From contig CALXRI010000013.1 in assembly GCA_944390795.1 (NCBI GenBank), positions 1-64,000 of the forward strand: a stretch of DNA of 64,000 nt, given 5' to 3'. The stretch comes from an uncultured Victivallales bacterium (lineage in GTDB: Bacteria; Verrucomicrobiota; Lentisphaeria; Victivallales; UBA1829). The position numbers were made by a program, and so were the translations under genes. The notes under the pieces were generated by a model that ran no database searches, had not been told where the DNA came from, and was given only the letters and a program-made list of their open reading frames with translations. Positions 1-64,000 of the stretch are shown here, one piece after another; positions within the stretch are counted from its first letter, which is position 1, and the number at the start of each line of letters is the position of its first letter.

Positions 1-61
1 TTTGATGGTTTCATGGATGCTCCTTGTTTTTTGGCTGAAATATAAGTTGCATCCAGAACCA

Positions 62-337
62 TCATCTTTCAACTTTTCCTTTTCCTATGGGATGGCTGTG
101 CTTGTAAAACATGAAATGAACCTTGCCTTGGTTCGAGATTGCGCTTATCATGTTGATTTTCTCCGGTACTGGATTCACTTTCTGAACAGGTGTTTTCCCC
201 TTTGGGGAATAACTTCTGTCCTTCGATTCATCGTTCCGAATTCCAGTTTCATCACCCCAGAAAATATCTGCGTCTTCCGTTTTGGCTTGTTTCTTGATGT
301 CCGGAAATTTATTTTCCAACCAGTTCTTATTGTGCTG
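62..337 (-). pseudogene. IS630-family transposase fragment
   Basis: The minus-strand frame contains IFWGDETGI, RSYSPKGKTP and INMISAISNQGKVHFMFY, the region around the first catalytic aspartate of IS630/Tc1-type DDE transposases. The N-terminal helix-turn-helix half is absent: a TAA lies a few codons before WLENKFPDIKK. The frame ends after KGKVER, before the second Asp and the Glu. It differs in subtype from the intact copy next to it (GDETGI against ADESSV), so it is the remnant of another element. Bases 1-61 continue to the window edge without a frame I can identify. Confidence 0.75.
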
Positions 338-1466
338 GACAAATTAACGTCAGCATGGTATATTACGCATTATGCAAACGAAAAAACCAAAACAACGAAC
401 CGTAAGCAACGTCCAATCCCTGCCGGAATGCGGACGTGCTGTTATCCGCAAAAAGGTCTATGCGGCGTTCAAGTCCGGACAGACAAAATACGCAGCCGCC
501 ATGAAATGTCATGTTCATGAACGCACAGTCGGCAGATGGTATGCCAAGTTTGCCGAACACGGGATAGAGGCAATTCACGGCGGCAAGCGTGGTCCGAAAC
601 CTGGTGGCGAGAAGCACAAGCTTTCCGATCTCCAGCTTGCGGAATTGAAAAGAATCATCACAGACAGAACACCGGATCAGCTGAAATTCAAGTTTGCCTT
701 GTGGTCATCCAAGGCTGTCAAGGAGTTGGTCTCCCGCAAGTATGGAGCTCAAATCTGTCGCCGTACTGCGCGCAGATACATGCAGAAGCTTGGTTTCACC
801 TACAAAACGCCGATCAGACTTGCCAGGGAGCAGAATCCCGCCAAAGTTGAGGCCTGGCTCAAAGAGGAATATCCTGCCATACGGAAAAAAGCCGCCGCAG
901 AAAAGGGAACAATCTTCTGGGCAGACGAATCCTCTGTTCTCACGTGCGAGACAAAGGTGCGAGGTTATTCTCCGAAAGGGACGGCGCCGTTGCTGCGAAC
1001 ATCTGTGAATCGCTCAATTCGCTGCAATATGATTTCCGCCGTCAGCAACCGGGGAGACATGAGATTTATGATCTTCGAGGGAGCAATGAATGTCGATGTA
1101 TTCAAGGATTTCCTCACGAGACTGAACAGGGAAATCAAAGGAAAGATTTTTCTTATCGTGGACAATCTGAAAGTCCATCATGCCAGATATCTTACAGAAT
1201 GGCTGGAGAGCCGGAGCAGGATGCTGGAACTCTTTTATCTGCCCAGCTATTCTCCGGAACTGAATCCCGATGAATATCTGAACCGGGATCTGAAAGCAAG
1301 ATTGGCGGAACAGAATCTTCCTACCTCAAAGGGCGCCTTGAGACAAAGTGTTGAAATGCATATGAGAAAAAGACAGAGTGCCCCTGATTCCATCAAAAAA
1401 TTCTTTGAAAAAGACGAGGTTCGTTATGCATCTGAAGATTACTGACATTTTCTATGGCCAGCACAA
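330..1466 (+). mobile_element. Complete IS630-family insertion sequence
   Basis: The ends read TTGTGCTGG (330-338) and its exact reverse complement CCAGCACAA (1458-1466). TA stands immediately outside both (328-329 and 1467-1468), the duplicated TA target known for IS630/Tc1-mariner elements. One transposase gene fills the element. Joining the flanks across a single TA restores an IS5-type transposase frame ending AAWVF then TAA, so the element seems to have inserted at that stop codon. Confidence 0.8.
372..1445 (+). CDS. IS630-family transposase
   Basis: A 357-residue DDE transposase that catalyses cut-and-paste movement of its own element at TA sites. The N-terminal 120 residues are a helix-turn-helix region (KYAAAMKCHVHERTVGRWY). 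The catalytic core follows: D185 in IFWADES, D264 in FLIVDNLKVHH and E301 in YSPELNPDEYLNRDLK, a D-to-E spacing of 36 intervening residues. Length and motif order are normal for the family, with no stop or frameshift, so it may be active. The ATG lies 42 bp inside the left inverted repeat and the stop is 21 bp inside the right one. Confidence 0.9.
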   Translation: MQTKKPKQRTVSNVQSLPECGRAVIRKKVYAAFKSGQTKYAAAMKCHVHERTVGRWYAKFAEHGIEAIHGGKRGPKPGGEKHKLSDLQLAELKRIITDRTPDQLKFKFALWSSKAVKELVSRKYGAQICRRTARRYMQKLGFTYKTPIRLAREQNPAKVEAWLKEEYPAIRKKAAAEKGTIFWADESSVLTCETKVRGYSPKGTAPLLRTSVNRSIRCNMISAVSNRGDMRFMIFEGAMNVDVFKDFLTRLNREIKGKIFLIVDNLKVHHARYLTEWLESRSRMLELFYLPSYSPELNPDEYLNRDLKARLAEQNLPTSKGALRQSVEMHMRKRQSAPDSIKKFFEKDEVRYASEDY

Positions 1467-2223
1467 TAAAAGACCCAAGCCGCAATACACCTGATTTGTA
1501 CTGCAGCAAGAAACGAAGCGGCTTTTTTAGCATATCTGGTTGCGACACCGCGCCAACGTTTTAATATCATGAATGCATTTTCGACAAAATGCCGTAACTT
1601 GTACAATTCCTTGTCGTATTCACGTTGTATTTTGCGATTCTTTCTTGGCGGAATAACTGCCTTCATCCCTGCTTTTTCCGCTTTCTCGACTATTGCGTCC
1701 GAATCATAACCACGGTCTGCCAGAAGAACCTTCGCTTTGATGTTATCAATCAAGGCTTCAGCCTGCTTACAATCCGCCGTGGTACCTTCTGTAATAAGGA
1801 TTCTGACCGGCATACCATGCGCATCCACGGCCAAATGTATCTTGGTGTTGAGCCCCCTTTTGTCTTGGCCATATCTTGATTGCCTCCACGAGCACCACTC
1901 CCATGTGCATGAACTTTGATATGACTTGCATCAATCATCAACAGCTCAAATTCTGGATTGTCAATCAATTCCTGCAATAATTTCTCCCAAACTCCTTTGT
2001 CACGCCAACGGCAAAAACGCCGGTGAGTATTTTTCCAATCTCCGTAACTCGGTGGCAAATCACGCCAAGGAGCCCCCGTTCGTAAAATCCAAAATACCGC
2101 ATTGATAAATTGCCGGTTGTCGCGAGCGTTGCCGCCCCAAGTTCCCTTGCGCCCAGGCAGCAAAAATTCGATTTTAGCCCAAGATTCATCCGATATATCA
2201 TGTCGTTCGTATGCATTCGCCAT
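1439..2223 (-). CDS. IS5-family transposase made by -1 frameshift
   Basis: Two overlapping minus-strand frames encode one DDE transposase. Frame A starts at 2223 (MANAYERHD, preceded by TAGGA) and carries WGGNARDNRQFINAVFWIL and the first Asp in LLMIDASHIKVH. Frame B carries the second Asp in LLADRGYDSD and the Glu in HFVENAFMILKRWRG. They are offset by -1 and meet at AAAAGGGGG (minus strand, 1853-1861), the A AAA GGG slippery type used in the IS427 group. The last codons (CAGHRKCQ) are read from inserted IS630 sequence; the original frame likely ended AAWVF-stop. Confidence 0.8.
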
Positions 2224-2283
2224 TTTTCCTACATCCTTTTTTGACGTTTGCATAATATAGCACAAATCTATTGACGGCACAAC
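1467..2283 (-). mobile_element. IS5-family (IS427-like) element, 3' end disrupted
   Basis: The element reads leftward. Its 5' end is placed at 2283 because CTAG follows directly (2284-2287), matching the CTAR-type targets of the IS427 subgroup, and because an unrelated frame begins there. The 3' terminal inverted repeat expected beyond the transposase stop is not found. An IS630 copy and an IS630 fragment occupy that side, so this copy is probably immobile on its own. Confidence 0.65.
1853..1861 (-). promoter_or_regulatory. Slippery sequence for -1 ribosomal frameshifting
   Basis: On the minus strand the run is AAAAGGGGG. Frame A reads AAA GGG GGC here; slipping back one base gives the frame coding for KRGLNTK and the rest of the IS5-type transposase. 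This is seen directly; programmed use is inferred from the known behaviour of IS427-group elements. Confidence 0.55.
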
Positions 2284-2480
2284 CTAGCGATATTGTGCCG
2301 GTCTACAAGGAATTCAAGAACCCCTCTCACGAGGAGTTCCTGGAACCGACGCGATGGAGCCTCCTGAATGCGTTCACGGAGACGATCAAGAAATATACGC
2401 CGCAGCGGGTGGATGTCTCCTATGCCGCCTTGAACCGCTGTTTCGGTCTGGACGGCAATCGTCCCGAGCTCTGGAATTGA
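2284..2480 (+). pseudogene. C-terminal remnant of a DUF932-like gene
   Basis: An open frame enters from the IS5 end and runs to TGA at 2478-2480, encoding DIVPVYKEFKNPSHEEF and EPTRWSLLNAFTETIK. The P-H-E-E-F and WSLxNAFTE pattern resembles the C-terminal part of DUF932 (phage/plasmid-related) proteins. The N-terminal part is missing because the IS5-type element begins at its 5' edge. The family call comes from a short segment and could be wrong; the truncation is clear. Confidence 0.4.
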
Positions 2481-2499
2481 TCGACAGCTTATTCAAAAA

Positions 2500-2763
2500 A
2501 ACTTCGTGCAGGACTTTCAGTCCTGCCGCGGTCCAGCTGCGCAAGCTGGTCGCCGCAGGCGAAATCCCCTGAAGCGAAAACACATTTCATTCAGAGATAA
2601 ATCCGGTCCCGCCAGCTCTTCCAGAAGAGGGAGAGATTCCGGGAAACCCCGTCGTATCAGGGGAATCCCGGAGCGCCGCCAGCGCGAAGTGATGCCCCGC
2701 GCGGGATGGAAACAGGCATCACGGAGGTCGAAGGAGTTCAAGCCTTCCCTCCGTCTTTTTTTT
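2500..2763 (+). ncRNA. Hairpin-rich stretch, candidate structured RNA
   Basis: There is no convincing coding frame, but successive perfect inverted repeats occur on one strand. They are GCAGGACT/AGTCCTGC (2508-2526, TTC loop), CCAGCT/AGCTGG (2533-2549), CGCC/GGCG (2551-2561), CTCTT/AAGAG (2616-2629), TCCGGGA/TCCCGGA with inner CCCC/GGGG (2638-2672), GTGATGCC/GGCATCAC (2689-2722), and finally a terminator. I cannot match it to a known RNA family. It could instead be the decayed 3' region of the truncated gene upstream. Confidence 0.3.
2721..2763 (+). terminator. Rho-independent terminator
   Basis: ACGGAGG (2721-2727) pairs with CCTCCGT (2748-2754), with an inner GAAGG/CCTTC helix, followed by a run of eight T (2756-2763). 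This is one of the clearest terminators in the window. It would end a rightward transcript coming from the truncated gene or the hairpin-rich stretch. Confidence 0.75.
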
Positions 2764-2901
2764 ACTGTGCAGTGAGGAGCAAAAGCAGAAGCCCTTTCCA
2801 TTTGAAATTGAATTTCCCGTAATTTTTTTACATTCTCTTTGACAGGCAGCCGAAGGGGTAGAAAAAATCTGTCTCAGAATGGCATTTCTATCTCGCGTGT
2901 G

Positions 2902-2919
2902 CGCGCATATATATGCGCG
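2902..2919. repeat. Perfect 18-bp palindrome
   Basis: CGCGCATATATATGCGCG equals its own reverse complement and is an alternating purine-pyrimidine run, a sequence type prone to unusual DNA structure. An AT-rich segment follows immediately. Confidence 0.7.
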
Positions 2920-2944
2920 TTTAAATAATAAATTTCACAGAACC

Positions 2945-3040
2945 GTCCGAAACGTCCGAGCAGACTCAAAATGCCGGATTTCATCCGTCCGAGTGCCGTC
3001 CGGGAAACGTCCGGAACTGTCCGAAAGGCAGGAAAGTCCG
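2945..3040 (+). repeat. Seven same-strand GTCCG pentamers
   Basis: GTCCG begins at 2945, 2954, 2987, 2998, 3009, 3019 and 3036. Several intervals are 9 to 11 bp, close to one helical turn. All are in the same orientation. The function is unknown. Confidence 0.6.
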
Positions 3041-3280
3041 GAAGAATCGCAGGGATAGAGCCATGTGATCCGATGCCGGAAGGAAAACTCCCCCTTGAAA
3101 AAACGCCCATTGGAGCTAGATTCAAAAAGTGCGCTCCGAATGTGGGACGAATGTTTCCTTTTTACATTCGAAAAACAGCGGAAAAAGAGGAAAAGAATCG
3201 AAAAGGAGACGAAAGAAGACAAATTAATATAACTTTATAAAACTGAGTTCAAATGAAAGGACTTACGTCAGAAAAAGAGT

Positions 3281-3354
3281 TGGCAACCCCGTCAGGATTC
3301 GAACCTGAACTGAGTGGACCAAAACCACTTGTGCTACCGTTACACAACGGGGTT
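3281..3354 (-). tRNA. tRNA-Gln (UUG)
   Basis: On the minus strand the acceptor arms AACCCCG and CGGGGTT pair fully. The anticodon stem is AGTGG/CCACT with loop TTTTGGT, giving anticodon TTG. The T-arm holds GTTCGAATC and CCA is encoded at 3281-3283. It lies 58 bp downstream of the DedA gene on the same strand and could be cotranscribed. No second copy of its 3' end is seen nearby, so there is no evidence of use as an integration site. Confidence 0.95.
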
Positions 3355-3412
3355 GCGGAAACGCCGTTTACTATAAACCTTTTTCAGGTCTTTTCCAGCC
3401 GCACCGGAAAAA

Positions 3413-4090
3413 TTATTCCGCTTTTGCCTCGGGCTTCATGATGAACTTGTGCACCGCAATATAGACTGCAATCACCGCGACTAGGAAGAGTATGATCCAG
3501 ATATAATGTTCGGCAATCATGTCCTTGCCCTTGTGAACCATTTCCGGATATCCCATGTCTTTGGTCAGATGCGCCAGATACCAGCCGATTCCTGCAAGAA
3601 TCGCGGTCCAGATTCCCGCCCCAAGGCCGGTAAAAAGCGTGAAACGTCCGAACTGCATCCGGGAAAGTCCGGCGGGAATGGAAATCAGCTGCCGGATCGC
3701 CGGAAGAAGCCGGCAGACGAACGTCGCAATGTCGCCGTATTTCCGGAAAATCTCCTCCGCCCTGTCCAGATGTTCCTCGGAAAGAAAGAAATACTTGCCG
3801 TACTTATGCAGAAACGGCCGCCCCAGCCAGACGGAAAGATAGTAATTCACATATGCTCCCGCGAGCGAGCCGAGAAGTCCGAAGACAATGGAGAGAAGCA
3901 GATCCAGCCAGGGAATCCCCGTGGTCAGAGCACCCCGGTAGGCAAGGAATCCGGCGGGGATCATCACCACTTCGCTGGGGAACGGAATGAAGGAGCTTTC
4001 AATCGTCATGAAGACAAAGATAATAATAAACCCCCAGACCGCCGCATGCGATGCGGCGAACTCAATATGTCCGGCAATAACGTCTACCAT
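3413..4090 (-). CDS. DedA family membrane protein
   Basis: A 225-residue polytopic inner-membrane protein of the DedA/SNARE-associated superfamily, whose members act in lipid carrier recycling and envelope homeostasis. The N-terminal re-entrant motif is visible (TIESSFIPFPSEVVMIPAGFLA). The paired-arginine segment RLLPAIRQLISIPAGLSRM carries the arginines known to matter in this family. The C-terminus ends with a long membrane helix (WIILFLVAVIAVYIAV) and a charged tail. AAGGTGCAGG precedes the ATG closely. Length is typical. The gene is divergent from lgt, and the two share a 147-bp AT-rich spacer. The exact substrate cannot be read from sequence. Confidence 0.9.
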   Translation of the reverse strand: MVDVIAGHIEFAASHAAVWGFIIIFVFMTIESSFIPFPSEVVMIPAGFLAYRGALTTGIPWLDLLLSIVFGLLGSLAGAYVNYYLSVWLGRPFLHKYGKYFFLSEEHLDRAEEIFRKYGDIATFVCRLLPAIRQLISIPAGLSRMQFGRFTLFTGLGAGIWTAILAGIGWYLAHLTKDMGYPEMVHKGKDMIAEHYIWIILFLVAVIAVYIAVHKFIMKPEAKAE

Positions 4091-4237
4091 CCTGCACCTT
4101 GTTTTTATTTTTTAACTGTTTTTTAATCATTCTCCATTATGAATGGACAGAAAGCTGTGTTACATTACCGCATGTTCTTTTTTTTTCCAGCTTCGGATGG
4201 AAATTTAACGGAATTTTAACAGAATGGAAGCGGAATC

Positions 4238-5083
4238 ATGCACAGTATCGCTTTTCAAATCGGCGGATTGAGTATTCACTGGTACGGAATTTTCATCGCT
4301 CTGGGCTTTCTTGCCGCGCTGGTCGTGCTGCAATGCAAGCGCAAATACGCGGGCATGACGCCGGATCAGATTTTCGACATCGGAATCATTGCCGTTGTCG
4401 GCGGAGTCATCGGGTCGCGTATTTTTTACGTCATTGAATTCTGGCATCAGTTTTCCGGAAATCCTCTGAAAATCTTCCGCATCGACCAGGGAGGACTTGT
4501 TTTTTACGGAGGTTTTCTTCTTGTGCTTGTCATCCTCTGGCTTTACTCCCGCTGGAAGAAACTTTCCATAGCACGGATTTTCGATATCTACGGACCGGCA
4601 ATGGCTCTCGGACATGCCTTCGGACGGATCGGCTGTTTCATGCAGGGATGCTGTTTCGGGCGCCCGACACAGAACTGCGGCGTCTCCTTTCCTCCCGGAA
4701 CGGCGCCCGCGTTGAAGTATCCGGATTTCACCACGGCGAAAATCGCCGAGAACGGGCACGCGTTCATCCGTTCGCTGGCATTGCATCCGGTTCAGCTTTA
4801 TGAATCTTTCGCGAATCTTGTGCTCTGCATTGTTCTGCTTCTGCTGTTCAGAAAGGTCAGAAAGGTCGGACAGGTCGCGGCGTCCTATTTCATCGGATAC
4901 GGACTCATCCGCTTTTCCCTCGAGTTTCTGCGCGGCGACCACACGGATTCCATTCTCGGCATGACACCCGCGCAGTTCATCGGCGTCGTCATCATGATCC
5001 CCTGCGGAATTTTCTTCTATCTTTATTTCGGAAAATACGGGGAAGACGCTTATGGCGGAGCTGAAAAAACGGCAGGAAAATGA
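4238..5083 (+). CDS. lgt: Prolipoprotein diacylglyceryl transferase
   Basis: Inner-membrane enzyme that transfers diacylglycerol from phosphatidylglycerol to the lipobox cysteine of prolipoproteins, the first step of lipoprotein maturation. The 281 residues carry IHWYGIFIALGFLAAL, the GGLVFYGGF segment, the signature HAFGRIGCFMQGCCFG and HPVQLYES. Where many relatives have NG before the CC pair, this protein has QG. Seven or so hydrophobic segments fit the family. At least six lipobox proteins are encoded in this window. The 3' end overlaps the next gene by 32 bp, implying translational coupling. Confidence 0.95.
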   Translation: MHSIAFQIGGLSIHWYGIFIALGFLAALVVLQCKRKYAGMTPDQIFDIGIIAVVGGVIGSRIFYVIEFWHQFSGNPLKIFRIDQGGLVFYGGFLLVLVILWLYSRWKKLSIARIFDIYGPAMALGHAFGRIGCFMQGCCFGRPTQNCGVSFPPGTAPALKYPDFTTAKIAENGHAFIRSLALHPVQLYESFANLVLCIVLLLLFRKVRKVGQVAASYFIGYGLIRFSLEFLRGDHTDSILGMTPAQFIGVVIMIPCGIFFYLYFGKYGEDAYGGAEKTAGK

Positions 5084-6011
5084 CACCCTGCGTCTGACGG
5101 TCCCGGAGCAATTCGCCGGAATGCGCCTGGATCAGTGTCTGGCGCAACTGTGCGGCGATTTTTCCCGCAGCCGTCTGCAGAACCTGATCCGGCAGGGGGC
5201 GGTCGCACGGAACGGCGCCGTCTGCGATTCTCCCCGGACTGCTGTTGCAGCGAATGACCGGATTGAACTCAGTCTCCCGCCGGAACCGGAACCGTTCCGA
5301 GCCGAACCGGAACGGATCGGCCTTGATGTCCTTTATGAGGACGAATTTCTTCTGGTGCTCAACAAACCGGCAGGCATGGTGGTGCATCCCGCCGCTGGAA
5401 ACTGGAGCGGAACGCTTGTCAATGCACTGCTCGGGCGTGATCCAGGACTGGCGGCGGATTTCGAAGAGATGGATCCCGGACGTCCCGGCATCGTGCACCG
5501 TCTGGACAAGGATACCTCCGGGTGCCTTGCCGTCGCAAAGACGCCCCGGGCGTTGTGCAGACTGTCCGAGTCGTTCGCCTCGCGGCGCGTCTCCAAAGTC
5601 TATGCGGCGATTCTCGCGGGACATTTCAAAGAAAAAACGGGGGAACTGTGCGGCCGGATCGGACGCCATCCGGTGGACCGCAAGAAGATGGCGGTTGTCC
5701 GGAGCGGCGGCAAAGAGGCCCTTACCCGCTACCGGATTGCAGAGGAGGGACGGATTGACGGCATCGACGCCTCCTTTGCGGAAATCCGTATTTTCACAGG
5801 CAGAACGCACCAGATCCGAGTGCATATGGCCTCGCTGGGACATCCGGTCGCGGGAGACGCCGTTTACGGCGGAGCGCGCAGGCTTCCCGCACCAAGGCAG
5901 ATGCTTCACGCATGGAAACTGACCCTCCCGCATCCGGAAACGGGAAAGGAAATGGCTTTCGAAGCTCCATTTCCGCCCGACTTTTCGGAAATGCTCGCCG
6001 GACTTCATTGA
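5052..6011 (+). CDS. RluA-family pseudouridine synthase (RluD-like)
   Basis: Isomerises specific uridines in rRNA (or tRNA) to pseudouridine. An S4 RNA-binding domain occupies about residues 20-75 (MRLDQCLAQLC, SRSRLQNLIRQGAV). The catalytic domain holds LNKPAGMVVHPAAGN and the RluA signature HRLDKDTSG at 149-157 with catalytic D152. The C-terminal motif GRTHQIRVHMASLGHPVAGD is intact. The 319-residue length and S4 domain fit the RluC/RluD branch better than RluA; the target uridine cannot be assigned. It starts inside lgt. The next gene converges from the other strand. Confidence 0.92.
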   Translation: MAELKKRQENDTLRLTVPEQFAGMRLDQCLAQLCGDFSRSRLQNLIRQGAVARNGAVCDSPRTAVAANDRIELSLPPEPEPFRAEPERIGLDVLYEDEFLLVLNKPAGMVVHPAAGNWSGTLVNALLGRDPGLAADFEEMDPGRPGIVHRLDKDTSGCLAVAKTPRALCRLSESFASRRVSKVYAAILAGHFKEKTGELCGRIGRHPVDRKKMAVVRSGGKEALTRYRIAEEGRIDGIDASFAEIRIFTGRTHQIRVHMASLGHPVAGDAVYGGARRLPAPRQMLHAWKLTLPHPETGKEMAFEAPFPPDFSEMLAGLH

Positions 6012-6115
6012 CGGCGGGAAACATCCGCGCCGCAGAAAACCGGTATTGTTTCAGAACCATCGGGCATCGCCGCCCCTTCCTGGGAGATCAGGCCGGGCTT
6101 CGCATCTCATTCCGG

Positions 6116-6733
6116 TCAGCGAAGATCATGATATTCGCACAGTTCCCGGATCCATTGCATCAACTTCTGCCTGTAATCCGCGGAAAGAGCGGGTTCCGGC
6201 AGGCGCCGGTCCCTGGCGTATTCCAGAAGCGATTCCAGAAGCTGCTCCCGGCGGAGATTGTTTGTTCCGGAAATTTCCGGAACGAACCCTGATTCATGCA
6301 AAAACATCAGCTTCGCCGCCGCAAGGGGAAATTCGGGATTTTCCGCCGTGGTCAAACGGAATAAAAGCGTCTCAAGCGCATGAAATGTTTCCGGCGCTTC
6401 CAGCATGGGTTTCGTGTGTTTCAGGAGAAATGCCGCATAATCGCACATCGCAAGATAATTTTCCATCCGTGCCGCGATTGCGTCAAAAGCTTCGGCGGGT
6501 TCATGGGCGGTCAGCGTGCAGAGCGTTCCGGAGGAGTGGAGACGCGGGGGACGGAACTCAATGACGAGTTCCCGGAAAAGTTCGGCATAAGGAAACTTTT
6601 TCGCTCCTGTGCCGCGGGCGCCTTTCAGGAGGAAATCCAGCCTTCCGAAATCCGGAGAGAGTCCGGACACAATCAGACTGCTTTCCTGATAGGGAATTTT
6701 CCTGAGTATGATGTAAAACGTTTTTTCCGCCAT
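6116..6733 (-). CDS. recO: DNA repair protein RecO
   Basis: Recombination mediator that, with RecR, helps load RecA on SSB-coated DNA. The 205 residues begin with the OB-fold segment typical of RecO (MAEKTFYIILRKIPYQESS, then LSPDFGRLDFLLKGARG). A helical C-terminal domain follows. The zinc-binding cysteines of some RecO proteins are absent. The start at 6733 is preferred over upstream ATGs because AGAGTGGAA lies just before it. RecO is weakly conserved, so the call rests on the N-terminal pattern and length. Confidence 0.8.
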   Translation of the reverse strand: MAEKTFYIILRKIPYQESSLIVSGLSPDFGRLDFLLKGARGTGAKKFPYAELFRELVIEFRPPRLHSSGTLCTLTAHEPAEAFDAIAARMENYLAMCDYAAFLLKHTKPMLEAPETFHALETLLFRLTTAENPEFPLAAAKLMFLHESGFVPEISGTNNLRREQLLESLLEYARDRRLPEPALSADYRQKLMQWIRELCEYHDLR

Positions 6734-6789
6734 TTCCACTCTTTCTCCGCGCATGTAATATAACGGACGCGCAGAGTGAATGCAACGGA

Positions 6790-6826
6790 AAAAAGAAAAA
6801 CCGGCGGCCTTTTCCGGCAGCCGGTT
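6790..6826 (-). terminator. Rho-independent terminator after the sugar oxidoreductase gene
   Basis: On the minus strand AACCGGC (6826-6820) pairs with GCCGGTT (6805-6799), with an additional CC/GG pair inside, followed by TTTCTTTTTT. It lies 20 bp beyond the stop of the Gfo/Idh gene. Confidence 0.75.
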
Positions 6827-6846
6827 CAAAGCGGAAGAGCTGTCGT

Positions 6847-7932
6847 TTATACGATTTCCACCGGTTTCCCGCTGCCGGCGGAGGCATAGACCGCATCCAG
6901 TATTTTCATGACGGTGACGCCTTCCTCCGGCTGTACCAGGAACGGCTTGTCATCGCGCACGGCATCAGCGAAAAGATGAAATGCGCCCGGCATCGGCTGC
7001 GCGGCATGCATCTTCCCATCGAAGTGTCTGCCCGCGACATCGTAATAATACTCGACGTCATAGGTGTAGCCTTCCTTCAGATTGTACTGATACATGCCGC
7101 CCCTGTCGCCGAGAAGGCGGATGGTCTGCAGCTCGTTTTCCTTGATGTTGCACGCCCAGGACGCATCCAGCTCGAGGGTCGCGCCGTTGCGGAATTTTAT
7201 CATGGCGCAGGCAAGATCCTCCACGGTGTAGCTCAGGGAGCGTTCCCTTGCCATCCGGGATCCGAACTTGTCATAGGTGCTCGCCAGCACCCATGCCGGT
7301 TCCGGATATCCCATCAGCCACAGCGCGAGATCAAGCCGATGCACGCCGAGGTCGATCAGCGGTCCTCCGCCGGATTGCTTCTTGTCATAAAACCAGGACC
7401 CCATCGGCGCGCCGGAAGCGGTATTGAAATTACTCGCAGCCATGCCGGGAATGCCGCGGCGCCGGAACCAGACGCTGCGGGCGTAATAGATGTCGCCGAG
7501 AACACCTTCTCCGATCATGTCCTTCATCGCGCGCGACTGCGGATTGAAACGGTAGGAGAAATCAATTCCCAGTTTTCTGCCGGTCCGTTTTGCCGTGTCA
7601 AGCATCTCCTGCGCCTCCCGCGCATTGAGCGCCATCGGTTTTTCGCAGAGAACATGCGCGCCGGATTCCAGCGCGGCGATGGTCAGCGGTTTGTGCTGAT
7701 CGTTCGGAATGGCGACGGAAACAATGTCAAGTTTTTCCTTTTCGATCATTTCCGCGCCCTCGTGATAAATCCTGCCTTTGAAGGAGGGATGATTGACAGG
7801 GAGAAGCGCGCGGCGGTCCTCCCGGCGGTCGGCGATTGCAACCACCTCCACATCGGGATGGGTCAGATACCCCGCAAGATGCGCGCTTCCCATTCCCAGA
7901 CCGATTACGCCGGCTTTCAGTTTTTCAGCCAT
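6847..7932 (-). CDS. Gfo/Idh/MocA family NAD(P)-dependent oxidoreductase
   Basis: Probably oxidises or reduces a sugar, inositol or related polyol in the cytoplasm. The N-terminal Rossmann fold shows KAGVIGLGMGSAHLAGYL and the family motif CEKPMALNAREAQEM. The second domain has SGGGPLIDLGVHRLDLALWLMG with the usual catalytic-region Asp and His. About 361 residues. The start at 7932 is chosen because AAGGA lies 9 bases upstream; an ATG 9 bp earlier almost touches that site. It follows a ThuA-like gene on the same strand 153 bp away, a common pairing in sugar catabolism. The substrate is unknown. Confidence 0.9.
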   Translation of the reverse strand: MAEKLKAGVIGLGMGSAHLAGYLTHPDVEVVAIADRREDRRALLPVNHPSFKGRIYHEGAEMIEKEKLDIVSVAIPNDQHKPLTIAALESGAHVLCEKPMALNAREAQEMLDTAKRTGRKLGIDFSYRFNPQSRAMKDMIGEGVLGDIYYARSVWFRRRGIPGMAASNFNTASGAPMGSWFYDKKQSGGGPLIDLGVHRLDLALWLMGYPEPAWVLASTYDKFGSRMARERSLSYTVEDLACAMIKFRNGATLELDASWACNIKENELQTIRLLGDRGGMYQYNLKEGYTYDVEYYYDVAGRHFDGKMHAAQPMPGAFHLFADAVRDDKPFLVQPEEGVTVMKILDAVYASAGSGKPVEIV

Positions 7933-8085
7933 AAGATTCATTCCTTGCTGTCTGTTGCAGAGTTTCTGGAATCCGCAGAGGAGGTGCAGCGGAACACCTT
8001 AACGCATCCGGGCCTTCCTGCGGAACAATGCCAAGCGCTCAGGGAAATTAGAACGGCGGCATCATACGGAATCTGTACTGCCCTG

Positions 8086-8832
8086 TCACTGCTCCGGTCC
8101 GGTCCGGATCTCTTCGAGCGGCTGGACGCTGGGGCACGGGATTTCCCTGACGATTCTCGGAGCCGCCCATTTCGCGGCGTTGACCAGAACTTTCCGGATG
8201 TTTGTGTCATAAAAGATCGGGAAGGTCTCATGTCCGGGCGCGAAATAGAAGATTCTGCCGTAACCGCGTTCAAAGGTGACGCCGCTTCGGAAGACTTCGC
8301 CGCCCTCATACCAGGTGATGAATACAACATCCTTGGGAGTCGGAATGTCGAAGCGCTCGCCGTACATTTCCGTATGCGGGAGCTCGAAATGCTCCGGGAG
8401 TCCGGCCGCGATCGGATGTGCGGGCTCAATGGTCCAGATGCGCTCCTTTTCTCCGACTTCGCGCCATTTGAGGTTGCAGGTTGTTCCGAGCATCCGCATG
8501 AAGATTTTGGACTTGTGTCCGGAATGGAGAACGATCAGACCCATTCCTTCCTGAATGCGTTTCTGGATGCGGTCCACAATCTCATTCTTGACATCTCCGT
8601 GCGCCATGTGTCCCCACCAGAAAAGGACGTCGGTTTTGTCAAGAAGCGCCTCGGAAAGACCGTGTTCGGCGTCCTTGTCGAGCCAGGCATATGTGACATC
8701 GAACGATCCGTCTTCGAGAAGCGCCTCTCCGACGGCGGTGTGAATCCCCTGCGGATAGGCTTTCCGGCAGATCTCGTGCTGAAGTTCATGGCGGTACTCG
8801 TTCCATACGGTGACATTGATTTTCCTGTTCAT
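8086..8832 (-). CDS. ThuA-like domain protein (trehalose utilisation family)
   Basis: A 248-residue class I glutamine amidotransferase-like fold protein of the ThuA family, known from trehalose/maltitol catabolism and often paired with Gfo/Idh/MocA dehydrogenases. Visible motifs are [43 protein letters not shown] and [18 protein letters not shown]. No secretion signal, so cytoplasmic. The gene is divergent from an AraC regulator and heads a probable two-gene unit with the oxidoreductase downstream. The biochemical activity of such proteins is still poorly defined. Confidence 0.88.
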
Positions 8833-8904
8833 CCTGACCTCTTTTGTTATGGATTACAGATTTTTTTGTGACGTTTTGCAAATCCCTTTTTTTTAATTTA
8901 TCTG

Positions 8905-8934
8905 CTTGAAAAGGAGATTCAAGAACTTATAAGT
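8905..8934. promoter_or_regulatory. Inverted repeats between thuA-like and araC-like genes
   Basis: CTTGAA (8905-8910) and TTCAAG (8918-8923) form a perfect inverted repeat, followed by the palindrome ACTTATAAGT (8925-8934). Both lie in the 144-bp divergent spacer and are candidate binding sites for the adjacent AraC-type regulator. No experiment or second copy supports this. Confidence 0.3.
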
Positions 8935-8976
8935 ATACAAAATGTGATATTAGCGCAACAATTTGTGAGGATCATC

Positions 8977-9828
8977 ATGAATAACTTTGAGGATATCCGT
9001 ATCTGGTCGCTGCGTTTTCAGCTTCTCCGGCAGATGGAAACTCTGCCTGTTCCCTATGAGATAGTCCTGGAAAGACAGACTTCCCCCGCTTATCATCTGG
9101 AAGGGCGCGGCCGGGATCTGGATCATGCGCAGATCGTCTGCACGATTTCAGGCGAAGGCGCCTTCCGCCTGAAGGACAGAGTCTGCAAGCTGACTCCGGG
9201 AATGACGTTCATGGCGCAGCTGGGTGATCCCGACACGGCGTATTATTACCCGGGCCATGCGACGGAACCCTGGATTTTCCTGTGGATCTCCTTCGACGGG
9301 TTCCGGGCCGTGGAAATCATTCGCGAAATGAACGAACGCTACGGTTACGTGTTCCGTCTCCCGCTTGACACCGGTTTTGTGAAACACTTGGAAGCCTATA
9401 AAAGCCCGCGCGGCACCCTCCGCTTTGTGACGCCGACGGAAGGAGCGAAAATCGTGCATGACGCACTGGCGAGTCTCGGCGATACGATCGAACGTCCTGA
9501 GATGCTGTCGCGCCGGAACGAACTTGTCCGTGCCGCGCAGGAACTGATTGCCTCGAATCTGGACCGGTCTCTGGATCTTGAGGCAATCGCCCGCGAGCTC
9601 CACGTTTCACGGGAACATCTCAGCCGGGTCTTTTCCGCTCAGACAGGAATCGGGCCCGGTGCATTCGCCGCACAGGAAAGAATGCGGACGGCAGGCCGTC
9701 TCCTGCGAGACCGCACGCTGAACTGCAAGGAAATTGCCGCACGCCTCGGCTTCGCTTCCGCCGGAAGTTTTGCACGTGCCTTCCGAAACCATTACAAAAT
9801 CTCCCCGACCCAGTATCTTGGAAAATGA
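8977..9828 (+). CDS. AraC family transcriptional regulator
   Basis: A 283-residue regulator with an N-terminal cupin-like sensing domain (about 30-150) and a C-terminal double helix-turn-helix. The DNA-binding part reads LEAIARELHVSREHLSRVF, then CKEIAARLGFASAGSFARAF and HYKISPTQY. The start at 8977 follows GAGGATCATC; an upstream ATG has no such site. Its divergent position suggests control of the ThuA/oxidoreductase pair, and the ligand is likely a sugar. Confidence 0.88.
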   Translation: MNNFEDIRIWSLRFQLLRQMETLPVPYEIVLERQTSPAYHLEGRGRDLDHAQIVCTISGEGAFRLKDRVCKLTPGMTFMAQLGDPDTAYYYPGHATEPWIFLWISFDGFRAVEIIREMNERYGYVFRLPLDTGFVKHLEAYKSPRGTLRFVTPTEGAKIVHDALASLGDTIERPEMLSRRNELVRAAQELIASNLDRSLDLEAIARELHVSREHLSRVFSAQTGIGPGAFAAQERMRTAGRLLRDRTLNCKEIAARLGFASAGSFARAFRNHYKISPTQYLGK

Positions 9829-10213
9829 ACTCCCCCGCTGCGGAGCACACGCTCGTACCGGGGATTCCACCTGCGGCGCCCGGCCTGCGCAGCTGGAACG
9901 GAACAGGACTGGCAGCAGATCACGAAGTAATTTTTATGAGGCGGAAGAGCATCGTGGTATTATTCGGAATGATTTTAATGGATGCGCGCTTTGTTCAGTT
10001 TTTCCGCGCAGGACTGAAAAAAGGAAGATCCCCTTGTTGCTTCCCGGGCAGGAAAACCGTAGGAACATTATCCGCAGACCGTTATAAGAGAGTCTTCTTT
10101 CAATAAGTTCCAATTATTGAAATATAACTAATAATAATTTTAATTTCAGACTTTTGCGGTTATATTATTCTCTGTCTCTGCAAAAAGCAAAAAATACCGG
10201 AAAGGAAATCAGG
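9829..10213. other. Gene-free spacer before the yeiH-like gene
   Basis: About 385 bp. Short open frames exist but none looks like a protein family. The right half is AT-rich and contains an 8-bp inverted repeat at 10099-10121 and TATA-like sequences near 10160, a probable promoter region for the downstream transporter. I see nothing else in it. Confidence 0.5.
10099..10121. promoter_or_regulatory. Candidate operator upstream of yeiH-like gene
   Basis: TTCAATAA (10099-10106) and TTATTGAA (10114-10121) are perfect inverted arms around a 7-base spacer. They lie 92 bp upstream of the transporter start in AT-rich DNA. The binding protein is unknown; yeiH genes elsewhere are often under LysR-type control. 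Confidence 0.35.
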
Positions 10214-11260
10214 ATGGATGAAAAAATGATGGGGGAACAGAAGAACGGCGGAGCGTCCCAGGCGCCCGCCGCCGATGCGAAAGAGCGGATCAGGCGAATT
10301 GTGTTTCTGGCGGTTGCGGCAGCATTTTTCCTGGTTCCGTGGATTTGCACGCCGGTGCGTGACTATGCGCCGGGCGTGGCGGTCATCGCAGGCGTGATCT
10401 TTGCCGTGACGTATGGAAATCCGTTCATCTCGACAACCGGGAAACTGACTTCCACGCTTCTCGGGGCGGCAATTGTCGGGATGGGATTCGGCATGAATCT
10501 GATCGATGTGCTCCGCGCGGGAGCCAACGGCATGATTTACACGGCGATCGGCATCACGCTCGGCATTGCGCTGGGAGTCTGGCTCGGCAAACGGCTCGGG
10601 CTGGCGCGCGACACCATGTATCTGGTCAGCGTCGGGACTTCGATCTGCGGCGGCAGCGCGATTGCGGCTGCTGCTCCCGTCCTGAAAGCAAAGGCGCATG
10701 ATGTCGCGATCGCCTCCGCCACGGTGTTCACGCTGAATGCCATCGCGCTTCTGATTTTTCCGCCGATCGGCCATGCGCTCGGCATGAGCGAGGTGCAGTT
10801 CGGATTCTGGTCCGCGCTCGGCATTCACGACACCAGTTCGGTGGTCGGAGCGTCCATGCAGTACGGTCCGACGGCGCTGGAGGTCGGGACGACCGTCAAA
10901 CTTGCCCGTGCGCTGTGGATTGTTCCGGTGACGCTGTTCCTGTCCTGCTTCGTCGCGGGCGCCGCGGAAGGGGAAAAGCGGAAAATCAAACTGAAGATTC
11001 CGTGGTTTATTCCCGGGTTCCTTGCGGCTGCCGCTCTGGTGACCTGGATTCCGGCAGCCGCGCCGGCCGGCGGATTCCTCAAGGAGCTTTCCAAATACCT
11101 GATGATTCTGACGCTGTTCCTGATCGGAGCGAACCTCAGCCGCGAAAAACTCAAGGAGCTCGGACTCAAACCCGTGATTCACGGCATTGTTCTCTGGCTT
11201 GTTCTGGCAACTGTCTGGGGGGCGGCGATTCACCTCGGCTGGGTGCACTGCGTGAAATGA
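10214..11260 (+). CDS. YeiH/UPF0324 family putative sulfate exporter
   Basis: A 348-residue polytopic inner-membrane protein of the UPF0324 (YeiH) family, annotated as a putative anion exporter and linked elsewhere to sulfonate metabolism. Diagnostic segments are LLGAAIVGMGFGMNL, SVGTSICGGSAIAAAAPVLKAK and GIHDTSSVVGASMQYG, with about ten hydrophobic helices. The start at 10214 (MDEKMMGEQ) follows AAAGGAAATCAGG; an upstream ATG adds only a low-complexity leader. A charged 30-residue cytoplasmic tail precedes the first helix. It converges on the EamA gene with a 22-bp gap. The true substrate of this family is not firmly established. Confidence 0.88.
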   Translation: MDEKMMGEQKNGGASQAPAADAKERIRRIVFLAVAAAFFLVPWICTPVRDYAPGVAVIAGVIFAVTYGNPFISTTGKLTSTLLGAAIVGMGFGMNLIDVLRAGANGMIYTAIGITLGIALGVWLGKRLGLARDTMYLVSVGTSICGGSAIAAAAPVLKAKAHDVAIASATVFTLNAIALLIFPPIGHALGMSEVQFGFWSALGIHDTSSVVGASMQYGPTALEVGTTVKLARALWIVPVTLFLSCFVAGAAEGEKRKIKLKIPWFIPGFLAAAALVTWIPAAAPAGGFLKELSKYLMILTLFLIGANLSREKLKELGLKPVIHGIVLWLVLATVWGAAIHLGWVHCVK

Positions 11261-11282
11261 CGGTGCCCCGCGGCGGGTTCCC

Positions 11283-11699
11283 TCACATCAGCAGCACGAG
11301 CGAACCCCCCGTAATCAGCAGCCCGCCGAGAATCACCTTCGGATCGGCGGGCTCATGAAGAAACAGGATCGCAAGCAGAATCGTGATCGCGACGCTGAGC
11401 TTGTCGATCGGCGCGACCTTCGAAACGCTCCCGAGCTGAAGCGCCCGGAAGTAGAACAGCCATGAAAATCCTGTTGCAAGGCCGGAGAGCACAAGGAAAA
11501 GCCAGTTCTGTGCGCCGACCTGGCGAAGCTGACCGCCCGCGCCGGTGAACAGGACGATTCCCCAGGCAAGCGGCAGAATGACCGCCGTCCGGATTGCTGT
11601 CGCCAGATTCGAGTCGATATTGCGCACGCCCGCTTTCGCCAGAAGCGCCGTCACCGCCGCGAAGAATGCGGCAAGCAGTGCGGAGATTCGCCAGTCCAT
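11283..11699 (-). CDS. Half-size EamA/DMT family transporter
   Basis: A 138-residue membrane protein with about five hydrophobic helices, starting DWRISALLAAFFAAVTALLA and containing SWLFYFRALQLGSVSKVAPI and LSVAITILLAILFLHEP, characteristic of one EamA repeat. Full-size drug/metabolite transporters have ten helices from two repeats; this single-repeat form presumably works as a dimer, as known for other short DMT proteins. It lies 21 bp downstream of bioA on the same strand, so it may be cotranscribed. Whether it moves a biotin precursor is unknown. Confidence 0.85.
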   Translation of the reverse strand: MDWRISALLAAFFAAVTALLAKAGVRNIDSNLATAIRTAVILPLAWGIVLFTGAGGQLRQVGAQNWLFLVLSGLATGFSWLFYFRALQLGSVSKVAPIDKLSVAITILLAILFLHEPADPKVILGGLLITGGSLVLLM

Positions 11700-11720
11700 G
11701 ATGATCCGCGCCGTCCTTTC

Positions 11721-13103
11721 TTATGATTTGGCAAGCATTTCCTGCGATTCCCGCACCGCTTTGACCAGTGCCTGTTCGGCGATGGCGGCCATTTCGTCGA
11801 GAACGGGTTCCGGCGTGTTCAGGGGCGGCAGGAAATAGATCGTGTCGCCGGTGCCGAGCTCGCGGAGAATGACGCCCGCGTCGATCACATTCCGGGAGAA
11901 GCGGAAGCCCGTCCGCAGGTTCCGCGCGAAGGATTTTCCCGTGTCGGGGTTGATGATCTCTCCGGCGGTGGAGAAGCCCAGTCCGCGCACATGGGCGAGC
12001 ATCCCGGTGTCATCCGCAATTTTCTGCATCCGCGCGCGCAGTTTTCCCGCGCGTTCCGCAACCTGTTCGACGATTTTCTCCTCCTGATAGATCCGGATCA
12101 CGGCAAGCGCGGCGGCGGCCGCGGGCGCGTATCCGGCAAAGGTCGTCGAATGCATAAAGGTGCGCCCCGTTCCGTAGTCCGCATAAAACGCCTCATAGAC
12201 TTTGTCTGTCGTGACCACGGCGGCGAGCGGACAGTAACCCGAGGTGAGCCCTTTGGAGAGCAGCATGAAGTCCGGCTGGATGCCGGCGTGTTCGCAGGCG
12301 AGGAATTTTCCCGTGCGTCCGAATCCGGTCATGATTTCGTCGGCGATCAGATGCGCTCCGTGCGCATCCGCCCATTTCCGCAGGCGCCGCAGCAGATCGG
12401 GACTGTAGATCAGCATTCCCGCCGCGCCCTGCAGAACCGGTTCGAAGACGATTGCCGCAATTTCATCGGCATGCTCCTCCAGCTGCGCCTCGATTTTCTT
12501 CCACTGCTCCTCGGGCATCTGCGCCCACTCCGGAGACTCCTCGCCGCTCAGGTAGTGGAGCGGGCCGAGTTTCGGAATCTTCGGACAGAGATGGAGGAAC
12601 GGCTTCGAGTAAAGTTCGCAGTTTCCGGCGGCGAGCGTGAGGATCGTTTCGCCGTGATAGCCGTTGTGAAGCGCCACAAAGAGACTCTTTTCCGGGTGGC
12701 CGGTCTGCATGTGATACTGGAGCGACATCTTCATGGCGATCTCCACGGAGACGCTGCCGTTTTCCGCGAGATAAACGCGTTCCAGACCGGGAGAGAGTTT
12801 CGAAAGTTCCTCGCAGAGCATTGCGACCGGTTCCGTGCAGCAGTTCGCCATGATGACGTGCTCGAACTGGTTGAGCTGATCGATGAACGCCTTGCGGACG
12901 CGCGGCTCGCCGTGACCGAGACTTTTGCACCACCAGGAGCTGATGCCGTCGATCAGGCGCCGCCCGTCCTTCAGCGTGATGATGCTTCCGGAGGCTGTCG
13001 CGACCGGAAGCGGAGGAAGCGTTTCGCAGTCCTTCATCTGCGTGCACGGGTGCCAGAAATGCCGCAGATTCAGATCGACAAGTTCATTTGCCTTCATGGT
13101 CAT
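11721..13103 (-). CDS. bioA: Adenosylmethionine-8-amino-7-oxononanoate aminotransferase
   Basis: PLP enzyme of biotin synthesis that converts KAPA to DAPA using S-adenosylmethionine as amino donor. The 460 residues include FWHPCTQMKD, DGISSWWCKSLGHG, NGYHGETILTLAAGN, the PLP-Asp motif HLIADEIMTGFGRTG and Schiff-base lysine in FMLLSKGLTSGY. The HPCTQM form replaces HPYTSM of E. coli, a variant common in other BioA branches. The start overlaps the upstream glmU-like stop by about 20 bp, giving a coupled glmM, glmU-like, bioA order. No other biotin gene is visible here. Confidence 0.92.
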   Translation of the reverse strand: MTMKANELVDLNLRHFWHPCTQMKDCETLPPLPVATASGSIITLKDGRRLIDGISSWWCKSLGHGEPRVRKAFIDQLNQFEHVIMANCCTEPVAMLCEELSKLSPGLERVYLAENGSVSVEIAMKMSLQYHMQTGHPEKSLFVALHNGYHGETILTLAAGNCELYSKPFLHLCPKIPKLGPLHYLSGEESPEWAQMPEEQWKKIEAQLEEHADEIAAIVFEPVLQGAAGMLIYSPDLLRRLRKWADAHGAHLIADEIMTGFGRTGKFLACEHAGIQPDFMLLSKGLTSGYCPLAAVVTTDKVYEAFYADYGTGRTFMHSTTFAGYAPAAAAALAVIRIYQEEKIVEQVAERAGKLRARMQKIADDTGMLAHVRGLGFSTAGEIINPDTGKSFARNLRTGFRFSRNVIDAGVILRELGTGDTIYFLPPLNTPEPVLDEMAAIAEQALVKAVRESQEMLAKS

Positions 13104-13998
13104 TCTGCTTCAGATCCTTCTGCACGACGGTCCCGGGACGCATGGCGGCGTCGGGCCAGATCTTCCGCCCGGGATAAATCGCGCTGTGAATTCCGGTGTG
13201 GACGTTGTCGCCGATGACGGCGCCGAATTTGCGGCGGTGCGTGTCGACGAGCTCGCCGTTGACCATCGAGCGGTGGTTGCATCCGTCGTGGCGGAAATTG
13301 GAGATGATCGTTCCCGCGCCGAAGTTCGTCTTCGGGCAGACGATCGAATCCCCGATATAGGAAAGGTGTCCGGCGGCGACGTGATCCATCAGAATCGAAT
13401 TCTTGATCTCGACCGCCTGTCCGACATGGCATTTGTCGCCGATGAAGGTTGTCCCGCGGATGTAGCAGTTCGGGCCGATCTTGCAGTTTCTGCCGATCAC
13501 CACGACGCCTTCCATGTAAACGCCGGGCAGGACGATGGAGCCTTCGCCGAGAACCAGCACGCCGTCGATCGTGACGCGTTCGCGCACCGTTCCGGCGATC
13601 CGGCTTTTGCGGATGGCTCCGAGCAGATCCTCGTTGACGGCGAGAATATGCCACGGATAGACGATGCGGAAGGATTTTTCATCCGGCGTGACGGTGACGG
13701 CGTTTGCATCCGCCTCGTCTCCTTCGGAGAGCCATGCGACCGGTCTGCCGTCTGCCTTCAGGGTGAAATTTCCGTTGCCCCGCGCCAGGATTTCAATCAG
13801 GCCGTGCGAAGGCCAGAAGTCCGCGGCGGCGGAGAGGCGTTTTTCCGCCAGAAGCGGAGCAAGTTCAAAAAATTCATTCCAGCGCCGCTCCAGCGCGCCT
13901 TTCAGCGTGGTTCCCGCAACCTGGATTTCCAGCGGGGCGCGGCGGCAGGTCAGCGGTTCGAGAAGCGCCGCGTCTCCGGATTCAAAAATGCGTATCAT
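13084..13998 (-). CDS. GlmU-like left-handed beta-helix acetyltransferase
   Basis: A 304-residue protein whose C-terminal half is a hexapeptide-repeat helix closely resembling the acetyltransferase domain of GlmU: IGPNCYIRGTTFIGDKCHVG, then AGHLSYIGDS with the catalytic-type His, GAGTIISNFRHDG and VIGDNVHTGIHS. The first 130 residues lack the GxGTRM uridylyltransferase loop of GlmU. They show LLEPLTCRRAPLEI, reminiscent of the degenerate sugar nucleotidyltransferase family seen in Bacteroidota. Position directly after glmM argues for N-acetylation of glucosamine-1-phosphate. The uridylyl transfer step would then need another enzyme. Confidence 0.8.
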   Translation of the reverse strand: MIRIFESGDAALLEPLTCRRAPLEIQVAGTTLKGALERRWNEFFELAPLLAEKRLSAAADFWPSHGLIEILARGNGNFTLKADGRPVAWLSEGDEADANAVTVTPDEKSFRIVYPWHILAVNEDLLGAIRKSRIAGTVRERVTIDGVLVLGEGSIVLPGVYMEGVVVIGRNCKIGPNCYIRGTTFIGDKCHVGQAVEIKNSILMDHVAAGHLSYIGDSIVCPKTNFGAGTIISNFRHDGCNHRSMVNGELVDTHRRKFGAVIGDNVHTGIHSAIYPGRKIWPDAAMRPGTVVQKDLKQNDHEGK

Positions 13999-13999
13999 C

Positions 14000-15346
14000 T
14001 TACCCGAGCTCCTCTTTTACCGCGTCGGTGAGCTTCCCGAGCCAGAGATCGACATCGGAAGCGTCCTTCGCCTCGACCAGAAGACGGATCTTGTTTTCCG
14101 TTCCGGAGTAGCGGACGACCACGCGGCCGCTTGCCTGAAGCGCCTTGTCCGCATCGGAGATCACGCCGGAAAGGACCTTGAGCTGTTCAAGCGGGATGCG
14201 TTCGCGCACCGGCATGCTGATGAGCTTCTGGGGATATTCCTCCATGAACGAGGCAAGTTCGCGCAGAGGCGTGTCCTTCTGCTTCATGAGATTCAGGACG
14301 TGGAGCGCGGAAATGATGCCGTCTCCGGTCGTCACGTAGTCGAGGAAGATCAGATGTCCGGACTGTTCGCCGCCGAGGGAGAGGGTCTTTTCCCGCATCG
14401 TTTCGATGACATAGCGGTCGCCGACCGCGGTGACGATCACATCGATTCCGGCCTTTTTCATTGCCGCCAGCAGTCCGAGATTGCTCATGCTTGTGACGGC
14501 AATCGCGTTGTTGGAGAGACGGCCGCGCGCCTTGTAGTCCAGCGCGCACAGTCCGATGATCCGGTCGCCGTTGACAACGCTGCCTTCGGCGTCGCAGAAA
14601 ATGACGCGGTCGGCATCTCCGTCCAGGGAGATGCCGACATCCGCGCCGTATTTCCGGACCAGAGCGGACATGTTTTCCGGATGGGTCGCTCCGCAGCCGT
14701 CGTTGATGTTGAATCCGTCGGGTTCCACGGCGGTCGGAATGACTTCAACGCCGAGTTCGCGGAAAATCAGCGGGGCGATGGAGTATGCCGCGCCGTTCGC
14801 GCAGTCGAGCACGGCTTTGATTCCCTTGAGGGAGTGGTTTCTGATCGAGCTCTTGGCAAACTCAATGTAGCGGCCGCGCGCATCGTCGATCCGGTATGCC
14901 TTGCCGATTCTGCGGGATCCCTGGAGTTCGTTGCCGCGTTCGGATTCGAGAATGTAGTGTTCAATGCGCGCCTCGACATCGTCGGGCAGTTTGAATCCGT
15001 CCGCGCTGAAGATTTTGATGCCGTTGTCATCGGAGGGATTGTGCGAGGCGGTAATCATGATGCCGCAGTCCGCGCCAAGCGATTTCGTCAGATGCGCAAC
15101 GGCGGGCGTCGGCATCGGACCGACCTCCAGCACGTTCATGCCCATGCTGACCAGGCCGCTGGTCAGAGCTGTTTCAAGCATATAGCCGGAGAGCCGGGTA
15201 TCTTTGCCGAGCACGGCTTTGGGGGTATTGTCTCCCGCGCCGAAGACGTGTGCGATGGATTTTCCCACACGGAGTGCGGTTTCCGGAGTAATCGGATAGA
15301 CATTGGCCTTGCCCCGGATGCCGTCAGTGCCGAACAGTTTTCCCAT
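14000..15346 (-). CDS. glmM: Phosphoglucosamine mutase
   Basis: Interconverts glucosamine-6-phosphate and glucosamine-1-phosphate on the way to UDP-GlcNAc for peptidoglycan and LPS. The 448 residues start GKLFGTDGIRGKAN. They contain the phosphoserine loop TASHNPSDDNGIKIF, the metal-binding DGDADRVIFCD, the sugar-binding GGEQSGHLIF and the phosphate-binding RYSGTENKIRLLVEA. Length is standard. The stop lies one base from the next gene's start. A promoter (TTGCCA, 17 bp, TATCTT) lies just upstream at 15380-15408. Confidence 0.97.
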   Translation of the reverse strand: MGKLFGTDGIRGKANVYPITPETALRVGKSIAHVFGAGDNTPKAVLGKDTRLSGYMLETALTSGLVSMGMNVLEVGPMPTPAVAHLTKSLGADCGIMITASHNPSDDNGIKIFSADGFKLPDDVEARIEHYILESERGNELQGSRRIGKAYRIDDARGRYIEFAKSSIRNHSLKGIKAVLDCANGAAYSIAPLIFRELGVEVIPTAVEPDGFNINDGCGATHPENMSALVRKYGADVGISLDGDADRVIFCDAEGSVVNGDRIIGLCALDYKARGRLSNNAIAVTSMSNLGLLAAMKKAGIDVIVTAVGDRYVIETMREKTLSLGGEQSGHLIFLDYVTTGDGIISALHVLNLMKQKDTPLRELASFMEEYPQKLISMPVRERIPLEQLKVLSGVISDADKALQASGRVVVRYSGTENKIRLLVEAKDASDVDLWLGKLTDAVKEELG

Positions 15347-15379
15347 AGAGAGACTCCTTTCCTTAAAAACCAGATCTAT

Positions 15380-15408
15380 AAGATAACGTCATTTTCATGA
15401 TATGGCAA
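15380..15408 (-). promoter_or_regulatory. Sigma-70-type promoter of the glmM operon
   Basis: On the minus strand TTGCCA (15408-15403) and TATCTT (15385-15380) are separated by 17 bp. The glmM ATG is 33 bp downstream of the -10 box, preceded by AAGGAAAGGAG. Confidence 0.6.
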
Positions 15409-15599
15409 CTTCTCCGGATGATTTTTTTATTCAAAAAGCCGTTTAGTATCATGGATATGGACATAAAAGCGGAAAACTCGGGGCCTTGCGCTGACGGCTG
15501 CAAAGCCGAACTGCTCCAATCCAACAAGCCGGAACGATTTCCGGCGCTGTAAGCTCTCCCGGCGGATTTTGCGGGTTGCAGCGGTCTTTCCGCCCGGTG

Positions 15600-15850
15600 G
15601 GGGGAAGTTTCTGATAATACAGCCTTTGCATTGCGGGACTTCCATCGGCTCCTGAAGATTCCGGAGCTGTTCGCGCAGAACCTTTTCCTGGCGGAAGATC
15701 AGCTCGCCCGTTCGGGTATGGTGGAATCCCCCCTGCCGGCACATTCCGATTGCAATGCCGGACGCCTTTCACGGACAATCCCGTGGCACGCAGACAGTGG
15801 ATCCGTTTCAGGCTGCTGACATGACAAGCGGATGTCCTTCTGTGTCGGAA
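15600..15850 (-). pseudogene. Decayed MerR-family regulator
   Basis: On the minus strand three frames together spell a MerR-type regulator. The first gives KRIHCLRATGLSVKGVR, the typical post-helix-turn-helix segment. Another gives GDSTIPERA, the hallmark segment before the dimer helix. A third gives ELIFRQEKVLREQLRNLQE then CKGCII, the coiled-coil dimerisation helix. Single-base shifts separate them, for example an extra G in the GGGGGG run and a missing G before AGCTG. No single frame gives a working protein. MerR regulators of this type often sit beside aldo/keto reductase and flavodoxin genes, as here. The rest of 15409-15904 shows nothing else. Confidence 0.5.
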
Positions 15851-15904
15851 CAACTTCAATATGGAGCCGGGTTCCCGGAAATCTGCAACCGGTTCGGACC
15901 AGTG

Positions 15905-16807
15905 TCACTCTTCCGGATCGGAGAAGCGTTCCAGAAGCCGCTCCCGGAAGAGTTCCGCCGCCTTGGAAAAGACCTGATACTTTTTCCATACAATGTGCAA
16001 GCCGGATTCCAGTTTCGGTTCCAGCGGGCGGAAACGGAGTTCGCGACTGCCGGCGGTATCAATCAGCCCGTCGAGTCCCAGCGCGTAACCGATCCCCGCC
16101 TCAACCAGCAGCGCGGCATTGTAAATGAGGTTGTAGGTCGCAACGATCTTGAGCTTTTCAAAACTTTTCCCGAACCATTCGGCATACGCGTTCTTCACTG
16201 TGCTCTGCCGGATGTTGATCCGTGAGCAGATCAGCGGGAGGTTCCGAAGATCCCGAAGCGTGATTGCCGTTTTTGCCGCAAGCGGAGAATCCTTCCGCAT
16301 GACGAGTCCCCAGGTGTCACGAATGGGAAGCGCAACGGAATCGTATTTGGAAATGTCCACCGGCTGAATCAGAACGCCGAAATCAAGAATGCCCTTGTCG
16401 AGCCGCTCCATGACGTCCTCGGCGTTGCCGCTGTAAAGGTTGTAGCGGATATCGGGATGTTCCTCCCGCAGTTCCCCGATTGTTTCGGCAACGAGCCGCA
16501 TGGCTTTGGATTCCCCGCCGCCGATATGAACGCTGCCGCCGATGTTTTCCCCCATGGCGTTGAAATCGCCCTCGGTCCGGTTGACGATTTCCAGAATCTC
16601 TTCCGCGCGTTTCCGCAGGAAACGTCCTTCCGCAGTCAGAGTGATGGTGCGGTTGCTGCGGATGAAAAGTTGTTGACCGAGTTCCTCTTCCAGATCCTGA
16701 AGCTGGCGCGACAAGGTCGGCTGGGTCACATGAAGAAATTTCGCCGCTCCGACAATCGTTCCCTCGCGCGCGACCGCGAGAAAATAACGCAACACTCTGA
16801 TTTCCAT
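15905..16807 (-). CDS. LysR family transcriptional regulator
   Basis: A 300-residue LysR-type regulator. The N-terminal winged helix-turn-helix reads MEIRVLRYFLAVAREGTIVG and LHVTQPTLSRQLQDLEEELG, followed by the linker helix and a periplasmic-binding-protein-like effector domain (IGGGESKAMRLVAETIGEL). The start at 16807 follows GGAGGTGTTCG, a strong ribosome binding site; an earlier in-frame ATG lacks one. It is divergent from the CMD-cupin gene, the usual LysR arrangement, so it probably controls the redox cluster to the right. The effector may be an aromatic or carbonyl compound, but the sequence does not say. Confidence 0.92.
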   Translation of the reverse strand: MEIRVLRYFLAVAREGTIVGAAKFLHVTQPTLSRQLQDLEEELGQQLFIRSNRTITLTAEGRFLRKRAEEILEIVNRTEGDFNAMGENIGGSVHIGGGESKAMRLVAETIGELREEHPDIRYNLYSGNAEDVMERLDKGILDFGVLIQPVDISKYDSVALPIRDTWGLVMRKDSPLAAKTAITLRDLRNLPLICSRINIRQSTVKNAYAEWFGKSFEKLKIVATYNLIYNAALLVEAGIGYALGLDGLIDTAGSRELRFRPLEPKLESGLHIVWKKYQVFSKAAELFRERLLERFSDPEE

Positions 16808-16891
16808 CGAACACCTCCACGGGTTGTACTTTTCGAAGATAGCATTGCAATCCATGCTTTTCAAGCATTTATATCTATAATAAATAAGTAT

Positions 16892-16927
16892 TTGCTATTG
16901 GCTGAAAGTCGCGTACAATAAATAGCA
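16892..16927 (+). promoter_or_regulatory. Promoter and inverted repeat of the redox cluster
   Basis: TTGCTA (16892-16897) and TACAAT (16914-16919) are spaced by 16 bp, a plausible sigma-70 promoter about 100 bp upstream of the first gene. TGCTATT (16893-16899) is repeated inverted as AATAGCA at 16921-16927, overlapping the -35 box and lying just after the -10 box. This could serve as a LysR or repressor site. Confidence 0.4.
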
Positions 16928-17019
16928 GAAAATCAAGACGGAGGAGGAAAGGAGAAGTTGAAGCAAAGACGTCATGGTTGTGATTCAAATGGAAAACCAA
17001 TGAAAAAACGAGGTGAAGA

Positions 17020-18066
17020 ATGCGGAAATTGTTTTTAATCGGAATGCTGTTTTCTCTCTTTCATTTTGTCAATCAACTGGAGGCGAAGGAAAATATGAAT
17101 CCATTGAAGGAAAAGGAAGAAAAACTCGTTGCAATTGCCATGTACACAGCTCGCGGTGAAATGCCGGAACTGAAGAATGCTCTGGCCGCCGGTCTGGATG
17201 CCGGATTGACCGTCAACGAGATCAAGGAAGTGCTCGTTCAGCTCTATGCGTATTGCGGATTCCCGCGCAGTCTGAATGCGCTCGGCTGCTTCATGACGCT
17301 GCTGAACGAACGGAAAGACCGGGGAGTTCAGGACGCCGCTGGAAAACTTCCGGGACCGCTCCCGGAGGGAAAGAGCGTTGATTTCGGAACGGCAAACCAG
17401 ACGGAACTTTGCGGCGCGCGGGTCAAGGGGGCGCTCTTCGAGTTCGCTCCGGCGATCGACGAGTATCTGAAGGCGCATCTCTTCGGCGACATCTTCGGCC
17501 GGGACAATCTCGACTGGCGGACACGGGAACTTGCCACCATCGCCGCGCTTGCCGCGATGGACGGCGTGGAAAGCCAGCTTGCCTCGCATATTGCCATCGG
17601 CAAGCACAACGGCGTGACCGATGCGCAGATCGACTGGATTCTTGGAAATGTGAAAAGCAACACGCTGAGCCCTTTCCCGCGCGGCGACGAAAATACCGCC
17701 TATGCAAAATATTTCATCGGAAAGTCCTATCTCGCGCCGCTGACGAAAGACAAGCGCCTCCATGTCCCGGTTTCCAACGTCACTTTTGAGCCCTCCTGCC
17801 GCAACAACTGGCACCGGCATACGGGCGGACAGCTTCTGATCGCGGTCGGCGGCGCCGGCTTCTATCAGGAACGCGGGAAAAAGGCCAGGAAACTTCTGCC
17901 CGGCGATGTGGTGGAGATTCCGCCGGATGTCGATCACTGGCATGGCGCGGCTCCCGATCAGTGGTTTTCCCATCTCGCGATCGAGTGCAATCCGGAAACC
18001 AACAAAAATACCTGGCTCGAACCGGTCTCCGATGCGGATTACGCCAGGGCGGCATCGGGAAAATGA
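17020..18066 (+). CDS. Exported carboxymuconolactone decarboxylase-cupin fusion
   Basis: A 348-residue protein with an N-terminal signal peptide (RKLFLIGMLFSLFHFVNQLEA). Two CMD/AhpD-like segments follow: EIKEVLVQLYAYCGFPRSLNAL around 67-88 and ELATIAALAAMDGVESQLASHIAIG around 168-192. A C-terminal cupin carries NNWHRHTGGQLLIAVGG and GDVVEIPPDVDHWHGA with metal-binding histidines. CMD-cupin fusions accompany flavodoxin and aldo/keto reductase genes in gut bacteria; their substrate is unknown. The second ATG at 17095 (NPLKEKEEK) has its own AAGGAAAAT site and would give a leaderless, cytosolic form. It is the first gene of the cluster opposite LysR and overlaps the next gene by ATGA. Confidence 0.88.
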   Translation: MRKLFLIGMLFSLFHFVNQLEAKENMNPLKEKEEKLVAIAMYTARGEMPELKNALAAGLDAGLTVNEIKEVLVQLYAYCGFPRSLNALGCFMTLLNERKDRGVQDAAGKLPGPLPEGKSVDFGTANQTELCGARVKGALFEFAPAIDEYLKAHLFGDIFGRDNLDWRTRELATIAALAAMDGVESQLASHIAIGKHNGVTDAQIDWILGNVKSNTLSPFPRGDENTAYAKYFIGKSYLAPLTKDKRLHVPVSNVTFEPSCRNNWHRHTGGQLLIAVGGAGFYQERGKKARKLLPGDVVEIPPDVDHWHGAAPDQWFSHLAIECNPETNKNTWLEPVSDADYARAASGK

Positions 18067-18326
18067 AGCTGGATTCGGAACGTATGCGGAAAGAGAAGGA
18101 TTGCTCTCTGATCCGCAGTCTCAGGGACGCCGGATGCGGAGCGTCTCTGATCGAGAAAATCCTCGCCCTGCATGAAAGCGGCAACATCCGGGAAGAGCTG
18201 CATCTGCTGGCACGGCAGCGCTGCGGGTTGCTGGAAAAAGTTCATGCAACCCAGAAAAAAGTCGATTGTCTGGATTATCTCGTATTCAACCTGAAACAGG
18301 AAAAGCAAACCAATTGCGGGAGGTAA
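18063..18326 (+). CDS. Small MerR C-terminal-like helical protein
   Basis: An 87-residue basic protein overlapping the preceding stop by ATGA. The sequence LIRSLRDAGCGASLIEKILA and LEKVHATQKKVDCLDYLVFN resembles the dimerisation helix of MerR-type regulators without the DNA-binding head. Similar small proteins sit next to flavodoxin and aldo/keto reductase genes in anaerobes. It could pair with a full MerR protein or act as a modulator. The decayed MerR gene at 15600-15850 may have been its partner. Function is inferred only from helix pattern and context. Confidence 0.7.
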   Translation: MKLDSERMRKEKDCSLIRSLRDAGCGASLIEKILALHESGNIREELHLLARQRCGLLEKVHATQKKVDCLDYLVFNLKQEKQTNCGR

Positions 18327-18329
18327 ATC

Positions 18330-18914
18330 ATGAAAAAGAGAACGATGGCATTGATGATGGCGGCTTCCTTCTTCGGAGCCGGCGGCTGTTCGGCGGAAAA
18401 CACTGCTGCGCAGAAGGTTGAAACCGAACCGGGCAAAATCCTGATCGCCTATTACTCGTGGAGCGGCAACACCCGTTTTGCGGCGGAACAGATTCAGAAG
18501 CTGACCGGGGGGACGCTCTTTGAAATCAAACCCGCGAAAGCGTATCCGTCCGATTACGGCGCATGCGTCGATCAGGCGAAACAGGAGTGCCGCGACGAGT
18601 TCAAACCGGAGCTGGCGACGAAAGTCGATGATTTTTCCAAGTACGATGTCATCTTCGTCGGCACGCCGAACTGGTGGAGCACGATGGCTCCGCCGGTGCG
18701 CAGTTTCCTCGCCGGCCATGACTTCAGCGGCAAGACGGTGATTCCCTTCGTCACGCATGGCGGCGGCGGAATGGCGCACTGTGAACGGGATATGCGGAAA
18801 GCTTGTCCGAAAGCGGTGTTCGGCAGGGGCGGCGCGTTCTCCGGGGGAAGCATCCGGAATGCGGGAGACGCTCTGGGCAAGTGGGTCGGTGAGGTCGTGA
18901 GTGTCCGGAAATAA
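18330..18914 (+). CDS. Exported flavodoxin-like protein
   Basis: A 194-residue flavodoxin-fold protein predicted to bind FMN. The N-terminus is a signal sequence with cysteine at the expected lipidation place (MMAASFFGAGGCSAE), although AGGC is a weak lipobox. The FMN phosphate loop is YYSWSGNTRFAA, followed by KYDVIFVGTPNWWSTMAPPV and THGGGGMAHC. It belongs to the longer flavodoxins found with aldo/keto reductases. An extracytoplasmic place is unusual, since flavodoxins normally serve cytosolic redox partners. It lies 3 bp after the MerR-like gene and 11 bp before the hydrolase, in one operon. Confidence 0.85.
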   Translation: MKKRTMALMMAASFFGAGGCSAENTAAQKVETEPGKILIAYYSWSGNTRFAAEQIQKLTGGTLFEIKPAKAYPSDYGACVDQAKQECRDEFKPELATKVDDFSKYDVIFVGTPNWWSTMAPPVRSFLAGHDFSGKTVIPFVTHGGGGMAHCERDMRKACPKAVFGRGGAFSGGSIRNAGDALGKWVGEVVSVRK

Positions 18915-18925
18915 AGGAGCCCCTC

Positions 18926-20227
18926 ATGAATGGCGCTGGAAAAATTTCTCTGTTTCTGCTGACGGCGCTTGGTGCGTTCCTCCTTGCGGCGGAGGAGTTT
19001 TCCCGGGAATCCATGGACTTTCTTTCCGCGCGTCCGGCCGGGGTGCAGGAACAGACCGCGCAGGCGGTCAGCGATGCTCTCAACGGCAACTTTGAGGATC
19101 TGAAGAAAGTTCGCGCAGGCATGCTTCAGGATGCGGAACCTCCCGCCGGAGTCCGGGTGGAAAACACCCGGGTCGGGGACCGGAGAATCCGCTTCTATTA
19201 TCCCGGGGACGAACCGGGGAAGGCGATCGTGCTTTATCTCCACGGCGGCGGGTGGACGCTCGGAGGTCTGGAGGGGAGCGCCCGTTTCTGCGGAGATCTT
19301 GCGAAGGTTTCCGGGCTGGACGTGGCGACGCTCGACTATCGCCTTGCGCCGGAGCATCGCGCGCCCGCGGCGCTGGAGGATGCGCTTGCGGCAGTCCGGA
19401 TGCTCCGGAATCGCGGATACCGGCGGATTTATCTTGCCGGAGACAGTGCGGGCGGCAATCTTGCCGCCACCGCCGCATGGAAAGAACGTTCCGGAATCGC
19501 GGGGGTGATCCTCTACTATCCGGTCGTGCTGGCGAAGAATGACCGTTCGGAATCGTGGCGGAAATACGGAGTGGGATTCGGACTGGACGGAGCCTTGATG
19601 GAGGCGTTCAACGAATCGTATGCGCCTGGCGCTCTCGCGGATGATCCGGGGGTCTCTCCCCTGCTGGCAGAAGAGTTCGCTCACTATCCCGAAACGCTGA
19701 TCGTCGCGGCGGAGTGCGACGTGTTGCACGATCAGGGCAAGGCGTTTGCGGAACTTCTGAAAAAGAACGGCGTGCCGGTGACGCACCGGACGCTTCCCGG
19801 AACGATTCACGCGTTCCTGACCTATCCGGGTATGGAGGGGGCGTACCGGGAGGGGGTGCGCCTCGCAACGGAGTTTCTGAAAAGACAGGAGGATCGGATG
19901 AAAAACCGCATTACGCCGGAGAGCATCGTGCGGATCTCGCGGATCGAAGTCGATCCCGCACAGCTTCCGGAATATCTCGCTCTCGTGACCGAATGCGGGC
20001 GCGAATCCATGGCGAAGGAACAGGGCGTCTACATGATGTATTCGATGCAGGAGAAGGCGCATCCGGAACGGATCACGATTCTGGAGATCTACGCGGACCG
20101 CGCCGCCTACGAGCATCATATTCAAACGCCGCATTTTCAAAAGTACAAGCAGACAACGCTGAAAATGGTCAAGCAGCTGGATCTGCTCGATCAGAATCCG
20201 CTCGTTCCGGAAATGAGGATGAAATAA
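18926..20227 (+). CDS. Alpha/beta hydrolase-ABM monooxygenase fusion
   Basis: A 433-residue exported protein. After a signal peptide (GKISLFLLTALGAFLLAAEE), residues 30-320 form an HSL-type esterase: oxyanion motif YLHGGGWTLGG, nucleophile elbow GDSAGGN, acid-region VAAECDVLHDQG and catalytic His in GTIHAFLTYP. From residue 325 a separate ABM-like domain follows (ESIVRISRIEVDPAQLPEYL, then RITILEIYADRAAYEHHIQT), a small alpha/beta-barrel fold used by cofactor-free monooxygenases. AGGAGG (19888-19893) stands before an internal ATG at 19898 exactly at the domain border, so a free 109-residue ABM protein may also be made. Confidence 0.88.
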   Translation: MNGAGKISLFLLTALGAFLLAAEEFSRESMDFLSARPAGVQEQTAQAVSDALNGNFEDLKKVRAGMLQDAEPPAGVRVENTRVGDRRIRFYYPGDEPGKAIVLYLHGGGWTLGGLEGSARFCGDLAKVSGLDVATLDYRLAPEHRAPAALEDALAAVRMLRNRGYRRIYLAGDSAGGNLAATAAWKERSGIAGVILYYPVVLAKNDRSESWRKYGVGFGLDGALMEAFNESYAPGALADDPGVSPLLAEEFAHYPETLIVAAECDVLHDQGKAFAELLKKNGVPVTHRTLPGTIHAFLTYPGMEGAYREGVRLATEFLKRQEDRMKNRITPESIVRISRIEVDPAQLPEYLALVTECGRESMAKEQGVYMMYSMQEKAHPERITILEIYADRAAYEHHIQTPHFQKYKQTTLKMVKQLDLLDQNPLVPEMRMK

Positions 20228-20237
20228 GGGAGTTTTT

Positions 20238-20318
20238 ATGAAATGTTTTCTGACAACCCCGTTTGCTCTTGTCGAAGCAGATGGTTCGGCATGGATACGG
20301 TCTGTCGAACCACGATGA
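20238..20318 (+). CDS. Possible 26-residue peptide or gene remnant
   Basis: GGGAGTTTTT precedes an ATG opening a 26-codon frame (KCFLTTPFALVEADGSAW). It lies in the 251-bp gap between the hydrolase fusion and the alcohol dehydrogenase. No family is recognised. The rest of the gap has no convincing frame, so this may be the start of a gene lost by deletion. Confidence 0.2.
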   Translation: MKCFLTTPFALVEADGSAWIRSVEPR

Positions 20319-20478
20319 ATCGGAACGCCTTGAAGGAAAAACTCGAGCTGACCGATCAGCATGTTCTGCACTTGAATCATCCGGTCGGTTATTCCGCGAG
20401 TGGAAAGAGAGATAGATCCGACTTTTTATTCAAGACTGCCCGGTGAAATCATTCAAAAATAAAAACAGGAGGTAGAGA

Positions 20479-21648
20479 ATGCAGTTTGATATGTATGTTC
20501 CAACCCGTCTGCTCTTCGGCTGCGGAAAGCTCAACACGCTTCACGAACAACCCCTGCCGGGAAAAAAGGCGCTGATCGTCATTTCCAACGGGAAATCGAC
20601 CCGGGCCAATGGTTATCTGGCCCGGACGGAAAAGGAGCTTGAGGCGGCCGGGATCGTCGGCGTGGTCTTTGATGGCGTCGAACCCAATCCGACTGTTTCG
20701 AATGTGGAAGCCGGCGCTCGTGCCGCGCGGGAGTGCCATTGTGATTTTCTGGTTGCGCTCGGCGGCGGCAGTGTGATGGATTGCGCCAAAGGCATTGCGC
20801 TTATGGCGGTCAACGACGGCGTGCTCTGGGATTATGTAGCGGTAGGTTCCGGCCGGGGATTGCCGGTTCCGAACACTCCGCTGCCGACTGTTGCCATTAC
20901 CACGACCGCCGGAACCGGTTCGGAGATGGATGGAGCGGGAGTCATCACGAAAGAGGATTCGTTTGAAAAAGCGTTCATCATGCATCCCGGATTGTTTCCG
21001 AAACTTTCGATCGTGGATCCGGAACTGATGCGGACGGTTCCCCCGAAATTTACGGCATATCAGGGATTTGACGCACTTTTTCACAGTGTGGAGGGATTCA
21101 TAGCCAAAGGGGCCAATCCCATGAGCGACATGTATGCGCTCTGCGCGATTGAAAACATTGCCCACCATCTGCCGCAGGCTGTGAAAAACGGCAGCGACCT
21201 GGAGGCCCGGTCTCATGTGGCATTCGGCAATTCACTCTCCGGAGTGGTGATGAACCTGACGCTCCTGACCAGCGAACACGGCATGGAACACGCGCTTTCC
21301 GCGTATCACCCGAATCTGCCGCATGGAGCCGGACTGATCATGATCAGCAATGCCTACTATGCCTATTTTGTCCGGAACCATGGTTGCGACGAACGGTTCA
21401 TCCGCCTGGCAAAGGCGATGGGAATGACGGCGGCGACTGCTCCCGAAGATTTTCTGACCGCTCTGGAGAAATTGCAGCAGGAGTGCGGTGTGGCGGATCT
21501 GCGGATGTCCGGTTTCGGCATCACTCCGGACGAGTGCGGGAAATTTGCCCGCAACGCCAGGGAAGTGATGGGAGTCATGTTCACCAGCGATCGAGTCCCG
21601 ATGAGTGATTCGGATGTCGAACAGATTTATCGAGATTCCTATCGCTGA
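20479..21648 (+). CDS. Iron-containing alcohol dehydrogenase
   Basis: A 389-residue family III (Fe-dependent) alcohol dehydrogenase, reducing aldehydes or ketones with NAD(P)H in the cytosol. The N-terminus MQFDMYVPTRLLFGCGKL, the GGGSVMDCAKGIA nucleotide loop and the TTAGTGSEMDGAGVI segment are typical. Metal ligands are expected in YQGFDALFHSVEGF and HGMEHALSAYHPNLPHGAGL. GGAGGTAG precedes the ATG. Unlike most neighbours it has no signal peptide. It sits in the same orientation 251 bp after the hydrolase fusion. Confidence 0.92.
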   Translation: MQFDMYVPTRLLFGCGKLNTLHEQPLPGKKALIVISNGKSTRANGYLARTEKELEAAGIVGVVFDGVEPNPTVSNVEAGARAARECHCDFLVALGGGSVMDCAKGIALMAVNDGVLWDYVAVGSGRGLPVPNTPLPTVAITTTAGTGSEMDGAGVITKEDSFEKAFIMHPGLFPKLSIVDPELMRTVPPKFTAYQGFDALFHSVEGFIAKGANPMSDMYALCAIENIAHHLPQAVKNGSDLEARSHVAFGNSLSGVVMNLTLLTSEHGMEHALSAYHPNLPHGAGLIMISNAYYAYFVRNHGCDERFIRLAKAMGMTAATAPEDFLTALEKLQQECGVADLRMSGFGITPDECGKFARNAREVMGVMFTSDRVPMSDSDVEQIYRDSYR

Positions 21649-21670
21649 TTTCATGAGAAAGGAGTTGTTC

Positions 21671-21886
21671 ATGCCTGTCATAACGCTGGAAATCTCCAAC
21701 TTAAACCGTGAACAGAAAAAACTTCTGGTTTATGAGATGACGGAGATCACAGCCCGGGTATCGGGTCTGCCTCCGGAAACCATTACCATGTTCATCAAGG
21801 AAAATGAACTGGACAACATCGGTTTTGCGGGCCGTCTCCTGTCTGAACCTGCGAAGAAGGAAGGGGCGGAAAATGAACCGACGTGA
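21671..21886 (+). CDS. 4-oxalocrotonate tautomerase-like protein
   Basis: A 71-residue tautomerase-superfamily protein starting Met-Pro: MPVITLEISNLNREQKKLL, with the catalytic Pro2 (Pro1 after Met removal). It continues TARVSGLPPETITMFIKENE. The start at 21671 is fixed by the proline and by AAAGGAGTTGTTC; the open frame extends further upstream without a site. The family isomerises enol-keto substrates from aromatic degradation. The C-terminal tail KKEGAENEPT overlaps the next gene's start by 14 bp. Confidence 0.85.
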   Translation: MPVITLEISNLNREQKKLLVYEMTEITARVSGLPPETITMFIKENELDNIGFAGRLLSEPAKKEGAENEPT

Positions 21887-22532
21887 TTTTCTGAAAACCT
21901 CTCTTGCTGCGACTGCGGCGGTTGCGGGCAGTGCGTTTCTTGGAGGAACTCTGCTGAATGCCGTCGCAGCTCCGGCCGGAAACAATACGAAAGGTGGAAA
22001 GATGAAAATACTGGTGATTACGGGAAGTCCCCGGAAAAATGGAAATTCCAACACGCTTGCGGAACATTTCATCCGCGGCGCGAAAGAGGCCGGACATGAA
22101 ATCGTCCGTTTTGATGCCGCGTTCAAGGATGTTCATCCCTGCATTGCATGCAACAAATGCGGCATGAACGGAGCATGCGTGTTCAAGGACGATTTTGAAT
22201 TTGTCCGGAAACATATCCTTGACGCGGGGATGGTGGTCTTCGCCACGCCGATGTATTACTTCGGCATCTCCGCGCAGATCAAGGCGGTGATCGACCGCTT
22301 CTACGCGATCAACGGCGCGATCCATGTGCCGAAGAAGGCCGCTCTGTTGATGACCTATGCCGACAACAACAAACGCAAGGAGAAGGCGATTACCGATCAT
22401 TACCAGGTCCTGCTGGAGTATCTCGGCTGGAGCGACGCCGGGCGGGTGATTGCACCGGGCGTCTGGCCGGTCGGCGCGGTCAATCATACGAAATATCCGG
22501 AACAGGCGTATCGGCTTGGAAAGAGCGTGTGA
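21873..22532 (+). CDS. Tat-exported NADPH-dependent FMN reductase/flavodoxin-like protein
   Basis: A 219-residue protein with a twin-arginine signal (NRRDFLKTSLAATAAVAGS) followed by an iron-sulfur flavoprotein-like FMN reductase domain: KILVITGSPRKNGNSNTLA, then CIACNKCGMNGACVFKDDF and FATPMYYFGISAQIKAVIDR. The cysteine-rich segment is usual for this flavin reductase branch. An internal ATG at 22002 is preceded by AAAGGTGGAAAG and begins exactly at the domain (KILVITG), so a cytosolic form may be made as well. It overlaps the tautomerase gene and is followed 2 bp later by the DUF6282 gene. Confidence 0.88.
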   Translation: MNRRDFLKTSLAATAAVAGSAFLGGTLLNAVAAPAGNNTKGGKMKILVITGSPRKNGNSNTLAEHFIRGAKEAGHEIVRFDAAFKDVHPCIACNKCGMNGACVFKDDFEFVRKHILDAGMVVFATPMYYFGISAQIKAVIDRFYAINGAIHVPKKAALLMTYADNNKRKEKAITDHYQVLLEYLGWSDAGRVIAPGVWPVGAVNHTKYPEQAYRLGKSV

Positions 22533-22534
22533 CC

Positions 22535-23515
22535 ATGGACCGGCGGGAGTTCATCAAGACGCTCGGCGTCGCCGGAGGTGCGATGCTGGTCGGCGGGGCG
22601 GCCGGCGCCTCCATCCGGAACGAACCGGTGGTCCGGCGCGGAAAATCCGCCGACCCGCTGCTTGCCGGTGTCTGTGACATTCACATTCATTGTCTTCCGG
22701 ACACCCGGGCACGCTGCATCGACGAGCTGACGCTCGCACGACAGGCGAAGGCGGTCGGATACCGGGCGCTGATGTACAAGTCGAACGACTGGAGCTGTCA
22801 TGACCGCGCGTATCTGATCCGGCAGGCCCTGCCGGAATTCGAGGTGTTCGGGAGTCTCTGCATGAACCGCGTCCACGGCGACAAGGTCAACGTCTTTGCC
22901 GCGGAACAGGCGGTCAAGACTTCCGGAGGGCTCTGTCGCTGCATCTGGATGCCGACGCTCTCCGCCGCCTATCAGCACCGGTGCGACAAACTCCCGGGGC
23001 CGGGCATTCCGGTTCTCGATCCTCAGGGAAACGTTCTTCCAGAGGTCGTCCGAGTGATGGAACTCTGCGCCGAAGCGGACATCATCTTTGCATCTGGACA
23101 CAGTTCGCCGCAGGAAAGTCTGGTTATGGCGCGAAAGGCGAAGGAGATCGGGGTGAAGAAATTTGTCGTCACTCACGTCAATTCGCTGATCTGGAAGCTG
23201 ACGCACGACCAGATTCGGCAGGCGGTCGATCTCGGTGCGTTTGTGGAATATTGCTACCTGCCGCGTCTCTGGGGGCCGGGAACTGGGAATCCGCAGTTCG
23301 AACGGCAGAGTCGTGAGGAGTTTCTGACTTATGTACGGACAATTCCGGAACGCAGCTTTATTTCGACCGATCTCGGGCAACGGGGCAATCCGAATCCGAT
23401 TGACGGAATGCGGACGTGCATCCGGGAGCTGCTCGCCGCCGGGATTCCGCAGAGAGACGTCGACCGGATGGTGCGGGACAATCCGCCATACTTGATTGGT
23501 CTCAAGCGCAAATGA
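22535..23515 (+). CDS. Tat-exported DUF6282 family metal-dependent hydrolase
   Basis: A 326-residue protein with twin-arginine motif DRREFIKTLGVAGGAM and a TIM-barrel amidohydrolase/PHP-like core. GVCDIHIHCLPDTRARCID gives the first metal histidines, followed by FASGHSSPQESLVMARKAK, FVVTHVNSLIWKLT and STDLGQRGNPNPIDGMR. The pattern fits DUF6282, related to amidohydrolases; the reaction is unknown. The start at 22535 puts the Arg pair at residues 3-4, as in the neighbouring Tat proteins. It follows the FMN reductase by 2 bp. Confidence 0.8.
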   Translation: MDRREFIKTLGVAGGAMLVGGAAGASIRNEPVVRRGKSADPLLAGVCDIHIHCLPDTRARCIDELTLARQAKAVGYRALMYKSNDWSCHDRAYLIRQALPEFEVFGSLCMNRVHGDKVNVFAAEQAVKTSGGLCRCIWMPTLSAAYQHRCDKLPGPGIPVLDPQGNVLPEVVRVMELCAEADIIFASGHSSPQESLVMARKAKEIGVKKFVVTHVNSLIWKLTHDQIRQAVDLGAFVEYCYLPRLWGPGTGNPQFERQSREEFLTYVRTIPERSFISTDLGQRGNPNPIDGMRTCIRELLAAGIPQRDVDRMVRDNPPYLIGLKRK

Positions 23516-23529
23516 AGGAGGTTTGAAAG

Positions 23530-24822
23530 ATGAATCGACGCGATTTTCTGAAATCGGCGGCGCTGGTCACGGCCGCCGGAGCCATGTTCGGCAAAGGATC
23601 GGTTTTGAAAGCGGCGGAACCTGCCGCAGTGAAACCCAAAGGGCCGGTCTTGAACTTCAATCCGCAGATGCAGTACCGTCCGATGGGACGGACGGGAGTG
23701 AATGTTTCCGCGCTCGGATTCGGACTTCTCCGCCTTCCGATGCTTCCCGACGGGAAAACCGTGAACTCCGATCTGAGCGTCGCGATGATTCACCGGGCGA
23801 TCGAGGGGGGTGTCAACTACATCGACACCGGGCGCGTCTATCTCGGCGGACAGAGCGAGGCGGTCGCCGGAAAAGCGCTGAAAGGAAAGTGGCGCGAGCG
23901 GGTTTACGTCACCTCCAAATCTCCGTGGTGGATCATGGAAAAACCGGAGGACTTCGAAAAGTTTTTCGACGAGTCCCGCCGGACAATGGGGTGTGACGTC
24001 ATTGATTTTTATCACATCCACATGATCATGCATCGCGGCTGGAAAGAGAAAGTGATCCCGTTCAAGCTGATCGACAAGATCATGAAGCTCAAGGAACAGG
24101 GGAAAATCCGCTTTGCGGGTTTCTCGTTTCATGATCGTCTTCAGCTCTTCAAGGAGGTGGTGGAATCCGCCCCCTGGGATTTCTGCCTGATCCAGCATAA
24201 CTATCTGGATTACGAATATGAAGCTGGCTGTCTCGGACCGAAATACGCCGCGGCCAACGGGATGGGACTTGCTGTGATGAAACCGGTACGGACGGGATTT
24301 CTTGCGAATCTGCCGCCGTCCATGCGCGCGGCGCTCCGCTCGACCGGAGTGGAAAAGCCGGACACCGAATGGGCGCTTGACTACCTGTGGGATATTCCGG
24401 AGGTCAGCGTCGCGGTGAGCGGCATGGGAGCAATGGCGGATGTCGAGGCGAATCTGCGTTACGCATCGAAAGCGAAGCCGGACATGCTGACACCGGATGA
24501 ACGCAAGGCGCTCGGCGCGGCGATTCATGCCTATCGGAACACTCCGGGACATATCGACTGCACAGGCTGTTATCAGTGCATTCCATGCCCGCACAATGTG
24601 GCGATCGGGTACATCTTCGCCTACGTCTACAACAACTATCTGGTGCACAGGAACAAAAAACGGGCGATTGCCGACTACACGGTTGCGATGTCGCCGATTC
24701 AGCGCGGAGCGCCAGCCTCTGCGTGCGTGAACTGCGGCGCGTGTCTGGCGAAGTGTCCGCAGAAACTCAACATTCCGGAACTTCTGAAACGTGTCCGGAA
24801 TGATCTGGAATCCGGATTTTAA
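23530..24822 (+). CDS. Tat-exported aldo/keto reductase with C-terminal 4Fe-4S module
   Basis: A 430-residue protein. Residues 1-30 are a Tat signal (NRRDFLKSAALVTAAGAM). The aldo/keto reductase barrel covers about 45-330, with Asp and Tyr in NYIDTGRVY, Lys in VTSKSPWW and His in YHIHMIMH. The C-terminal 80 residues carry CTGCYQCIPCPHNV and CVNCGACLAKCPQKLNIPEL, a ferredoxin-like module. NADPH is not expected outside the cytoplasm, so the Fe-S module may bring the electrons, or the enzyme may carry bound cofactor. GGAGG precedes the start. It is the last gene before a new promoter. Confidence 0.9.
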   Translation: MNRRDFLKSAALVTAAGAMFGKGSVLKAAEPAAVKPKGPVLNFNPQMQYRPMGRTGVNVSALGFGLLRLPMLPDGKTVNSDLSVAMIHRAIEGGVNYIDTGRVYLGGQSEAVAGKALKGKWRERVYVTSKSPWWIMEKPEDFEKFFDESRRTMGCDVIDFYHIHMIMHRGWKEKVIPFKLIDKIMKLKEQGKIRFAGFSFHDRLQLFKEVVESAPWDFCLIQHNYLDYEYEAGCLGPKYAAANGMGLAVMKPVRTGFLANLPPSMRAALRSTGVEKPDTEWALDYLWDIPEVSVAVSGMGAMADVEANLRYASKAKPDMLTPDERKALGAAIHAYRNTPGHIDCTGCYQCIPCPHNVAIGYIFAYVYNNYLVHRNKKRAIADYTVAMSPIQRGAPASACVNCGACLAKCPQKLNIPELLKRVRNDLESGF

Positions 24823-24884
24823 AATCGGAGGCGGATCGTCTTGCTCCCGGAGGAAAAAGACAGTAAGAAAATCTGGAATCCGAT

Positions 24885-24914
24885 TTGACTTGTAGCGGCT
24901 GTGACGTTTATTAT
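24885..24914 (+). promoter_or_regulatory. Promoter of the membrane Fe-S/aldo-keto reductase unit
   Basis: TTGACT (24885-24890) and TATTAT (24909-24914) are spaced by 18 bp in the 139-bp gap. The next ATG is 47 bp downstream, preceded by AAAGGAAATCAGAA. Confidence 0.5.
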
Positions 24915-24961
24915 ATATGAGAAAGTGGTATTAAGAGGACTGCTGCAAAGGAAATCAGAAA

Positions 24962-25660
24962 ATGAAAATCAACGGAAAAACTGCGGAATTCATCCGGATC
25001 GGCGCAGCCGCCCTGGTGTTCCTCGCCATGGGCCTGGCCTTTTCCGGGTTCAGCTTCTGTGCTGCAATATGGCTGCCAAAACTGCAGTTCGCGCCCGCTC
25101 TCCTGGCATCTGCTGCGGCCTTTTCCGCCGGGGCGCTCTTTGCCGTTTCGGTGACTGCGCTTCTGACCTTCTGCTTCGGGCGCTTTTACTGTGCGTTTTT
25201 CTGTCCGCTCGGCATTCTGCAGGATGTGATTGCTTATCTGTCGCGGCGCGAAGGGAAAGGTTTGCCGAACTGTCGCAGAATCCGCTACGGGATTGCCGGC
25301 GTTGCTGTCGGAATGGTTCTGGCGGGCTGGAGTCTGCCGTTCCTGCTTCTGGACCCGTATTCCAATTTCGGACGGATTGCAGGAAGTTTCACGATCGGCG
25401 GACTTCTCCCGCTGCTGGTGATTGCGTTTCTGGCTGTCTGGAAAAAACGGATCTACTGCACTGCAATTTGTCCGGTCGGAACGGTGCTGGGACTGCTTGC
25501 CAGGCACGGGCTCTTCCAGTTGCATCTGACGGAACAGTGTGTCAAGTGCGGCCAGTGTGTCAAGGTGTGTCCATCCGGATGCATCGACCCGGCGGCGGGA
25601 ACGATTGACAACGAGCGCTGCGTGCGCTGTCTGAGCTGTCTTGCCGTCTTCATGCCGTGA
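24962..25660 (+). CDS. NapH-like membrane 4Fe-4S protein, N-terminal part
   Basis: A 232-residue membrane protein resembling NapH/CcoG-type quinol-linked electron carriers. Hydrophobic helices alternate with CFGRFYCAFFCPLGILQD and IYCTAICPVGTVLGLL. A ferredoxin-like segment CVKCGQCVKVCPSGCIDP and then CVRCLSCLAV follow. The last Cys-Pro of this second cluster is missing: the frame runs CLAVFMP-stop. In related Bacteroidota proteins the sequence continues into the domain encoded by the next frame as one chain of about 480 residues. A deletion of about 4 bp near 25648 explains both the lost Cys-Pro and the split. Confidence 0.85.
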   Translation: MKINGKTAEFIRIGAAALVFLAMGLAFSGFSFCAAIWLPKLQFAPALLASAAAFSAGALFAVSVTALLTFCFGRFYCAFFCPLGILQDVIAYLSRREGKGLPNCRRIRYGIAGVAVGMVLAGWSLPFLLLDPYSNFGRIAGSFTIGGLLPLLVIAFLAVWKKRIYCTAICPVGTVLGLLARHGLFQLHLTEQCVKCGQCVKVCPSGCIDPAAGTIDNERCVRCLSCLAVFMP

Positions 25661-26286
25661 AGTACGGGCGTCCCGGGAAAAAGGTGCGGACGCTTGACAA
25701 GGGACGCCGGGCGTTTCTGGTGAACGGGGGCATTTTGATTGCCGGAGCCGCCGCCGGAGCTGCGCTGGCCAGAGTCGGCATGGGAAAACTTGCCGGCTAT
25801 GCAAAACGCTTTTCCATTCTTCCGCCGGGAGCGGGCAATGCGGAACGGTTCGCTTCAAAATGCACGGCCTGTCAGCTCTGCACGGTGAACTGCCCGGCGA
25901 AGATCATTGTGCCGGCTCCGGGAGGAGACGGTCCGGTTTCGCTCGACTTGAATCGAGGAGCCTGTTTATACGACTGCAACCGCTGTTCGCAGGTCTGTCC
26001 GACCGGCGCGCTTCGTCCGCTGGCGCTTCAAGTCAAGCAGAAAACGAAAATTGCGGAAGCAAAGTTCAATCCGCGTGTCTGCATTGTGTTCCAGGAGGGG
26101 GAGAAATGCGGCAAGTGTGCACATGTCTGCCCGACCGGAGCGGTGACACTCCGCTCGAGCGGAGCGCCGCGACCTGTCAATACCGCGCTCTGCATCGGCT
26201 GCGGAGCCTGTCAACAGGTCTGCCCCGCGCCGGGGAAAGCGATGACTGTTCATGAAATCGAGCGGCAGATCCTGCTGAAAAAATAA
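25657..26286 (+). CDS. NapH-like protein, C-terminal ferredoxin part (split gene)
   Basis: A 209-residue frame starting at GTG in a GTGA overlap with the preceding stop. It begins with a twin-arginine-like membrane segment (KGRRAFLVNGGILIAGAAAG). Three clusters of cysteines follow: CTACQLCTVNCPAKI, CNRCSQVCPTGALRPL and CGKCAHVCPTGAV then CIGCGACQQVCPAPG. In homologues this is the second half of the preceding gene. Here it could still be made by termination-reinitiation, giving a two-chain complex, or may be inactive. It would sit on the outer face of the membrane and pass electrons to the exported reductases. Confidence 0.82.
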   Translation: MKYGRPGKKVRTLDKGRRAFLVNGGILIAGAAAGAALARVGMGKLAGYAKRFSILPPGAGNAERFASKCTACQLCTVNCPAKIIVPAPGGDGPVSLDLNRGACLYDCNRCSQVCPTGALRPLALQVKQKTKIAEAKFNPRVCIVFQEGEKCGKCAHVCPTGAVTLRSSGAPRPVNTALCIGCGACQQVCPAPGKAMTVHEIERQILLKK

Positions 26287-26383
26287 ATGGTTCCGTTCCG
26301 TGGTTCCGGCCTGTTTTCTATTGAAGAGCCCGGAGCGTTTCGGTCATTCGAAGTCGAATGAAAACAACAGAAAGGATGACAGA

Positions 26384-27679
26384 ATGAACAGAAGAGAATT
26401 TCTGAAAAGCGCACTGACCGTTGCAGCACTTGCTCCCGTCACGCGCATTGTTGCAAAGGAGGGGCCCGACGGGAACAAATCTTCGGAGGGGAAAGGCCGG
26501 CAGATCACCCGTCGCCGTTACAAGCATACCGCGCTTACCGTTCCGCTGCTCGGATTCGGAATGATGCGTCTGCCGCGCATCTCGCCGGACAAGCCGGATA
26601 TCGACTATGCCACGGCGGAAAAGCAGATCGCCCGGGCAATGGAGGTCGGTCTCAATTATTTCGACACCGCTTATTTCTATCACGACGGACTCAGCGAAAA
26701 ATGTGCCGGAGACCTGTTGAGCCGGTATCCCCGCGACCGTTATTACCTTGCCAGCAAAATGCCTGTGCGCGCCTTGAAAAAGGAAGGGGACGTCGAACGT
26801 ATCTGGCGGGAACAGCTTGCACGCTGCAAAACTGATTATTTCGATTTCTACCTGGTTCATAATCTGAACCGGGATCGCTGGACGGACACCAGACGATTCC
26901 ATGTCTACGAGTTTCTGAAACAGAAGCAGAAAGAAGGAAAAATCCGCAAACTGGGATTCTCATTTCATGACGAGCCGGAAATTCTGAAGGAGATTGCCGA
27001 AGCGCACACATGGGATTTCGGACAGATTCAGCTCAATTACCTGGACTGGACCCTCTACCGTTCCCGGGAACAGTATGAGATCCTAACAAAGCTCGGCATT
27101 CCGGTCATTGTGATGGAACCTCTCCGTGGCGGCGCGCTTGCAGCGCTGAATCCGGAAGCGACGGCGATTCTGAAAAAAGCCAATCCCGATGTGAGCGCCG
27201 CTTCCTGGGCATTGCGTTATGCGGCAAGTCTTCCGAATGTTCTTTGCGTCCTTTCCGGCATGACGCTGACCGAGCACCTCGAAGACAACATCGGCACTTT
27301 TACCGATTTCAAAGCGCTGAATGATGCGGAACGGAAAACGATCGAGGCGGCGCTTGCAGCCTACCGGAAATCCGGAGCAGTTCCCTGCACGGAATGCCGT
27401 TACTGCACACCATGCCCGGTCGGAGTGAACATTCCCCGGGTGTTTGGGCTCTACAATCAGGCGAAGACAACGGGAAATACCGGACATTTCCGTCTGGTGT
27501 ACGACAAAATGTCATCGGATGAAAAGGCCTCCGCCTGCGTCAGCTGTGGAGCTTGCCTGAAAAAATGTCCGCAGCACATCCAGATTCCTGAAATGCTGAA
27601 AAAAATCACTTCGGAAATGGAAGGCCCTCTGAAGAAGAGTGCCATGTTCTGGTCGCCGGATCACGAATTTTATGTATGA
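26384..27679 (+). CDS. Tat-exported aldo/keto reductase with 4Fe-4S module (second copy)
   Basis: A 431-residue paralogue of the upstream reductase. The Tat signal reads NRREFLKSALTVAALAPVTR. The barrel keeps the full tetrad: Asp and Tyr in NYFDTAYFY, Lys in YLASKMPV and His in FYLVHNLN. The C-terminal clusters are CTECRYCTPCPVGVNIPRV and CVSCGACLKKCPQHIQIPEM. The start at 26384 is preferred because it puts the Arg pair at residues 3-4, as in the neighbours; the longer frame adds a poor leader. It lies 97 bp after the ferredoxin part and 18 bp before the third reductase. Confidence 0.9.
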   Translation: MNRREFLKSALTVAALAPVTRIVAKEGPDGNKSSEGKGRQITRRRYKHTALTVPLLGFGMMRLPRISPDKPDIDYATAEKQIARAMEVGLNYFDTAYFYHDGLSEKCAGDLLSRYPRDRYYLASKMPVRALKKEGDVERIWREQLARCKTDYFDFYLVHNLNRDRWTDTRRFHVYEFLKQKQKEGKIRKLGFSFHDEPEILKEIAEAHTWDFGQIQLNYLDWTLYRSREQYEILTKLGIPVIVMEPLRGGALAALNPEATAILKKANPDVSAASWALRYAASLPNVLCVLSGMTLTEHLEDNIGTFTDFKALNDAERKTIEAALAAYRKSGAVPCTECRYCTPCPVGVNIPRVFGLYNQAKTTGNTGHFRLVYDKMSSDEKASACVSCGACLKKCPQHIQIPEMLKKITSEMEGPLKKSAMFWSPDHEFYV

Positions 27680-27697
27680 GCAGGAGAAAGGAGTCTT

Positions 27698-28909
27698 ATG
27701 GATCGGCGTGACTTTCTGAAAACGACTCTGACGCTGGCGGCGCTTGCGCCGCTTTCCCGCCTTTCGGCACAGACAAAAGAGGACATCGACAAGAAGTCCC
27801 AAGGTATGATTTACCGGAAGCTGGGACGATCCAGCCTCTCGGTCAGTGTGATCGCTCTAGGAATTGAGGGATTCAAAAGCAGATCGTTTGAAGAAACAAA
27901 AACTCTCGTGACGTATGCGCTGGGAAACGGTATCAACTTCCTGGATCTCTGCATTGCCGACCCCCAAATGCTTTCCGATATCGCCCGGGCGATGGGTGAA
28001 AAACGAAAACAATGTGTTATTCAGGGTCATCTCGGTTCCATCTGGAGAAATGGTCAATATCTTCGCAGCCGGAATCTGAAAGCCTGCAGAGAGGCGTATG
28101 AAAATATGCTGAAAACATTCGGCGGACATATTGAGATCGGCATGATTCACTATGTGGACGCGGAAGATGATCTGGATCGGATTCGCCGGAATGGACTGCT
28201 GGCTTACGCTAGAGACCTGAAAGCCGCCGGACGAATTGATGCGATTGGTCTGTCCAGCCACAGCCCGGCCATTGCCCGCCGTGCGGTGGAGGAAAATCTG
28301 GTGGATGTCCTGATGTTTTCCATCAATCCCGGATACGATTTGCGTCCCTCCGGAAGACGGATCGAATACGATGAGGAGCGCCAGAAACTTTATGAACTCT
28401 GCGCCCGCAAAAACATTGGCGTGGACGTGATGAAAGCCTATGGCGGAGGCGATCTGCTGAATGCGCGTCTCTCTCCGTTCGGCAAGGCGTTTACGCCGGT
28501 GCAGGCGCTGCACTATGCGCTGACCCGTCCGGCAGTTGCGGCCGTAATGGTCGGATGCCGGAATGTCGCGGATATTCAGGCGGCGCTTGCATGGTGTTCC
28601 GCTTCCGCCGCGGAACGGGATTACACCCGTGTACTCGACGGGCTTGACGCGAAATCATGGCAGGGGCACTGTCTTTACTGCGGCCATTGCGCGCCCTGTC
28701 CGAAAGAGATCGATATTGCCAGCGTCAACAAATATTTGAATCTGGCGCTTGCCCAGGGTGAAGTCCCTCCGACGGTGCGCGACCACTATCGTCTCCTGAA
28801 GCATCATGCCTCGGAATGCATTCAGTGCGGCGCATGCGAAAAACGGTGTCCGTTTTCCGTTCCGGTCCGGACAAAAATGAAACAGGCGGCCGGATTATTC
28901 GGAATTTGA
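27698..28909 (+). CDS. Tat-exported degenerate aldo/keto reductase with 4Fe-4S module
   Basis: A 403-residue third paralogue with Tat signal DRRDFLKTTLTLAALAPLSR. The barrel fold is clear (YRKLGRSSLSVSVIALG, GRIDAIGLSSHSPAIARRAV), but the tetrad is damaged. The Asp is kept in NFLDLC, the Tyr five residues later is Asp (CIADPQ), the Lys position is Gly (VIQGHLG), and the His is kept (GMIHYVD). The Fe-S module is intact: CLYCGHCAPCPKEIDI and CIQCGACEKRCPFSVPV. It may be a redox relay or partner rather than a classical reductase. AGGAGAAAGGAG precedes the ATG. Confidence 0.88.
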   Translation: MDRRDFLKTTLTLAALAPLSRLSAQTKEDIDKKSQGMIYRKLGRSSLSVSVIALGIEGFKSRSFEETKTLVTYALGNGINFLDLCIADPQMLSDIARAMGEKRKQCVIQGHLGSIWRNGQYLRSRNLKACREAYENMLKTFGGHIEIGMIHYVDAEDDLDRIRRNGLLAYARDLKAAGRIDAIGLSSHSPAIARRAVEENLVDVLMFSINPGYDLRPSGRRIEYDEERQKLYELCARKNIGVDVMKAYGGGDLLNARLSPFGKAFTPVQALHYALTRPAVAAVMVGCRNVADIQAALAWCSASAAERDYTRVLDGLDAKSWQGHCLYCGHCAPCPKEIDIASVNKYLNLALAQGEVPPTVRDHYRLLKHHASECIQCGACEKRCPFSVPVRTKMKQAAGLFGI

Positions 28910-28975
28910 CAAAAAAAGAAGATGTGGTAAAGTAGGAAACTCGCAGATCGTTTACAATACACAGGAACAGGAAGA

Positions 28976-29392
28976 ATGACAAAACTGGTTCGCATCAGCC
29001 TCTCTCTGGAGGAATCTCTGCTGGAACAGCTCGCATCCATGCAGAAGAAGGACGGTTATGAAAACCGTTCGGAATACATCCGGGATCTGATCCGCGGCCA
29101 GATCGCCCGCCGGGAGTGGATTTCCGGCGAGGAAGTCATCGGTACGCTTTCGCTGATCTACAACCACCATCAGCGGGGACTCTCCGAAAAACTGATTGAC
29201 CTGCAGCATCATTCTTCCGTTCATGTTCTTGCTTCGACGCATGTTCATCTGAGCCACGAAATCTGTGCGGAGATGATTATGATCCGGGGGCGTGGATGCG
29301 AAATCGAAAAGCTCGCCGCGTCCCTGAAACGTCTCAAGGGAGTTCTGAAGGCCGAGTTGACGGCCGGAAGCATGGGAAACGCGCTTCGCTAA
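28976..29392 (+). CDS. nikR: Nickel-responsive transcriptional regulator NikR
   Basis: A 138-residue ribbon-helix-helix repressor with an ACT-like nickel-sensing domain. The N-terminal DNA-binding part is TKLVRISLSLEESLLEQLAS. High-affinity nickel ligands fall at H78, H89, H91 and C97 (QHHSSV, STHVHLSHEIC), spaced 11, 2 and 6 exactly as H76, H87, H89 and C95 of E. coli NikR. Length is normal. It lies 66 bp after the third aldo/keto reductase, with a NikR-type operator 46 bp after its stop, before a metal transport operon on the same strand. Confidence 0.95.
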   Translation: MTKLVRISLSLEESLLEQLASMQKKDGYENRSEYIRDLIRGQIARREWISGEEVIGTLSLIYNHHQRGLSEKLIDLQHHSSVHVLASTHVHLSHEICAEMIMIRGRGCEIEKLAASLKRLKGVLKAELTAGSMGNALR

Positions 29393-29438
29393 AACGGAAG
29401 ATCCCACTGCAGGAAACAGAAGGGAAAAGAATTTTCAA

Positions 29439-29465
29439 GTATTACGAAAATTAAAAACGTAATAT
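29439..29465. promoter_or_regulatory. NikR operator
   Basis: GTATTAC (29439-29445), 13 bases, GTAATAT (29459-29465). This matches the non-enterobacterial NikR consensus GTGTTAC-N13/14-GTAACAC described for delta-proteobacteria, with near-perfect dyad symmetry. It lies between nikR and the transporter operon, 37 bp before the first start codon, and overlaps TAATAT, a possible -10 box. Nickel-bound NikR would thus repress the operon. Confidence 0.75.
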
Positions 29466-29502
29466 TGATAACGGATGAAACCTGAAAAATAAAGACATTC
29501 AG

Positions 29503-30195
29503 ATGAAATTTCAAAGAAGATGTTTTTCTCTTGTGGAACTCCTGGTTGTGATTTCGGTCATCGGTATCTTGTCCGGATTGCTGCTGCCCGCATTGAATGC
29601 GGCGCGAACCAGGGCACACTCCATCAGCTGCATGGGGAATGCAAAGCAGATCGGTCAGGCGTATTTCAGTTATGTTTCCGACTGGGGCATGACGCCGCCG
29701 GTCAGCAAATCAGGCGTCCGCTGGATCGACTGTCTGGAACCTTATCTTGCGGAAAAAAGTGAACGCAGTTCAGGCAATGTGTTCGTCTGCCACGCCGACC
29801 GGAGACCGGAAGACAAAAAGGTCGTTTACGGCACCAGCGATGTCAACAAGCTCAGTTACGGCATCAACCAGTGCTACCCGTCGAACAGGGACAGTGCAAC
29901 CCCCATTCTCTGGAATGGAATCGGGGCGAACCAGATCCGGAATCCTTCCGGATTCATCACGATTGCGGACGCGGGAAGCTACTATATCGGCACCACGGTC
30001 GCCGCGCCGTTCTTCGGCACGTTGAATGGAGAACCCTATGTGGACGGCGGATATTGCAAATATCTGTCATTCCGCCATGGCGGGAGAACGCGGGATTTCA
30101 ACGCGGGGTTTGCCGACGGACACGCCGCCACCATGAAATTCGATACGACACCGGACCGTTACTGGGATTACAGGAGTGTCGGATATGGTTTTTAA
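29503..30195 (+). CDS. Pseudopilin-like protein (N-terminal methylation domain)
   Basis: A 230-residue protein starting MKFQRRCFSLVELLVVISVI, a type IV pilin/pseudopilin N-terminus with the conserved Glu, followed by LLLPALNAARTRAHSISCMG. The C-terminus has FRHGGRTRDFNAGFADGH, the DGH ending of the large pseudopilin families of Lentisphaerota and Planctomycetota. The residue before the Phe is Cys, not the Gly preferred by prepilin peptidase. It is the first gene after the NikR operator, and the next gene starts inside its last codons. A link to nickel uptake is implied by position only. Confidence 0.82.
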   Translation: MKFQRRCFSLVELLVVISVIGILSGLLLPALNAARTRAHSISCMGNAKQIGQAYFSYVSDWGMTPPVSKSGVRWIDCLEPYLAEKSERSSGNVFVCHADRRPEDKKVVYGTSDVNKLSYGINQCYPSNRDSATPILWNGIGANQIRNPSGFITIADAGSYYIGTTVAAPFFGTLNGEPYVDGGYCKYLSFRHGGRTRDFNAGFADGHAATMKFDTTPDRYWDYRSVGYGF

Positions 30196-30976
30196 ACCTG
30201 TTTTTCTTATTCTGGCGCTTTGTCTGCTTGCGGGTTGCGCACCGGAACGGAAAGCAAAAACGCCGCAGCGGATTCTCTCGCTCTCGACGGCGGCGACGCA
30301 TATTCTGACGGAACTCGAAACTCCGCCATGTGCCATCGATGAATACGGACGGATCGCGGCAGGTTCGCCGCCTCCGGCTGTGATCGGCAAGGGGACCGCC
30401 GTTTCGCGCGAGAAGATCGCCGAACTCGGAGTCGACGGAGTGATTCTCTGGTATTATCAGGAGGAAGCGGCGGAACGTTTCCGGAACGAGGGGCTTCCGG
30501 TTACGGTTATCTCCGCCGTGCGCCTCGCGGAATATCCTGAGCTGATTCTGCGCCTCGGCGAAGTGACGGGAAAGACGGAACGGGCACAGGAACTCGCCGA
30601 AGCCTTCCGCGGTCGGCTCGAACGAATTTCCGTCCCGGCGAAAGTTCCGGCGCGGCGGGTCTGTTTTGAATTGTACAGCCCCGGAAAAATCGCCGGAGAC
30701 GCATCGTATCTCGGCGATCTTGTCCGGGTGGCGGGCGGAAAAAGCATCGTGTCGAAAACAGGTTTGATTTCGGCGGAAGCCGTGGTCGAGGCCGCGCCCG
30801 ACGTGATCTTCTACATCGAAGGCTTCGGAAGCGCTGCGGAAATTGCCGCGCGAAGCGCTTACTCAGGAACGCCTGCCGTTCGCAACGGCCGAATCCATGC
30901 CGTTCCCCGCCGCCTGACCGTCGAGGGGATCGCTCCGCTGGAGGCAATCGAATTCATCAGACAATATATGAGGTGA
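30185..30976 (+). CDS. FecB/BtuF-type metal-chelate binding lipoprotein
   Basis: A 263-residue periplasmic binding protein. The lipobox is LLAGC (Cys 18). The body has the two-lobed BtuF/FecB pattern: RILSLSTAATHILTELE, KIAELGVDGVILWYYQEEAA, AGDASYLGDLVRVAGGKS and APDVIFYIEGFGS. This class binds siderophores, cobalamin, haem or nickel chelates. AGGAG precedes the ATG at 30185, which overlaps the pseudopilin stop by 11 bp, so translation is coupled. Its position behind a NikR operator points to nickel or a nickel complex. Confidence 0.88.
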   Translation: MVFKPVFLILALCLLAGCAPERKAKTPQRILSLSTAATHILTELETPPCAIDEYGRIAAGSPPPAVIGKGTAVSREKIAELGVDGVILWYYQEEAAERFRNEGLPVTVISAVRLAEYPELILRLGEVTGKTERAQELAEAFRGRLERISVPAKVPARRVCFELYSPGKIAGDASYLGDLVRVAGGKSIVSKTGLISAEAVVEAAPDVIFYIEGFGSAAEIAARSAYSGTPAVRNGRIHAVPRRLTVEGIAPLEAIEFIRQYMR

Positions 30977-30980
30977 CAAT

Positions 30981-31721
30981 ATGGCATTTTACCGGATCAC
31001 ATGGAATGAGAAGTATGATTTTGCAACCCTTCACAACTGGGGATGCACCTTCCGCTGCCCCTTTTGCAGCTACAAACTGCGGAGCGGGGAAAACGGCCGT
31101 CCCGGATTCGCCGAACCGAAGCCGGAACACTTTCTTTCCGTCGATGAAATGAAGGAGGCGCTGCGCAGAGTCTCTCCCGGAAAAGTCTATTTCATGGGGG
31201 GAGAGCCGACCGTGGCGAAAGAGCTTGAGGAGATGATCTCCTTTGCAAAGCATGAACTCGGAGCGGAGACCCGGCTCGGCCATACCAACGGCAGCCGTCT
31301 GCCGCTTCCCGGTCTGGACGGAGCCAACGTCGGACTCAAGGCGTGGAGCGAAGAGCTTCATCTTGAGATTACCGGGAAACCGAAGTCGCTGATCTATGAC
31401 AACTTCCGCGCCGCGTTCGACTCCGGCATGAAGATGGCGGCCAATCTGGTGTTCATCCCGGGGCTGGTCGGTCTCGACGAAATGGAAGGCGTGGTAAGTT
31501 TCCTCGCCGGACTCGACCGGAATATTCCCTTTCACATCGACGGTTATATTCCGATCCCCGGCCTGCCGTGGAAACGGCCGACCGACGAAGAGATGAAGGC
31601 CGCCGAAAAACTGGCGGAAAGTTATCTTGCGCATGTGAAAAGCTCCCATTTGACGACGGAAGAGGCGCTCAACCTCTCCGCGCGGGATGACCGGTTCAAA
31701 GTGAAAACCATTGCGGGATAA
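30981..31721 (+). CDS. Radical SAM protein within the NikR-controlled operon
   Basis: A 246-residue radical SAM enzyme. Its 4Fe-4S motif is C22-x3-C26-x2-C29 (GCTFRCPFCSYK), followed by FMGGEPT at 72-78, the SAM-contacting GGE motif. No auxiliary cysteine cluster is visible, so it has a single cluster and a short C-terminus, in the size range of activating enzymes and small modifying enzymes. It starts 4 bp after the binding protein and ends 4 bp before the permease, clearly within the operon. Possible roles are making or altering a metal-binding ligand, or modifying a peptide or cofactor. None can be chosen from sequence. Confidence 0.85.
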   Translation: MAFYRITWNEKYDFATLHNWGCTFRCPFCSYKLRSGENGRPGFAEPKPEHFLSVDEMKEALRRVSPGKVYFMGGEPTVAKELEEMISFAKHELGAETRLGHTNGSRLPLPGLDGANVGLKAWSEELHLEITGKPKSLIYDNFRAAFDSGMKMAANLVFIPGLVGLDEMEGVVSFLAGLDRNIPFHIDGYIPIPGLPWKRPTDEEMKAAEKLAESYLAHVKSSHLTTEEALNLSARDDRFKVKTIAG

Positions 31722-31725
31722 TGAG

Positions 31726-32682
31726 ATGAAACTTCTGACCGCGGCACTTGTCGTGTTGTTTCTTCTTTCCTGGGGGATCGGGGCGGGAAACGCTTCGTGG
31801 GCGGATCTTCTGCGCCTCGTTTCCGGCGGCGAGGTATCCGACTCCGCCCGGACGATTCTGCTGGAACTCCGGCTGCCCCGGCTGCTTGCCGCCGTTCTGG
31901 CGGGCGGAATGCTGGGGGCGGCAGGATGCGCGACTCAGAATCTTTTCCGCAACGACCTTGCCTCGCCGCATGTGCTGGGGGTGGTCAACACTGCGGCGCT
32001 GGGTGCTGTAATCGGATTGTTTCTCCCGGGAATCGGCCTGACCGTCCCGGCAATGGTGTTCGCGGCGCTCTCCCTCGGAATTCTCTTCCTGATCGGCAGG
32101 CGGCGGAACTGGGACGGCGCAACTTTGATTCTTGCGGGGATTGCGGTCAATGCCTTTACGTCCGCCCTGACTTCCGGAGCGCTGTATCTCGCCGATGAGC
32201 GGCTCTCGTCGCTGGTGTTCTGGCTGCTGGGGGGATTCTGGCGGATCACCTGGGATGACGTTGTTCTGCTCGCGGCGGCGGGGCTGTGTTCCTGGGGAAT
32301 TCTGTTCCGTCTCGCACCGGAACTGGACATGCTGCTTCTCGGAGACCGTTCGGCGGAGCTCGCTGGCGTGCGGATGAAGCTCCTCAAACCGCTGCTGATG
32401 CTGATTGTGGCGGCGCTGAGCGCAAGTGTGGTCAGCTGCTGCGGGGTGATCGGATTTGTGGGACTGGCGGTTCCGCATATGGTCCGGATGCTCTGCGGCG
32501 GCACGTTCCGCAGACTTCTTCCGGGGAGCATTCTTGCAGGTGGATTTCTTCTTCTGCTGGCCGATCTTGCCGCGCGGACGGTCGCCGCGCCGCAGGAGAT
32601 TCCGGTCGGAATTTTAACTTCGCTCGCTGGAGGACCCTTTTTCTTTTATCTCCTGCTGTGCAGGAGGGCGAATCATGATTGA
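31726..32682 (+). CDS. FecCD/BtuC-type ABC transporter permease
   Basis: A 318-residue permease of the type II importer class, with about ten membrane helices. Family segments are ILLELRLPRLLAAVLAGGML, AAGCATQNLFRNDLASPHVL, WLLGGFWRITW, the ATPase-coupling loop GVIGFVGLAVPHMVRML and a C-terminal EIPVGILTSLAGGPFFFYLL. It is expected to form a dimer with two copies of the ATPase. The ATG at 31726 is 4 bp after the radical SAM stop; the 3' end overlaps the ATPase gene by 8 bp. Confidence 0.92.
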   Translation: MKLLTAALVVLFLLSWGIGAGNASWADLLRLVSGGEVSDSARTILLELRLPRLLAAVLAGGMLGAAGCATQNLFRNDLASPHVLGVVNTAALGAVIGLFLPGIGLTVPAMVFAALSLGILFLIGRRRNWDGATLILAGIAVNAFTSALTSGALYLADERLSSLVFWLLGGFWRITWDDVVLLAAAGLCSWGILFRLAPELDMLLLGDRSAELAGVRMKLLKPLLMLIVAALSASVVSCCGVIGFVGLAVPHMVRMLCGGTFRRLLPGSILAGGFLLLLADLAARTVAAPQEIPVGILTSLAGGPFFFYLLLCRRANHD

Positions 32683-33382
32683 ACTGAAAAACGTTTGTTT
32701 CTCCTATTCTCCGGGAAATCCTGTTCTGGAAGGGATTTCGATCCGCTTCAACGCCGGAGCTTTTTACGGGATATTCGGACCGAACGGCTGCGGAAAGAGC
32801 ACTCTGCTCAAATTGATCACCGGAGAACTCGCTCCCGATTCCGGCAGCATTTCGCCGCGCTGGAACGATCCTTTGGAACGGGCATGCCGTCTGGCAATGG
32901 TCGAACAGGAGATTCCCGGACGCATTCCGCTGACCGTCCGCGAAGTTGTCGCACTCGGTCGCTATCCCTGGATGAGACGGAGAAAAGTATCATCTGACAT
33001 TGAGGCGATCTTGAACGAACTTCAGCTCGTTCCGCTCGCGGAGAAACCATACTCGCACCTGAGCGGAGGAGAACGGCAGCGCACAATGCTCGCCCGGGCT
33101 GTTGCACAGGACACGCCGATCCTGCTTCTGGACGAACCGGCGAGTTCGCTCGACATCGGCTTTCAGCATGAATTCTACCGTCTTCTCCGCCGCTTTGCGC
33201 GCAAGGGAAAATGTATCGTCATGATTTCACATGATCTCTTTATCGCGCCGCACTATCTGGACGAGGCGCTGCTGCTGAAAGATGGCATGCTCTTTGCCCG
33301 GGGAACTCCGGCGCAGGTGATTCATCCGGGGAATCTCCGTGTGGTTTTTCAATATTGCGATCCCGAACATTCAGACAGATAA
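32675..33382 (+). CDS. FecE/BtuD-type ABC transporter ATPase
   Basis: A 235-residue ABC ATPase. Walker A is GPNGCGKST (about 35-43), the Q-loop MVEQEIPG, the signature LSGGERQR and Walker B PILLLDEPASSLD, with the H-loop in MISHD. It is shorter than many FecE proteins (about 255) but complete. It energises the preceding permease and ends the operon. A hairpin-rich spacer follows. Confidence 0.93.
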   Translation: MIELKNVCFSYSPGNPVLEGISIRFNAGAFYGIFGPNGCGKSTLLKLITGELAPDSGSISPRWNDPLERACRLAMVEQEIPGRIPLTVREVVALGRYPWMRRRKVSSDIEAILNELQLVPLAEKPYSHLSGGERQRTMLARAVAQDTPILLLDEPASSLDIGFQHEFYRLLRRFARKGKCIVMISHDLFIAPHYLDEALLLKDGMLFARGTPAQVIHPGNLRVVFQYCDPEHSDR

Positions 33383-33462
33383 ATGATTGTTTCTTTCATC
33401 CGGGGAAAGGACAAGGTCGCCAACGGCTTTTGTCCCTGCGGAATCCGGTTCTGTGGCGGAAA

Positions 33463-33500
33463 ACCGCCTGCCCGAAAAGGGCAGACGGGCGGAAAGGTTT
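33463..33500. terminator. Candidate terminator after the metal transport operon
   Basis: CTGCCC (33468-33473) and GGGCAG (33479-33484) pair around GAAAA, with an outer CCGCC/GGCGG helix possible, followed by AAAGGTTTTCTT. It is a moderate rho-independent terminator in the gap between converging transcripts. Confidence 0.4.
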
Positions 33501-33514
33501 TCTTGACAGCGGCG

Positions 33515-33549
33515 GCAGTCGCAGACTGCGAATAGGAGCATCCTATTCG
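33515..33549. repeat. Two adjacent perfect hairpins with GCA loops
   Basis: GCAGTC-GCA-GACTGC (33515-33529) is directly followed by CGAATAGGA-GCA-TCCTATTCG (33529-33549). Stems are 6 and 9 bp and perfect, and both have the same GCA triloop. There is no T run. They lie in the 298-bp gap before the sugar-binding lipoprotein gene, which otherwise shows nothing coding. Confidence 0.5.
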
Positions 33550-33680
33550 AGCCGGTGACATTGAGGAGGAACATCAATTGAACGGCGAAGATGCTTCGCC
33601 AGGATCAAAGCCTTTCCGCCTCATTGTACTGCGCCTTCCCCGGGGGCGCCGGGAAAAGGCGCGGGAAGTGTTCCGCGGGA

Positions 33681-34643
33681 TCAGTAAATCGAATTCGGAT
33701 AGTAGAAGAACTTTGCATTCTTCGGCGTAATCACATCCGCGGGAATGGTGACGCGTTTCTCTCCGGTTTTCGGTTTTCCTTTGAGATGCGCGACGGCATA
33801 TTCGACGCCGTAGGCGATCATCCGCGGGGGATAGGTCACGTTGAAGGTAACCAGAGGATCCCTGTCCAGCACCTTCTTTACGACGCTTTTGGCGCCCCCG
33901 CCTCCGATCATGAGCTTGATGTCCCTGCGCCCGGACTCCTCGTAGGCCTTCAATGCGCCGAGCAGCACATCGTCGTCCCCCGCCCAGACCGCATCGATTT
34001 TCGGATACTTCTGAAGGAAGTTTTCCATCAGCTTCAGGCCTTTTTCCGTGCTCCAGTAGGATGTCTGGGATTCGAGAATGCGAATGCCGGGATATTTTTT
34101 CATGACCTCCCTGAACGCGTCAACCCGGAGCGTGTTCACCTCGCACGGAATTCCCTCCATGATGAGGATGTCTCCTTTCCCTCCGAGCTGCTTTGCCATT
34201 TCCTCGGCGCAGGTGCGTCCGAATCCGGCATTGTCCCCCGCGATCGTCAGATTCTGGACCTCCTTCGTCAGGCCGCGGTCCACCACGACGAGATAGACAC
34301 CCTTCTTCACTGCCTGTTCGCAGATGCCGGTCAGCGGCGCCGGTTCCTGCGGCAGAAGAACGAGGGCGTCCACATCCTGCACCAGCATGTTTTCAATCTT
34401 GCTGACCTGCTCCGCGGAATCCCGTGCCGTGGAAATGAGGACTTTCACGTCCGGATCTTTCGCTTCCATTTCACGCTTGACCTGTTCCGCCCACCAGACG
34501 ACGCCTCCCGTCCAGCCGTGATCCGCGCTCGGAATCGAGATTGCGACCTTGATTTTTCCGTCGTCCTGCTTTTTCCCGCAGCCGGCGGCCGCGAACAGCG
34601 CCGCGGCGCAGGCCAGAGCTGCCGTCATTCTGAAGAATTTCAT
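33681..34643 (-). CDS. Periplasmic sugar-binding lipoprotein (ABC type)
   Basis: A 320-residue substrate-binding protein of the ribose/galactose type. The lipobox is AAAGC. The body shows KVAISIPSADHGWTGGVVWW, VQDVDALVLLPQEPAPL, VYLVVVDRGL, AGDNAGFGRTCAEEMAKQLG and KIDAVWAGDDDVLLGALKA. The start at 34643 places the signal peptide at the N-terminus; the longer frame adds unrelated residues. No permease or ATPase is adjacent, so it must work with a distant transporter or a sensor. It has its own promoter (34709-34736). Confidence 0.9.
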   Translation of the reverse strand: MKFFRMTAALACAAALFAAAGCGKKQDDGKIKVAISIPSADHGWTGGVVWWAEQVKREMEAKDPDVKVLISTARDSAEQVSKIENMLVQDVDALVLLPQEPAPLTGICEQAVKKGVYLVVVDRGLTKEVQNLTIAGDNAGFGRTCAEEMAKQLGGKGDILIMEGIPCEVNTLRVDAFREVMKKYPGIRILESQTSYWSTEKGLKLMENFLQKYPKIDAVWAGDDDVLLGALKAYEESGRRDIKLMIGGGGAKSVVKKVLDRDPLVTFNVTYPPRMIAYGVEYAVAHLKGKPKTGEKRVTIPADVITPKNAKFFYYPNSIY

Positions 34644-34708
34644 GGTTTCCGTCCAATCCTGTTTCTGAATTTTTTCTGATTTTAAGGTTTCCTGTTTTCC
34701 GGAATTAT

Positions 34709-34736
34709 AATATAAACGGCGAATCGGTTTCTGCAA
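34709..34736 (-). promoter_or_regulatory. Promoter of the sugar-binding lipoprotein gene
   Basis: On the minus strand TTGCAG (34736-34731), 16 bp, TATATT (34714-34709). The ATG is 65 bp downstream. It lies in the 119-bp gap after the LpoB-like gene. Confidence 0.5.
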
Positions 34737-34762
34737 CAGGCGGAGATGCGGTTTCAGCGTTC

Positions 34763-35362
34763 TTATTCGAAAATGGAATGCGTCCCCTGTTTGGCGATCT
34801 CCACATTGTTCTCCCAGAGGGCGAGCCCTGTTTTCAGGTCGGTCAGGACCAGATGGAAGACAAAGTAGCTCTCCTCGGTCCGTCCCTGCACGGCGGTCTG
34901 CTGGGTGATCGAACCGGAAAGGCTCAGATCCGGACCGATCACGGTTCCGCGCTTCTGAACGGTGTCCTGATTGAAGAGATCGTCGTATTCCTTGTCACGG
35001 ATCCTTCTTACGGCGAGATCGACATTGCTGCTGTTGCCGATTGCGGAAGTCACGACTGCCTGACCGGAGGCGAGAATCGCCTGGCGCATTTTCGCCGTGA
35101 GGAGCCGGGATTCCAGATGCTGGAGCGTGTAGTTGCGGATCCGGCTGATCATGACCACGTTTTTCCGTCCGTCCGGACGTTTGAGCACCCCGGATTCCAG
35201 CATGGAGCCGATGCTGTCGGCGGCCGCTTTCTGCCAGTCGCGCGGATCAATGGAGCTGATGGTCGTAAGTTCCTCGTCGGAGCCGACTTCAATCAGATGC
35301 GCAGTCGTTCCGCAGGAAGTCAGAAGAAGCGGGAGAAAAATGAAAAGCGTTCCTTTCAGCAT
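34763..35362 (-). CDS. LpoB-like penicillin-binding protein activator lipoprotein
   Basis: A 199-residue lipoprotein (lipobox LLLTSC) of the LpoB/CsgG-related fold. Typical segments are WQKAAADSIGSMLESGVLK, NVVMISRIRNYTLQHLESRL, LTAKMRQAILASGQAVVTS, LSGSITQQTA and FHLVLTDLKTGLALWENNVE. In enterobacteria LpoB spans the periplasm to stimulate PBP1b; here the partner is unknown. It is the last gene of a five-gene leftward operon of envelope proteins, 15 bp after the COG3014-like gene. Confidence 0.85.
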   Translation of the reverse strand: MLKGTLFIFLPLLLTSCGTTAHLIEVGSDEELTTISSIDPRDWQKAAADSIGSMLESGVLKRPDGRKNVVMISRIRNYTLQHLESRLLTAKMRQAILASGQAVVTSAIGNSSNVDLAVRRIRDKEYDDLFNQDTVQKRGTVIGPDLSLSGSITQQTAVQGRTEESYFVFHLVLTDLKTGLALWENNVEIAKQGTHSIFE

Positions 35363-35377
35363 AAGAAAAATTCTCCT

Positions 35378-36862
35378 TTAATCGCCGGATTCCCAGACAT
35401 GCGGAACACAGGCATCGTCCAGTTTCCGCAGATAGATGACAGCACGGTGCGTCTCCGGCCTGAGCGTCACCGTCTTCGTCTGTCCGAAGGAGAGCTTGAC
35501 TGTCCGGTCCTTCGGGATTGGAAAATGCGCCGCGAGAAAACGCCGCGGGACCGTCGCCCAGCGCCGCCAGTCGGAATTGTCCATGGAGATGTCCTTTGTT
35601 GCGACAACTGCCGCGGCCGCCGTCGCAACGGCAAGCGGCTTCGCCGCGGAGTCGGGAGCCGCGAGCGCCGCGGCAAGCGAGGCTTTCGCCGCCGTGTGCG
35701 CCTGTGTCCGGGCGCGGATGGCCCCGACGGCGTTCCGGAGCATGTCCGGCATGGTCATCTGCCAGTATTCGTCATTGAAAATCTCATACAGATCCGCCAT
35801 CGGGAAGAGGGGAATGTCCTTTCCCTCCGCCGACACCGCAACCGGGTTTGCCGGGAGCGGCGGCAGTTTTTCAAGAATCGGGAAGCGCCATTGCGCCGGA
35901 ACCATGCCGGGGATCTGAAAGGAGACCGAGCGTGTGGTCCAGCCCGGGGCGCGCCCGTCCGCCGCGATGACGAGGACAATATTGTCGCAGAGAGAATAAT
36001 TCCATGGCGCGGCGTTCTTCAACCCGTCCGGCAGCGGCTCGTCAATGAGCCTCAGAACCGTCGCGTAATCCCGGCGGATCAGTTCGTTTTCCGGCTGCAT
36101 GGCATAGAGATATTTCAGATCGACCGCGGCCTCGTCCCAGTCGTTGTCCCAGCAGTAGGCGACCGCCGAAAGATAAAAGGCGAGGGAGTGGAACATCGCG
36201 CTGTATGTCGGCCGGCGCAGCTTGCTGTATTCCTGATAATCCGGGAGCACCTTGACGAGTCCGAATGCGGAATTGCAGGTCTTGTCGTCGAAAATTCCGG
36301 TTTTCATCCGGTAGGGCGGCACGTCCCGTCCGGCATTTTCCCGGTTGTATTCGAGCATGTTTTTGTCCGCGTCGTTCAGAAGGTAGCGGTACTGGCTCCG
36401 GCGCATGCGCCGGATTTCCACAAGCGCGCCCTCGAGGTTGTCTGCGGCGAGATAGTCGAAGAACTTGAACATCCCGAGGAGAATCCGGTCGCTCCGGAAG
36501 CCGCTGTAGGCGGCTTTCCCCGGGGCATGCAGACGCAGTTTCCCCTGCGAATCGTGCAGATAGAGCAGTTTTTCTGCGCGGCGCAGAAAGCGCAGGGAGT
36601 CGTCATATTTCCCCGCGTCCATGTTCGCCGCGCCCGCTTCCATGTGCCAGAGCAGCGCATTTCCGGTCGTTTCCCCGTGCACGGCATCGCTCATTGCCGC
36701 GGTCTCTTCTGCGGCCTCGTCCAGACGGCCGGAATAGTAAAGATCCGCGACACGCTCCTGATCGGACTTGGTGTAGACGGCGGTGCAGGCGGAGGCTAAG
36801 AGAAGCGCCGCACCCGCCGTGCAGCATGCGGCGATCCGCGCCGTCGGAGCGATCTGCTTCAT
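35378..36862 (-). CDS. TPR-type lipoprotein, COG3014-like
   Basis: A 494-residue lipoprotein (lipobox LLASAC). Tandem helical segments form TPR-like repeats: ADLYYSGRLDEAAEE, NMDAGKYDDSLRFLRRAEKL, then SAMFHSLAFYLSAVAYCWDN and WDEAAVDLKYLYAMQPENEL. An alanine-rich stretch (about 395-435) and a beta-rich C-terminus follow (TVKLSFGQTKTVTL). The pattern fits COG3014 lipoproteins, found with LpoB- and CsgG-like genes in several phyla. Probably an outer-membrane-anchored partner of the neighbouring proteins. It starts 11 bp after the CsgG-like gene. Confidence 0.75.
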   Translation of the reverse strand: MKQIAPTARIAACCTAGAALLLASACTAVYTKSDQERVADLYYSGRLDEAAEETAAMSDAVHGETTGNALLWHMEAGAANMDAGKYDDSLRFLRRAEKLLYLHDSQGKLRLHAPGKAAYSGFRSDRILLGMFKFFDYLAADNLEGALVEIRRMRRSQYRYLLNDADKNMLEYNRENAGRDVPPYRMKTGIFDDKTCNSAFGLVKVLPDYQEYSKLRRPTYSAMFHSLAFYLSAVAYCWDNDWDEAAVDLKYLYAMQPENELIRRDYATVLRLIDEPLPDGLKNAAPWNYSLCDNIVLVIAADGRAPGWTTRSVSFQIPGMVPAQWRFPILEKLPPLPANPVAVSAEGKDIPLFPMADLYEIFNDEYWQMTMPDMLRNAVGAIRARTQAHTAAKASLAAALAAPDSAAKPLAVATAAAAVVATKDISMDNSDWRRWATVPRRFLAAHFPIPKDRTVKLSFGQTKTVTLRPETHRAVIYLRKLDDACVPHVWESGD

Positions 36863-36873
36863 GAGAGTCCTTT

Positions 36874-38178
36874 CTACTGTGCCATCGGATAGGCGGGCGG
36901 AGGTGCCGCCGCCGGGGTCTCCGTCTGTCTGCGGCAGAATGCGCCGACGGTGAAATCCGCCGCTTTCCCGCTGATGACGGACGCGGTGCTCAGCTCCGGC
37001 TGTATGCCGGTCACCCGGACGGAGCCGACCATCTTTTCCGCCTGCCCGATGACCTTTTTCGTCACGGGATGGACAAGTGCTGCGCTTTTGACATACACCT
37101 GGTAGACATCTCCCGGTTTTACGCCGCCGAGCGACCCGCGCGTCAGATAGATCCTGCCGCCGTCCACTCCGGCGACAAGCACGGGATCGACCTGTTCGAG
37201 AATTTCTCCGGTCAGCGCGGCGACGGCGCGGTCAAGCAGCGCGTTGGTGTAGTCCGCCGCCGTCCAGTCGCGTTTTTCCGAAGCGGGAATTTCCGTGGAG
37301 CGCATCGTGAACTTGAAATCCCCGGAGGCGGTGACTTTCCCGGTCTTCACCTCCAGAATCTTGAAATCCGCCTGCACGCTGGAAACAATGCGCGAACTGG
37401 TCCCGGCGATCTGCGTGGCGCTTGCGATCCGGTTGTTTTCCAGCCTCCTGAGGTTCAGGACGAGGATCTCGTCTGCGACCGAAAGCTGTGCGATTTTCGC
37501 ATACTGTCCGCTGTCGGCGAGAGAGAAATCGACCATTTCCGATTCCCGGACAATCTTGTCGAGATCGGCGCGTTCCAGAAGCTCGAAAGCGCCGCTTTTC
37601 CGGAGCGAGCCCGCCAGCTTGACGCCGAATGCCGCCGCATCCGCCGCCGGAATGTTCTTCCCCGTGACTTTCACCGGCAGGACCGCAAGACGGGGCGCCG
37701 CGCTTTTCTGTTCCCCTGCCAGGAGCCCCATTTTGCCGAGGGCGATGTCCAGGCGGGCCACGAGCTGCGGGAAACTGCCGGCGTCGGCAACGGCTTTCCC
37801 CTCCGGCGCGACCTCGCCGGTGGAACAGTTCACGAGCTGGAAGGATGCCGTGTATTTGTTCCCGAGCTTTCCGATGGTGCAGTGAAGAAGCAGATTCACG
37901 CCGGAAATTTTCCCGAAGCGCGCCAGCGTTCCGCGATTGTCCACCAGTCCGGATTCGGTCTGGAACTGGTTTTCACGGAGAATCGCTTCCAGCGCCGAGC
38001 GTGTCACAACATTGTATTTTCCGTTAAGCTTCGCCTCGATCCTGCCGGTCAGCGTCTGCATCTCGTCTTCGGAGAGCTTTGCGCGGTTGTCCGCCGCGAC
38101 GGCTATTTTTTCCTTCGGCGCGGCGCCCAGTCCGGCGCAGACGGCGAAGATTCCGAGAAACAGAAATGTTTTCCACAT
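36874..38178 (-). CDS. Exported CsgG-like protein with two repeat domains
   Basis: A 434-residue exported protein (signal WKTFLFLGIFAVCAGLGA). Two successive domains show the CsgG/TolB-N-like pattern: the first with KLNGKYNVVTRSALEAILRE and GVNLLLHCTIGKLGNKYTAS, the second with LRKSGAFELLERADLDKIVR, ADEILVLNLRRLENNRI and SVQADFKILEVKTGKVTASG. A C-terminal beta domain (GSLGGVKPGDVYQVYVKS) resembles the FlgT C-terminal type. There is no lipobox, so it is periplasmic. The start at 38178 is preferred since it opens the signal peptide. Confidence 0.75.
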   Translation of the reverse strand: MWKTFLFLGIFAVCAGLGAAPKEKIAVAADNRAKLSEDEMQTLTGRIEAKLNGKYNVVTRSALEAILRENQFQTESGLVDNRGTLARFGKISGVNLLLHCTIGKLGNKYTASFQLVNCSTGEVAPEGKAVADAGSFPQLVARLDIALGKMGLLAGEQKSAAPRLAVLPVKVTGKNIPAADAAAFGVKLAGSLRKSGAFELLERADLDKIVRESEMVDFSLADSGQYAKIAQLSVADEILVLNLRRLENNRIASATQIAGTSSRIVSSVQADFKILEVKTGKVTASGDFKFTMRSTEIPASEKRDWTAADYTNALLDRAVAALTGEILEQVDPVLVAGVDGGRIYLTRGSLGGVKPGDVYQVYVKSAALVHPVTKKVIGQAEKMVGSVRVTGIQPELSTASVISGKAADFTVGAFCRRQTETPAAAPPPAYPMAQ

Positions 38179-38197
38179 ATTCGACACCTCTTTCCGT

Positions 38198-39070
38198 TTA
38201 TTTTCCGTCTGCCGCAAAGCGTCTGCTCATCGCCTCCGCGGCCTGTTTGACGGCGTCCTTCATCAGATCCTGAAACAGCGAGTCATTGATTGTCTGCGCA
38301 AATTTCGTGTTCATCTGCGACTGTTCTCCCGTGACGAGTCCGGAAAACACGATCTGATTGTCTTTCAGGTCGATGACTTTTACAAGCAAATCCAGGGAGT
38401 AGACAACCCTGTCGGTCCTGACGCCGTAGCCGGAGAATTTCTTATGTTCGGTTTTCAAGTCGGCGACAGTTCCTGTCAAAATGTGGGTGGCGCCGCTTTT
38501 TTCCATGAATTCCCGGATTCTCCGGTTCGCATCCTCCGCGGTCTGGGCGCGCCCGAAATCAAGCGATTTCAGCGCGGATTCAATCCCCTCCCGGTTTGCA
38601 AGGGAAAAGATTTCCGGATATTCTCCGAGACAGGCGGTCATATATTCGGCTCCGATGACGAGAGGGCGCTGTTTCGAATTCAATATTTTCTTCGCCAGCG
38701 CCTCTCGTTCCGCCCGGTCGCGTTCGCTTTCCCGCAGATCCCGCTGGAGCCCGGCCATTGCGGCGGTTCCGGCGAATCTTGCATCGAGCATCCGGACGAA
38801 TCCCTGCATCCGGTCGTCGATGCTCTGACGGTCCGCGCTGCTGAGAATTCCCCTGTAATCCGTGTTGACTGGGCGGCTTCTGACAAGGCGCAGTTTCTGG
38901 CCCGCCAGGTCGATGCAGGTGAAATCCAGCACCGCGATTTTCATGGCGGACGTTTCCGCCTTTTCCCCCTCCGTATTCTGCATTTCCGCCGCGTCCGTGT
39001 CTGCGAAGGCGAGCGCGCAGGCAGCAGCGCACACGGCAGGCGTCCTCCATTTTATCGTCGAAAAAAGCAT
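38198..39070 (-). CDS. Exported CsgG-like protein
   Basis: A 290-residue exported protein. The signal peptide is followed by MKIAVLDFTCIDLAGQKLRL. The C-terminal half has the CsgG-type segments EFMEKSGATHILTGTVADLK, VVYSLDLLVKVIDLKDNQIV and ALKSLDFGRAQTAEDANRR. The middle (about 80-140) is a charged helix, RDLRESERDRAEREALAKK. GGGGAGGTGCGAAA precedes the chosen start at 39070. It is second in the five-gene envelope operon. It probably assembles with the other CsgG-like protein and the LpoB-like lipoprotein. Confidence 0.72.
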   Translation of the reverse strand: MLFSTIKWRTPAVCAAACALAFADTDAAEMQNTEGEKAETSAMKIAVLDFTCIDLAGQKLRLVRSRPVNTDYRGILSSADRQSIDDRMQGFVRMLDARFAGTAAMAGLQRDLRESERDRAEREALAKKILNSKQRPLVIGAEYMTACLGEYPEIFSLANREGIESALKSLDFGRAQTAEDANRRIREFMEKSGATHILTGTVADLKTEHKKFSGYGVRTDRVVYSLDLLVKVIDLKDNQIVFSGLVTGEQSQMNTKFAQTINDSLFQDLMKDAVKQAAEAMSRRFAADGK

Positions 39071-39087
39071 TTTCGCACCTCCCCTGC

Positions 39088-39444
39088 TTATGATTCCAGC
39101 ATGCTGATGACATCCACGGCGATCTTCAGGCGGTTCCGCTCCCTGTAAAGACGGCCTTTCATTTCGCGTCCGTTCTTCAATACCAGAATGACTTTGCGCG
39201 AGCCGTCCGGGAAAGCTCCGTCCAGCTTCACCATGGCGCATTTGGTTTCAAGGCCGCGGTCGCGGAGTCCGCGTGTCGCAATCCGGACGAGATCGGCCTT
39301 TTCCAGTTCCGCGGAGGAAACCGCCGCTTCGGGCTGTCCGTAGACTTTCGTCTTCTGGTCAGAAACAACGGGGAAGCGTTTCACCGCTAGAATGGCGGCC
39401 GCGGCGGTAATTACGGCGGCCACGGTCAGTATTGTTCTTTTCAT
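39088..39444 (-). CDS. Small membrane-anchored protein of the LpoB/CsgG operon
   Basis: A 118-residue protein with an N-terminal membrane anchor or signal (RTILTVAAVITAAAAILAV). A short alpha/beta part follows: LVRIATRGLRDRGLETKCAM and KVILVLKNGREMKGRLYRE. No family is recognised. GGGGAGACATCGGAG precedes the chosen ATG. It heads the operon, 17 bp before the CsgG-like gene. Confidence 0.6.
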   Translation of the reverse strand: MKRTILTVAAVITAAAAILAVKRFPVVSDQKTKVYGQPEAAVSSAELEKADLVRIATRGLRDRGLETKCAMVKLDGAFPDGSRKVILVLKNGREMKGRLYRERNRLKIAVDVISMLES

Positions 39445-39627
39445 CTCCGATGTCTCCCCGGTGTCTGCGGTTTCTTCAGAGGGTAAAATATCCGGTCCGC
39501 TCCCAGTTTCAAGAGAAAAATCTTGCCATTCGGGATATTTTCCGGGATATCGCCCTGTCATGCGGCTGCGGTCCGCAAAGGAAACGCATGGACGCCAGGA
39601 GGCCTGCGGTCCGCCTCTGCGGCTTTT

Positions 39628-39665
39628 GATGCAAAAAAGTATAATTTTTTATCAGAATTATGATA
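39628..39665. promoter_or_regulatory. 38-bp regulatory element, copy 1
   Basis: Begins GATGCAAAAAAGT and ends TTTATCAGAATTATGATA, with TATCA/TGATA as an inverted pair (39650-39654, 39661-39665). It is identical at 33 of 38 positions to 60790-60827. It ends 10 bp before the -35 box at 39676, as does the other copy with its promoter. Most likely it binds the AraC-type regulator encoded nearby or its paralogue. Confidence 0.65.
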
Positions 39666-39675
39666 TCCCGATTCG

Positions 39676-39703
39676 TTGCAAAAGTTTTCCTGCCTCTTAT
39701 CTT
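39676..39703 (+). promoter_or_regulatory. Promoter of the Ldh-family gene
   Basis: TTGCAA (39676-39681), 16 bp, TATCTT (39698-39703). The start codon follows 66 bp later. The 38-bp element sits directly upstream. Confidence 0.55.
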
Positions 39704-39769
39704 AATAGCATAAGGAAATGAAAGAGATAAGATTCATCAAAATTCGGAAAAACGGAGGAAGCGGAGAAA

Positions 39770-40819
39770 ATGAGTCGTTTCAACGTGTTGCGTCTTCATG
39801 ACGCCTGCAGAGAGATTTTCATCCGGGCTGGGGTTCCGGCTGAAGATGCGGGAATGCTTGCCGAAGTGCTGGTTACGACAGACATGCGGGGCGTTCATTC
39901 GCATGGTGTCGTGCGGAGCGCCCGTTACATCGACTGTATCCGCGCCGGAGGAATCAGACCGTCCGCCGATCTTGAAATTCTGAATGACACGCCGTGCGCG
40001 GTTCAGCTCAGCGCCGCGGGAGGTCTCGGCATTCCGGCTTCCGTCAAGGCGCTGGAACTTCTTCTGAAACGCGCGGAGAAACAGCCGGTGACGGTGGTGA
40101 CGGTCAACCACAGCGATCATTACGGCGCCGCCGGGTATTATGCGATGCGGGGCGCCGAGGCCGGTTTTCTCACATTTTCCATGAGCAACACCGTCCCCTT
40201 GATCGCCGCTCCGGGCGGTGCGGCGCCCGTCATCGGGAACAATCCGTTTGCCTATGCGGCGCCCGGCGCGCGGCACCGGGGCGTTCTGTTCGACGTCTGC
40301 ATGAGCAAGGTCGCCAGCGGGAAGATCGAAATCGCGGCGCGGGAGGGGCGCAGAATTCCGCGCGGATGGATTCTGAATGCGAAAGGCGAGGCGACGGAAG
40401 ATCCGCAGGATATTTACAACGGCGGCATCATGCTTCCCTTTGCGGAACACAAGGGATACGGCTTTGCAGTCATGGTGGAGCTGATGACCGGCGTTCTCGG
40501 ACTTTCCGGGCTGCTTTCCGGCGTTCACTCCTGGAATATGCTCCCCGGACGGGATGCCGACACCGGACACTGTTTTCTTGCCCTGAATCCGGCCTTCTTC
40601 GGCGGAGCGGAGCGTTTCCGCGCCCGCGTGGACGCCATGATTGACGAACTGAAACGCTCTCCGGTCGCGCCGGACGCCGAACGCATTCTGTATCCCGGCG
40701 AACTGGAGTTTGAACGGGAGGCGGACGCACGTGCAAACGGCGTTCCGCTGCCGGAGGCTTCCGTCAGGGAACTGCAGCGGGCCGCCGCGCTGACCGGAGT
40801 CCGCCTGAATCTGAAATGA
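39770..40819 (+). CDS. Ldh-family malate/L-lactate-type dehydrogenase
   Basis: A 349-residue NAD(P)-dependent dehydrogenase of the YlbC/MDH2 family, acting on alpha-hydroxy acids such as malate, lactate, ureidoglycolate or sugar-derived keto acids. Characteristic segments are TTDMRGVHSHGVVRSARYID, TVNHSDHYGAAGYYAMRGAE with the catalytic-type His, APVIGNNPFAYAAPG and AEHKGYGFAVMVELMTGVL. No signal peptide. Length matches the family. It lies alone between the envelope operon and a convergent AraC gene. The element at 39628-39665 suggests co-regulation with the pseudopilin/GH123 module at 60.9 kb. Confidence 0.9.
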   Translation: MSRFNVLRLHDACREIFIRAGVPAEDAGMLAEVLVTTDMRGVHSHGVVRSARYIDCIRAGGIRPSADLEILNDTPCAVQLSAAGGLGIPASVKALELLLKRAEKQPVTVVTVNHSDHYGAAGYYAMRGAEAGFLTFSMSNTVPLIAAPGGAAPVIGNNPFAYAAPGARHRGVLFDVCMSKVASGKIEIAAREGRRIPRGWILNAKGEATEDPQDIYNGGIMLPFAEHKGYGFAVMVELMTGVLGLSGLLSGVHSWNMLPGRDADTGHCFLALNPAFFGGAERFRARVDAMIDELKRSPVAPDAERILYPGELEFEREADARANGVPLPEASVRELQRAAALTGVRLNLK

Positions 40820-40872
40820 GAAGAGGTTCGCCGCCGCATTTTCCCGGCACGGGAGCGCATTGCGGCGTTCCA

Positions 40873-41796
40873 TTACGGTTTCTCCTCATGAAGCTCCGCT
40901 CTGGCCGCTCCCTGTTTTTCCCGGTATTCCCGCGGTGTCATGCCGGCATATTTCCGGAATTCCCGGGAAAAAAAGGCGGCGCTCTGATAGCCGCAGGCCT
41001 CCGCGACCATGTGGACGGGCAGAGCGCCGGATTCCAGGAGCTCGCAGGCGCTCCGCATGCGGGCCTGAATGACAAAGTTTGTCGGAGAGCAGCCTACCGC
41101 GTCCGCAAAGCGCCGGGTCAGCGTCCGGATGTTCACGCCGAGCATCCGCGCCATGTTTTCCCTGGAGTAATCTTCCGCGGGATTGGAAAGGATCCGGCGC
41201 AGGAGCGACTGAAGCGTGCGCTTCCGGTTCCAGGGATGCCGCTGGCGGCTGATTTCAAGAAAAAAACGGTAGGTCAGCACAGACAGATGCATCTGCAGAT
41301 CGGGACCGCCTTCGGTGCAGGTCCGCTTGATTTCATCATAGATCTCTGCGATACGTCTCGGCTCCGTAAGGCGGAGCACTTCATTTTCCCGGGAAAAATC
41401 ATGTATGCAGAGCAGGGAGACAAGAGAGGATTTTTCCACCATGAGAACCCGCTTGAACAGCGGAGTGTCCGGCGCCGCATGAATCTCCGCCATCATGTCG
41501 GACCGTATGATGCAGAGCGATCCCGGCTGGAGCGGTTCCCTTGTGGAATGGCTCACGAATTCGCCGGCGCCTTCCGCAATCAGTTCAATGCACCACTGCG
41601 AGAAAAAGCTTTTTCCCTGACAGGTCATCCGGGTGACGCCGCCCGGCGCGATCCGGGATTCCCCGTAGGCGTTCAGGTGGATGGCGTTGCCCTGGAACTG
41701 ATCGACGCGGTTCCGGCAGATCAGGAACTCCTCATGATAGGATTTCGAAATATTGCACTGTTTCCGGAATTCGCCGCCCGGACGCCTTTCCGCCAT
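40873..41796 (-). CDS. AraC family regulator, first of two paralogues
   Basis: A 307-residue regulator. The N-terminal cupin-like domain includes NAIHLNAYGESRIAPGG and FSQWCIELIAEGAGEFVS. The C-terminal double helix-turn-helix includes ENMARMLGVNIRTLTRRFAD and VAEACGYQSAAFFSREFRKY. It is a clear paralogue of the regulator at 59828-60721 (for instance AYGES, SSLVSLLC against GSIVSLLC, and AEECGYKNPAFFSREFK). AGGAGGACCAG precedes the start at 41796. It is divergent from the Gfo/Idh gene. Confidence 0.9.
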   Translation of the reverse strand: MAERRPGGEFRKQCNISKSYHEEFLICRNRVDQFQGNAIHLNAYGESRIAPGGVTRMTCQGKSFFSQWCIELIAEGAGEFVSHSTREPLQPGSLCIIRSDMMAEIHAAPDTPLFKRVLMVEKSSLVSLLCIHDFSRENEVLRLTEPRRIAEIYDEIKRTCTEGGPDLQMHLSVLTYRFFLEISRQRHPWNRKRTLQSLLRRILSNPAEDYSRENMARMLGVNIRTLTRRFADAVGCSPTNFVIQARMRSACELLESGALPVHMVAEACGYQSAAFFSREFRKYAGMTPREYREKQGAARAELHEEKP

Positions 41797-41866
41797 TCTG
41801 GTCCTCCTGTGTTTTCCGGATATCATAGCGCGGAGAAAGAACTTTTTCAAGCGGGACGGCCTTTTT

Positions 41867-41893
41867 ATGCAATATATTTTCCCGATAATGCAA
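41867..41893. promoter_or_regulatory. Direct repeat, candidate AraC-type half-sites
   Basis: ATGCAA occurs at 41867-41872 and 41888-41893 in the same orientation, exactly 21 bp apart (two helical turns), the spacing typical for AraC-type half-sites. The proximal copy ends 10 bp before the -35 box of the Gfo/Idh promoter. Confidence 0.45.
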
Positions 41894-41903
41894 GAAAAGG
41901 CAA

Positions 41904-41932
41904 TTGTCAAAACAGAAAGATCCTGATATAAT
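41904..41932 (+). promoter_or_regulatory. Strong promoter of the Gfo/Idh gene
   Basis: TTGTCA (41904-41909), 17 bp, TATAAT (41927-41932), near the sigma-70 consensus. The start codon at 41968 is preceded by GAGGAG. Confidence 0.7.
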
Positions 41933-41967
41933 TATAGAAACGAACCTGCAGAGGAGTGCGGTACAAA

Positions 41968-43182
41968 ATGAAAAAAAGAATCGGCATCGTCGGCTTCGGC
42001 GAAATGGGGAAACGTCACGGGCTTGAATTTTATGAGGCGACACACGGCGGAATTGAAATCTGCGGTGTCGTGGAGCCGGACGATCTCATGTATCGCCGCG
42101 GATGCGAATGGAACGGCATAGAAGGGATTCCGCGCTTTGCGACGGTGGAGGAGCTTCTGAGCAAGGCGTCGCCGGACGGCGTGATCATCGCCTCTCCGAA
42201 CTTCACGCATCTGGAGAATCTGCGCAGGATGGAGGGGGCCTCGATTCCGGTTCTGATCGAAAAGCCGCTTGACACCTCTCTGGAGAAAATCGCGGAGATC
42301 GTCCGTTTCGCACGGAAATATCCCGCTCCGATCGTCGTGGATCATGTCATGCGTTACGCGCCGGTGATCCGGAAGGCGCGCGAACTGATCGAGCAGGGAA
42401 AGCTCGGCAGGATCTGTTCCTTCGAGTTCTCCCAGCGGACGGGAATCGGCATGTTCCACACTTTCCGCAGGACGCAGCGCGGAGGCGGAGGACACATGAT
42501 CGAAAAGGCGACGCACGATCTTGACGTGATGCTCTATCTGACCGGGGCGAAGCCGCTTGCGGTGTCGATGCTTTCCGCGCAGCACGTGGTCGGCGGAACG
42601 AAGCCGGACGATCTGACCTGTCTTGACTGTCCGGACGCACAGGAGTGTCCGTATGCGAATCTCGGGCGCATCAGCTCCGCGGGGATCCGGGACGTGAGCA
42701 TTCTCAACAAGCTCTGTGTTTTTGCGAAGGAGGTGGATGTGCCGGACAACGAGGCCTGCCTGATCCGGATGTCCGGCGGCGTGTTCGGCACTTACAGCCA
42801 TACCTATTTCTGCGATATGCCCGGCCATACCCGGCTGTATGAGATCGTCGGCACGAAAGGAGCGCTTTACATCACGCTCGCGAAGGAGGAGCGCTACCTC
42901 GGGGAGGTCAAGTTCTTCCCGTTCGACGGCAAAGGCACGGTGGAAACCTCCACGTTTGAATACTTCAACAAGATCCATTACAACGGAGGACCTTATGTCG
43001 CGCGTCATTTCCTCGACCTGATGTGCGGGAAGACATCCGCGCCGTTCACCACCGTCGAGCAGGCATTCACCGCGGAGGCTCTCGGATTCGCGGCGATGCG
43101 CTCGTCCGCCGAGCAGAGCCGTTTCGTGACAATCGACGAGATGATTCCCGCGGATATGAAATCGGCCGTTCAGGGGGAATAG
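41968..43182 (+). CDS. Gfo/Idh/MocA family oxidoreductase with Cys cluster
   Basis: A 404-residue NAD(P)-dependent sugar or polyol oxidoreductase. Rossmann segment KKRIGIVGFGEMGKRHGLEF, family motif VLIEKPLDTS and catalytic-region GGHMIEKATHDLDVMLYLTG. It has an extra loop with cysteines, LTCLDCPDAQECPYANLG, seen in a subgroup of this family and likely a metal or structural site. The start at 41968 has GAGGAG at good distance; an upstream GTG is too close. It is divergent from the AraC gene and followed after 197 bp by the GH2 gene. Confidence 0.9.
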   Translation: MKKRIGIVGFGEMGKRHGLEFYEATHGGIEICGVVEPDDLMYRRGCEWNGIEGIPRFATVEELLSKASPDGVIIASPNFTHLENLRRMEGASIPVLIEKPLDTSLEKIAEIVRFARKYPAPIVVDHVMRYAPVIRKARELIEQGKLGRICSFEFSQRTGIGMFHTFRRTQRGGGGHMIEKATHDLDVMLYLTGAKPLAVSMLSAQHVVGGTKPDDLTCLDCPDAQECPYANLGRISSAGIRDVSILNKLCVFAKEVDVPDNEACLIRMSGGVFGTYSHTYFCDMPGHTRLYEIVGTKGALYITLAKEERYLGEVKFFPFDGKGTVETSTFEYFNKIHYNGGPYVARHFLDLMCGKTSAPFTTVEQAFTAEALGFAAMRSSAEQSRFVTIDEMIPADMKSAVQGE

Positions 43183-43274
43183 AAGCCTTGTCCGTGCCCG
43201 GTCGGACTCTTTTCCGAAGGGACGGGAGCCCTCTTTTCAGTATGGGAAAATAAGGTTGTTTTTGCAATCGAGAC

Positions 43275-43302
43275 TTGTTATTTTTCCAAAAAATCATACT
43301 GT
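43275..43302 (+). promoter_or_regulatory. Possible promoter of the glycosidase run
   Basis: TTGTTA (43275-43280), 16 bp, TACTGT (43297-43302), in the 197-bp gap. A moderate match to sigma-70 boxes. TTGCAA lies just upstream at 43262. Confidence 0.35.
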
Positions 43303-43379
43303 AATGGCGCGGACCGGAAATTCGGAATTCCGGAGATCGGGCAGACGGAAGAACAATTTTCATGAAACAGGAGATTCTC

Positions 43380-45671
43380 ATGGACAGCAATCTGGAACGG
43401 GACTGGCGTTTTACGCGAAGTATCACTGAAGGATTTGAACAGCCGGACTTCGACGACTCCGCATGGGAGAGCGTTGATGTGCCGCATGACTGGGCGATCC
43501 GCGGGCCCTTTTCTCCGCAGAACGATGCGGAGATCACGGTCCTGGATGCCGCCGGAAACCGTTCCTATCATTACACCCTTCCCGGAAGAACGGGCGGACT
43601 GCCGCATGTCGGGAAAGGATTCTACCGGAAACGCTTCCTGATGGGGGAGAAGCTTCCCGGGCATGTCCGCGTGGAATTCGACGGCATCATGGCCAACTCG
43701 AAAGTCTACTGCAACGGGAAATATGCCGGAGGACGGCCTTACGGATATTCCTCCTTTGCCGTTGATCTCACGGATCTTGTGCATCCCGGAGAGAATGTTC
43801 TCGCGGTGGAGGCGGAGAACTATCCGCAGGCCAGCCGCTGGTATCCCGGAGGCGGCATCTACCGGCATGTCCGGCTTGTGACTGCCGGGCGTGTCCATAT
43901 CGACCACTGGGGAGTGCGGATCCGCACGGAGGGCGGCAGTGTCCGCGTGACGGTCCGGGTTCACAACCCGGAAAAGGAAACGGCGCATCTGAGAATTTCC
44001 GTTTCCGCGCCGGACGGGTCGCCCGCATTCGGCGGAACCATGGAGGGAACGACGGATTTCTCCAGCGCTTTCCGGATTGAGAATCCCTCTTTCTGGCATC
44101 CGGACACGCCGCATCTCTACCGTCTTGTTCTGGAACTCGGGGAGGAAAAACGGGAAATCCGGTTCGGACTGCGCGATACGGTGTTCGATCCGGTTCGCGG
44201 TTTCCTCATCAACGGCACGCCCCTGAAGTTCCGGGGCGTGTGTCTGCATCACGATCTGGGACCGCTGGGCGCGGCTGTGAACCGCGACGCGACGCGTCAC
44301 CGTCTCCTCCAGCTCAAGGGAATCGGATGCAATGCGATCCGGACCTCTCACAATCCGCCGGATCCGGAACTTCTCGATTTGTGCGACGAGCTCGGGTTTC
44401 TGGTGCTCTGCGAGGCGTTTGACGAATGGAAGCTCCCGAAATGTCCGAACGGCTACAATCTTTACTTTGACGAATGGTCGGAACGCGATCTCCGGGATAT
44501 GATCCGGCGCGACGCCAACCATCCGAGCGTCATCATGTGGAGCATCGGCAACGAGATTGACGAGCAGTACGTTCCGGAAGGGCCGGAAATGACCCGGCGC
44601 CTGTGCGCGATCTGCCATGACGAGGACCCCACCCGTCCGACGACGGCCGGGCTCAACAACGGCGACGACAGCATCCGCGGCGGTCTGTTCGACGATGTGG
44701 ATGTGAAAGGCTTCAACTACAAACCCTATATCTATTCCGTCTACCATCACAATTTCCCGGATGCTCCGATCTATTCTTCGGAGAGCGCTTCGACGCTCAG
44801 CAGCCGCGGGGAATATTCCGACCGGTTCTTCGAGGAGCTCGAAAGAAAGGACAATCTTCAGGTCGACAGCTTCGACCTCTGCTGTTCGGCGGGGGGGACG
44901 GTGCCCGATCATGAATTCAAGGGTCAGGACGACAACCCCTTTGTCATGGGCGAGTTCGTCTGGACCGGATTCGATTATCTCGGAGAACCCACCCCCTACC
45001 AGAATAAATGGCCTTCCAGAAGCTCCTATTACGGAATTTTCGATCTCTGCGGCATCCCGAAGGACCGTGCGTATCTTTACCGTTCCCGCTGGACAAGCCG
45101 GAGTGTGCTGCATCTGATGCCGCACTGGACCTGGCCGGGACGGGAAGGGAACATTCTCCCCGTTCAGTGTTATACGAGCTTTGACCGGGTTGAACTGTTT
45201 GTCAACGGCGTTTCGCAGGGCGTGCGCGTGAAAAATCCGAAAAAACTTCTCGGACGCTACCGCCTTGTCTGGAATAGCGTGCGTTATGAACCCGGGGAAC
45301 TCCGGGCGAAGGCTCTGGACCGGAACGGAAATGTCCTGATGGAAAGTGTGGTGCGGACCGCGGGCGAGCCGGATCATCTTGTCGGCGAGGCGGAACGCTG
45401 CGGCGACCTTGTATTTGTCACCGTTTCCGTCGTGGACCGTTCCGGCGTCCTCTGCCCGGACGCGGGAGACAGAATCTCCTTTGAGAGTCCGTCCGTCATT
45501 CTTGCGGCGGACGCGGGCGACCCGACCAGCACAAAGGAATTTCATCTGCCTTATGTCAACGCCTTTCACGGAAAATGCGCGGCGGTTCTCCGTTCCTCCG
45601 GAAAAACGGAACTTTCCGCCCGGGCGTTCCTGGGAGGCAGGGAAACCGTGCTTGAGTTGAGGGACATTTAA
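43380..45671 (+). CDS. Glycoside hydrolase family 2 protein (beta-galactosidase-like)
   Basis: About 763 residues. Order: sugar-binding jelly roll (ERDWRFTRSI, VDVPHDWAI, YPQASRWYPGGGIYRHV), immunoglobulin-like domain, TIM barrel, C-terminal beta domains. The barrel has FRGVCLHHDLGPLGAAVN, IRTSHNPPDPELLDLCDELG, the acid/base Glu in WSIGNEIDEQ (about residue 392) and the likely nucleophile Glu in IYSSESAST (about 468). No signal peptide, so cytoplasmic unless exported otherwise. The start at 43380 follows CAGGAG at ideal distance; an ATG at 43362 is the alternative. It begins a run of five same-strand genes. Confidence 0.9.
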   Translation: MDSNLERDWRFTRSITEGFEQPDFDDSAWESVDVPHDWAIRGPFSPQNDAEITVLDAAGNRSYHYTLPGRTGGLPHVGKGFYRKRFLMGEKLPGHVRVEFDGIMANSKVYCNGKYAGGRPYGYSSFAVDLTDLVHPGENVLAVEAENYPQASRWYPGGGIYRHVRLVTAGRVHIDHWGVRIRTEGGSVRVTVRVHNPEKETAHLRISVSAPDGSPAFGGTMEGTTDFSSAFRIENPSFWHPDTPHLYRLVLELGEEKREIRFGLRDTVFDPVRGFLINGTPLKFRGVCLHHDLGPLGAAVNRDATRHRLLQLKGIGCNAIRTSHNPPDPELLDLCDELGFLVLCEAFDEWKLPKCPNGYNLYFDEWSERDLRDMIRRDANHPSVIMWSIGNEIDEQYVPEGPEMTRRLCAICHDEDPTRPTTAGLNNGDDSIRGGLFDDVDVKGFNYKPYIYSVYHHNFPDAPIYSSESASTLSSRGEYSDRFFEELERKDNLQVDSFDLCCSAGGTVPDHEFKGQDDNPFVMGEFVWTGFDYLGEPTPYQNKWPSRSSYYGIFDLCGIPKDRAYLYRSRWTSRSVLHLMPHWTWPGREGNILPVQCYTSFDRVELFVNGVSQGVRVKNPKKLLGRYRLVWNSVRYEPGELRAKALDRNGNVLMESVVRTAGEPDHLVGEAERCGDLVFVTVSVVDRSGVLCPDAGDRISFESPSVILAADAGDPTSTKEFHLPYVNAFHGKCAAVLRSSGKTELSARAFLGGRETVLELRDI

Positions 45672-45701
45672 CTTTTCCAAGGATAAAAAAGAGAAGGAAG
45701 T

Positions 45702-47855
45702 ATGAAAAAAGAACGTCCTTATCAGTTCCGGGAATTTCTGGAGCAGGTGCACCGCCCGGGACGGCGCAGCCCGTCCGCCGCGCCGCTTCGCGAAAACGAA
45801 ACGTTTCTTGATGGAAGCTGGGAGATCCGTCTCCCCGTTTCCGCGGAAGACGGCGTGAAACGCGCCGCGCTGGATTTTCAGGACTATCTTTTTACCAGCA
45901 TGAATCTTTCCCTGCGGATCACGGCGGAGGGCAGGGAACGCAACGTGATTCAGCTGCAGAGCGGCGGGACGGGAAAGTCCCGCGCCTACGTGTATGAATG
46001 CGCGCCGGACCGGATCGTCGTCCGCGGCGATTCCTGGATCGGCGTGCAGCAGGGTCTTTACTTTCTGGAAGACCTGATGAACCTGCGCGGGCTTCCCGCG
46101 CTGGAACACACGGAAAAACCCCTCCGGCGCGCTCCGCTCTTTTCGCCGCGCATGGTGCATTCCGGTTACGGACTGGATCAGTTCCCCGATTCCCAGCTTT
46201 CCGCGATTGCGCATGCCGGATTCGATGCGATTCTGATTTTCGCGACCGGTCCCGACATGACCCGTCAGGGGCCGCTTGACTTCAACGACATCATCCACCG
46301 GGCTCTGCTCTACGGGCTCGACACCTATTTCTACAGCTATCTGGACGGCTACAAGCATCCGGACGAGAGCGATGCGGACGCATTTTTCGATTCCCGGTTC
46401 GGCGCGCTGTTCCGTCATTCCCCGGAGGCGAAGGGAATCATTCTGGTCAGCGAGTCGTGCGAGTTCCCGACCCGGGATCCCCGGGCGAATGCGCACAAAA
46501 CCACCGAGGGGACCAATGAATACACGCAGGGAATCTGCGGACACAAGAGCGGTTCCGGCTGGTGGCCCTGCTCCGATTATCCCCAGTGGGTGAACGCCGT
46601 CAAGAAAGCCTGCCGGCGCTACAATCCCGAAGCGGACGTGGTGTTCTGGACCTACGGATTCGGCCGCGCGCCCGCGGAACCGCAGCGGGAAATGATCCGC
46701 AATTATCCGAAGGACGCCTCGCTGCTCGTCACCTTTGAAATGTATGAGCAGCGCCGCTTCGAGAATCACACTGCCATGCAGTGCGATTATTCCATCACGT
46801 TTCCAGGACCGAGCCGGATGTTCCGCGTCGAGGCGGAAGCCGCCGCCGAAGCGGGCGTAAGGCTCTACTCCATGACCAATACGGCGGGGCGCACATGGGA
46901 CAACGGCGTCTGTCCGTATGAACCGGTTCCGCAGCAGTGGTTCCGACGCTTCGGGAACATGCACAAGGCAAGGAAAGACTGGAACCTTTCGGGACTGATG
47001 GAGTGTCATCACTACGGCTGGTATCCCTCCGTCATCAGCGAATGCGCGAAATGGAGCTTCTGGAGTCCGGAAACGGACCTGAATGAAATCCTTGCGAAAA
47101 TCGCGGTGCGCGATTTCGGTCCCGCCGGCGGTCCGCTTGCCGTCCGGGCATGGGAGAAATGGAGCGAGGCGATTTCCCGGTGGGCGCCGAACTTCGGCGA
47201 CCAGGCGGGGCCGATGCGCGTCGGAGCGGCATATCCCTTCGTGTTTCTGCCGTATCTGTATCCGCATGTGGAACAGCATATGCGCTATCCGAGCACCCCG
47301 CAGAGCGTCTGCGGATCGCGCATGATGCATCCGGATTATTATCCCGAGCACGTGCACGGCGGTTCGGCATGCGGCAGAACCCTGCACGAGGATCTCCGGA
47401 TTCTGCCCGCGGCCATGAAGATCTGGGACGAAGGGATTGCACTCATGGAGCAGGCCGTCGCCGCCGCGCCCCCGGAAAAGCGGGCCGATGCGGAAAAAAT
47501 GCTCGGCGTCGGAATCTATTTCCGCTGCGCGATGACCACGACGATTCATGCCAAGCGGTGGTTCATTCTCAACCGGAGACTGGAGATCGAAAACGATTTC
47601 GCCGTCGCCAACGGAATTCTGGACGAGATGCATGCGCTGATCGGCGAGGAGATGAAGAATGTGGAACGGGCGCTGCCCGTCGCGGAAAACGACTCCATTC
47701 TGGGCTGGGAGCCGCGTTCGGACTATCAGGGCGGCGCATGGCATCTGCGCTGGAAGATCCGCCAGCTGGAAAATCTGCGCGACTATACGCTTTGCGCCTA
47801 TCGCCAGACCCTGACGGAGGATCCTCCCTTCGAGGTGAAATATGAAAAAGTTTAA
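45702..47855 (+). CDS. GH20b-domain glycoside hydrolase-like protein
   Basis: A 717-residue protein. The N-terminal 120 residues form a GH20b/alpha-glucuronidase-type domain (RNVIQLQSGG, RIVVRGDSWIGVQQGLYFLE). A barrel follows with FSPRMVHSGYGLDQFPDSQL and AHAGFDAILIFATG; then KGIILVSESCEFPTRDPRA and a late helical domain. The pair DYSITFPGPS and LMECHHYGWYPS may line the active site. It fits no single named GH family by eye; hexosaminidase or uronic-acid activity is possible. GAAGGAAGT precedes the start, and the 3' end overlaps the next gene by 14 bp. Confidence 0.7.
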   Translation: MKKERPYQFREFLEQVHRPGRRSPSAAPLRENETFLDGSWEIRLPVSAEDGVKRAALDFQDYLFTSMNLSLRITAEGRERNVIQLQSGGTGKSRAYVYECAPDRIVVRGDSWIGVQQGLYFLEDLMNLRGLPALEHTEKPLRRAPLFSPRMVHSGYGLDQFPDSQLSAIAHAGFDAILIFATGPDMTRQGPLDFNDIIHRALLYGLDTYFYSYLDGYKHPDESDADAFFDSRFGALFRHSPEAKGIILVSESCEFPTRDPRANAHKTTEGTNEYTQGICGHKSGSGWWPCSDYPQWVNAVKKACRRYNPEADVVFWTYGFGRAPAEPQREMIRNYPKDASLLVTFEMYEQRRFENHTAMQCDYSITFPGPSRMFRVEAEAAAEAGVRLYSMTNTAGRTWDNGVCPYEPVPQQWFRRFGNMHKARKDWNLSGLMECHHYGWYPSVISECAKWSFWSPETDLNEILAKIAVRDFGPAGGPLAVRAWEKWSEAISRWAPNFGDQAGPMRVGAAYPFVFLPYLYPHVEQHMRYPSTPQSVCGSRMMHPDYYPEHVHGGSACGRTLHEDLRILPAAMKIWDEGIALMEQAVAAAPPEKRADAEKMLGVGIYFRCAMTTTIHAKRWFILNRRLEIENDFAVANGILDEMHALIGEEMKNVERALPVAENDSILGWEPRSDYQGGAWHLRWKIRQLENLRDYTLCAYRQTLTEDPPFEVKYEKV

Positions 47856-50202
47856 GGTGAAAGCCGCATTTCAGGAATTTCTCTTCACGGAGGAATGCGG
47901 CGGATTCCCCGCTTCTCTCACGTTGACGGAAGCGGACGGCGGACGGCTTGAGGCGTGGAATGTGCATCGGCCTTTTCTTTCCCTCCGCGACGGGGAAGGA
48001 ACGCTTCTCGTCCCGACTCTTTCCGGGGCGACGCCTCCGCGCCGCTACCGGACGGAATCCGCGCATATCCTGGCGTTTTCGAAAATTCCGTGGATCGAAG
48101 CGGAGAGCGGGAAAAAACGGAACGATCTCTCGCTCTCCCTGCAATGGGAGTTCTGCGACACGGGAACGACCTTCTGCGACATGTTTCTCTTCTACAGCAC
48201 GCTGGACGTTCCCCCGCTGTGCGACTGCAAGCTCCGGATTCCCCTCGACTTCACAGCGTTTCAGGATCTGCACTGGTCGAACACGCTTTTTCCGAAAGCG
48301 GTCGACGCCACGCTGATCCAGACAGTGCCGCCGGAGCGGTTCCTGCCGCACGGGGAAAAGCGCGTTTTTGAACGGGAGCTTTTTGCGAACGCAGGTTTCA
48401 ACGCCGTGCGGGATCACGGACCCTCCCTGTACTGCGAATTCTTTCTGGAGGGAAACAACACGCTCTTCAACCGGGCGGAATCCCGGGCGTGCTCGTCGAT
48501 CGGAATGGAGAAGGACCGCATGATGCTGGAGTGGAATTTCCAGAAAAACACCGAAAGCGGGAACGCCCGTCCGCTGCATTGGCGCAACCGCTGGGGCTTT
48601 ACGTTCCGCCCCGCCCGGACGATGCGGCGGCACCGTCCGATGACCATCTATCACTACATCGACAACTTTCAGCGTTTTCCGGATGAGGCGGAAGTTTGCG
48701 CGCTCGCGGAGTCCGGCGCGGATCTCGTGATCCTTCACGACTGCTGGCGCATTGACACGCAGAACAACGGAATCCCTTATGACGAGAAGCGTTTCCGCCG
48801 CATCATCGGGAAACTTCATGAGCGCGGAATTCGCGTGGCGCTCTATGCGCGCGGCAATGAGATCAGCGTCCGGGAGGATGCGGCCGCATGGTTTGACCGC
48901 TGGCTGAAGAAGGATTTCGACGGGCTTTATCTGGATTACGGCAGTCCCTTCGGCTACGCCGCCGCGCCGGGGGATGAAAACTATCCCGGCGGGCGCATCG
49001 CGTTCCGGGAGTATTACCGGGCGTTCGAGGCGCTGCGGTGCAGAGTCGGTCCGGACGGTCTGCTTTATGTGCATACGGGCCCCTGTTATTCGGGGATTGC
49101 CTCCGGCTTCTTCGACGGTTATGTCTCCGGAGAGGGGGAGCGCGGAATTCTGATCCGGGGAAGGGTGGAGCACGAGTATTTCACGATGGCGGCGGCGTCT
49201 CCGGGCACCGTCTGGACTGCGGCGTTTCCGGAATACGGGTCGGAGAAAATGATCCCGTTTCTCGCGGCGCACGGCGAGGTCCCGCATATTCCGCTTGGAA
49301 AGCAGATCGCATCCTCCTCGCTGGAGCATCCCCCGGTTCCCGGGATCAACGACCGCAATTTCGCTGCGCTGCTTCACGCCTACTCCCTGCTCGGATCGGG
49401 AAGCGGCTTCGGCTTTTACACCGATTACAATTCTTCCGGCGTTTTCGAACGGGAAAAGGGGGTGGCGCACACCCTTCTGACCGCGCAGCATGAGACATAC
49501 GGCGTCATGTTTCTTGCCAACTGCACAGGCAGACGGGCGAAAGCGCTCTTCCGGATCCGGAAAGGAAAACTGGCGGACTGCCGCTTTTTCCGGATTCCGG
49601 GACAGCCCGATCCGGAAACCCTGGATTCGCTCGCGCCCTGGCAGGCGGCGGCCGCACTGGTCGCGAGAGACGCGCAGAGCGCGGAACGGATTCTCCGGAA
49701 GCATCCCGTTCCGGTTCCCGGAGCGTCTCCTTCCGGAGAGGCATATCGGAAGTCCGTGGCGGAGCAGAAGAGAGCCCGCGAAAATCCGCCGGAATGCCGG
49801 AAATGCGTGATCGAGGTGGCGATGCCGAGCCGCATCACATCCCATGAGCAGTGTCTGTGGGAGGATCTCTATGACATTACGGCAGTTCTGCGTGAAGCAT
49901 GTCCGGATGGAACCGTCCGGAATCTCGGCTATGTTTCAAAACGGGGCCTGGAATCTTCGCCGCCTGCCGAGGCCTCGCGCCTCCGGCCGGGTACGGTCTC
50001 CGAAGGCATTCCGCTGCATGAGCATCTCGGCGCGGGGGCGCACTGCCTTGAACTGTATTCGGAACATCTCGGCGAGCCGTTTTACTCGTTCCTGAATGTC
50101 CGCTGCATTGAGGATGGAAAGGAAACGCGGATCATTGATTTCCGCAATGAACTGGAAGACGACCGTGCGATTCTGCACTGGAAGATCAACTTGAAGCAAT
50201 AA
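47842..50202 (+). CDS. Unrecognised large protein with TIM-barrel-like core
   Basis: A 786-residue protein, no signal peptide. Residues about 1-260 look beta-rich (GGFPASLTLTEADGGRLEAW, LRIPLDFTAFQDLHW). The middle has a barrel-like series: RPMTIYHYIDNFQRFPDEAE, GADLVILHDCWRIDTQNNGI, KLHERGIRVALYARGNEISV and FDGLYLDYGSPFGYAA. The LYLDYG strand with Asp recalls the nucleophile strand of alpha-glycosidase clans. The C-terminal 150 residues are beta-rich again. I cannot name the family. Overlap with the upstream gene and its neighbours imply a role in glycan breakdown. Confidence 0.6.
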   Translation: MKKFKVKAAFQEFLFTEECGGFPASLTLTEADGGRLEAWNVHRPFLSLRDGEGTLLVPTLSGATPPRRYRTESAHILAFSKIPWIEAESGKKRNDLSLSLQWEFCDTGTTFCDMFLFYSTLDVPPLCDCKLRIPLDFTAFQDLHWSNTLFPKAVDATLIQTVPPERFLPHGEKRVFERELFANAGFNAVRDHGPSLYCEFFLEGNNTLFNRAESRACSSIGMEKDRMMLEWNFQKNTESGNARPLHWRNRWGFTFRPARTMRRHRPMTIYHYIDNFQRFPDEAEVCALAESGADLVILHDCWRIDTQNNGIPYDEKRFRRIIGKLHERGIRVALYARGNEISVREDAAAWFDRWLKKDFDGLYLDYGSPFGYAAAPGDENYPGGRIAFREYYRAFEALRCRVGPDGLLYVHTGPCYSGIASGFFDGYVSGEGERGILIRGRVEHEYFTMAAASPGTVWTAAFPEYGSEKMIPFLAAHGEVPHIPLGKQIASSSLEHPPVPGINDRNFAALLHAYSLLGSGSGFGFYTDYNSSGVFEREKGVAHTLLTAQHETYGVMFLANCTGRRAKALFRIRKGKLADCRFFRIPGQPDPETLDSLAPWQAAAALVARDAQSAERILRKHPVPVPGASPSGEAYRKSVAEQKRARENPPECRKCVIEVAMPSRITSHEQCLWEDLYDITAVLREACPDGTVRNLGYVSKRGLESSPPAEASRLRPGTVSEGIPLHEHLGAGAHCLELYSEHLGEPFYSFLNVRCIEDGKETRIIDFRNELEDDRAILHWKINLKQ

Positions 50203-50265
50203 AGGACAACCGGGGCGGATCTCCGTCCCGGACGGGGCGTCCCCCGGATGAGAGAGGCCGGAACC

Positions 50266-53169
50266 ATGAGTTACTATTATTATGATTTCGATGCGGAAAG
50301 GCAGCTGCGGCCGTGGCGGGCGCTGGGACGGTCCGGGGACGTCTTTCAGCTTGAATGCACTTTCGAGTCAGGGGAGGGGGACTGGATGCTGCTCTGGGCG
50401 GACTGTCCCTGCGGGAGAAAATTTTCCCCGGAAGTCCTGAGCGTGAACGGCATTCCCGCCGCACCCGCGGAAAATGACTTCTACATCCGGGATCACGGCA
50501 TCCGCTACAGCCGGATGCTCCACACCGTATCCGGGATCAACAGGATCTCCTGTGAAGCGGCGTTCCCGCCGGACTGGAAAACGGAGGAGTTCGCGATGCA
50601 GCTGGTTCCCCTGTTCCCGGATGCGGAACGGGTGCGCGGACGCTTCGCCTGTCCCGTGTTTCCGCGGGAGGAGTATCCCCGGACGCCCGCGCCGTCCGTC
50701 GAAGGGTACCGCAAGGGGGCCGGACACAAGCTTGCTCCGGGACGTTTCGGAATGCTCAAGGGGGACGGTCTGCTGGATTGCGCCATGTCCCGTTTCGGCA
50801 AAGTGGACAAGATGTTTCTCTGCGGGCATCCCCGCTGGAAAAAGCCTTACGCATGGGCTTATTCCCTGCTGCAGGATCCCGCGGAACTGAGTCTGCCGGA
50901 CGAGGTGGACGTCAATGCGCTCCGCGTCTTCTGGAAACGCGGCGGAACGACTTATTCCTATTCGATCGCATTGCCGGGCATTGTGACGGAAAACAGTTCG
51001 GGTTCCCTGAAAATTTCACACCTTGAGTTTGCAGGCTCCTACCGGTATGTCATGACCGCCGGCGAGGTGTCCGCGCCGGACGACTTTTCCGGCGGCATGC
51101 CCGAAAACTGGCTGCTCCTTTTCGGCGCGGAGGAATACCCGGATGTTCCCCTGATGGTGATGCTGGACAGGAAACCCGCACGGATTGAGTTCAGGCGTCT
51201 GCCCGGCGGGCGTCTCTCCGAGGTTGTGTTCCACGGCTGTTCGCGGATGACGACGCTCACGCCGTTCGGGTTTGAAGGTCTGGAACCGGAGACGCCGGAG
51301 CATGTTCCGTTTCTGGAGGATGCCGTTTCACGGTGCCGTCTCTGGTCGCGCGCTCTTCTGGCTCTGCCGGTCGGATGCCGGGAATACTACCGGAATGATT
51401 ACGACGCGCGGAAGGTCCATATCGTGCAGTGTTTCGATTACAAGTTCTTTTCCGATGAATGGGGGACGCTTCCCCTTGAGCTCGCACCCCTGCCTCCCGC
51501 GCTCACCCTCTGCGGACAGGAGCTCCCCGAGGGGACAGCCGATTTCCGCTTCCCGACGAAATACGGATATCTGAAGGGGTATTTTTCGGATTCCAGCGCG
51601 TATTCCGTCGCCATGATGGAGACGATGCGCAAATATCCGCTCCGCGGAGAGAGTCCGGAAATTCCGGATCTGCTGCTGGAGGATCTCGACGAGTATCTGG
51701 AATTTGAATCCCGTTTCCCCTCCGGATGGCAGAGCTACGCGTATCCCGGGGCGGTTCTCGAGGGATACGCCTACGGATGCTCCATGGTGAACTTCATGCC
51801 GGAAAAGGCCGGGGAGACGATCCGGGGGGAGCTGCGGAAGCGTCTTCCCCTCGCATGCGATCCCGAACGGAAATATACGCTCCTCAAGACCGATCACGCC
51901 TATCTCTGGCGCACCGAACCGGACAAGGAGACGGTCTACCGCTACTATACCGATCCCGCCATGCCGAAAATGGAGATGTTCAATCTGTATGAACGGGTTG
52001 AACCCTATACCGGATGCCGCTATTACCTCTGCTATTTCAACTGCTGCCTGATTTCCGGCGGCCATATTGCCGAAGGAACCCGGAAGGAGGTTCTGGAATA
52101 TCCGCATCCATTTATGGAGAACGACTGGGGCGTCGGACTCACCCTGTATCTGATCTATACCGCGGCCCTTGCCTCCGGGGATTTCTCCGCTGTCAGGAAG
52201 CAATGGTCCGCCCTGAAGAAGATCTTCCTTTATTTTGACGTCTATCACGACTGGGCGTGCATGGGCGCCGGATACGCCGAGAAGGGGTGGACCTGGATCG
52301 AGGGCGCGAACTTCGGCGCGTTTCCCGCCATGATCAACATGGCGCGGACCGTCGGCGATCAGGAAACGGCGGAATTCTGCACGTATCTCGCGGCGAAAAT
52401 GCTGGCTCTGTGCGAGGCGAAATATCTTGCGGGACCTTATTTCGCACGTTTGTACCATGAGAAGCCCTGGTATGGGAACCGCTTTTTCCAGGAGGAGTAT
52501 TCGCCGGCCTGCAATTTCCAGTTCGTTCCCGCAGATCTTTCGGACAAAAGGGTGCAGCCGACCGGAATCTCCCTGCTGACGACCGATGCGATTTACCCGG
52601 AACTTTTCGAGTCTTTCCGCAAAACGATCCCGGAACCGCACCGCGACATGATCCTGCGCTACCGGGAGGCCCTGCTGGAAGGCGCCGCAGCCACGAACCG
52701 AGTCGAATTCAGTTATCTGCTGCTGAACAACACGCTGGACGAAACCGTGCCGGAACGCGAAATCCGCGAGGATATCGAACTGGCGATCCGGACCGGCCGC
52801 TTTCTGCGGGAGTGGCATGACATCAACCGCTTCGAGAACAGCCTTCCGAAGAACTATTTCAAGGCGCAGCTTTACGCCTGGCTGGAAATGCGGCGTCATC
52901 CGCTCTGGCTGGAGCACTGGCAGGACGTGTGCATCGAGGACGCCCGCTGGAACAGCGCGGAAGGAAAAGCCGTCCTCCGCATTGCGGCAACCGGAGAATC
53001 CGGCATGATCCGATGCGGCATCCGCAGGGAGCCGGAACGGATCGGATTTTCCGGCGGAAAGATGTCGTGGAAGAGCGGGGGAACGTTTCTTTTGATCGAG
53101 ACTGCGGGATCCGGAATCCTGACGCTTTCGTTCGGAAAACCGGCGGAAAATGCGGGTGCCCGCGTTTGA
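50266..53169 (+). CDS. Unrecognised large protein with helical toroid-like region
   Basis: A 967-residue protein, no signal peptide, starting MSYYYYDFDAERQLRPWRAL. The first 500 residues are beta-rich. From about 600 on, repeated helices with aromatic pockets appear: YPHPFMENDWGVGLTLYLIY, FDVYHDWACMGAGYAEKGW, WIEGANFGAFPAMINMARTV and LREWHDINRFENSLPKNYF. This recalls the six-hairpin (alpha/alpha)6 barrel of several glycosidases and lyases. No family assignment is possible by eye. It lies 63 bp after the preceding gene. Confidence 0.55.
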   Translation: MSYYYYDFDAERQLRPWRALGRSGDVFQLECTFESGEGDWMLLWADCPCGRKFSPEVLSVNGIPAAPAENDFYIRDHGIRYSRMLHTVSGINRISCEAAFPPDWKTEEFAMQLVPLFPDAERVRGRFACPVFPREEYPRTPAPSVEGYRKGAGHKLAPGRFGMLKGDGLLDCAMSRFGKVDKMFLCGHPRWKKPYAWAYSLLQDPAELSLPDEVDVNALRVFWKRGGTTYSYSIALPGIVTENSSGSLKISHLEFAGSYRYVMTAGEVSAPDDFSGGMPENWLLLFGAEEYPDVPLMVMLDRKPARIEFRRLPGGRLSEVVFHGCSRMTTLTPFGFEGLEPETPEHVPFLEDAVSRCRLWSRALLALPVGCREYYRNDYDARKVHIVQCFDYKFFSDEWGTLPLELAPLPPALTLCGQELPEGTADFRFPTKYGYLKGYFSDSSAYSVAMMETMRKYPLRGESPEIPDLLLEDLDEYLEFESRFPSGWQSYAYPGAVLEGYAYGCSMVNFMPEKAGETIRGELRKRLPLACDPERKYTLLKTDHAYLWRTEPDKETVYRYYTDPAMPKMEMFNLYERVEPYTGCRYYLCYFNCCLISGGHIAEGTRKEVLEYPHPFMENDWGVGLTLYLIYTAALASGDFSAVRKQWSALKKIFLYFDVYHDWACMGAGYAEKGWTWIEGANFGAFPAMINMARTVGDQETAEFCTYLAAKMLALCEAKYLAGPYFARLYHEKPWYGNRFFQEEYSPACNFQFVPADLSDKRVQPTGISLLTTDAIYPELFESFRKTIPEPHRDMILRYREALLEGAAATNRVEFSYLLLNNTLDETVPEREIREDIELAIRTGRFLREWHDINRFENSLPKNYFKAQLYAWLEMRRHPLWLEHWQDVCIEDARWNSAEGKAVLRIAATGESGMIRCGIRREPERIGFSGGKMSWKSGGTFLLIETAGSGILTLSFGKPAENAGARV

Positions 53170-53231
53170 CGGACATGAGAAGGGAATCCTGACGGGAGCG
53201 CGGGCGCATGCTGCCGCCTGACAGGAATTCA

Positions 53232-53249
53232 CCGGAGAGATTTCTCCGG
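53232..53249 (+). repeat. Perfect hairpin before the GH42 gene
   Basis: CCGGAGA (53232-53238), loop GATT, TCTCCGG (53243-53249). There is no T run, so it is not a normal terminator. It may protect or attenuate the mRNA in the 117-bp gap. Confidence 0.35.
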
Positions 53250-53286
53250 AGACGATACGGCATTTGACAAGAGGAGAGAATGCGTT

Positions 53287-55251
53287 ATGCTTGTGACAGG
53301 AACATCCTATTATCCGGAAGACTGGGATGCGGACCGGATTGCCGAAGATGCGGCGCTGATGCGGGAGGCCGGCATCTCGCTGGTCCGTGTCGGCGAATTC
53401 GCCTGGTCGCACATGGAGCGTTCGGACGGCGTTTTCACATTTGAATGGCTTCACGAGGCGTTCCGCATTTTTCAGGAAAACGGGCTCAAGGTCATTCTCT
53501 GCACGCCGACCGCGAGCGCGCCGCCGTGGCTGGTTCATGAGCATCCGGAGACGCTCCGATGCGACATGCACGGGCACCGCGCCTATCCCGGAGTCCGGGA
53601 ACACACCTGCTACTCCTCCGAAGCGTTCCTCCGCTGTTCCGCACGGATTGTCGAACAGATGGCGCGGGAATTCCGGGATTATCCCAACCTGTTCGCCTGG
53701 CAGGTGGACAACGAAATCGGCCAGTCGATCTTCCCCTATTGTTACTGCGATGCCTGCAGGGAGGGTTTCCGGAAGTTTCTCAAGCGGAAGTACGGAACGG
53801 TGGAGGCGCTTAACGAAGCGTGGGGCAACACCTTCTGGAGTCTGGAATATTCCGCCTGGGATCAGGTGGAGATCGGGGGACCGGATCTCCGGCTCAATCC
53901 GTCGCAGGTGCTTGACAGCCAGCTCTACCGCAGCCGCGCCATGTGCGATTTCACCATGATGCAGACGGATATCATCCGCAAATACTGCCCGGACACGATT
54001 GTCACGACCAACAATTATTCCCCGCTGGGAGACCGGCGGGAGGTCTACCGGAAGCTGGATGTCGCGTCCGGGGATTTCTACATCAATCCGCAGCACTCCC
54101 TTGGTGCCATGACCGCGATGTCCGACCGTTACCGCTGCTTCCGGCAGGGGACTCCCGCATGGCTGCTGGAGGTCGCCCCCGCCCCGTGGCGTCCCGGCCG
54201 GAATCTGCTCGGCTTTCTGCTGTGGCAGTTTCTTGCGAGGGGACAGGATGTTCAGGTCTATTTCCACTGGCGTTCCCATCGCGCGGGAAAGGAAAAGATC
54301 AATCCCGTCTTTCTCGGCTTCGGAAACAAAAAGACGGACTCCTTCCATCTTCTCAAAGCCGCAACGGAAGAGGCGCATGCGCTTCTGGACCGCTTCGGAA
54401 CTCTGCCGCAGCCGCTCTGCGAGGCCGCCGTTGTCAGCGATTACACTTCCGACTGGATTTTCATGCAGGGGGAATCCAGACGTTCCGCATGGATGAACGA
54501 CGGGCACGGCGCATTGCTGGAACTCGGTGTCAATTCGGACATTGTTTCGCCGGAAGACGATCTCTCCGGCTACAAACTGCTTGTCATTCCCGTTTATTCC
54601 CATTTCAGCGGATCCGCTGCGGACAAGCTCCGTTCTTTCATCGGAAACGGCGGCGTGGTCCTGATGAGCAGCCAGTCCGGCATCTACGACGCATATGCGA
54701 AATACATCGGGGAGCCGGGACCGGAGCATCTCCGGGACGTGTTCGGAATGGAGGTGGACACCGGCGTCACATTCCTGCTGGACCGCGATCCCGCCGCGCC
54801 GGACGAAATCGGCGGCACCGTGCGTTTCTCCGGATTTCTGGACGGCGAGGAGCTCTGCGGCATTGCCGACAAATGGATCGCCTCCATCGAAACGCTGGGG
54901 GCGGATGTGCCGCTGCGTTTCACGAATGCCATGTATCAGGGACAGCCGTTCATGACGGAGCATGAATACGGGAAAGGGTGCGCCATGTATTGCGGCGCCG
55001 CTCTGCTGGACCGCTCTTCCTACGGAAAAATTGTCCGGCACGCGGTCCGGCGGGCCGGAATCCGGACGCTGGAGCTGCCGGAAGGAGTGGAGGTCATTGC
55101 CCGCGGTCCTGTCACGTTTGTGTTCAACTACAGCGTGAACCCGGCGGTCTTTGATCTGCCGCTGAAGGGCCGTTCCCTGTCGGACGGCGGATTGGAAAAC
55201 GGGCATTTTGAACTTCCCCCGTTTGGATACCGTGTAATTGAAAGAGAATGA
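53287..55251 (+). CDS. Glycoside hydrolase family 42 beta-galactosidase
   Basis: A 654-residue GH42 enzyme cleaving terminal beta-galactosides. The barrel starts VTGTSYYPEDWDADRIAEDA and continues REAGISLVRVGEFAWSHME and VILCTPTASAPPWLVHEHPE. The acid/base is E143 in WQVDNEIGQS, and the nucleophile is likely E295 in WLLEVAPAPW. The zinc-type cysteines appear in YCYCDACREGF. A trimerisation-type domain (DLSGYKLLVIPVYSHFSGSA) and a small beta C-terminal domain follow. No signal peptide. GAGGAGAGAATGCGTT precedes the start. Confidence 0.93.
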   Translation: MLVTGTSYYPEDWDADRIAEDAALMREAGISLVRVGEFAWSHMERSDGVFTFEWLHEAFRIFQENGLKVILCTPTASAPPWLVHEHPETLRCDMHGHRAYPGVREHTCYSSEAFLRCSARIVEQMAREFRDYPNLFAWQVDNEIGQSIFPYCYCDACREGFRKFLKRKYGTVEALNEAWGNTFWSLEYSAWDQVEIGGPDLRLNPSQVLDSQLYRSRAMCDFTMMQTDIIRKYCPDTIVTTNNYSPLGDRREVYRKLDVASGDFYINPQHSLGAMTAMSDRYRCFRQGTPAWLLEVAPAPWRPGRNLLGFLLWQFLARGQDVQVYFHWRSHRAGKEKINPVFLGFGNKKTDSFHLLKAATEEAHALLDRFGTLPQPLCEAAVVSDYTSDWIFMQGESRRSAWMNDGHGALLELGVNSDIVSPEDDLSGYKLLVIPVYSHFSGSAADKLRSFIGNGGVVLMSSQSGIYDAYAKYIGEPGPEHLRDVFGMEVDTGVTFLLDRDPAAPDEIGGTVRFSGFLDGEELCGIADKWIASIETLGADVPLRFTNAMYQGQPFMTEHEYGKGCAMYCGAALLDRSSYGKIVRHAVRRAGIRTLELPEGVEVIARGPVTFVFNYSVNPAVFDLPLKGRSLSDGGLENGHFELPPFGYRVIERE

Positions 55252-55371
55252 ATCATGAATAACGGCGAGGCGGAGAAATGAAAGGAGTCATTCCATTTAT
55301 GCGCTGTGGAATGAAGCCGGGGGCCGCCCGCGCAACGCACAACCGGGAAAATAAAAAAGGAGGATGAAATC

Positions 55372-56175
55372 ATGAAGAGAAAAAGAGAGTCAGGAGGGGA
55401 TTCCCGCCGTTCCGGACGGGGAATTTCGGGAAACGGTTTCACTTTAATTGAGCTCCTGGTTGTGATTGCGATTATTGCGATTCTGGCGGGAATGCTTCTG
55501 CCCGCACTGAAAATGGCGAAGGAAAAGGCGCATACGGTCTCGTGCCTTTCCCAGATCCGCCAGATGGTTCTCGGCGGCTGCCATCAATATGCGGCGGATT
55601 ACAACGACTGGATTTTCGGCTCCCGGTATCCGTTCCTGGACTCCGGTTCGAGCGACAAGTTCACTGCTGATACATCATGGATCGGCCGTCTCGGCAGCAG
55701 AAAGGACAATCCTTACGCACTCGGTTATCTCAAAATCACCACCTACAACACGCTGCAGAAGGGGTTCGGAGCCTGCCCCGCCGGAACCGGCTGCACAGCG
55801 GAAAACGGCACTCCGTGTCTGGGTGTCAATTACTCCATCAATCTCTGGCTTTCCAAACCCAACGGCAGTGTAACCAATATTACCGGGGCGAAATCCCTGA
55901 TTGCGGAGGTGAATGGAGTCACACCGAACATTCTGAAACTTTCCACTGTCGCATATCCTGCCCGTGTCGCCTGGATTTTTGACACTCCCGGCTATGTCTC
56001 GGAGACTCCGCTGCTCTGTCATCCGAATTTCAGCTTCAACGCCGGACTGCTTGACGGACATGCCGCGACATACCAGAGAAACATCTTTACTGCAGGCAAT
56101 GTCAATTATGCTCTGAAGCAGGTCACGGACTGGACATACAAGTCTAAAATGAATTTCGAGCCGTTCATCAAATAA
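55372..56175 (+). CDS. Pseudopilin-like protein (first module)
   Basis: A 267-residue protein. After a basic 20-residue leader, [20 protein letters not shown] gives a classical prepilin peptidase site (Gly before Phe) and pseudopilin helix, then [19 protein letters not shown]. The body has [19 protein letters not shown], and the end has [18 protein letters not shown], the DGH ending. AAAGGAGGATG precedes the ATG. The next gene, an exported LamG/GH123-like enzyme, starts 14 bp later; the same gene pair recurs at 60.9 kb. Confidence 0.88.
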
Positions 56176-56189
56176 GGAAAGGAAGTGGA

Positions 56190-58847
56190 ATGAAGAGAGG
56201 TTCATGGAAGAGTGTTTTTGCCTTGCCGCTGCTTTTGTCGGCGGGCGCCTGGTGCGCCGATCGCCCGCAGGCGGTCTTTGAGACGGATTTTCAGGTGGAT
56301 GCGAAGGGCGGAGTCATCGACAACGTCTCTCCCGCATCTCCCGGAAGGATCATCGGCGGAAAGGTGGCGATTCTGGATACGGAAATCGGGCGGGCTGCAA
56401 AGTTTGAGGCAAAACCCGGAATCCGGATTGAATTTCCGGATACGGAAAAAATCCGCACGCCGGAAACGTTCACATTTTCTGCGTGGTTCCGGATCGACGA
56501 CTATCCGGACGGCGCAGGCGAGCGCTCCCGGCGCTGTTACGGCTTCCTCTGCCGGGGCTGGCGTTTCTACGGCATCATCAGCCACGAAGGGAAAATACAG
56601 GGAAATGCGCTCCAGCGTTATCCGCTCAACGGCCCCGTGAAGCAGGCCGTCCCGGGAGATTGGATGCATTTCGCCTATACGTATTCCGTGGGGGAAAAGC
56701 GTTACGAACTGTTCATCAACGGGCGGAAAGTCGCCGCAAAGAGCGCGAACTGGAAAAAGGAATCCCCCGTTCCCGTTGATTTCAAGGAGGGATTGTATTT
56801 CGGCTCGGTCAAGGGATTCTGGCCTTTCAAGGGCATGGTCGGACGCACGAGACTGTATGCGGAAGCGCTGTCCGGAGAGCAGATTGCCGCCTCCGAGCAG
56901 GATCTGGTGCGGAAGCAGCTTCTCGGACTGAAAAAGGAGCTTGCGGGAGTGGAGAATTCCGATGCGCTTGCAGATAGAATCGAAAACCTGCTCCGGCTTG
57001 CCGTGATCCCCATTCACGAGCTGGAGCGCTGCCGCAGGGAATGGAAAAGCATCTGCGACATGAGTTCCCTCCGGCACAGCGGAAAGGCGGCAAATGAATT
57101 TTACGCATACAGCATCGTCGACCCGATGGGAGCGGAGACCTTCACGCTGGATACGCCGCTTCCCTCGGAGGGGCTCAACGGGAAACTCCTGATCCTGGCT
57201 GCGCGGAACGAGTATGAGCCGGCGTCCTTTCTTCTCCGCCCGCTGAAGGACATCCCCCGCTTTCTTCCCGTTGCGGAGGATCTGAGGAGCAAAGAGGGGA
57301 ATACGCTTCCGGCGTCCGCGCTTGACATCCGTCTGGTCAAGGTCATGGTGGCCTGCGGAAGTTACAACCGCGGTCCCGGCGCGCTGCGGACGCTGCAGCC
57401 TCTTGCCCTGCTTTACGACGACGCTTTGGTCCGCGTCGATCCGGAGGCCATGCACAACTATATCCGCCTCAGTTTTCCGGACGGGGAGAAATATATCTGC
57501 ATCAGCGACGAAAAGGGCGGTCCGAACGGCCGTCAGCTTTCCGCTAGGAAATATCCGATCCGTGATGCGAAAACGCTTCAGGCGCTCGATTTGAAGTCCG
57601 GCGTCAACCAGCAGTTCTGGATCACGCTGAAAACGGAAAAAGACACAAAACCGGGACTTTATGAATCCCGCATCCGGCTTACTTCCGGAGGAAAGACGAT
57701 CGGGGCGATTCCGCTCAAGGTGAGAGTGCTCCCGTTCGAACTGCCCGAACCGAAGACCAACTACGATCTCTCCCGCCCTTTTCAGGTCAGCACCTACTAT
57801 TTCAACACCATGGTGGACAAGGGCGACGGAACCGTCGGCTGCGGCAGGCGGACCGTTGCGCAGACCCGCGCCGATCTTCAGAACATGTATGCGCACGGCG
57901 TGCGTCTGCCGACGACGATCATGGCGTTCAGCTTTCCCGCCGTCTATCCGCCCTGGAACAAAAAATATCCGCACGGCACACCGAAACCGGATCCCACGGA
58001 GGAGGAACTGGAACTGAACCGGAAACGTTTCCGGCTTCTGAAAGAGGTCGGGATGTGGACGAAGCCGCTGCTTCTCCACACAGGGGGCAATTTCGGATAC
58101 CGTGAATTCTATGACCGGAAACGCGATTTCGCGAATCTGAAGGAGATCGTCGCGAAGACGCTGGATTTCTGCCGGAAGGAACTCGGGCACCGGGATGTCA
58201 TTTCCTATGCCGTGGACGAGGCGGAAGGAGACCGCATCAAAGCCCAGTATCCGGTCTGGGAGGATATGACGAAACTCGGCGCGAAGATTTTTGTCACGGC
58301 CAAACCGGAGAATCTTCATCTGCTTGCGGGGCGCGGAATCTCCGTCATCAACTTCTGCCACAAGCCGGACAGGAAAACCGCCGAGGCTGTGCACAAGGAC
58401 AATGCCCTCGTCTGGAAATACGCCAATCCCTTCCCCACGCCGGGAAGGAACGACAAGGCGGCGGTCCACCGGCTCAACTACGGTCTTCAGCTCTATTTCA
58501 CGGATCATGACGGGGTCTGCTCCTACAGCTTCAACCATTACGGCGCGCAGCTGGGATGGAACACCTTCGGGCACGGAACCGGATGCATCTATGTCTTTCC
58601 GACGGCCGACGGCGTGGTGGACACCCCCGCCTGGGAGGGACACCGGGAGGGAACCGACGACATCCGCTATGCGACCCGGCTCCGGCTGGAAATCGTCCGC
58701 GCCGCGAAAGGCGACGCCCGCCGCCGTGCCCTTGCGGAGGAGGCCGCCGCATTTCTGGATTCGCTCAATCCGCACAGCGCCGAATTCGATCCGCGGAACG
58801 TCCGCTGGCGGATCATTGACAAAACACTCGATCTGATGAACCAGTAA
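56190..58847 (+). CDS. Exported LamG-GH123-like glycoside hydrolase
   Basis: An 885-residue exported protein (signal KSVFALPLLLSAGAWCADR). Residues about 25-240 are a LamG-type beta sandwich (VFETDFQVDAKGGVIDN, ELFINGRKVAAKS). The rest resembles DUF4091/GH123 proteins: LLILAARNEYEPASFLLRPL, ALLYDDALVRVD, EPKTNYDLSRPFQVSTYYFN, LHTGGNFGYREFYD, the Asp-Glu pair in SYAVDEAEGD and a C-terminal WEGHREGTDDIRYATRL. In GH123 an adjacent Asp-Glu pair gives substrate-assisted hydrolysis of N-acetylgalactosaminides. Related to the partial gene at the window edge. Confidence 0.82.
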   Translation: MKRGSWKSVFALPLLLSAGAWCADRPQAVFETDFQVDAKGGVIDNVSPASPGRIIGGKVAILDTEIGRAAKFEAKPGIRIEFPDTEKIRTPETFTFSAWFRIDDYPDGAGERSRRCYGFLCRGWRFYGIISHEGKIQGNALQRYPLNGPVKQAVPGDWMHFAYTYSVGEKRYELFINGRKVAAKSANWKKESPVPVDFKEGLYFGSVKGFWPFKGMVGRTRLYAEALSGEQIAASEQDLVRKQLLGLKKELAGVENSDALADRIENLLRLAVIPIHELERCRREWKSICDMSSLRHSGKAANEFYAYSIVDPMGAETFTLDTPLPSEGLNGKLLILAARNEYEPASFLLRPLKDIPRFLPVAEDLRSKEGNTLPASALDIRLVKVMVACGSYNRGPGALRTLQPLALLYDDALVRVDPEAMHNYIRLSFPDGEKYICISDEKGGPNGRQLSARKYPIRDAKTLQALDLKSGVNQQFWITLKTEKDTKPGLYESRIRLTSGGKTIGAIPLKVRVLPFELPEPKTNYDLSRPFQVSTYYFNTMVDKGDGTVGCGRRTVAQTRADLQNMYAHGVRLPTTIMAFSFPAVYPPWNKKYPHGTPKPDPTEEELELNRKRFRLLKEVGMWTKPLLLHTGGNFGYREFYDRKRDFANLKEIVAKTLDFCRKELGHRDVISYAVDEAEGDRIKAQYPVWEDMTKLGAKIFVTAKPENLHLLAGRGISVINFCHKPDRKTAEAVHKDNALVWKYANPFPTPGRNDKAAVHRLNYGLQLYFTDHDGVCSYSFNHYGAQLGWNTFGHGTGCIYVFPTADGVVDTPAWEGHREGTDDIRYATRLRLEIVRAAKGDARRRALAEEAAAFLDSLNPHSAEFDPRNVRWRIIDKTLDLMNQ

Positions 58848-58865
58848 GAAAGGATGAATTTCCAG

Positions 58866-59795
58866 ATGAAACATTTCCTGATTCTTGGCGCCTGTCTTGC
58901 CGCCGCCGCGCTTCAGGCGCAGAAGTATGAAGCCTCCTATTCGCCAGTCACGCCGAAGATGGACGGAATCGTGGCGCAGGACCCCGCATGGGAAAAAATC
59001 CCGTGGACAACCGAACGCTTCCGTGTTTTCAAAACCGGCGCTCCCGCTGCGGTTGAAACGCGCTTCAAGGCGCTTTACACCGATGACGCTCTCTATCTGG
59101 CGTTTGAATGCATGGAGCCGCAAATGGACAAGCTCAGGCCTGAGGTCAATGCGGACGAGTTCTGGAACTTCGACGTTCTGGAATTCTTTCTGTTCCCGCG
59201 CAGGGGAGAGCTCATGCATCTTGCTGTGAGCTCAAGCGGACTGACCAATCAGGAGATGCCGGGGACGGTGACGAAACGCACCAATTTCATGACCGCCTGG
59301 CAGGGAGCTTCGAAGAGGCTTGCGGACCGCTGGACCAGCGAAGTGTGCTTTCCCTTCTATCTCCTCGGCCTTGCGCCGGACGTCCGGGCTGTGGAACTCC
59401 CCTTCACCGTGAGCCGCTACGCGACTCCGAGCCGCCAGTACAGCTCCTGGACGTATCAGAAGGAGACTCTGAAGTCCACGGAGTATTACGGCCGGATCCT
59501 GTTCCGCCCGGCTCCCCGCGAACGCTCCGCCATGATCCGCCGTTCGCTTGTCAGCCCCCACTGGCTTTCGCTTGTCGGCCGCTGGAGCACCATCCGGCGT
59601 GATCCTTCCTGGAAACCGATTCTGTCCGAAAACCGGGAGACGATGCTTGCCATCGAAAAAATCTATGCCGTTCCCGCCGATTATCCGGAACACTCCCTGG
59701 AACTTGCGGAACTCATGGCGAAGATCGAGAAGCTTGCGGAGAAAAAAGCGCAGACGGAAGAACGGCGCATGATGAAGCGTTTCTTCGAGGAATAA
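58866..59795 (+). CDS. Exported CBM9-like carbohydrate-binding protein
   Basis: A 309-residue exported protein (signal KHFLILGACLAAAALQAQ). A family 9-like carbohydrate-binding domain follows: VTPKMDGIVAQDPAWEKIPW, RFKALYTDDALYLAFECMEP, FWNFDVLEFFLFPRRGELM and a C-terminal SYRQ-free helical tail rich in Lys and Glu (KIEKLAEKKAQTEERR). No catalytic domain. AAAGG stands about 10 bases before the ATG at 58866; an ATG at 58854 touches it. It follows the GH123-like gene by 18 bp and may tether or guide it on substrate. Confidence 0.78.
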   Translation: MKHFLILGACLAAAALQAQKYEASYSPVTPKMDGIVAQDPAWEKIPWTTERFRVFKTGAPAAVETRFKALYTDDALYLAFECMEPQMDKLRPEVNADEFWNFDVLEFFLFPRRGELMHLAVSSSGLTNQEMPGTVTKRTNFMTAWQGASKRLADRWTSEVCFPFYLLGLAPDVRAVELPFTVSRYATPSRQYSSWTYQKETLKSTEYYGRILFRPAPRERSAMIRRSLVSPHWLSLVGRWSTIRRDPSWKPILSENRETMLAIEKIYAVPADYPEHSLELAELMAKIEKLAEKKAQTEERRMMKRFFEE

Positions 59796-59827
59796 TGATC
59801 GGCGCTTCCGGATTCCCCCGGTCTCTT

Positions 59828-60721
59828 TCACTGTTTGACCGCTTCCAGGGAGCGCAGAAAACGGCTCGGCGAAACGCCGAAATGACGTTTGAATTCCCGT
59901 GAGAAAAACGCCGGATTCTTATAGCCGCACTCCTCCGCGATGACGGAAACTGGAAGCGATTCGGAGAGCAGCAGATCCCGGGCGTATTCCATGCGTTTCC
60001 GAATGACGAACCGCATCGGGGGCATGCCGATGGAGTCGATGAAACGCTGGTTCAGCGTGCGGATGTTGATGCCGCAGCGTTCCGCAAGCGTGTCCAGCGT
60101 GTATTCCGCGTTCGGATTCGCCGTGATCTGGGAGATCAGGGCCCAGAGCGAAAGCCTGCCCGGATTGATCCGGTGCTGGCGGCCGATTTCTGTCAGGAGG
60201 CGGTAGGCCTGCGTGGAGAGCTCATACTGCTGATAAGGGTGCCCATTGACGCAGAGTTCCCGGATGACATGATAGATTTCCATGACGCGCTCCGGATCAT
60301 GCAGCTGGATCACCGCGTTTTCCACCAGGTAGTCGTGGTTGCAGAGGAGCGATACGATGCTTCCCCGTTCGATGGTCACCACCAGTTTCCGGAGCGCTTC
60401 GTCCTTCTCCGCATACACATGGGCGGAGCGGGAGGCCTGAATGATGAAAAACGAACCCCGGGAAAGCGGATACTCCCCGTCGCTCCGCTGAAGTCTTCCC
60501 CGTCCGCTTACGATCATTTCCAGGGAATACGTTGTAAAATGCCGGTTCGCCAGATTCATATGCGTTTTTCCTCCGGGAAACAGGCAGGATTCCCCGTAGG
60601 CGTGAATGTAAAGGGCGTTCTGCTGGAACTGCGGAGTCAGGCGGGTGTCCACATAAAAAAGCTCATCATAATCTCCCGACTGATTTCTCTGCTTCCGGAA
60701 TGTGTTCTGCTGCTTTTTCAT
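59828..60721 (-). CDS. AraC family regulator, second paralogue
   Basis: A 297-residue regulator. The sensing domain includes NALYIHAYGESCLFPGGKTH and FTTYSLEMIVSGRGRLQRS. The DNA-binding part includes DTLAERCGINIRTLNQRFID and IAEECGYKNPAFFSREFKRH. It is paralogous to the regulator at 40873-41796. GGGATGGAGAAAG precedes the start at 60721; longer frames have no site. It is divergent from the second pseudopilin/GH123 module and converges with the CBM9-like gene. Confidence 0.9.
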   Translation of the reverse strand: MKKQQNTFRKQRNQSGDYDELFYVDTRLTPQFQQNALYIHAYGESCLFPGGKTHMNLANRHFTTYSLEMIVSGRGRLQRSDGEYPLSRGSFFIIQASRSAHVYAEKDEALRKLVVTIERGSIVSLLCNHDYLVENAVIQLHDPERVMEIYHVIRELCVNGHPYQQYELSTQAYRLLTEIGRQHRINPGRLSLWALISQITANPNAEYTLDTLAERCGINIRTLNQRFIDSIGMPPMRFVIRKRMEYARDLLLSESLPVSVIAEECGYKNPAFFSREFKRHFGVSPSRFLRSLEAVKQ

Positions 60722-60789
60722 CTTTCTCCATCCCTGTTTCCCTGTAAGATAGCATCCGTTTTCCAAAATTCCAGAGATGCCGGAAAACA

Positions 60790-60827
60790 GATGCAGAAAA
60801 GTGAAAGTTTTTATCAAAATTATGATA
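60790..60827. promoter_or_regulatory. 38-bp regulatory element, copy 2
   Basis: Begins GATGCAGAAAAGT and ends TTTATCAAAATTATGATA; TTTATCA and TGATAAA form a perfect 7-bp inverted repeat (60810-60816, 60823-60829). It is identical at 33 of 38 positions to 39628-39665. It ends 10 bp before the -35 box at 60838. Confidence 0.65.
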
Positions 60828-60837
60828 AAATTTTCTA

Positions 60838-60865
60838 TTGCGGATTTCCCTTTTCTGTTTATAAT
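60838..60865 (+). promoter_or_regulatory. Promoter of the second pseudopilin/GH123 module
   Basis: TTGCGG (60838-60843), 16 bp, TATAAT (60860-60865). The same 16-bp spacing and the same distance from the 38-bp element are found at 39676-39703. The ATG follows 52 bp later. Confidence 0.6.
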
Positions 60866-60917
60866 ATTGAAAGGAACAGCAGATATCAGATGCCGACTTA
60901 TGAAAGAGGTGACATCC

Positions 60918-61721
60918 ATGAAAATTTCACTTCAAATGATTTTGAGCGCCGCCTGGAAAGACTGGCGGAGATGCGGCGCCTGCTCCCGGGAATGCTGCAA
61001 CCGGGTGTGTTTTCCGGTCGGAAATGGGGGAAAAGGCCTTTCTCCTGAATTCCTTTTGCACAGAGGGTGGATTTGTCATTTCACTTTGATAGAGCTCCTT
61101 GTCGTGATCGCGATCATCGCGATTCTTGCGGGAATGCTTCTGCCTGCCCTGGGAAAGGCGCGGGAACGGGCATATGGTGTGCAGTGCAGAGGGAATGAAA
61201 AACAGCTTTTCCTCGGATTTCTCAATTATGCGCATGATTATGACGACTGGTGTCCCGGTTCAAGCTGGAATCTTTTTGCCTCTGAAGGCGCCGGGCGTCC
61301 CCAGTACCGCAGACAATGGGCTGATTTCATGGGGAAAGGCGGATATATTCCGCTTTACACCGGAGACGGAATGGGCTACAGAATGTTCAGGACGATCATG
61401 CACTGTCCGGCGGAAAAACAGAGTATGTTTTATTCCGACTACTGTCTGAACGATGATGTGTTCGTCCGGGCGGAAAAAGGCGATTCGGAAAACAAAATGT
61501 TCAAGCTTTCGAGCATCCCGGAACCTTCCATCACTCTGATTGCCGGGGACGGGCCGACTTACGGAGGCGGAGCCTACAGGTGGAGCATCCGCCACGCTCT
61601 GGGATTGAACGGACTGCTGCTTGACGGACATGTGGAGTATTACGGGAAGCATTACTTTCAGGGGTTTTCCCCTGACAGGCCGCTGAACTGCAATGCCCGC
61701 AATCTGCGGCCGTTCAAATGA
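60918..61721 (+). CDS. Pseudopilin-like protein (second module)
   Basis: A 267-residue protein. A long basic, cysteine-bearing leader of about 50 residues precedes [20 protein letters not shown] and [20 protein letters not shown]. The residue before the cleaved Phe is His instead of Gly, so processing is uncertain. The end has [33 protein letters not shown] precedes the start at 60918. It has the same length as the protein at 55372 and likewise lies just upstream of a LamG/GH123-like gene. Confidence 0.82.
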
Positions 61722-61809
61722 CACGGACGCTCCACTGATTCCGGAAGAAAGCATCGATGCGGAACCATGATGGCCTTGAAAATCAAAACACTTTTGAAGG
61801 GGATTTGAT

Positions 61810-64000
61810 ATGAGAAGAATGCATTGGAAACATCTGGCGGCGCTTGCCGCCTCGTGGTGGCTGTTCTGCGCGGAAGCGCAGCAAATCGTGTTTGAAACCG
61901 TCTTCCGCACGAATGAATCGGGAGGCGTGATGAATGAGGCGGATCCCGGTTCTCCGGGGAAACTGGAAAAGGAGGCGAAAATCGTTGACGCCGTATTCGG
62001 AAAGGCGCTGTCCCTTCCGGGGGACATTTATTCCAGAGCGGTGTTTCCCGCCACGGACAAGATGGAACTCTCCAATGAGCTTACCATCGGCATGTGGGTG
62101 AAATGTGACAGCCTGCCGGATGAGAGCGCGCCGAAAAACAAGCGGGCCTGCGGGTTTTTCTCCCGGGGCTGGAACTGGCGCGCGGAACTTGCGAAGAACC
62201 GGCGGGTGAGCGCGCAGTTCACTGTCCGGGATGCGGACGGAAGGGACCGTTATTTCGCCACCTTTTCGGAACTGCGCGATATGGAGCCCGGAATCTGGAA
62301 TCATATCGCAGTCACATATTCGGTAAGCGGCGGAAAGCTTTCCATTTATCTGAACGGCGAGCAGAAGGCCTCCCGCGACAGCGACGTCTACCGGAAAGTG
62401 AAACTGCTTCCTCTGAATCTCCGCAGGGATCCCCTGGTCCTTGGAAGCCTTCCCTTTTACTCGCCGTTCGCGGGCATGATCGGAAGAACCAGGATGTATG
62501 CGCAGGCTCTCACCCCGGAACAGATCAATGCGCAGGAACGGGATATCGCGCTCCGCATCCTGAAGCAGTATGCCGCGGACGCGCCCGAGCTGAAAGCGGA
62601 GATTGAGGCGCTTCTCGCGCAGAAGAATCTGCCGCTTTCAGCGGTCGCCGGAATTCAGAAGAAGGCTCTCCGGCTTCGGGAGAACCGGCAGCTTTCCGGC
62701 GGGAGTTCCGCTCCGCTTTATTACGGCGTCGTGAATCCCATGGGGCCCGAGACTTTCCTGCCGGACTCTCTGCCGCCGAAGGATTCCATCAACTGGCCGC
62801 TGCGGATCGTCGCGGCGAAAAATGAATTTGAGCCGGCCTCCTTTCTCGTTTGTCCGCAGCGGGATATTCCCGGATTTCTTCCGGTTCTGAGCGAGTTCAG
62901 GACAAAGGACGGAAAAACTCTGCCCGCCTCCATTGCGGATATCCGGATCGTCAAGGTGATTGTGCAGGCCGGCGCCGATACCGCCAACCGCCATATCCGT
63001 GCTCTCAAGCCGGTGCTTCTGCTGCATGACGACGCGCTGGTCAAGGTGGATTACGAGAAGATGGAAAACTATCTCCGCCTCAGCTTCCCGGATGGTGAAA
63101 AATATCAGTGGATCAGCAAATACGGCGACAGTTTCCGCTTCGAGGAATACCTGTCCGCGAAAGAGAATCCCGTCCATGACGCGAAGACAATCCGTCCGAT
63201 TTCGCTGAAGAAACATTTCAACCGCCAGTACTGGCTGACCGTGCGTCCTCCCGCGGATGCCGCTCCGGGGCTGTATCATGCGACGCTTCAGCTGAACTCC
63301 GAAGGCGGAACCCTTGCCGCGATTCCAGTCAGGCTCCGCGTCCTGCCGTTCGAACTGCCCGTTCCGAAAACCAATTACGATTTGAACCGCAGATTCTTCA
63401 CGGGCATCTATTACCGTCACAACTGGCACAACCTCTTTGACAAAAACGCGCCGGGCTCCCTGACCTCGCGCGGGAGGAATGAACGGCAGTTCCGCGCGGA
63501 ACTCCGGAATCTGCGCGATCACGGTGTGAGTTATCCCACGATTGTGATGGCATTCAATCTGCCTCGCTGGGACTGGAATAAATGGGGCTCCGCAGAGGAG
63601 GGCGGAAAAGTCAATACCGTTACGGATCAGGATCGCGCCTACTTCAGGCGATGCCTTCAGATTCTGCGGGAGGAAGGCATGGAGACGCGTCCGCTGTTTC
63701 TGCATACGGGAGGGAATTTCGGTTTCCGTCATCTTTACAAAAGTGCGGAGCACCGCGGGCTTCTGAAAAAAATGATAGAGGAAACGCATGCCCTGATCGG
63801 ACATAAGGATATCGAATTTTACGGCGTGGACGAGGCGCATGGCCCTTATCTGACGGCGCAGTTCGAAGTCTGGCGGGATATGCGGGAGATGGGAGCGGAG
63901 GTTTTTACCACCTCCGTCCGGACCAATGTCCAGCAGATCGCGGGAAAAATCAGCACCGTGATCGCCTCCGGAGTTCCCGACAGACTCTATTCCGGGGACA
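61810..64000 (+). CDS. Exported LamG-GH123-like glycoside hydrolase, partial
   Basis: The gene runs off the window end; about 730 residues are visible. The signal peptide is WKHLAALAASWWLFCAEAQ. A LamG-like domain (ELTIGMWVKCDSLPD, LSIYLNGEQKASRDSDVY) is followed by a GH123-like part: RIVAAKNEFEPASFLVCPQ, PVPKTNYDLNRRFFTGIYY, PLFLHTGGNFGFRHLYK and the catalytic-type pair in FYGVDEAHGPYL. It is paralogous along its whole visible length to the gene at 56190. An ATG at 61819 is an alternative start. It belongs to the operon with the second pseudopilin. Confidence 0.82.
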   Translation, partial: MRRMHWKHLAALAASWWLFCAEAQQIVFETVFRTNESGGVMNEADPGSPGKLEKEAKIVDAVFGKALSLPGDIYSRAVFPATDKMELSNELTIGMWVKCDSLPDESAPKNKRACGFFSRGWNWRAELAKNRRVSAQFTVRDADGRDRYFATFSELRDMEPGIWNHIAVTYSVSGGKLSIYLNGEQKASRDSDVYRKVKLLPLNLRRDPLVLGSLPFYSPFAGMIGRTRMYAQALTPEQINAQERDIALRILKQYAADAPELKAEIEALLAQKNLPLSAVAGIQKKALRLRENRQLSGGSSAPLYYGVVNPMGPETFLPDSLPPKDSINWPLRIVAAKNEFEPASFLVCPQRDIPGFLPVLSEFRTKDGKTLPASIADIRIVKVIVQAGADTANRHIRALKPVLLLHDDALVKVDYEKMENYLRLSFPDGEKYQWISKYGDSFRFEEYLSAKENPVHDAKTIRPISLKKHFNRQYWLTVRPPADAAPGLYHATLQLNSEGGTLAAIPVRLRVLPFELPVPKTNYDLNRRFFTGIYYRHNWHNLFDKNAPGSLTSRGRNERQFRAELRNLRDHGVSYPTIVMAFNLPRWDWNKWGSAEEGGKVNTVTDQDRAYFRRCLQILREEGMETRPLFLHTGGNFGFRHLYKSAEHRGLLKKMIEETHALIGHKDIEFYGVDEAHGPYLTAQFEVWRDMREMGAEVFTTSVRTNVQQIAGKISTVIASGVPDRLYSGD

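Follow-up and report, generated by a model that had tools for sequence, protein, structure and literature searches.

Tat-signalled aldo/keto reductase-ferredoxins of a Victivallales bacterium and the recurrent pairing of one type with a NapH-NapG-like membrane polyferredoxin

Gene content and export signals of the locus

The DNA analysed here, referred to as the window, is a stretch of 64,000 nucleotides of contig CALXRI010000013.1 from an uncultured Victivallales bacterium. Between 21.8 and 28.9 kb, five genes on the same strand have reading frames which open with twin-arginine (Tat) signals of the form RRxF[LI]K. Three of them encode aldo/keto reductases (AKRs), here designated AKR1, AKR2 and AKR3. 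The features of this region are:

21873..22532, + strand: Tat-FMN reductase/flavodoxin-fold protein (PF03358, TAT_signal; N-terminus MNRRDFLK)
22535..23515, + strand: Tat-DUF6282 protein, predicted to be exported (PF19799, 194.7 bits; N-terminus MDRREFIK)
23530..24822, + strand: AKR1, Tat signal (MNRRDFLK) and AKR barrel with full tetrad and two [4Fe-4S] motifs
24962..25660, + strand: NapH-like half of a membrane polyferredoxin gene (napH 68.7 bits, Fer4_5; alignment, TM scan)
25640..25650, + strand: site of a 7-nt deletion splitting the fused gene (DNA alignment; one ORF of ~443 aa in relatives)
25657..26286, + strand: NapG-like half, RRAFL helix and extracytoplasmic ferredoxin domain (alignment with relatives, TM scan)
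26384..27679, + strand: AKR2, Tat signal (MNRREFLK) and AKR barrel with full D-Y-K-H tetrad, CX2CX2CX2CP and CX2CX2CX3CP
27698..28909, + strand: AKR3, Tat signal (MDRRDFLK) and AKR barrel without catalytic Tyr/Lys, two [4Fe-4S] motifs

The preliminary description of this DNA had pointed to the five signals, to three AKRs with double C-terminal 4Fe-4S modules and to a NapH-like gene among them, and all three observations are confirmed. The Pfam TAT_signal profile scores above its cut-off in the FMN reductase and AKR1, and TIGR01409 does so in the FMN reductase and the DUF6282 protein. Residues R3, R4 and F6 of the signal are invariant across 22 aligned AKR1 orthologues, which argues that the Tat signals are not due to chance, and a genome search found one tatC in the window's genome. 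With an RRxF[LI]K motif and a genomic tatC, the three AKRs, the FMN reductase and the DUF6282 protein are all predicted to be exported as Tat substrates. Aldo_ket_red exceeds its cut-off of 24 bits in AKR1, AKR2 and AKR3 (102, 140 and 54 bits, respectively), and Fer4_9/Fer4_17 is found at the C-terminus of each, placing all three among the COG1453-type AKR-ferredoxins. AKR2 shares both this domain pair and the D-Y-K-H tetrad with that type, but many COG1453-type relatives lack a signal, whereas AKR2 is Tat-signalled and linked to a polyferredoxin. The NapH-like gene lies between AKR1 and AKR2, and proves to be one half of a split gene.

The membrane polyferredoxin gene

The NapH-like half encodes four TM helices, two CX3CPxG motifs and a cytoplasmic ferredoxin domain; it stops early, so that the fourth cysteine of the second cluster is missing. 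In the NapG-like half an internal twin-arginine RRAFL helix, equivalent to TM5 of the fused protein, is followed by four extracytoplasmic [4Fe-4S] motifs. In relatives the two parts form one ORF of ~443 aa, a NapH-NapG fusion which runs from four TM helices and two CX3CP motifs through a two-cluster ferredoxin domain to RRxFL, TM5 and a four-cluster ferredoxin domain. The internal RRxFL before TM5 and all cluster cysteines are invariant in seven intact fused proteins (alignment, TM scan). A single intact ORF of this kind is not present in the window: alignment of the DNA with the three closest homologues shows 7 nt to be absent from the window gene, and at the deletion site, ATGCCGTGA, a GTG restart overlaps the stop of the first half. 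Since the membrane gene is split by this deletion, the local AKR2-polyferredoxin pair may be impaired; alternatively, the missing 7 nt at 25.6-25.7 kb may be an assembly error instead of a real deletion. A programmed frameshift at 25.65 kb is not favoured, as two intact relatives read straight through in the alignment and the window lacks the 7 nt.

The gene is not a true napH, its score falling below the NCBIfam cut-off; indeed both halves score far under their thresholds (NapH 68.7 versus 213, NapG 48.7 versus 269). As in the NapGH proteins of the periplasmic nitrate reductase system, a NapH-type membrane Fe-S protein is combined with a Tat-type ferredoxin, but unlike NapGH loci the window shows no nap nitrate reductase among its cluster genes. 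A closer likeness is to the polyferredoxin PFD of the delta proteobacterium MLMS-1, described in the relevant passages of Tooke et al. (2017; PMC5449189) as a dual Sec/Tat polyferredoxin, of a fused NapH-NapG family experimentally shown to be co-integrated by Sec and Tat. PFD and the relatives of the window gene are alike in the NapH-NapG fusion, the RRxFL before TM5 and the clusters on both sides of the membrane; PFD is a single chain, whereas the window has two separate halves, and those passages show no AKR partner for PFD. The seven intact relatives, each one chain with five TM helices and RRxFL before TM5, would by their sequences be dual Sec/Tat polyferredoxins.

Pairing of Tat-signalled AKRs with polyferredoxins across genomes

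In a survey of 247 Bacteroidales genomes, 39 of 43 genes for Tat-lipoprotein AKR-Fe-S proteins have a polyferredoxin gene on the same strand within 5 kb, and for 36 of the 43 it lies within 100 bp; these counts ignore kinship between genomes, and the list admits three weaker polyferredoxin matches because they adjoin an AKR. The AKR-lipoprotein and the polyferredoxin are both present in the same 38 of the 247 genomes, and the lipobox cysteine is invariant in 12 Tat-AKRs. With its Tat-lipoprotein AKR and its polyferredoxin of ~500 aa, this Bacteroidales pair is distinct from the window type. Across 195 genomes of the window's phylum, 12 of 28 NapH-NapG genes have a Tat-AKR gene no more than 5 kb away, as do 10 of the 14 closest (window included), the counted neighbour including AKR1 in two cases. 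The two kinds of gene occur together in the same genome for 18 of the 28 (Fisher p 2e-11, ignoring kinship). Against the pairing, a comparison by eye shows no full-length NapH-NapG match in 9 of the 24 genomes of the phylum that encode an AKR2-type Tat-AKR. Many Lentisphaeria-type loci, with gene positions taken from tblastn, again combine NapH-NapG with AKR2, and linkage of a polyferredoxin to an AKR-Fe-S gene is seen in Desulfovibrio- and Akkermansia-type loci also. The expected co-occurrence of Tat-AKR-Fe-S proteins with the NapH-like gene thus holds as a recurrent pair for the AKR2 type, the two genes being neighbours much more frequently than expected by chance, and the pairing of a predicted exported AKR-[4Fe-4S] protein with a NapH-type conduit is well supported by these gene distributions.

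AKR1, AKR3 and the case against a single system

AKR1 belongs to a different gene neighbourhood, whose further members in the window are:

15905..16864, - strand: LysR-type regulator, divergent from the AKR1 cluster (named from sequence; conserved with the cluster in Victivallis relatives)
17020..18066, + strand: carboxymuconolactone-decarboxylase/cupin protein with Sec-type N-terminus (AKR1 cluster)
18330..18914, + strand: flavodoxin with lipoprotein-type N-terminus (PF12682; AKR1 cluster)
18926..20227, + strand: esterase (Abhydrolase_3) fused to an ABM domain, signal peptide by eye (AKR1 cluster)
20479..21648, + strand: iron-containing alcohol dehydrogenase without signal peptide (adjoins AKR1 in many Bacteroidota)

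AKR1 recurs in 77 loci, with records from Bacteroidota, Desulfovibrionaceae, Verrucomicrobia/Akkermansia-type bacteria and Acidaminococcaceae. Its neighbours there are varying sets of DUF6282, esterase/ABM, carboxymuconolactone-decarboxylase/cupin, flavodoxin, iron-containing alcohol dehydrogenase and FMN-reductase genes, the DUF6282 gene adjoining it in many phyla. By eye, most products of the window cluster bear Tat, Sec or lipoprotein N-termini. Among Victivallis-type relatives the AKR1 gene shows 89-97% identity. The window copy has a nearer match in another family of the order (97%) than within its own genus (91%), which points to horizontal transfer. A NapH-NapG gene lies near AKR1 in 3 of the 77 loci, leaving 74 without a NapH-like neighbour; a close NapH-NapG gene is absent from all 26 non-Victivallis AKR1 genomes tested, and in ten of these the distant polyferredoxin is missing too. 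AKR1 is a paralogue in a separate gut cluster that appears to be horizontally spread and is predicted to be largely exported. The cluster (window 17020-24822; L036-L111) has the look of a largely exported pathway spread horizontally through several gut phyla. In one Acidaminococcaceae record (L049:10001-11287) a stop or frameshift breaks the reading frame of the AKR1 homologue.

AKR3 is a catalytically altered paralogue bearing a Tat signal: in the alignment two of its four catalytic residues, the tyrosine and the lysine, are lost. Its relatives are mostly located elsewhere, and an N-terminal signal region is found in 2 of 18 AKR3 matches, namely the window protein and one relative. The AKR3 signal (27698-27772) resembles that of AKR2 (26384-26458) at 48 of 75 nt. 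Because it is AKR2-like whilst most AKR3 relatives have none, the signal was possibly captured from the neighbouring AKR2 gene.

The preliminary description had joined all five Tat genes and the NapH-like gene into one extracytoplasmic AKR-ferredoxin system. The genes are indeed co-linear in the window and, minus AKR3, in one relative (G002), but this reading is very improbable given that 74 of 77 AKR1 loci lack a NapH-like neighbour, that AKR2 with NapH-NapG occurs without AKR1 in other loci, and that AKR3 relatives lie mostly elsewhere. A single locus-wide system is accordingly rejected on gene distributions. What stands of the earlier claim is the recurrent pair of AKR2 and a NapH-type gene; its extension to the whole locus fails, with AKR1 lacking a close NapH-NapG gene, AKR3 altered and the membrane gene broken. 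The locus is three things rather than one: the pair of AKR2 and the NapH-like gene, the AKR1 cluster, and AKR3. Beyond AKR3, the window carries at 28976-33382 a NikR-like regulator, then a prepilin-like gene, then genes for a putative ABC transporter (binding protein, permease and ATPase).

Catalytic residues, cofactor pocket and structure models

The Asp-Tyr-Lys-His tetrad is complete in AKR1 and AKR2 and is kept in nearly all predicted exported AKR-Fe-S proteins in the alignment, and all eight cluster cysteines are invariant in 73 AKR-Fe-S sequences. In an alignment of 162 AKR-Fe-S proteins with Tm1743, S-F-H mostly replaces S-N-F, and Met replaces Tyr216 throughout, in proteins with and without a signal; these family-wide changes leave cofactor use ambiguous. 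The C-terminal NAD(P) signature varies between groups: S/Q/(D/E)/N is kept in AKR-Fe-S proteins without a signal, is modified albeit NAD(P)-like in the AKR2 type (T/H/D/N), is likewise modified in the Tat-lipoproteins, and is largely lost in AKR1 (G/D/(E/A)/N with Q190L). The pocket residues do not serve as proof of a missing NAD(P): in the alignment, L-galactose dehydrogenase, whose structure was solved with NAD, differs at the same positions. The predicted model of AKR2 reaches a pLDDT of 91.7 and is confident through the Fe-S domain; in structure comparison its barrel resembles NAD(P)-dependent AKRs, with Z up to 29 for the AKR fold. The model of AKR1 is weak (pLDDT 73.6) and was left out of account. 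A PDB sequence search gave no match across both the barrel and the Fe-S domain, AKR folds aligning mainly over the barrel.

Tat exports folded, cofactor-loaded proteins. The earlier expectation that NADPH would be lacking outside the cytoplasm therefore does not decide the matter, the more so as the NAD(P)-like signature persists in the AKR2 type. Glucose-fructose oxidoreductase is an exported enzyme with bound NAD(P) and internal recycling, and the AKRs might similarly be self-contained, or their Fe-S domain structural, with the polyferredoxin linked for some other reason. Such an explanation would suit the persistence of signature residues in AKR2-type proteins, the existence of AKR-Fe-S proteins without a signal and the presence of AKR1 in genomes without a close polyferredoxin. 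We nevertheless consider it distinctly improbable: the Bacteroidales adjacency, the matching presence in 38 genomes and the invariance of the eight cysteines argue against it.

Proposed mechanism and its significance

Aldo/keto reductases are textbook soluble NADPH enzymes. On balance we favour, with some reserve, the reading that AKR2 and the preceding membrane gene exemplify a two-gene module for quinone-coupled oxidoreduction outside the cytoplasm. The AKR would be loaded with tightly bound NAD(P) before Tat export; the polyferredoxin would exchange electrons with (mena)quinone and relay them through the membrane, either into the AKR clusters or out of them; and the reaction outside the cytoplasm would be a quinone-coupled carbonyl/alcohol, probably sugar-like, oxidoreduction. 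That AKR2-type proteins are exported AKRs with a probable quinone link is a well supported prediction, the link itself being drawn by analogy from the family.

With carbonyl/alcohol couples at about -0.2 V and menaquinone at about -0.07 V, reduction of a carbonyl by menaquinol would be uphill under standard conditions. From these textbook potentials we lean towards an AKR2 type that acts as a dehydrogenase feeding menaquinone, the reverse of the flow in the preliminary description; most likely the module would be a periplasmic dehydrogenase delivering electrons to the quinone pool. The opposite direction, a terminal reductase in which electrons from menaquinol travel by way of the polyferredoxin, then the AKR clusters, to an external carbonyl compound, seems unlikely on this energetic ground, although gene linkage is compatible with either direction. 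It does have precedents in the parts of the literature drawn on here: NapGH is a quinol dehydrogenase which runs from quinol to the periplasm (PMC5449189), and a menaquinol:organohalide oxidoreductase exemplifies Tat-exported double-[4Fe-4S] enzymes fed by menaquinol (PMC10624902). The respiratory reductive dehalogenase RdhA, Tat-exported and tied to menaquinol, resembles AKR2 in its Tat signal and double [4Fe-4S] module, but has a corrinoid fold and another membrane partner where AKR2 has an AKR barrel; no corrinoid dehalogenase domain was matched in AKR1-3 by Pfam or NCBIfam.

A broader proposal is more doubtful, though possible: that a widespread class of quinone-linked, Tat-exported AKR-[4Fe-4S] proteins has exchanged soluble NAD(P)H for electrons conducted by a NapH-NapG polyferredoxin, the barrel being gated to single-electron clusters without a flavin. 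No flavin domain which might gate hydride into single electrons was found in AKR2 with Pfam or NCBIfam, which counts against the favoured two-gene reading. The coupling of a hydride-transfer barrel to [4Fe-4S] clusters is the mechanistic question posed. A conserved operon of an extracytoplasmic AKR and a quinone-type conduit would imply that gut Bacteroidales, Lentisphaeria and Desulfovibrio-type bacteria carry out a respiratory or dehydrogenase reaction so far unrecognised; in Bacteroidales, where the operon has two genes, it can be tested in tractable laboratory strains. No description of an exported AKR-ferredoxin, or of its polyferredoxin pairing, was found in titles and abstracts from non-subscription journals, a search which may miss hyphenated spellings.

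Possible other partners of the polyferredoxin

Five Bacteroidales polyferredoxin loci without a Tat-AKR were inspected, and all share another type of gene directly upstream. Its Tat signal is visible in four of the five, the fifth having been called from a later start, and two of the five are confirmed as DUF362 by Pfam. With Tat-DUF362 genes beside other polyferredoxins, the partner of this electron conduit appears to be exchangeable. The genome of the window itself shows the order of the five Bacteroidales loci: a Tat-DUF362 gene beside tatC (L182:4638-7087, G000:C4), its DUF362 domain confirmed by Pfam, is directly followed by a second, intact polyferredoxin of ~500 aa.

Follow-up and report, generated by a model that had tools for sequence, protein, structure and literature searches.

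Two candidate glycoside hydrolases of unassigned family in a GH2-GH42 gene cluster of an uncultured Victivallales bacterium

Gene order and family searches

The window analysed here is a stretch of 64,000 nucleotides from an uncultured Victivallales bacterium (contig CALXRI010000013.1). Within it, a gene for an AraC-type transcriptional regulator lies on the reverse strand (40876..41910), and on the forward strand a gene for a Gfo/Idh/MocA oxidoreductase (41956..43182) is located upstream of a GH2 enzyme of 769 aa (43362..45671). The GH2 enzyme contains Pfam GH2 domains and is similar to the beta-galactosidase GalB, reaching 761 bits with the NCBIfam GalB model, which is under the cut-off of 900. 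It is followed on the same strand by C (45702..47855, 717 aa), which has a GH20b-like N-terminal domain, by the proteins A (47842..50202, 786 aa) and B (50266..53169, 967 aa), and by a GH42 enzyme (53287..55251, 654 aa; Pfam, 5.1e-95). The genes of C and A overlap by 14 bases, and the GH42 gene begins 117 bases beyond the end of B. From its first ATG, the open reading frame of B spans 50248-53169 on the forward strand and encodes 973 aa; the relatives of B use the second ATG at 50266, which results in 967 aa. The first-pass annotation had described A and B as proteins of 786 and 967 residues, with overlaps or short gaps between neighbouring genes and with GH2 and GH42 enzymes nearby, and this layout is borne out, with the second ATG as the start of B.

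The first-pass annotation had further called C a GH20b-type enzyme. This label holds for the family, where 9 of the 18 aligned members match Glyco_hydro_20b and the profile matches the N-domain of a beta-hexosaminidase (2e-4), whereas no convincing Pfam match was found for C itself (45702-47855), another unassigned protein. The family of C is large, with matches in 24 of 61 relatives and up to 17 matches in one genome.

Some other features of the window were observed alongside the cluster. Two long antisense open reading frames mirror the glycosidase genes (43278-47744, reverse strand, 1488 aa, and 51328-55206, reverse strand, 1292 aa); these seem to be a side effect of codon usage. Downstream of GH42, the region 55372-59795 encodes a prepilin-like protein, a LamG protein, which matches GH123_N weakly, and a protein resembling CBM9. 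Relatives of the LamG and CBM9-like proteins also precede GH2 and C in another genome (G020, locus L209). At 21804-28906, there is a run of proteins with RR-D-F-L-K-like leaders, which appear to be of the twin-arginine type by eye.

A contig scan resulted in a single match, the near-identical metagenome-assembled contig CALXSJ010000018.1 of an uncultured Victivallales bacterium. There (L061), the order Ldh_2, Gfo/Idh, GH2, C, A, B, GH42, an 885-aa protein and a 313-aa protein is retained at 95-98% identity. Comparing the window to this contig, we estimated a dN/dS of 0.158 for A and 0.121 for B; A and B are therefore conserved coding genes that are under purifying selection. The estimates for the neighbouring genes are 0.083 (C), 0.154 (GH2) and 0.090 (GH42).

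At E<=1, neither A nor B has a match in Pfam or NCBIfam. Against PDB sequences, A has no match and B has one unconvincing match (E 0.1), and the profiles of A (27 relatives) and B (16 relatives) yielded nothing convincing. When the members were scanned one by one against Pfam, no family was found in more than three of the 27 A or 16 B members. Among the A members, the matches were GHL6 in three (best 0.079), GH123_N in two (0.0014) and GH97 in two (0.023); among the B members, two unrelated models had one stray match each (E<=0.1). Melibiase (PF02065) was matched neither by A nor by its 27 aligned members, PF11308 (GH129) has no match in the A family, and the GH81 Pfam models match neither B (E<=1) nor any of its 16 members (E<=0.1). 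A does not reach the gathering score of PF19773 (DUF6259); the distant A relative L025 scores 26.4 of the 28.7 bits. The earlier remark that neither protein belongs to a nameable family thus stands for Pfam, NCBIfam and PDB sequences, and 'unassigned' is used here relative to these three, with the CAZy/dbCAN models outside the comparison. Profile searches and structure prediction had been proposed as a check; the former gave no convincing family match in these libraries, and the latter predicted a GH36-like fold for A and a GH81-like fold for B.

Predicted fold and candidate catalytic residues of protein A

The predicted model of A (pLDDT 90.4, pTM 0.90) has a beta-supersandwich at residues 1-258 and a (beta/alpha)8 barrel at residues ~263-515, and it ends in a C-terminal beta domain. 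The barrel strands that had been noticed from the translation, including LYLDYG, are recovered in this model, where LYLDYG (residues 362-367) lies at the end of barrel strand 4. The best Foldseek matches are the GH36 enzyme 2xn0 (1.4e-16) and the F. plautii galactosaminidase structures 9ayu (8e-16) and 9awt (4e-15), aligned over ~750-800 columns. Further matches are TtGalA and GH31, GH13 and GH129 enzymes, including NagBb. The VIA matches mostly cover the N-terminal sandwich; one of them, 8x1b, spans 500 residues (rmsd 7.6, Z 13.7).

The model thus places A close to GH36 and its GH31-type relatives, with which it would share the order of supersandwich, (beta/alpha)8 barrel and C-terminal beta domain. 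A differs from GH36 in having no Pfam Melibiase match and an identity of only ~10%. When compared directly by hhalign, the barrel of A scores 25.7 against GH36 and 19.7 against GH129, which is within the range of shuffled columns. A closer sequence link was found with DUF6259 (PF19773), for which we found no mention in the open literature searched. The alignment of A to 17 DUF6259 proteins is significant (hhalign E 3e-7, prob 93), runs through the barrel and includes a common strand-4 Asp motif. The barrel alone scores 38.9 against DUF6259, with a maximum of 23.4 in 60 column shuffles; since the barrel of A also scores 35.4 against family C, part of this signal may be a generic barrel likeness. 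DUF6259 is in turn linked to GH129 (1.3e-10) and to GH36 (3e-4).

The acidic or histidine residues D365, H411, E431, E433, E340, E199 and E203 are invariant in all 27 rows of the A alignment. Based on the alignment and the model together, invariant acids and aromatics would be located at the strand ends. D365 (codon 48934..48936, forward strand) is the candidate nucleophile at the predicted end of barrel strand 4, H411 (49072..49074, forward strand) lies at the end of strand 5, and E431 (49132..49134, forward strand) is the candidate acid/base just after strand 6; E433 also lies after this strand. At strand 5, the two families differ: all 17 DUF6259 rows have a Glu, whereas all 27 A rows have a His. 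The distant A relatives L084, L085 and L025 retain the motif DGxYxD with the Asp, the HT of strand 5 and the GE of strand 6. E433 is absent from L085, and E431 is therefore the better candidate.

In GH36 and GH31 enzymes, the nucleophile is an Asp on strand 4 and the acid is located on strand 6. A would resemble this layout, as the candidate nucleophile D365 lies where strand 4 ends and the candidate acid E431 follows strand 6. From the invariance and the strand positions of D365 and E431, the contrast to DUF6259 and the distant relatives, we infer that A is a retaining enzyme that uses these two residues.

Predicted fold of protein B and its likeness to GH81

In the predicted model of B (pLDDT 83.9, pTM 0.86), ~150 N-terminal residues precede a supersandwich; an (alpha/alpha)6 barrel comes next, and a beta domain forms the C-terminal part. 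The helical region that the first reading had described as (alpha/alpha)6-like is accordingly predicted to be an (alpha/alpha)6-type barrel. The 13 best Foldseek matches are all GH81 enzymes (8.6e-13 to 2.8e-10), and the next match follows at 1.7e-7. VIA gives a similar picture, with GH81 at Z 12.0-13.2 over 570-594 residues (rmsd 4.4-5.0) and the next match at Z 10.9. The predicted model of B thus combines supersandwich and (alpha/alpha)6 barrel as in GH81, over ~580 residues. Differences are the missing Pfam match, an identity of 8-11%, the extra ~150 N-terminal residues, the C-terminal beta domain and the galactosidases as neighbours.

By sequence, the tie between B and GH81 is weak: hhalign against GH81 barrel profiles gives E 0.027 and a score of 25.1, compared to a maximum of 24.6 in 100 shuffles. 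In this alignment, HDWAxM...WxEGAN of B is placed over HSWAxG...QESxSE of GH81, so that an H(S/D)WA...E stretch would occur in the corresponding place, with EGAN instead of ESxSE. A register with ExxN is possible for one Glu of ESxSE, whereas nothing in B clearly corresponds to the second Glu.

Two residues that are invariant in all 16 rows are candidates for catalysis. D620 in the motif ENDWG (codon 52123..52125, forward strand) is the candidate general acid, and E679 in WxEGAN (52300..52302, forward strand), within the GH81-aligned stretch, is the candidate general base. Judged by eye, they would be equivalents of the GH81 acid and base. D620 was matched by eye on L180 to the GH81 motif NDHHFHYG, and hhalign does not align the two there; the loop that carries E679 (residues 663-681) is poorly modelled (pLDDT <50).

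According to two publications, GH81 contains endo-beta-1,3-glucanases only (PMC3627985), and one GH81 enzyme has an (alpha/alpha)6 barrel and an inverting mechanism (PMC8949617). We found no mention of 'GH81-like' together with 'glycoside hydrolase' in the open literature searched. A search of 145 phylum genomes located GH81 itself in 5, and the window genome is not one of them.

Genomic distribution and proposed function

Relatives of A were found in 25 of 100 relative genomes and, at E<=1e-8, in 25 of 387 genomes from the phylum. Relatives of B occur in 31 of the 100 and in 47 of the 387 genomes; many of these 47 phylum matches are distant and lie within open frames of ~800 to 1600 aa. The window genome contains one further A (38% identical) and three further full-length paralogues of B (54, 46 and 44%). 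Tandem copies were also observed, with two A genes in G086 (L124:6846-11609) and two B genes in G010 (L144:5996-12096).

To estimate co-occurrence, we counted by hand the genomes with A (E<=1e-60) and B (E<=1e-100) among the 100 relatives. A was counted in 24 genomes, B in 17 and both in eight, compared to ~4 expected by chance if kinship is ignored. The two genes lie side by side only in the window genome (G000) and in the near-identical G002, although some adjacencies may be missed due to short draft contigs. Based on these two observations, we rejected the notion of a fixed pairing between A and B.

A recurs with C instead. G010 has a contiguous GH2-C-A order, with A cut at the contig end, and G017 and G023 have the order C-A on contigs that begin inside C; all three belong to one other genus of the same family. 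G005 carries A followed by fragments of C. G020 has GH2-C with no A in the stretch read, and its closest A (53% identical) is on another contig. The recurring order, GH2-C-A or C-A, supports that A and C act together, with GH2. The earlier suggestion that both proteins share their glycan with GH2 and GH42 is thus partly supported for A, and it is weak for B, which adjoins A in two genomes only and shares eight genomes with it.

No common glycan pathway emerged from the genes around 20 loci of A and 20 of B. The 59 proteins next to A loci are scattered; for the B loci, the tally covers 45 of 54 neighbours, with L142 and part of L140 among them, the six of L141 scanned separately, and L130:12373-17844 and two short open reading frames of L144 left out. 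Relatives of B that are 36-37% identical (L140-L142) are located in a conserved operon with a dehydratase, an SDR, an aldose epimerase and an MFS protein. In L141, this operon includes an IclR regulator, an enolase-superfamily dehydratase, the SDR, the aldose epimerase, the MFS protein and a GH16 enzyme; the dehydratase passes the galactonate dehydratase model (317.5 bits, cut-off 311). This suggests that galactose (or glucose) is released for oxidative catabolism. Laminarinases are the closest matches to the GH16 enzyme, and an endo-beta-galactosidase and porphyranases rank lower, so that the sugar may not be galactose.

We also checked in-frame TGA codons reported for some B relatives for recoding; in the two plus-strand loci in which the TGA could be located (L034 and L037), it is the terminal stop or adjoins it. 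Full-length open reading frames were recovered for L033, L035, L038 and L039. In the A relative G023:C178, one in-frame TGA was reported.

The reading that we prefer, with a probability of roughly 0.6, is that A and B are both glycoside hydrolases of the cytoplasm, come from families absent from the searched libraries and are each built on a known superfold. The GH2-C-A-B-GH42 cluster would dismantle an imported oligosaccharide that probably contains galactose; a galactoside is a plausible substrate for A and B. No signal peptide was seen by eye, and the two proteins are presumably cytoplasmic. A would act like the retaining alpha-glycosidases of the GH36/GH31 type, in that D365, located where strand 4 ends, would attack the anomeric carbon and E431, which follows strand 6, would be the acid/base. 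It may be an offshoot of the DUF6259 superfamily, with an invariant His in place of the strand-5 Glu. B would act like GH81 as an inverting enzyme, where the candidate acid D620 faces the candidate base E679 across an (alpha/alpha)6 barrel that is joined to a supersandwich domain.

The proposed catalytic roles, mechanisms and substrates have competitors. A might belong with GH13-, GH101- or GH129-like enzymes and use a different acid, such as H411 or E199/E203 of the N-domain, and may then not resemble an alpha-galactosidase. GH101 and GH129 are treated in PMC8106489. The hhalign chain from A through DUF6259 to GH129 alpha-N-acetylgalactosaminidases, NagBb among the fold matches and the invariance of E199 and E203 in all 27 rows would fit this. 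A direct signal between A and GH129 is missing (hhalign E 0.09-0.16), A does not have the strand-5 Glu of DUF6259, and E431 is invariant as well, so we regard this placement of A as unlikely. Similarly improbable is that B is a functional analogue of GH81, a beta-1,3-glucan hydrolase diverged past sequence recognition at a locus unrelated to galactose. Such a role would agree with the top fold matches being GH81 only, the laminarinase-like GH16 of the L141 operon and its dehydratase, which scores well for gluconate/galactonate too. It agrees less well with the absence of a GH81 Pfam match, the GalB-like GH2 and GH42 neighbours in the window, the lack of a signal peptide by eye and the second Glu of ESxSE without a clear counterpart.

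Both proteins look like glycosidases by their predicted folds and invariant acids, in agreement with the first guess from the sequence. The lyase alternative raised with that guess is not supported, as nothing lyase-specific was found. A PL26 lyase heads the VIA list for A, but this match covers 233 residues, mainly in the N-terminal supersandwich. For B, phosphorylases are another group of enzymes with (alpha/alpha)6 barrels, and 1h54 and 8hob are in its Foldseek list, but with weak E-values of about 1e-3 to 5e-3. That one or both of A and B are lyases, transglycosidases or phosphorylases of the same folds is the least likely of the alternatives. A bolder version of the preferred reading seems doubtful, though less so than any of these: A and B would each be the founding member of a new glycoside hydrolase family, the acid/base of A would have moved from strand 5 to strand 6, and among relatives of the GH81 fold, B would be the first with activity on galactosides.

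If this bolder version is true, A would document a change of the acid/base within one superfamily, from strand 5 (DUF6259, GH129-like) to strand 6 (GH36/GH31-like), and it would be a natural system in which to study how the catalytic acid of a barrel superfamily can come to sit on a different strand. B would then add galactoside activity to a fold so far linked to beta-1,3-glucan only. Victivallales genomes contain many large carbohydrate enzymes without names in standard libraries, and assigning A and B would name families that recur in this group.
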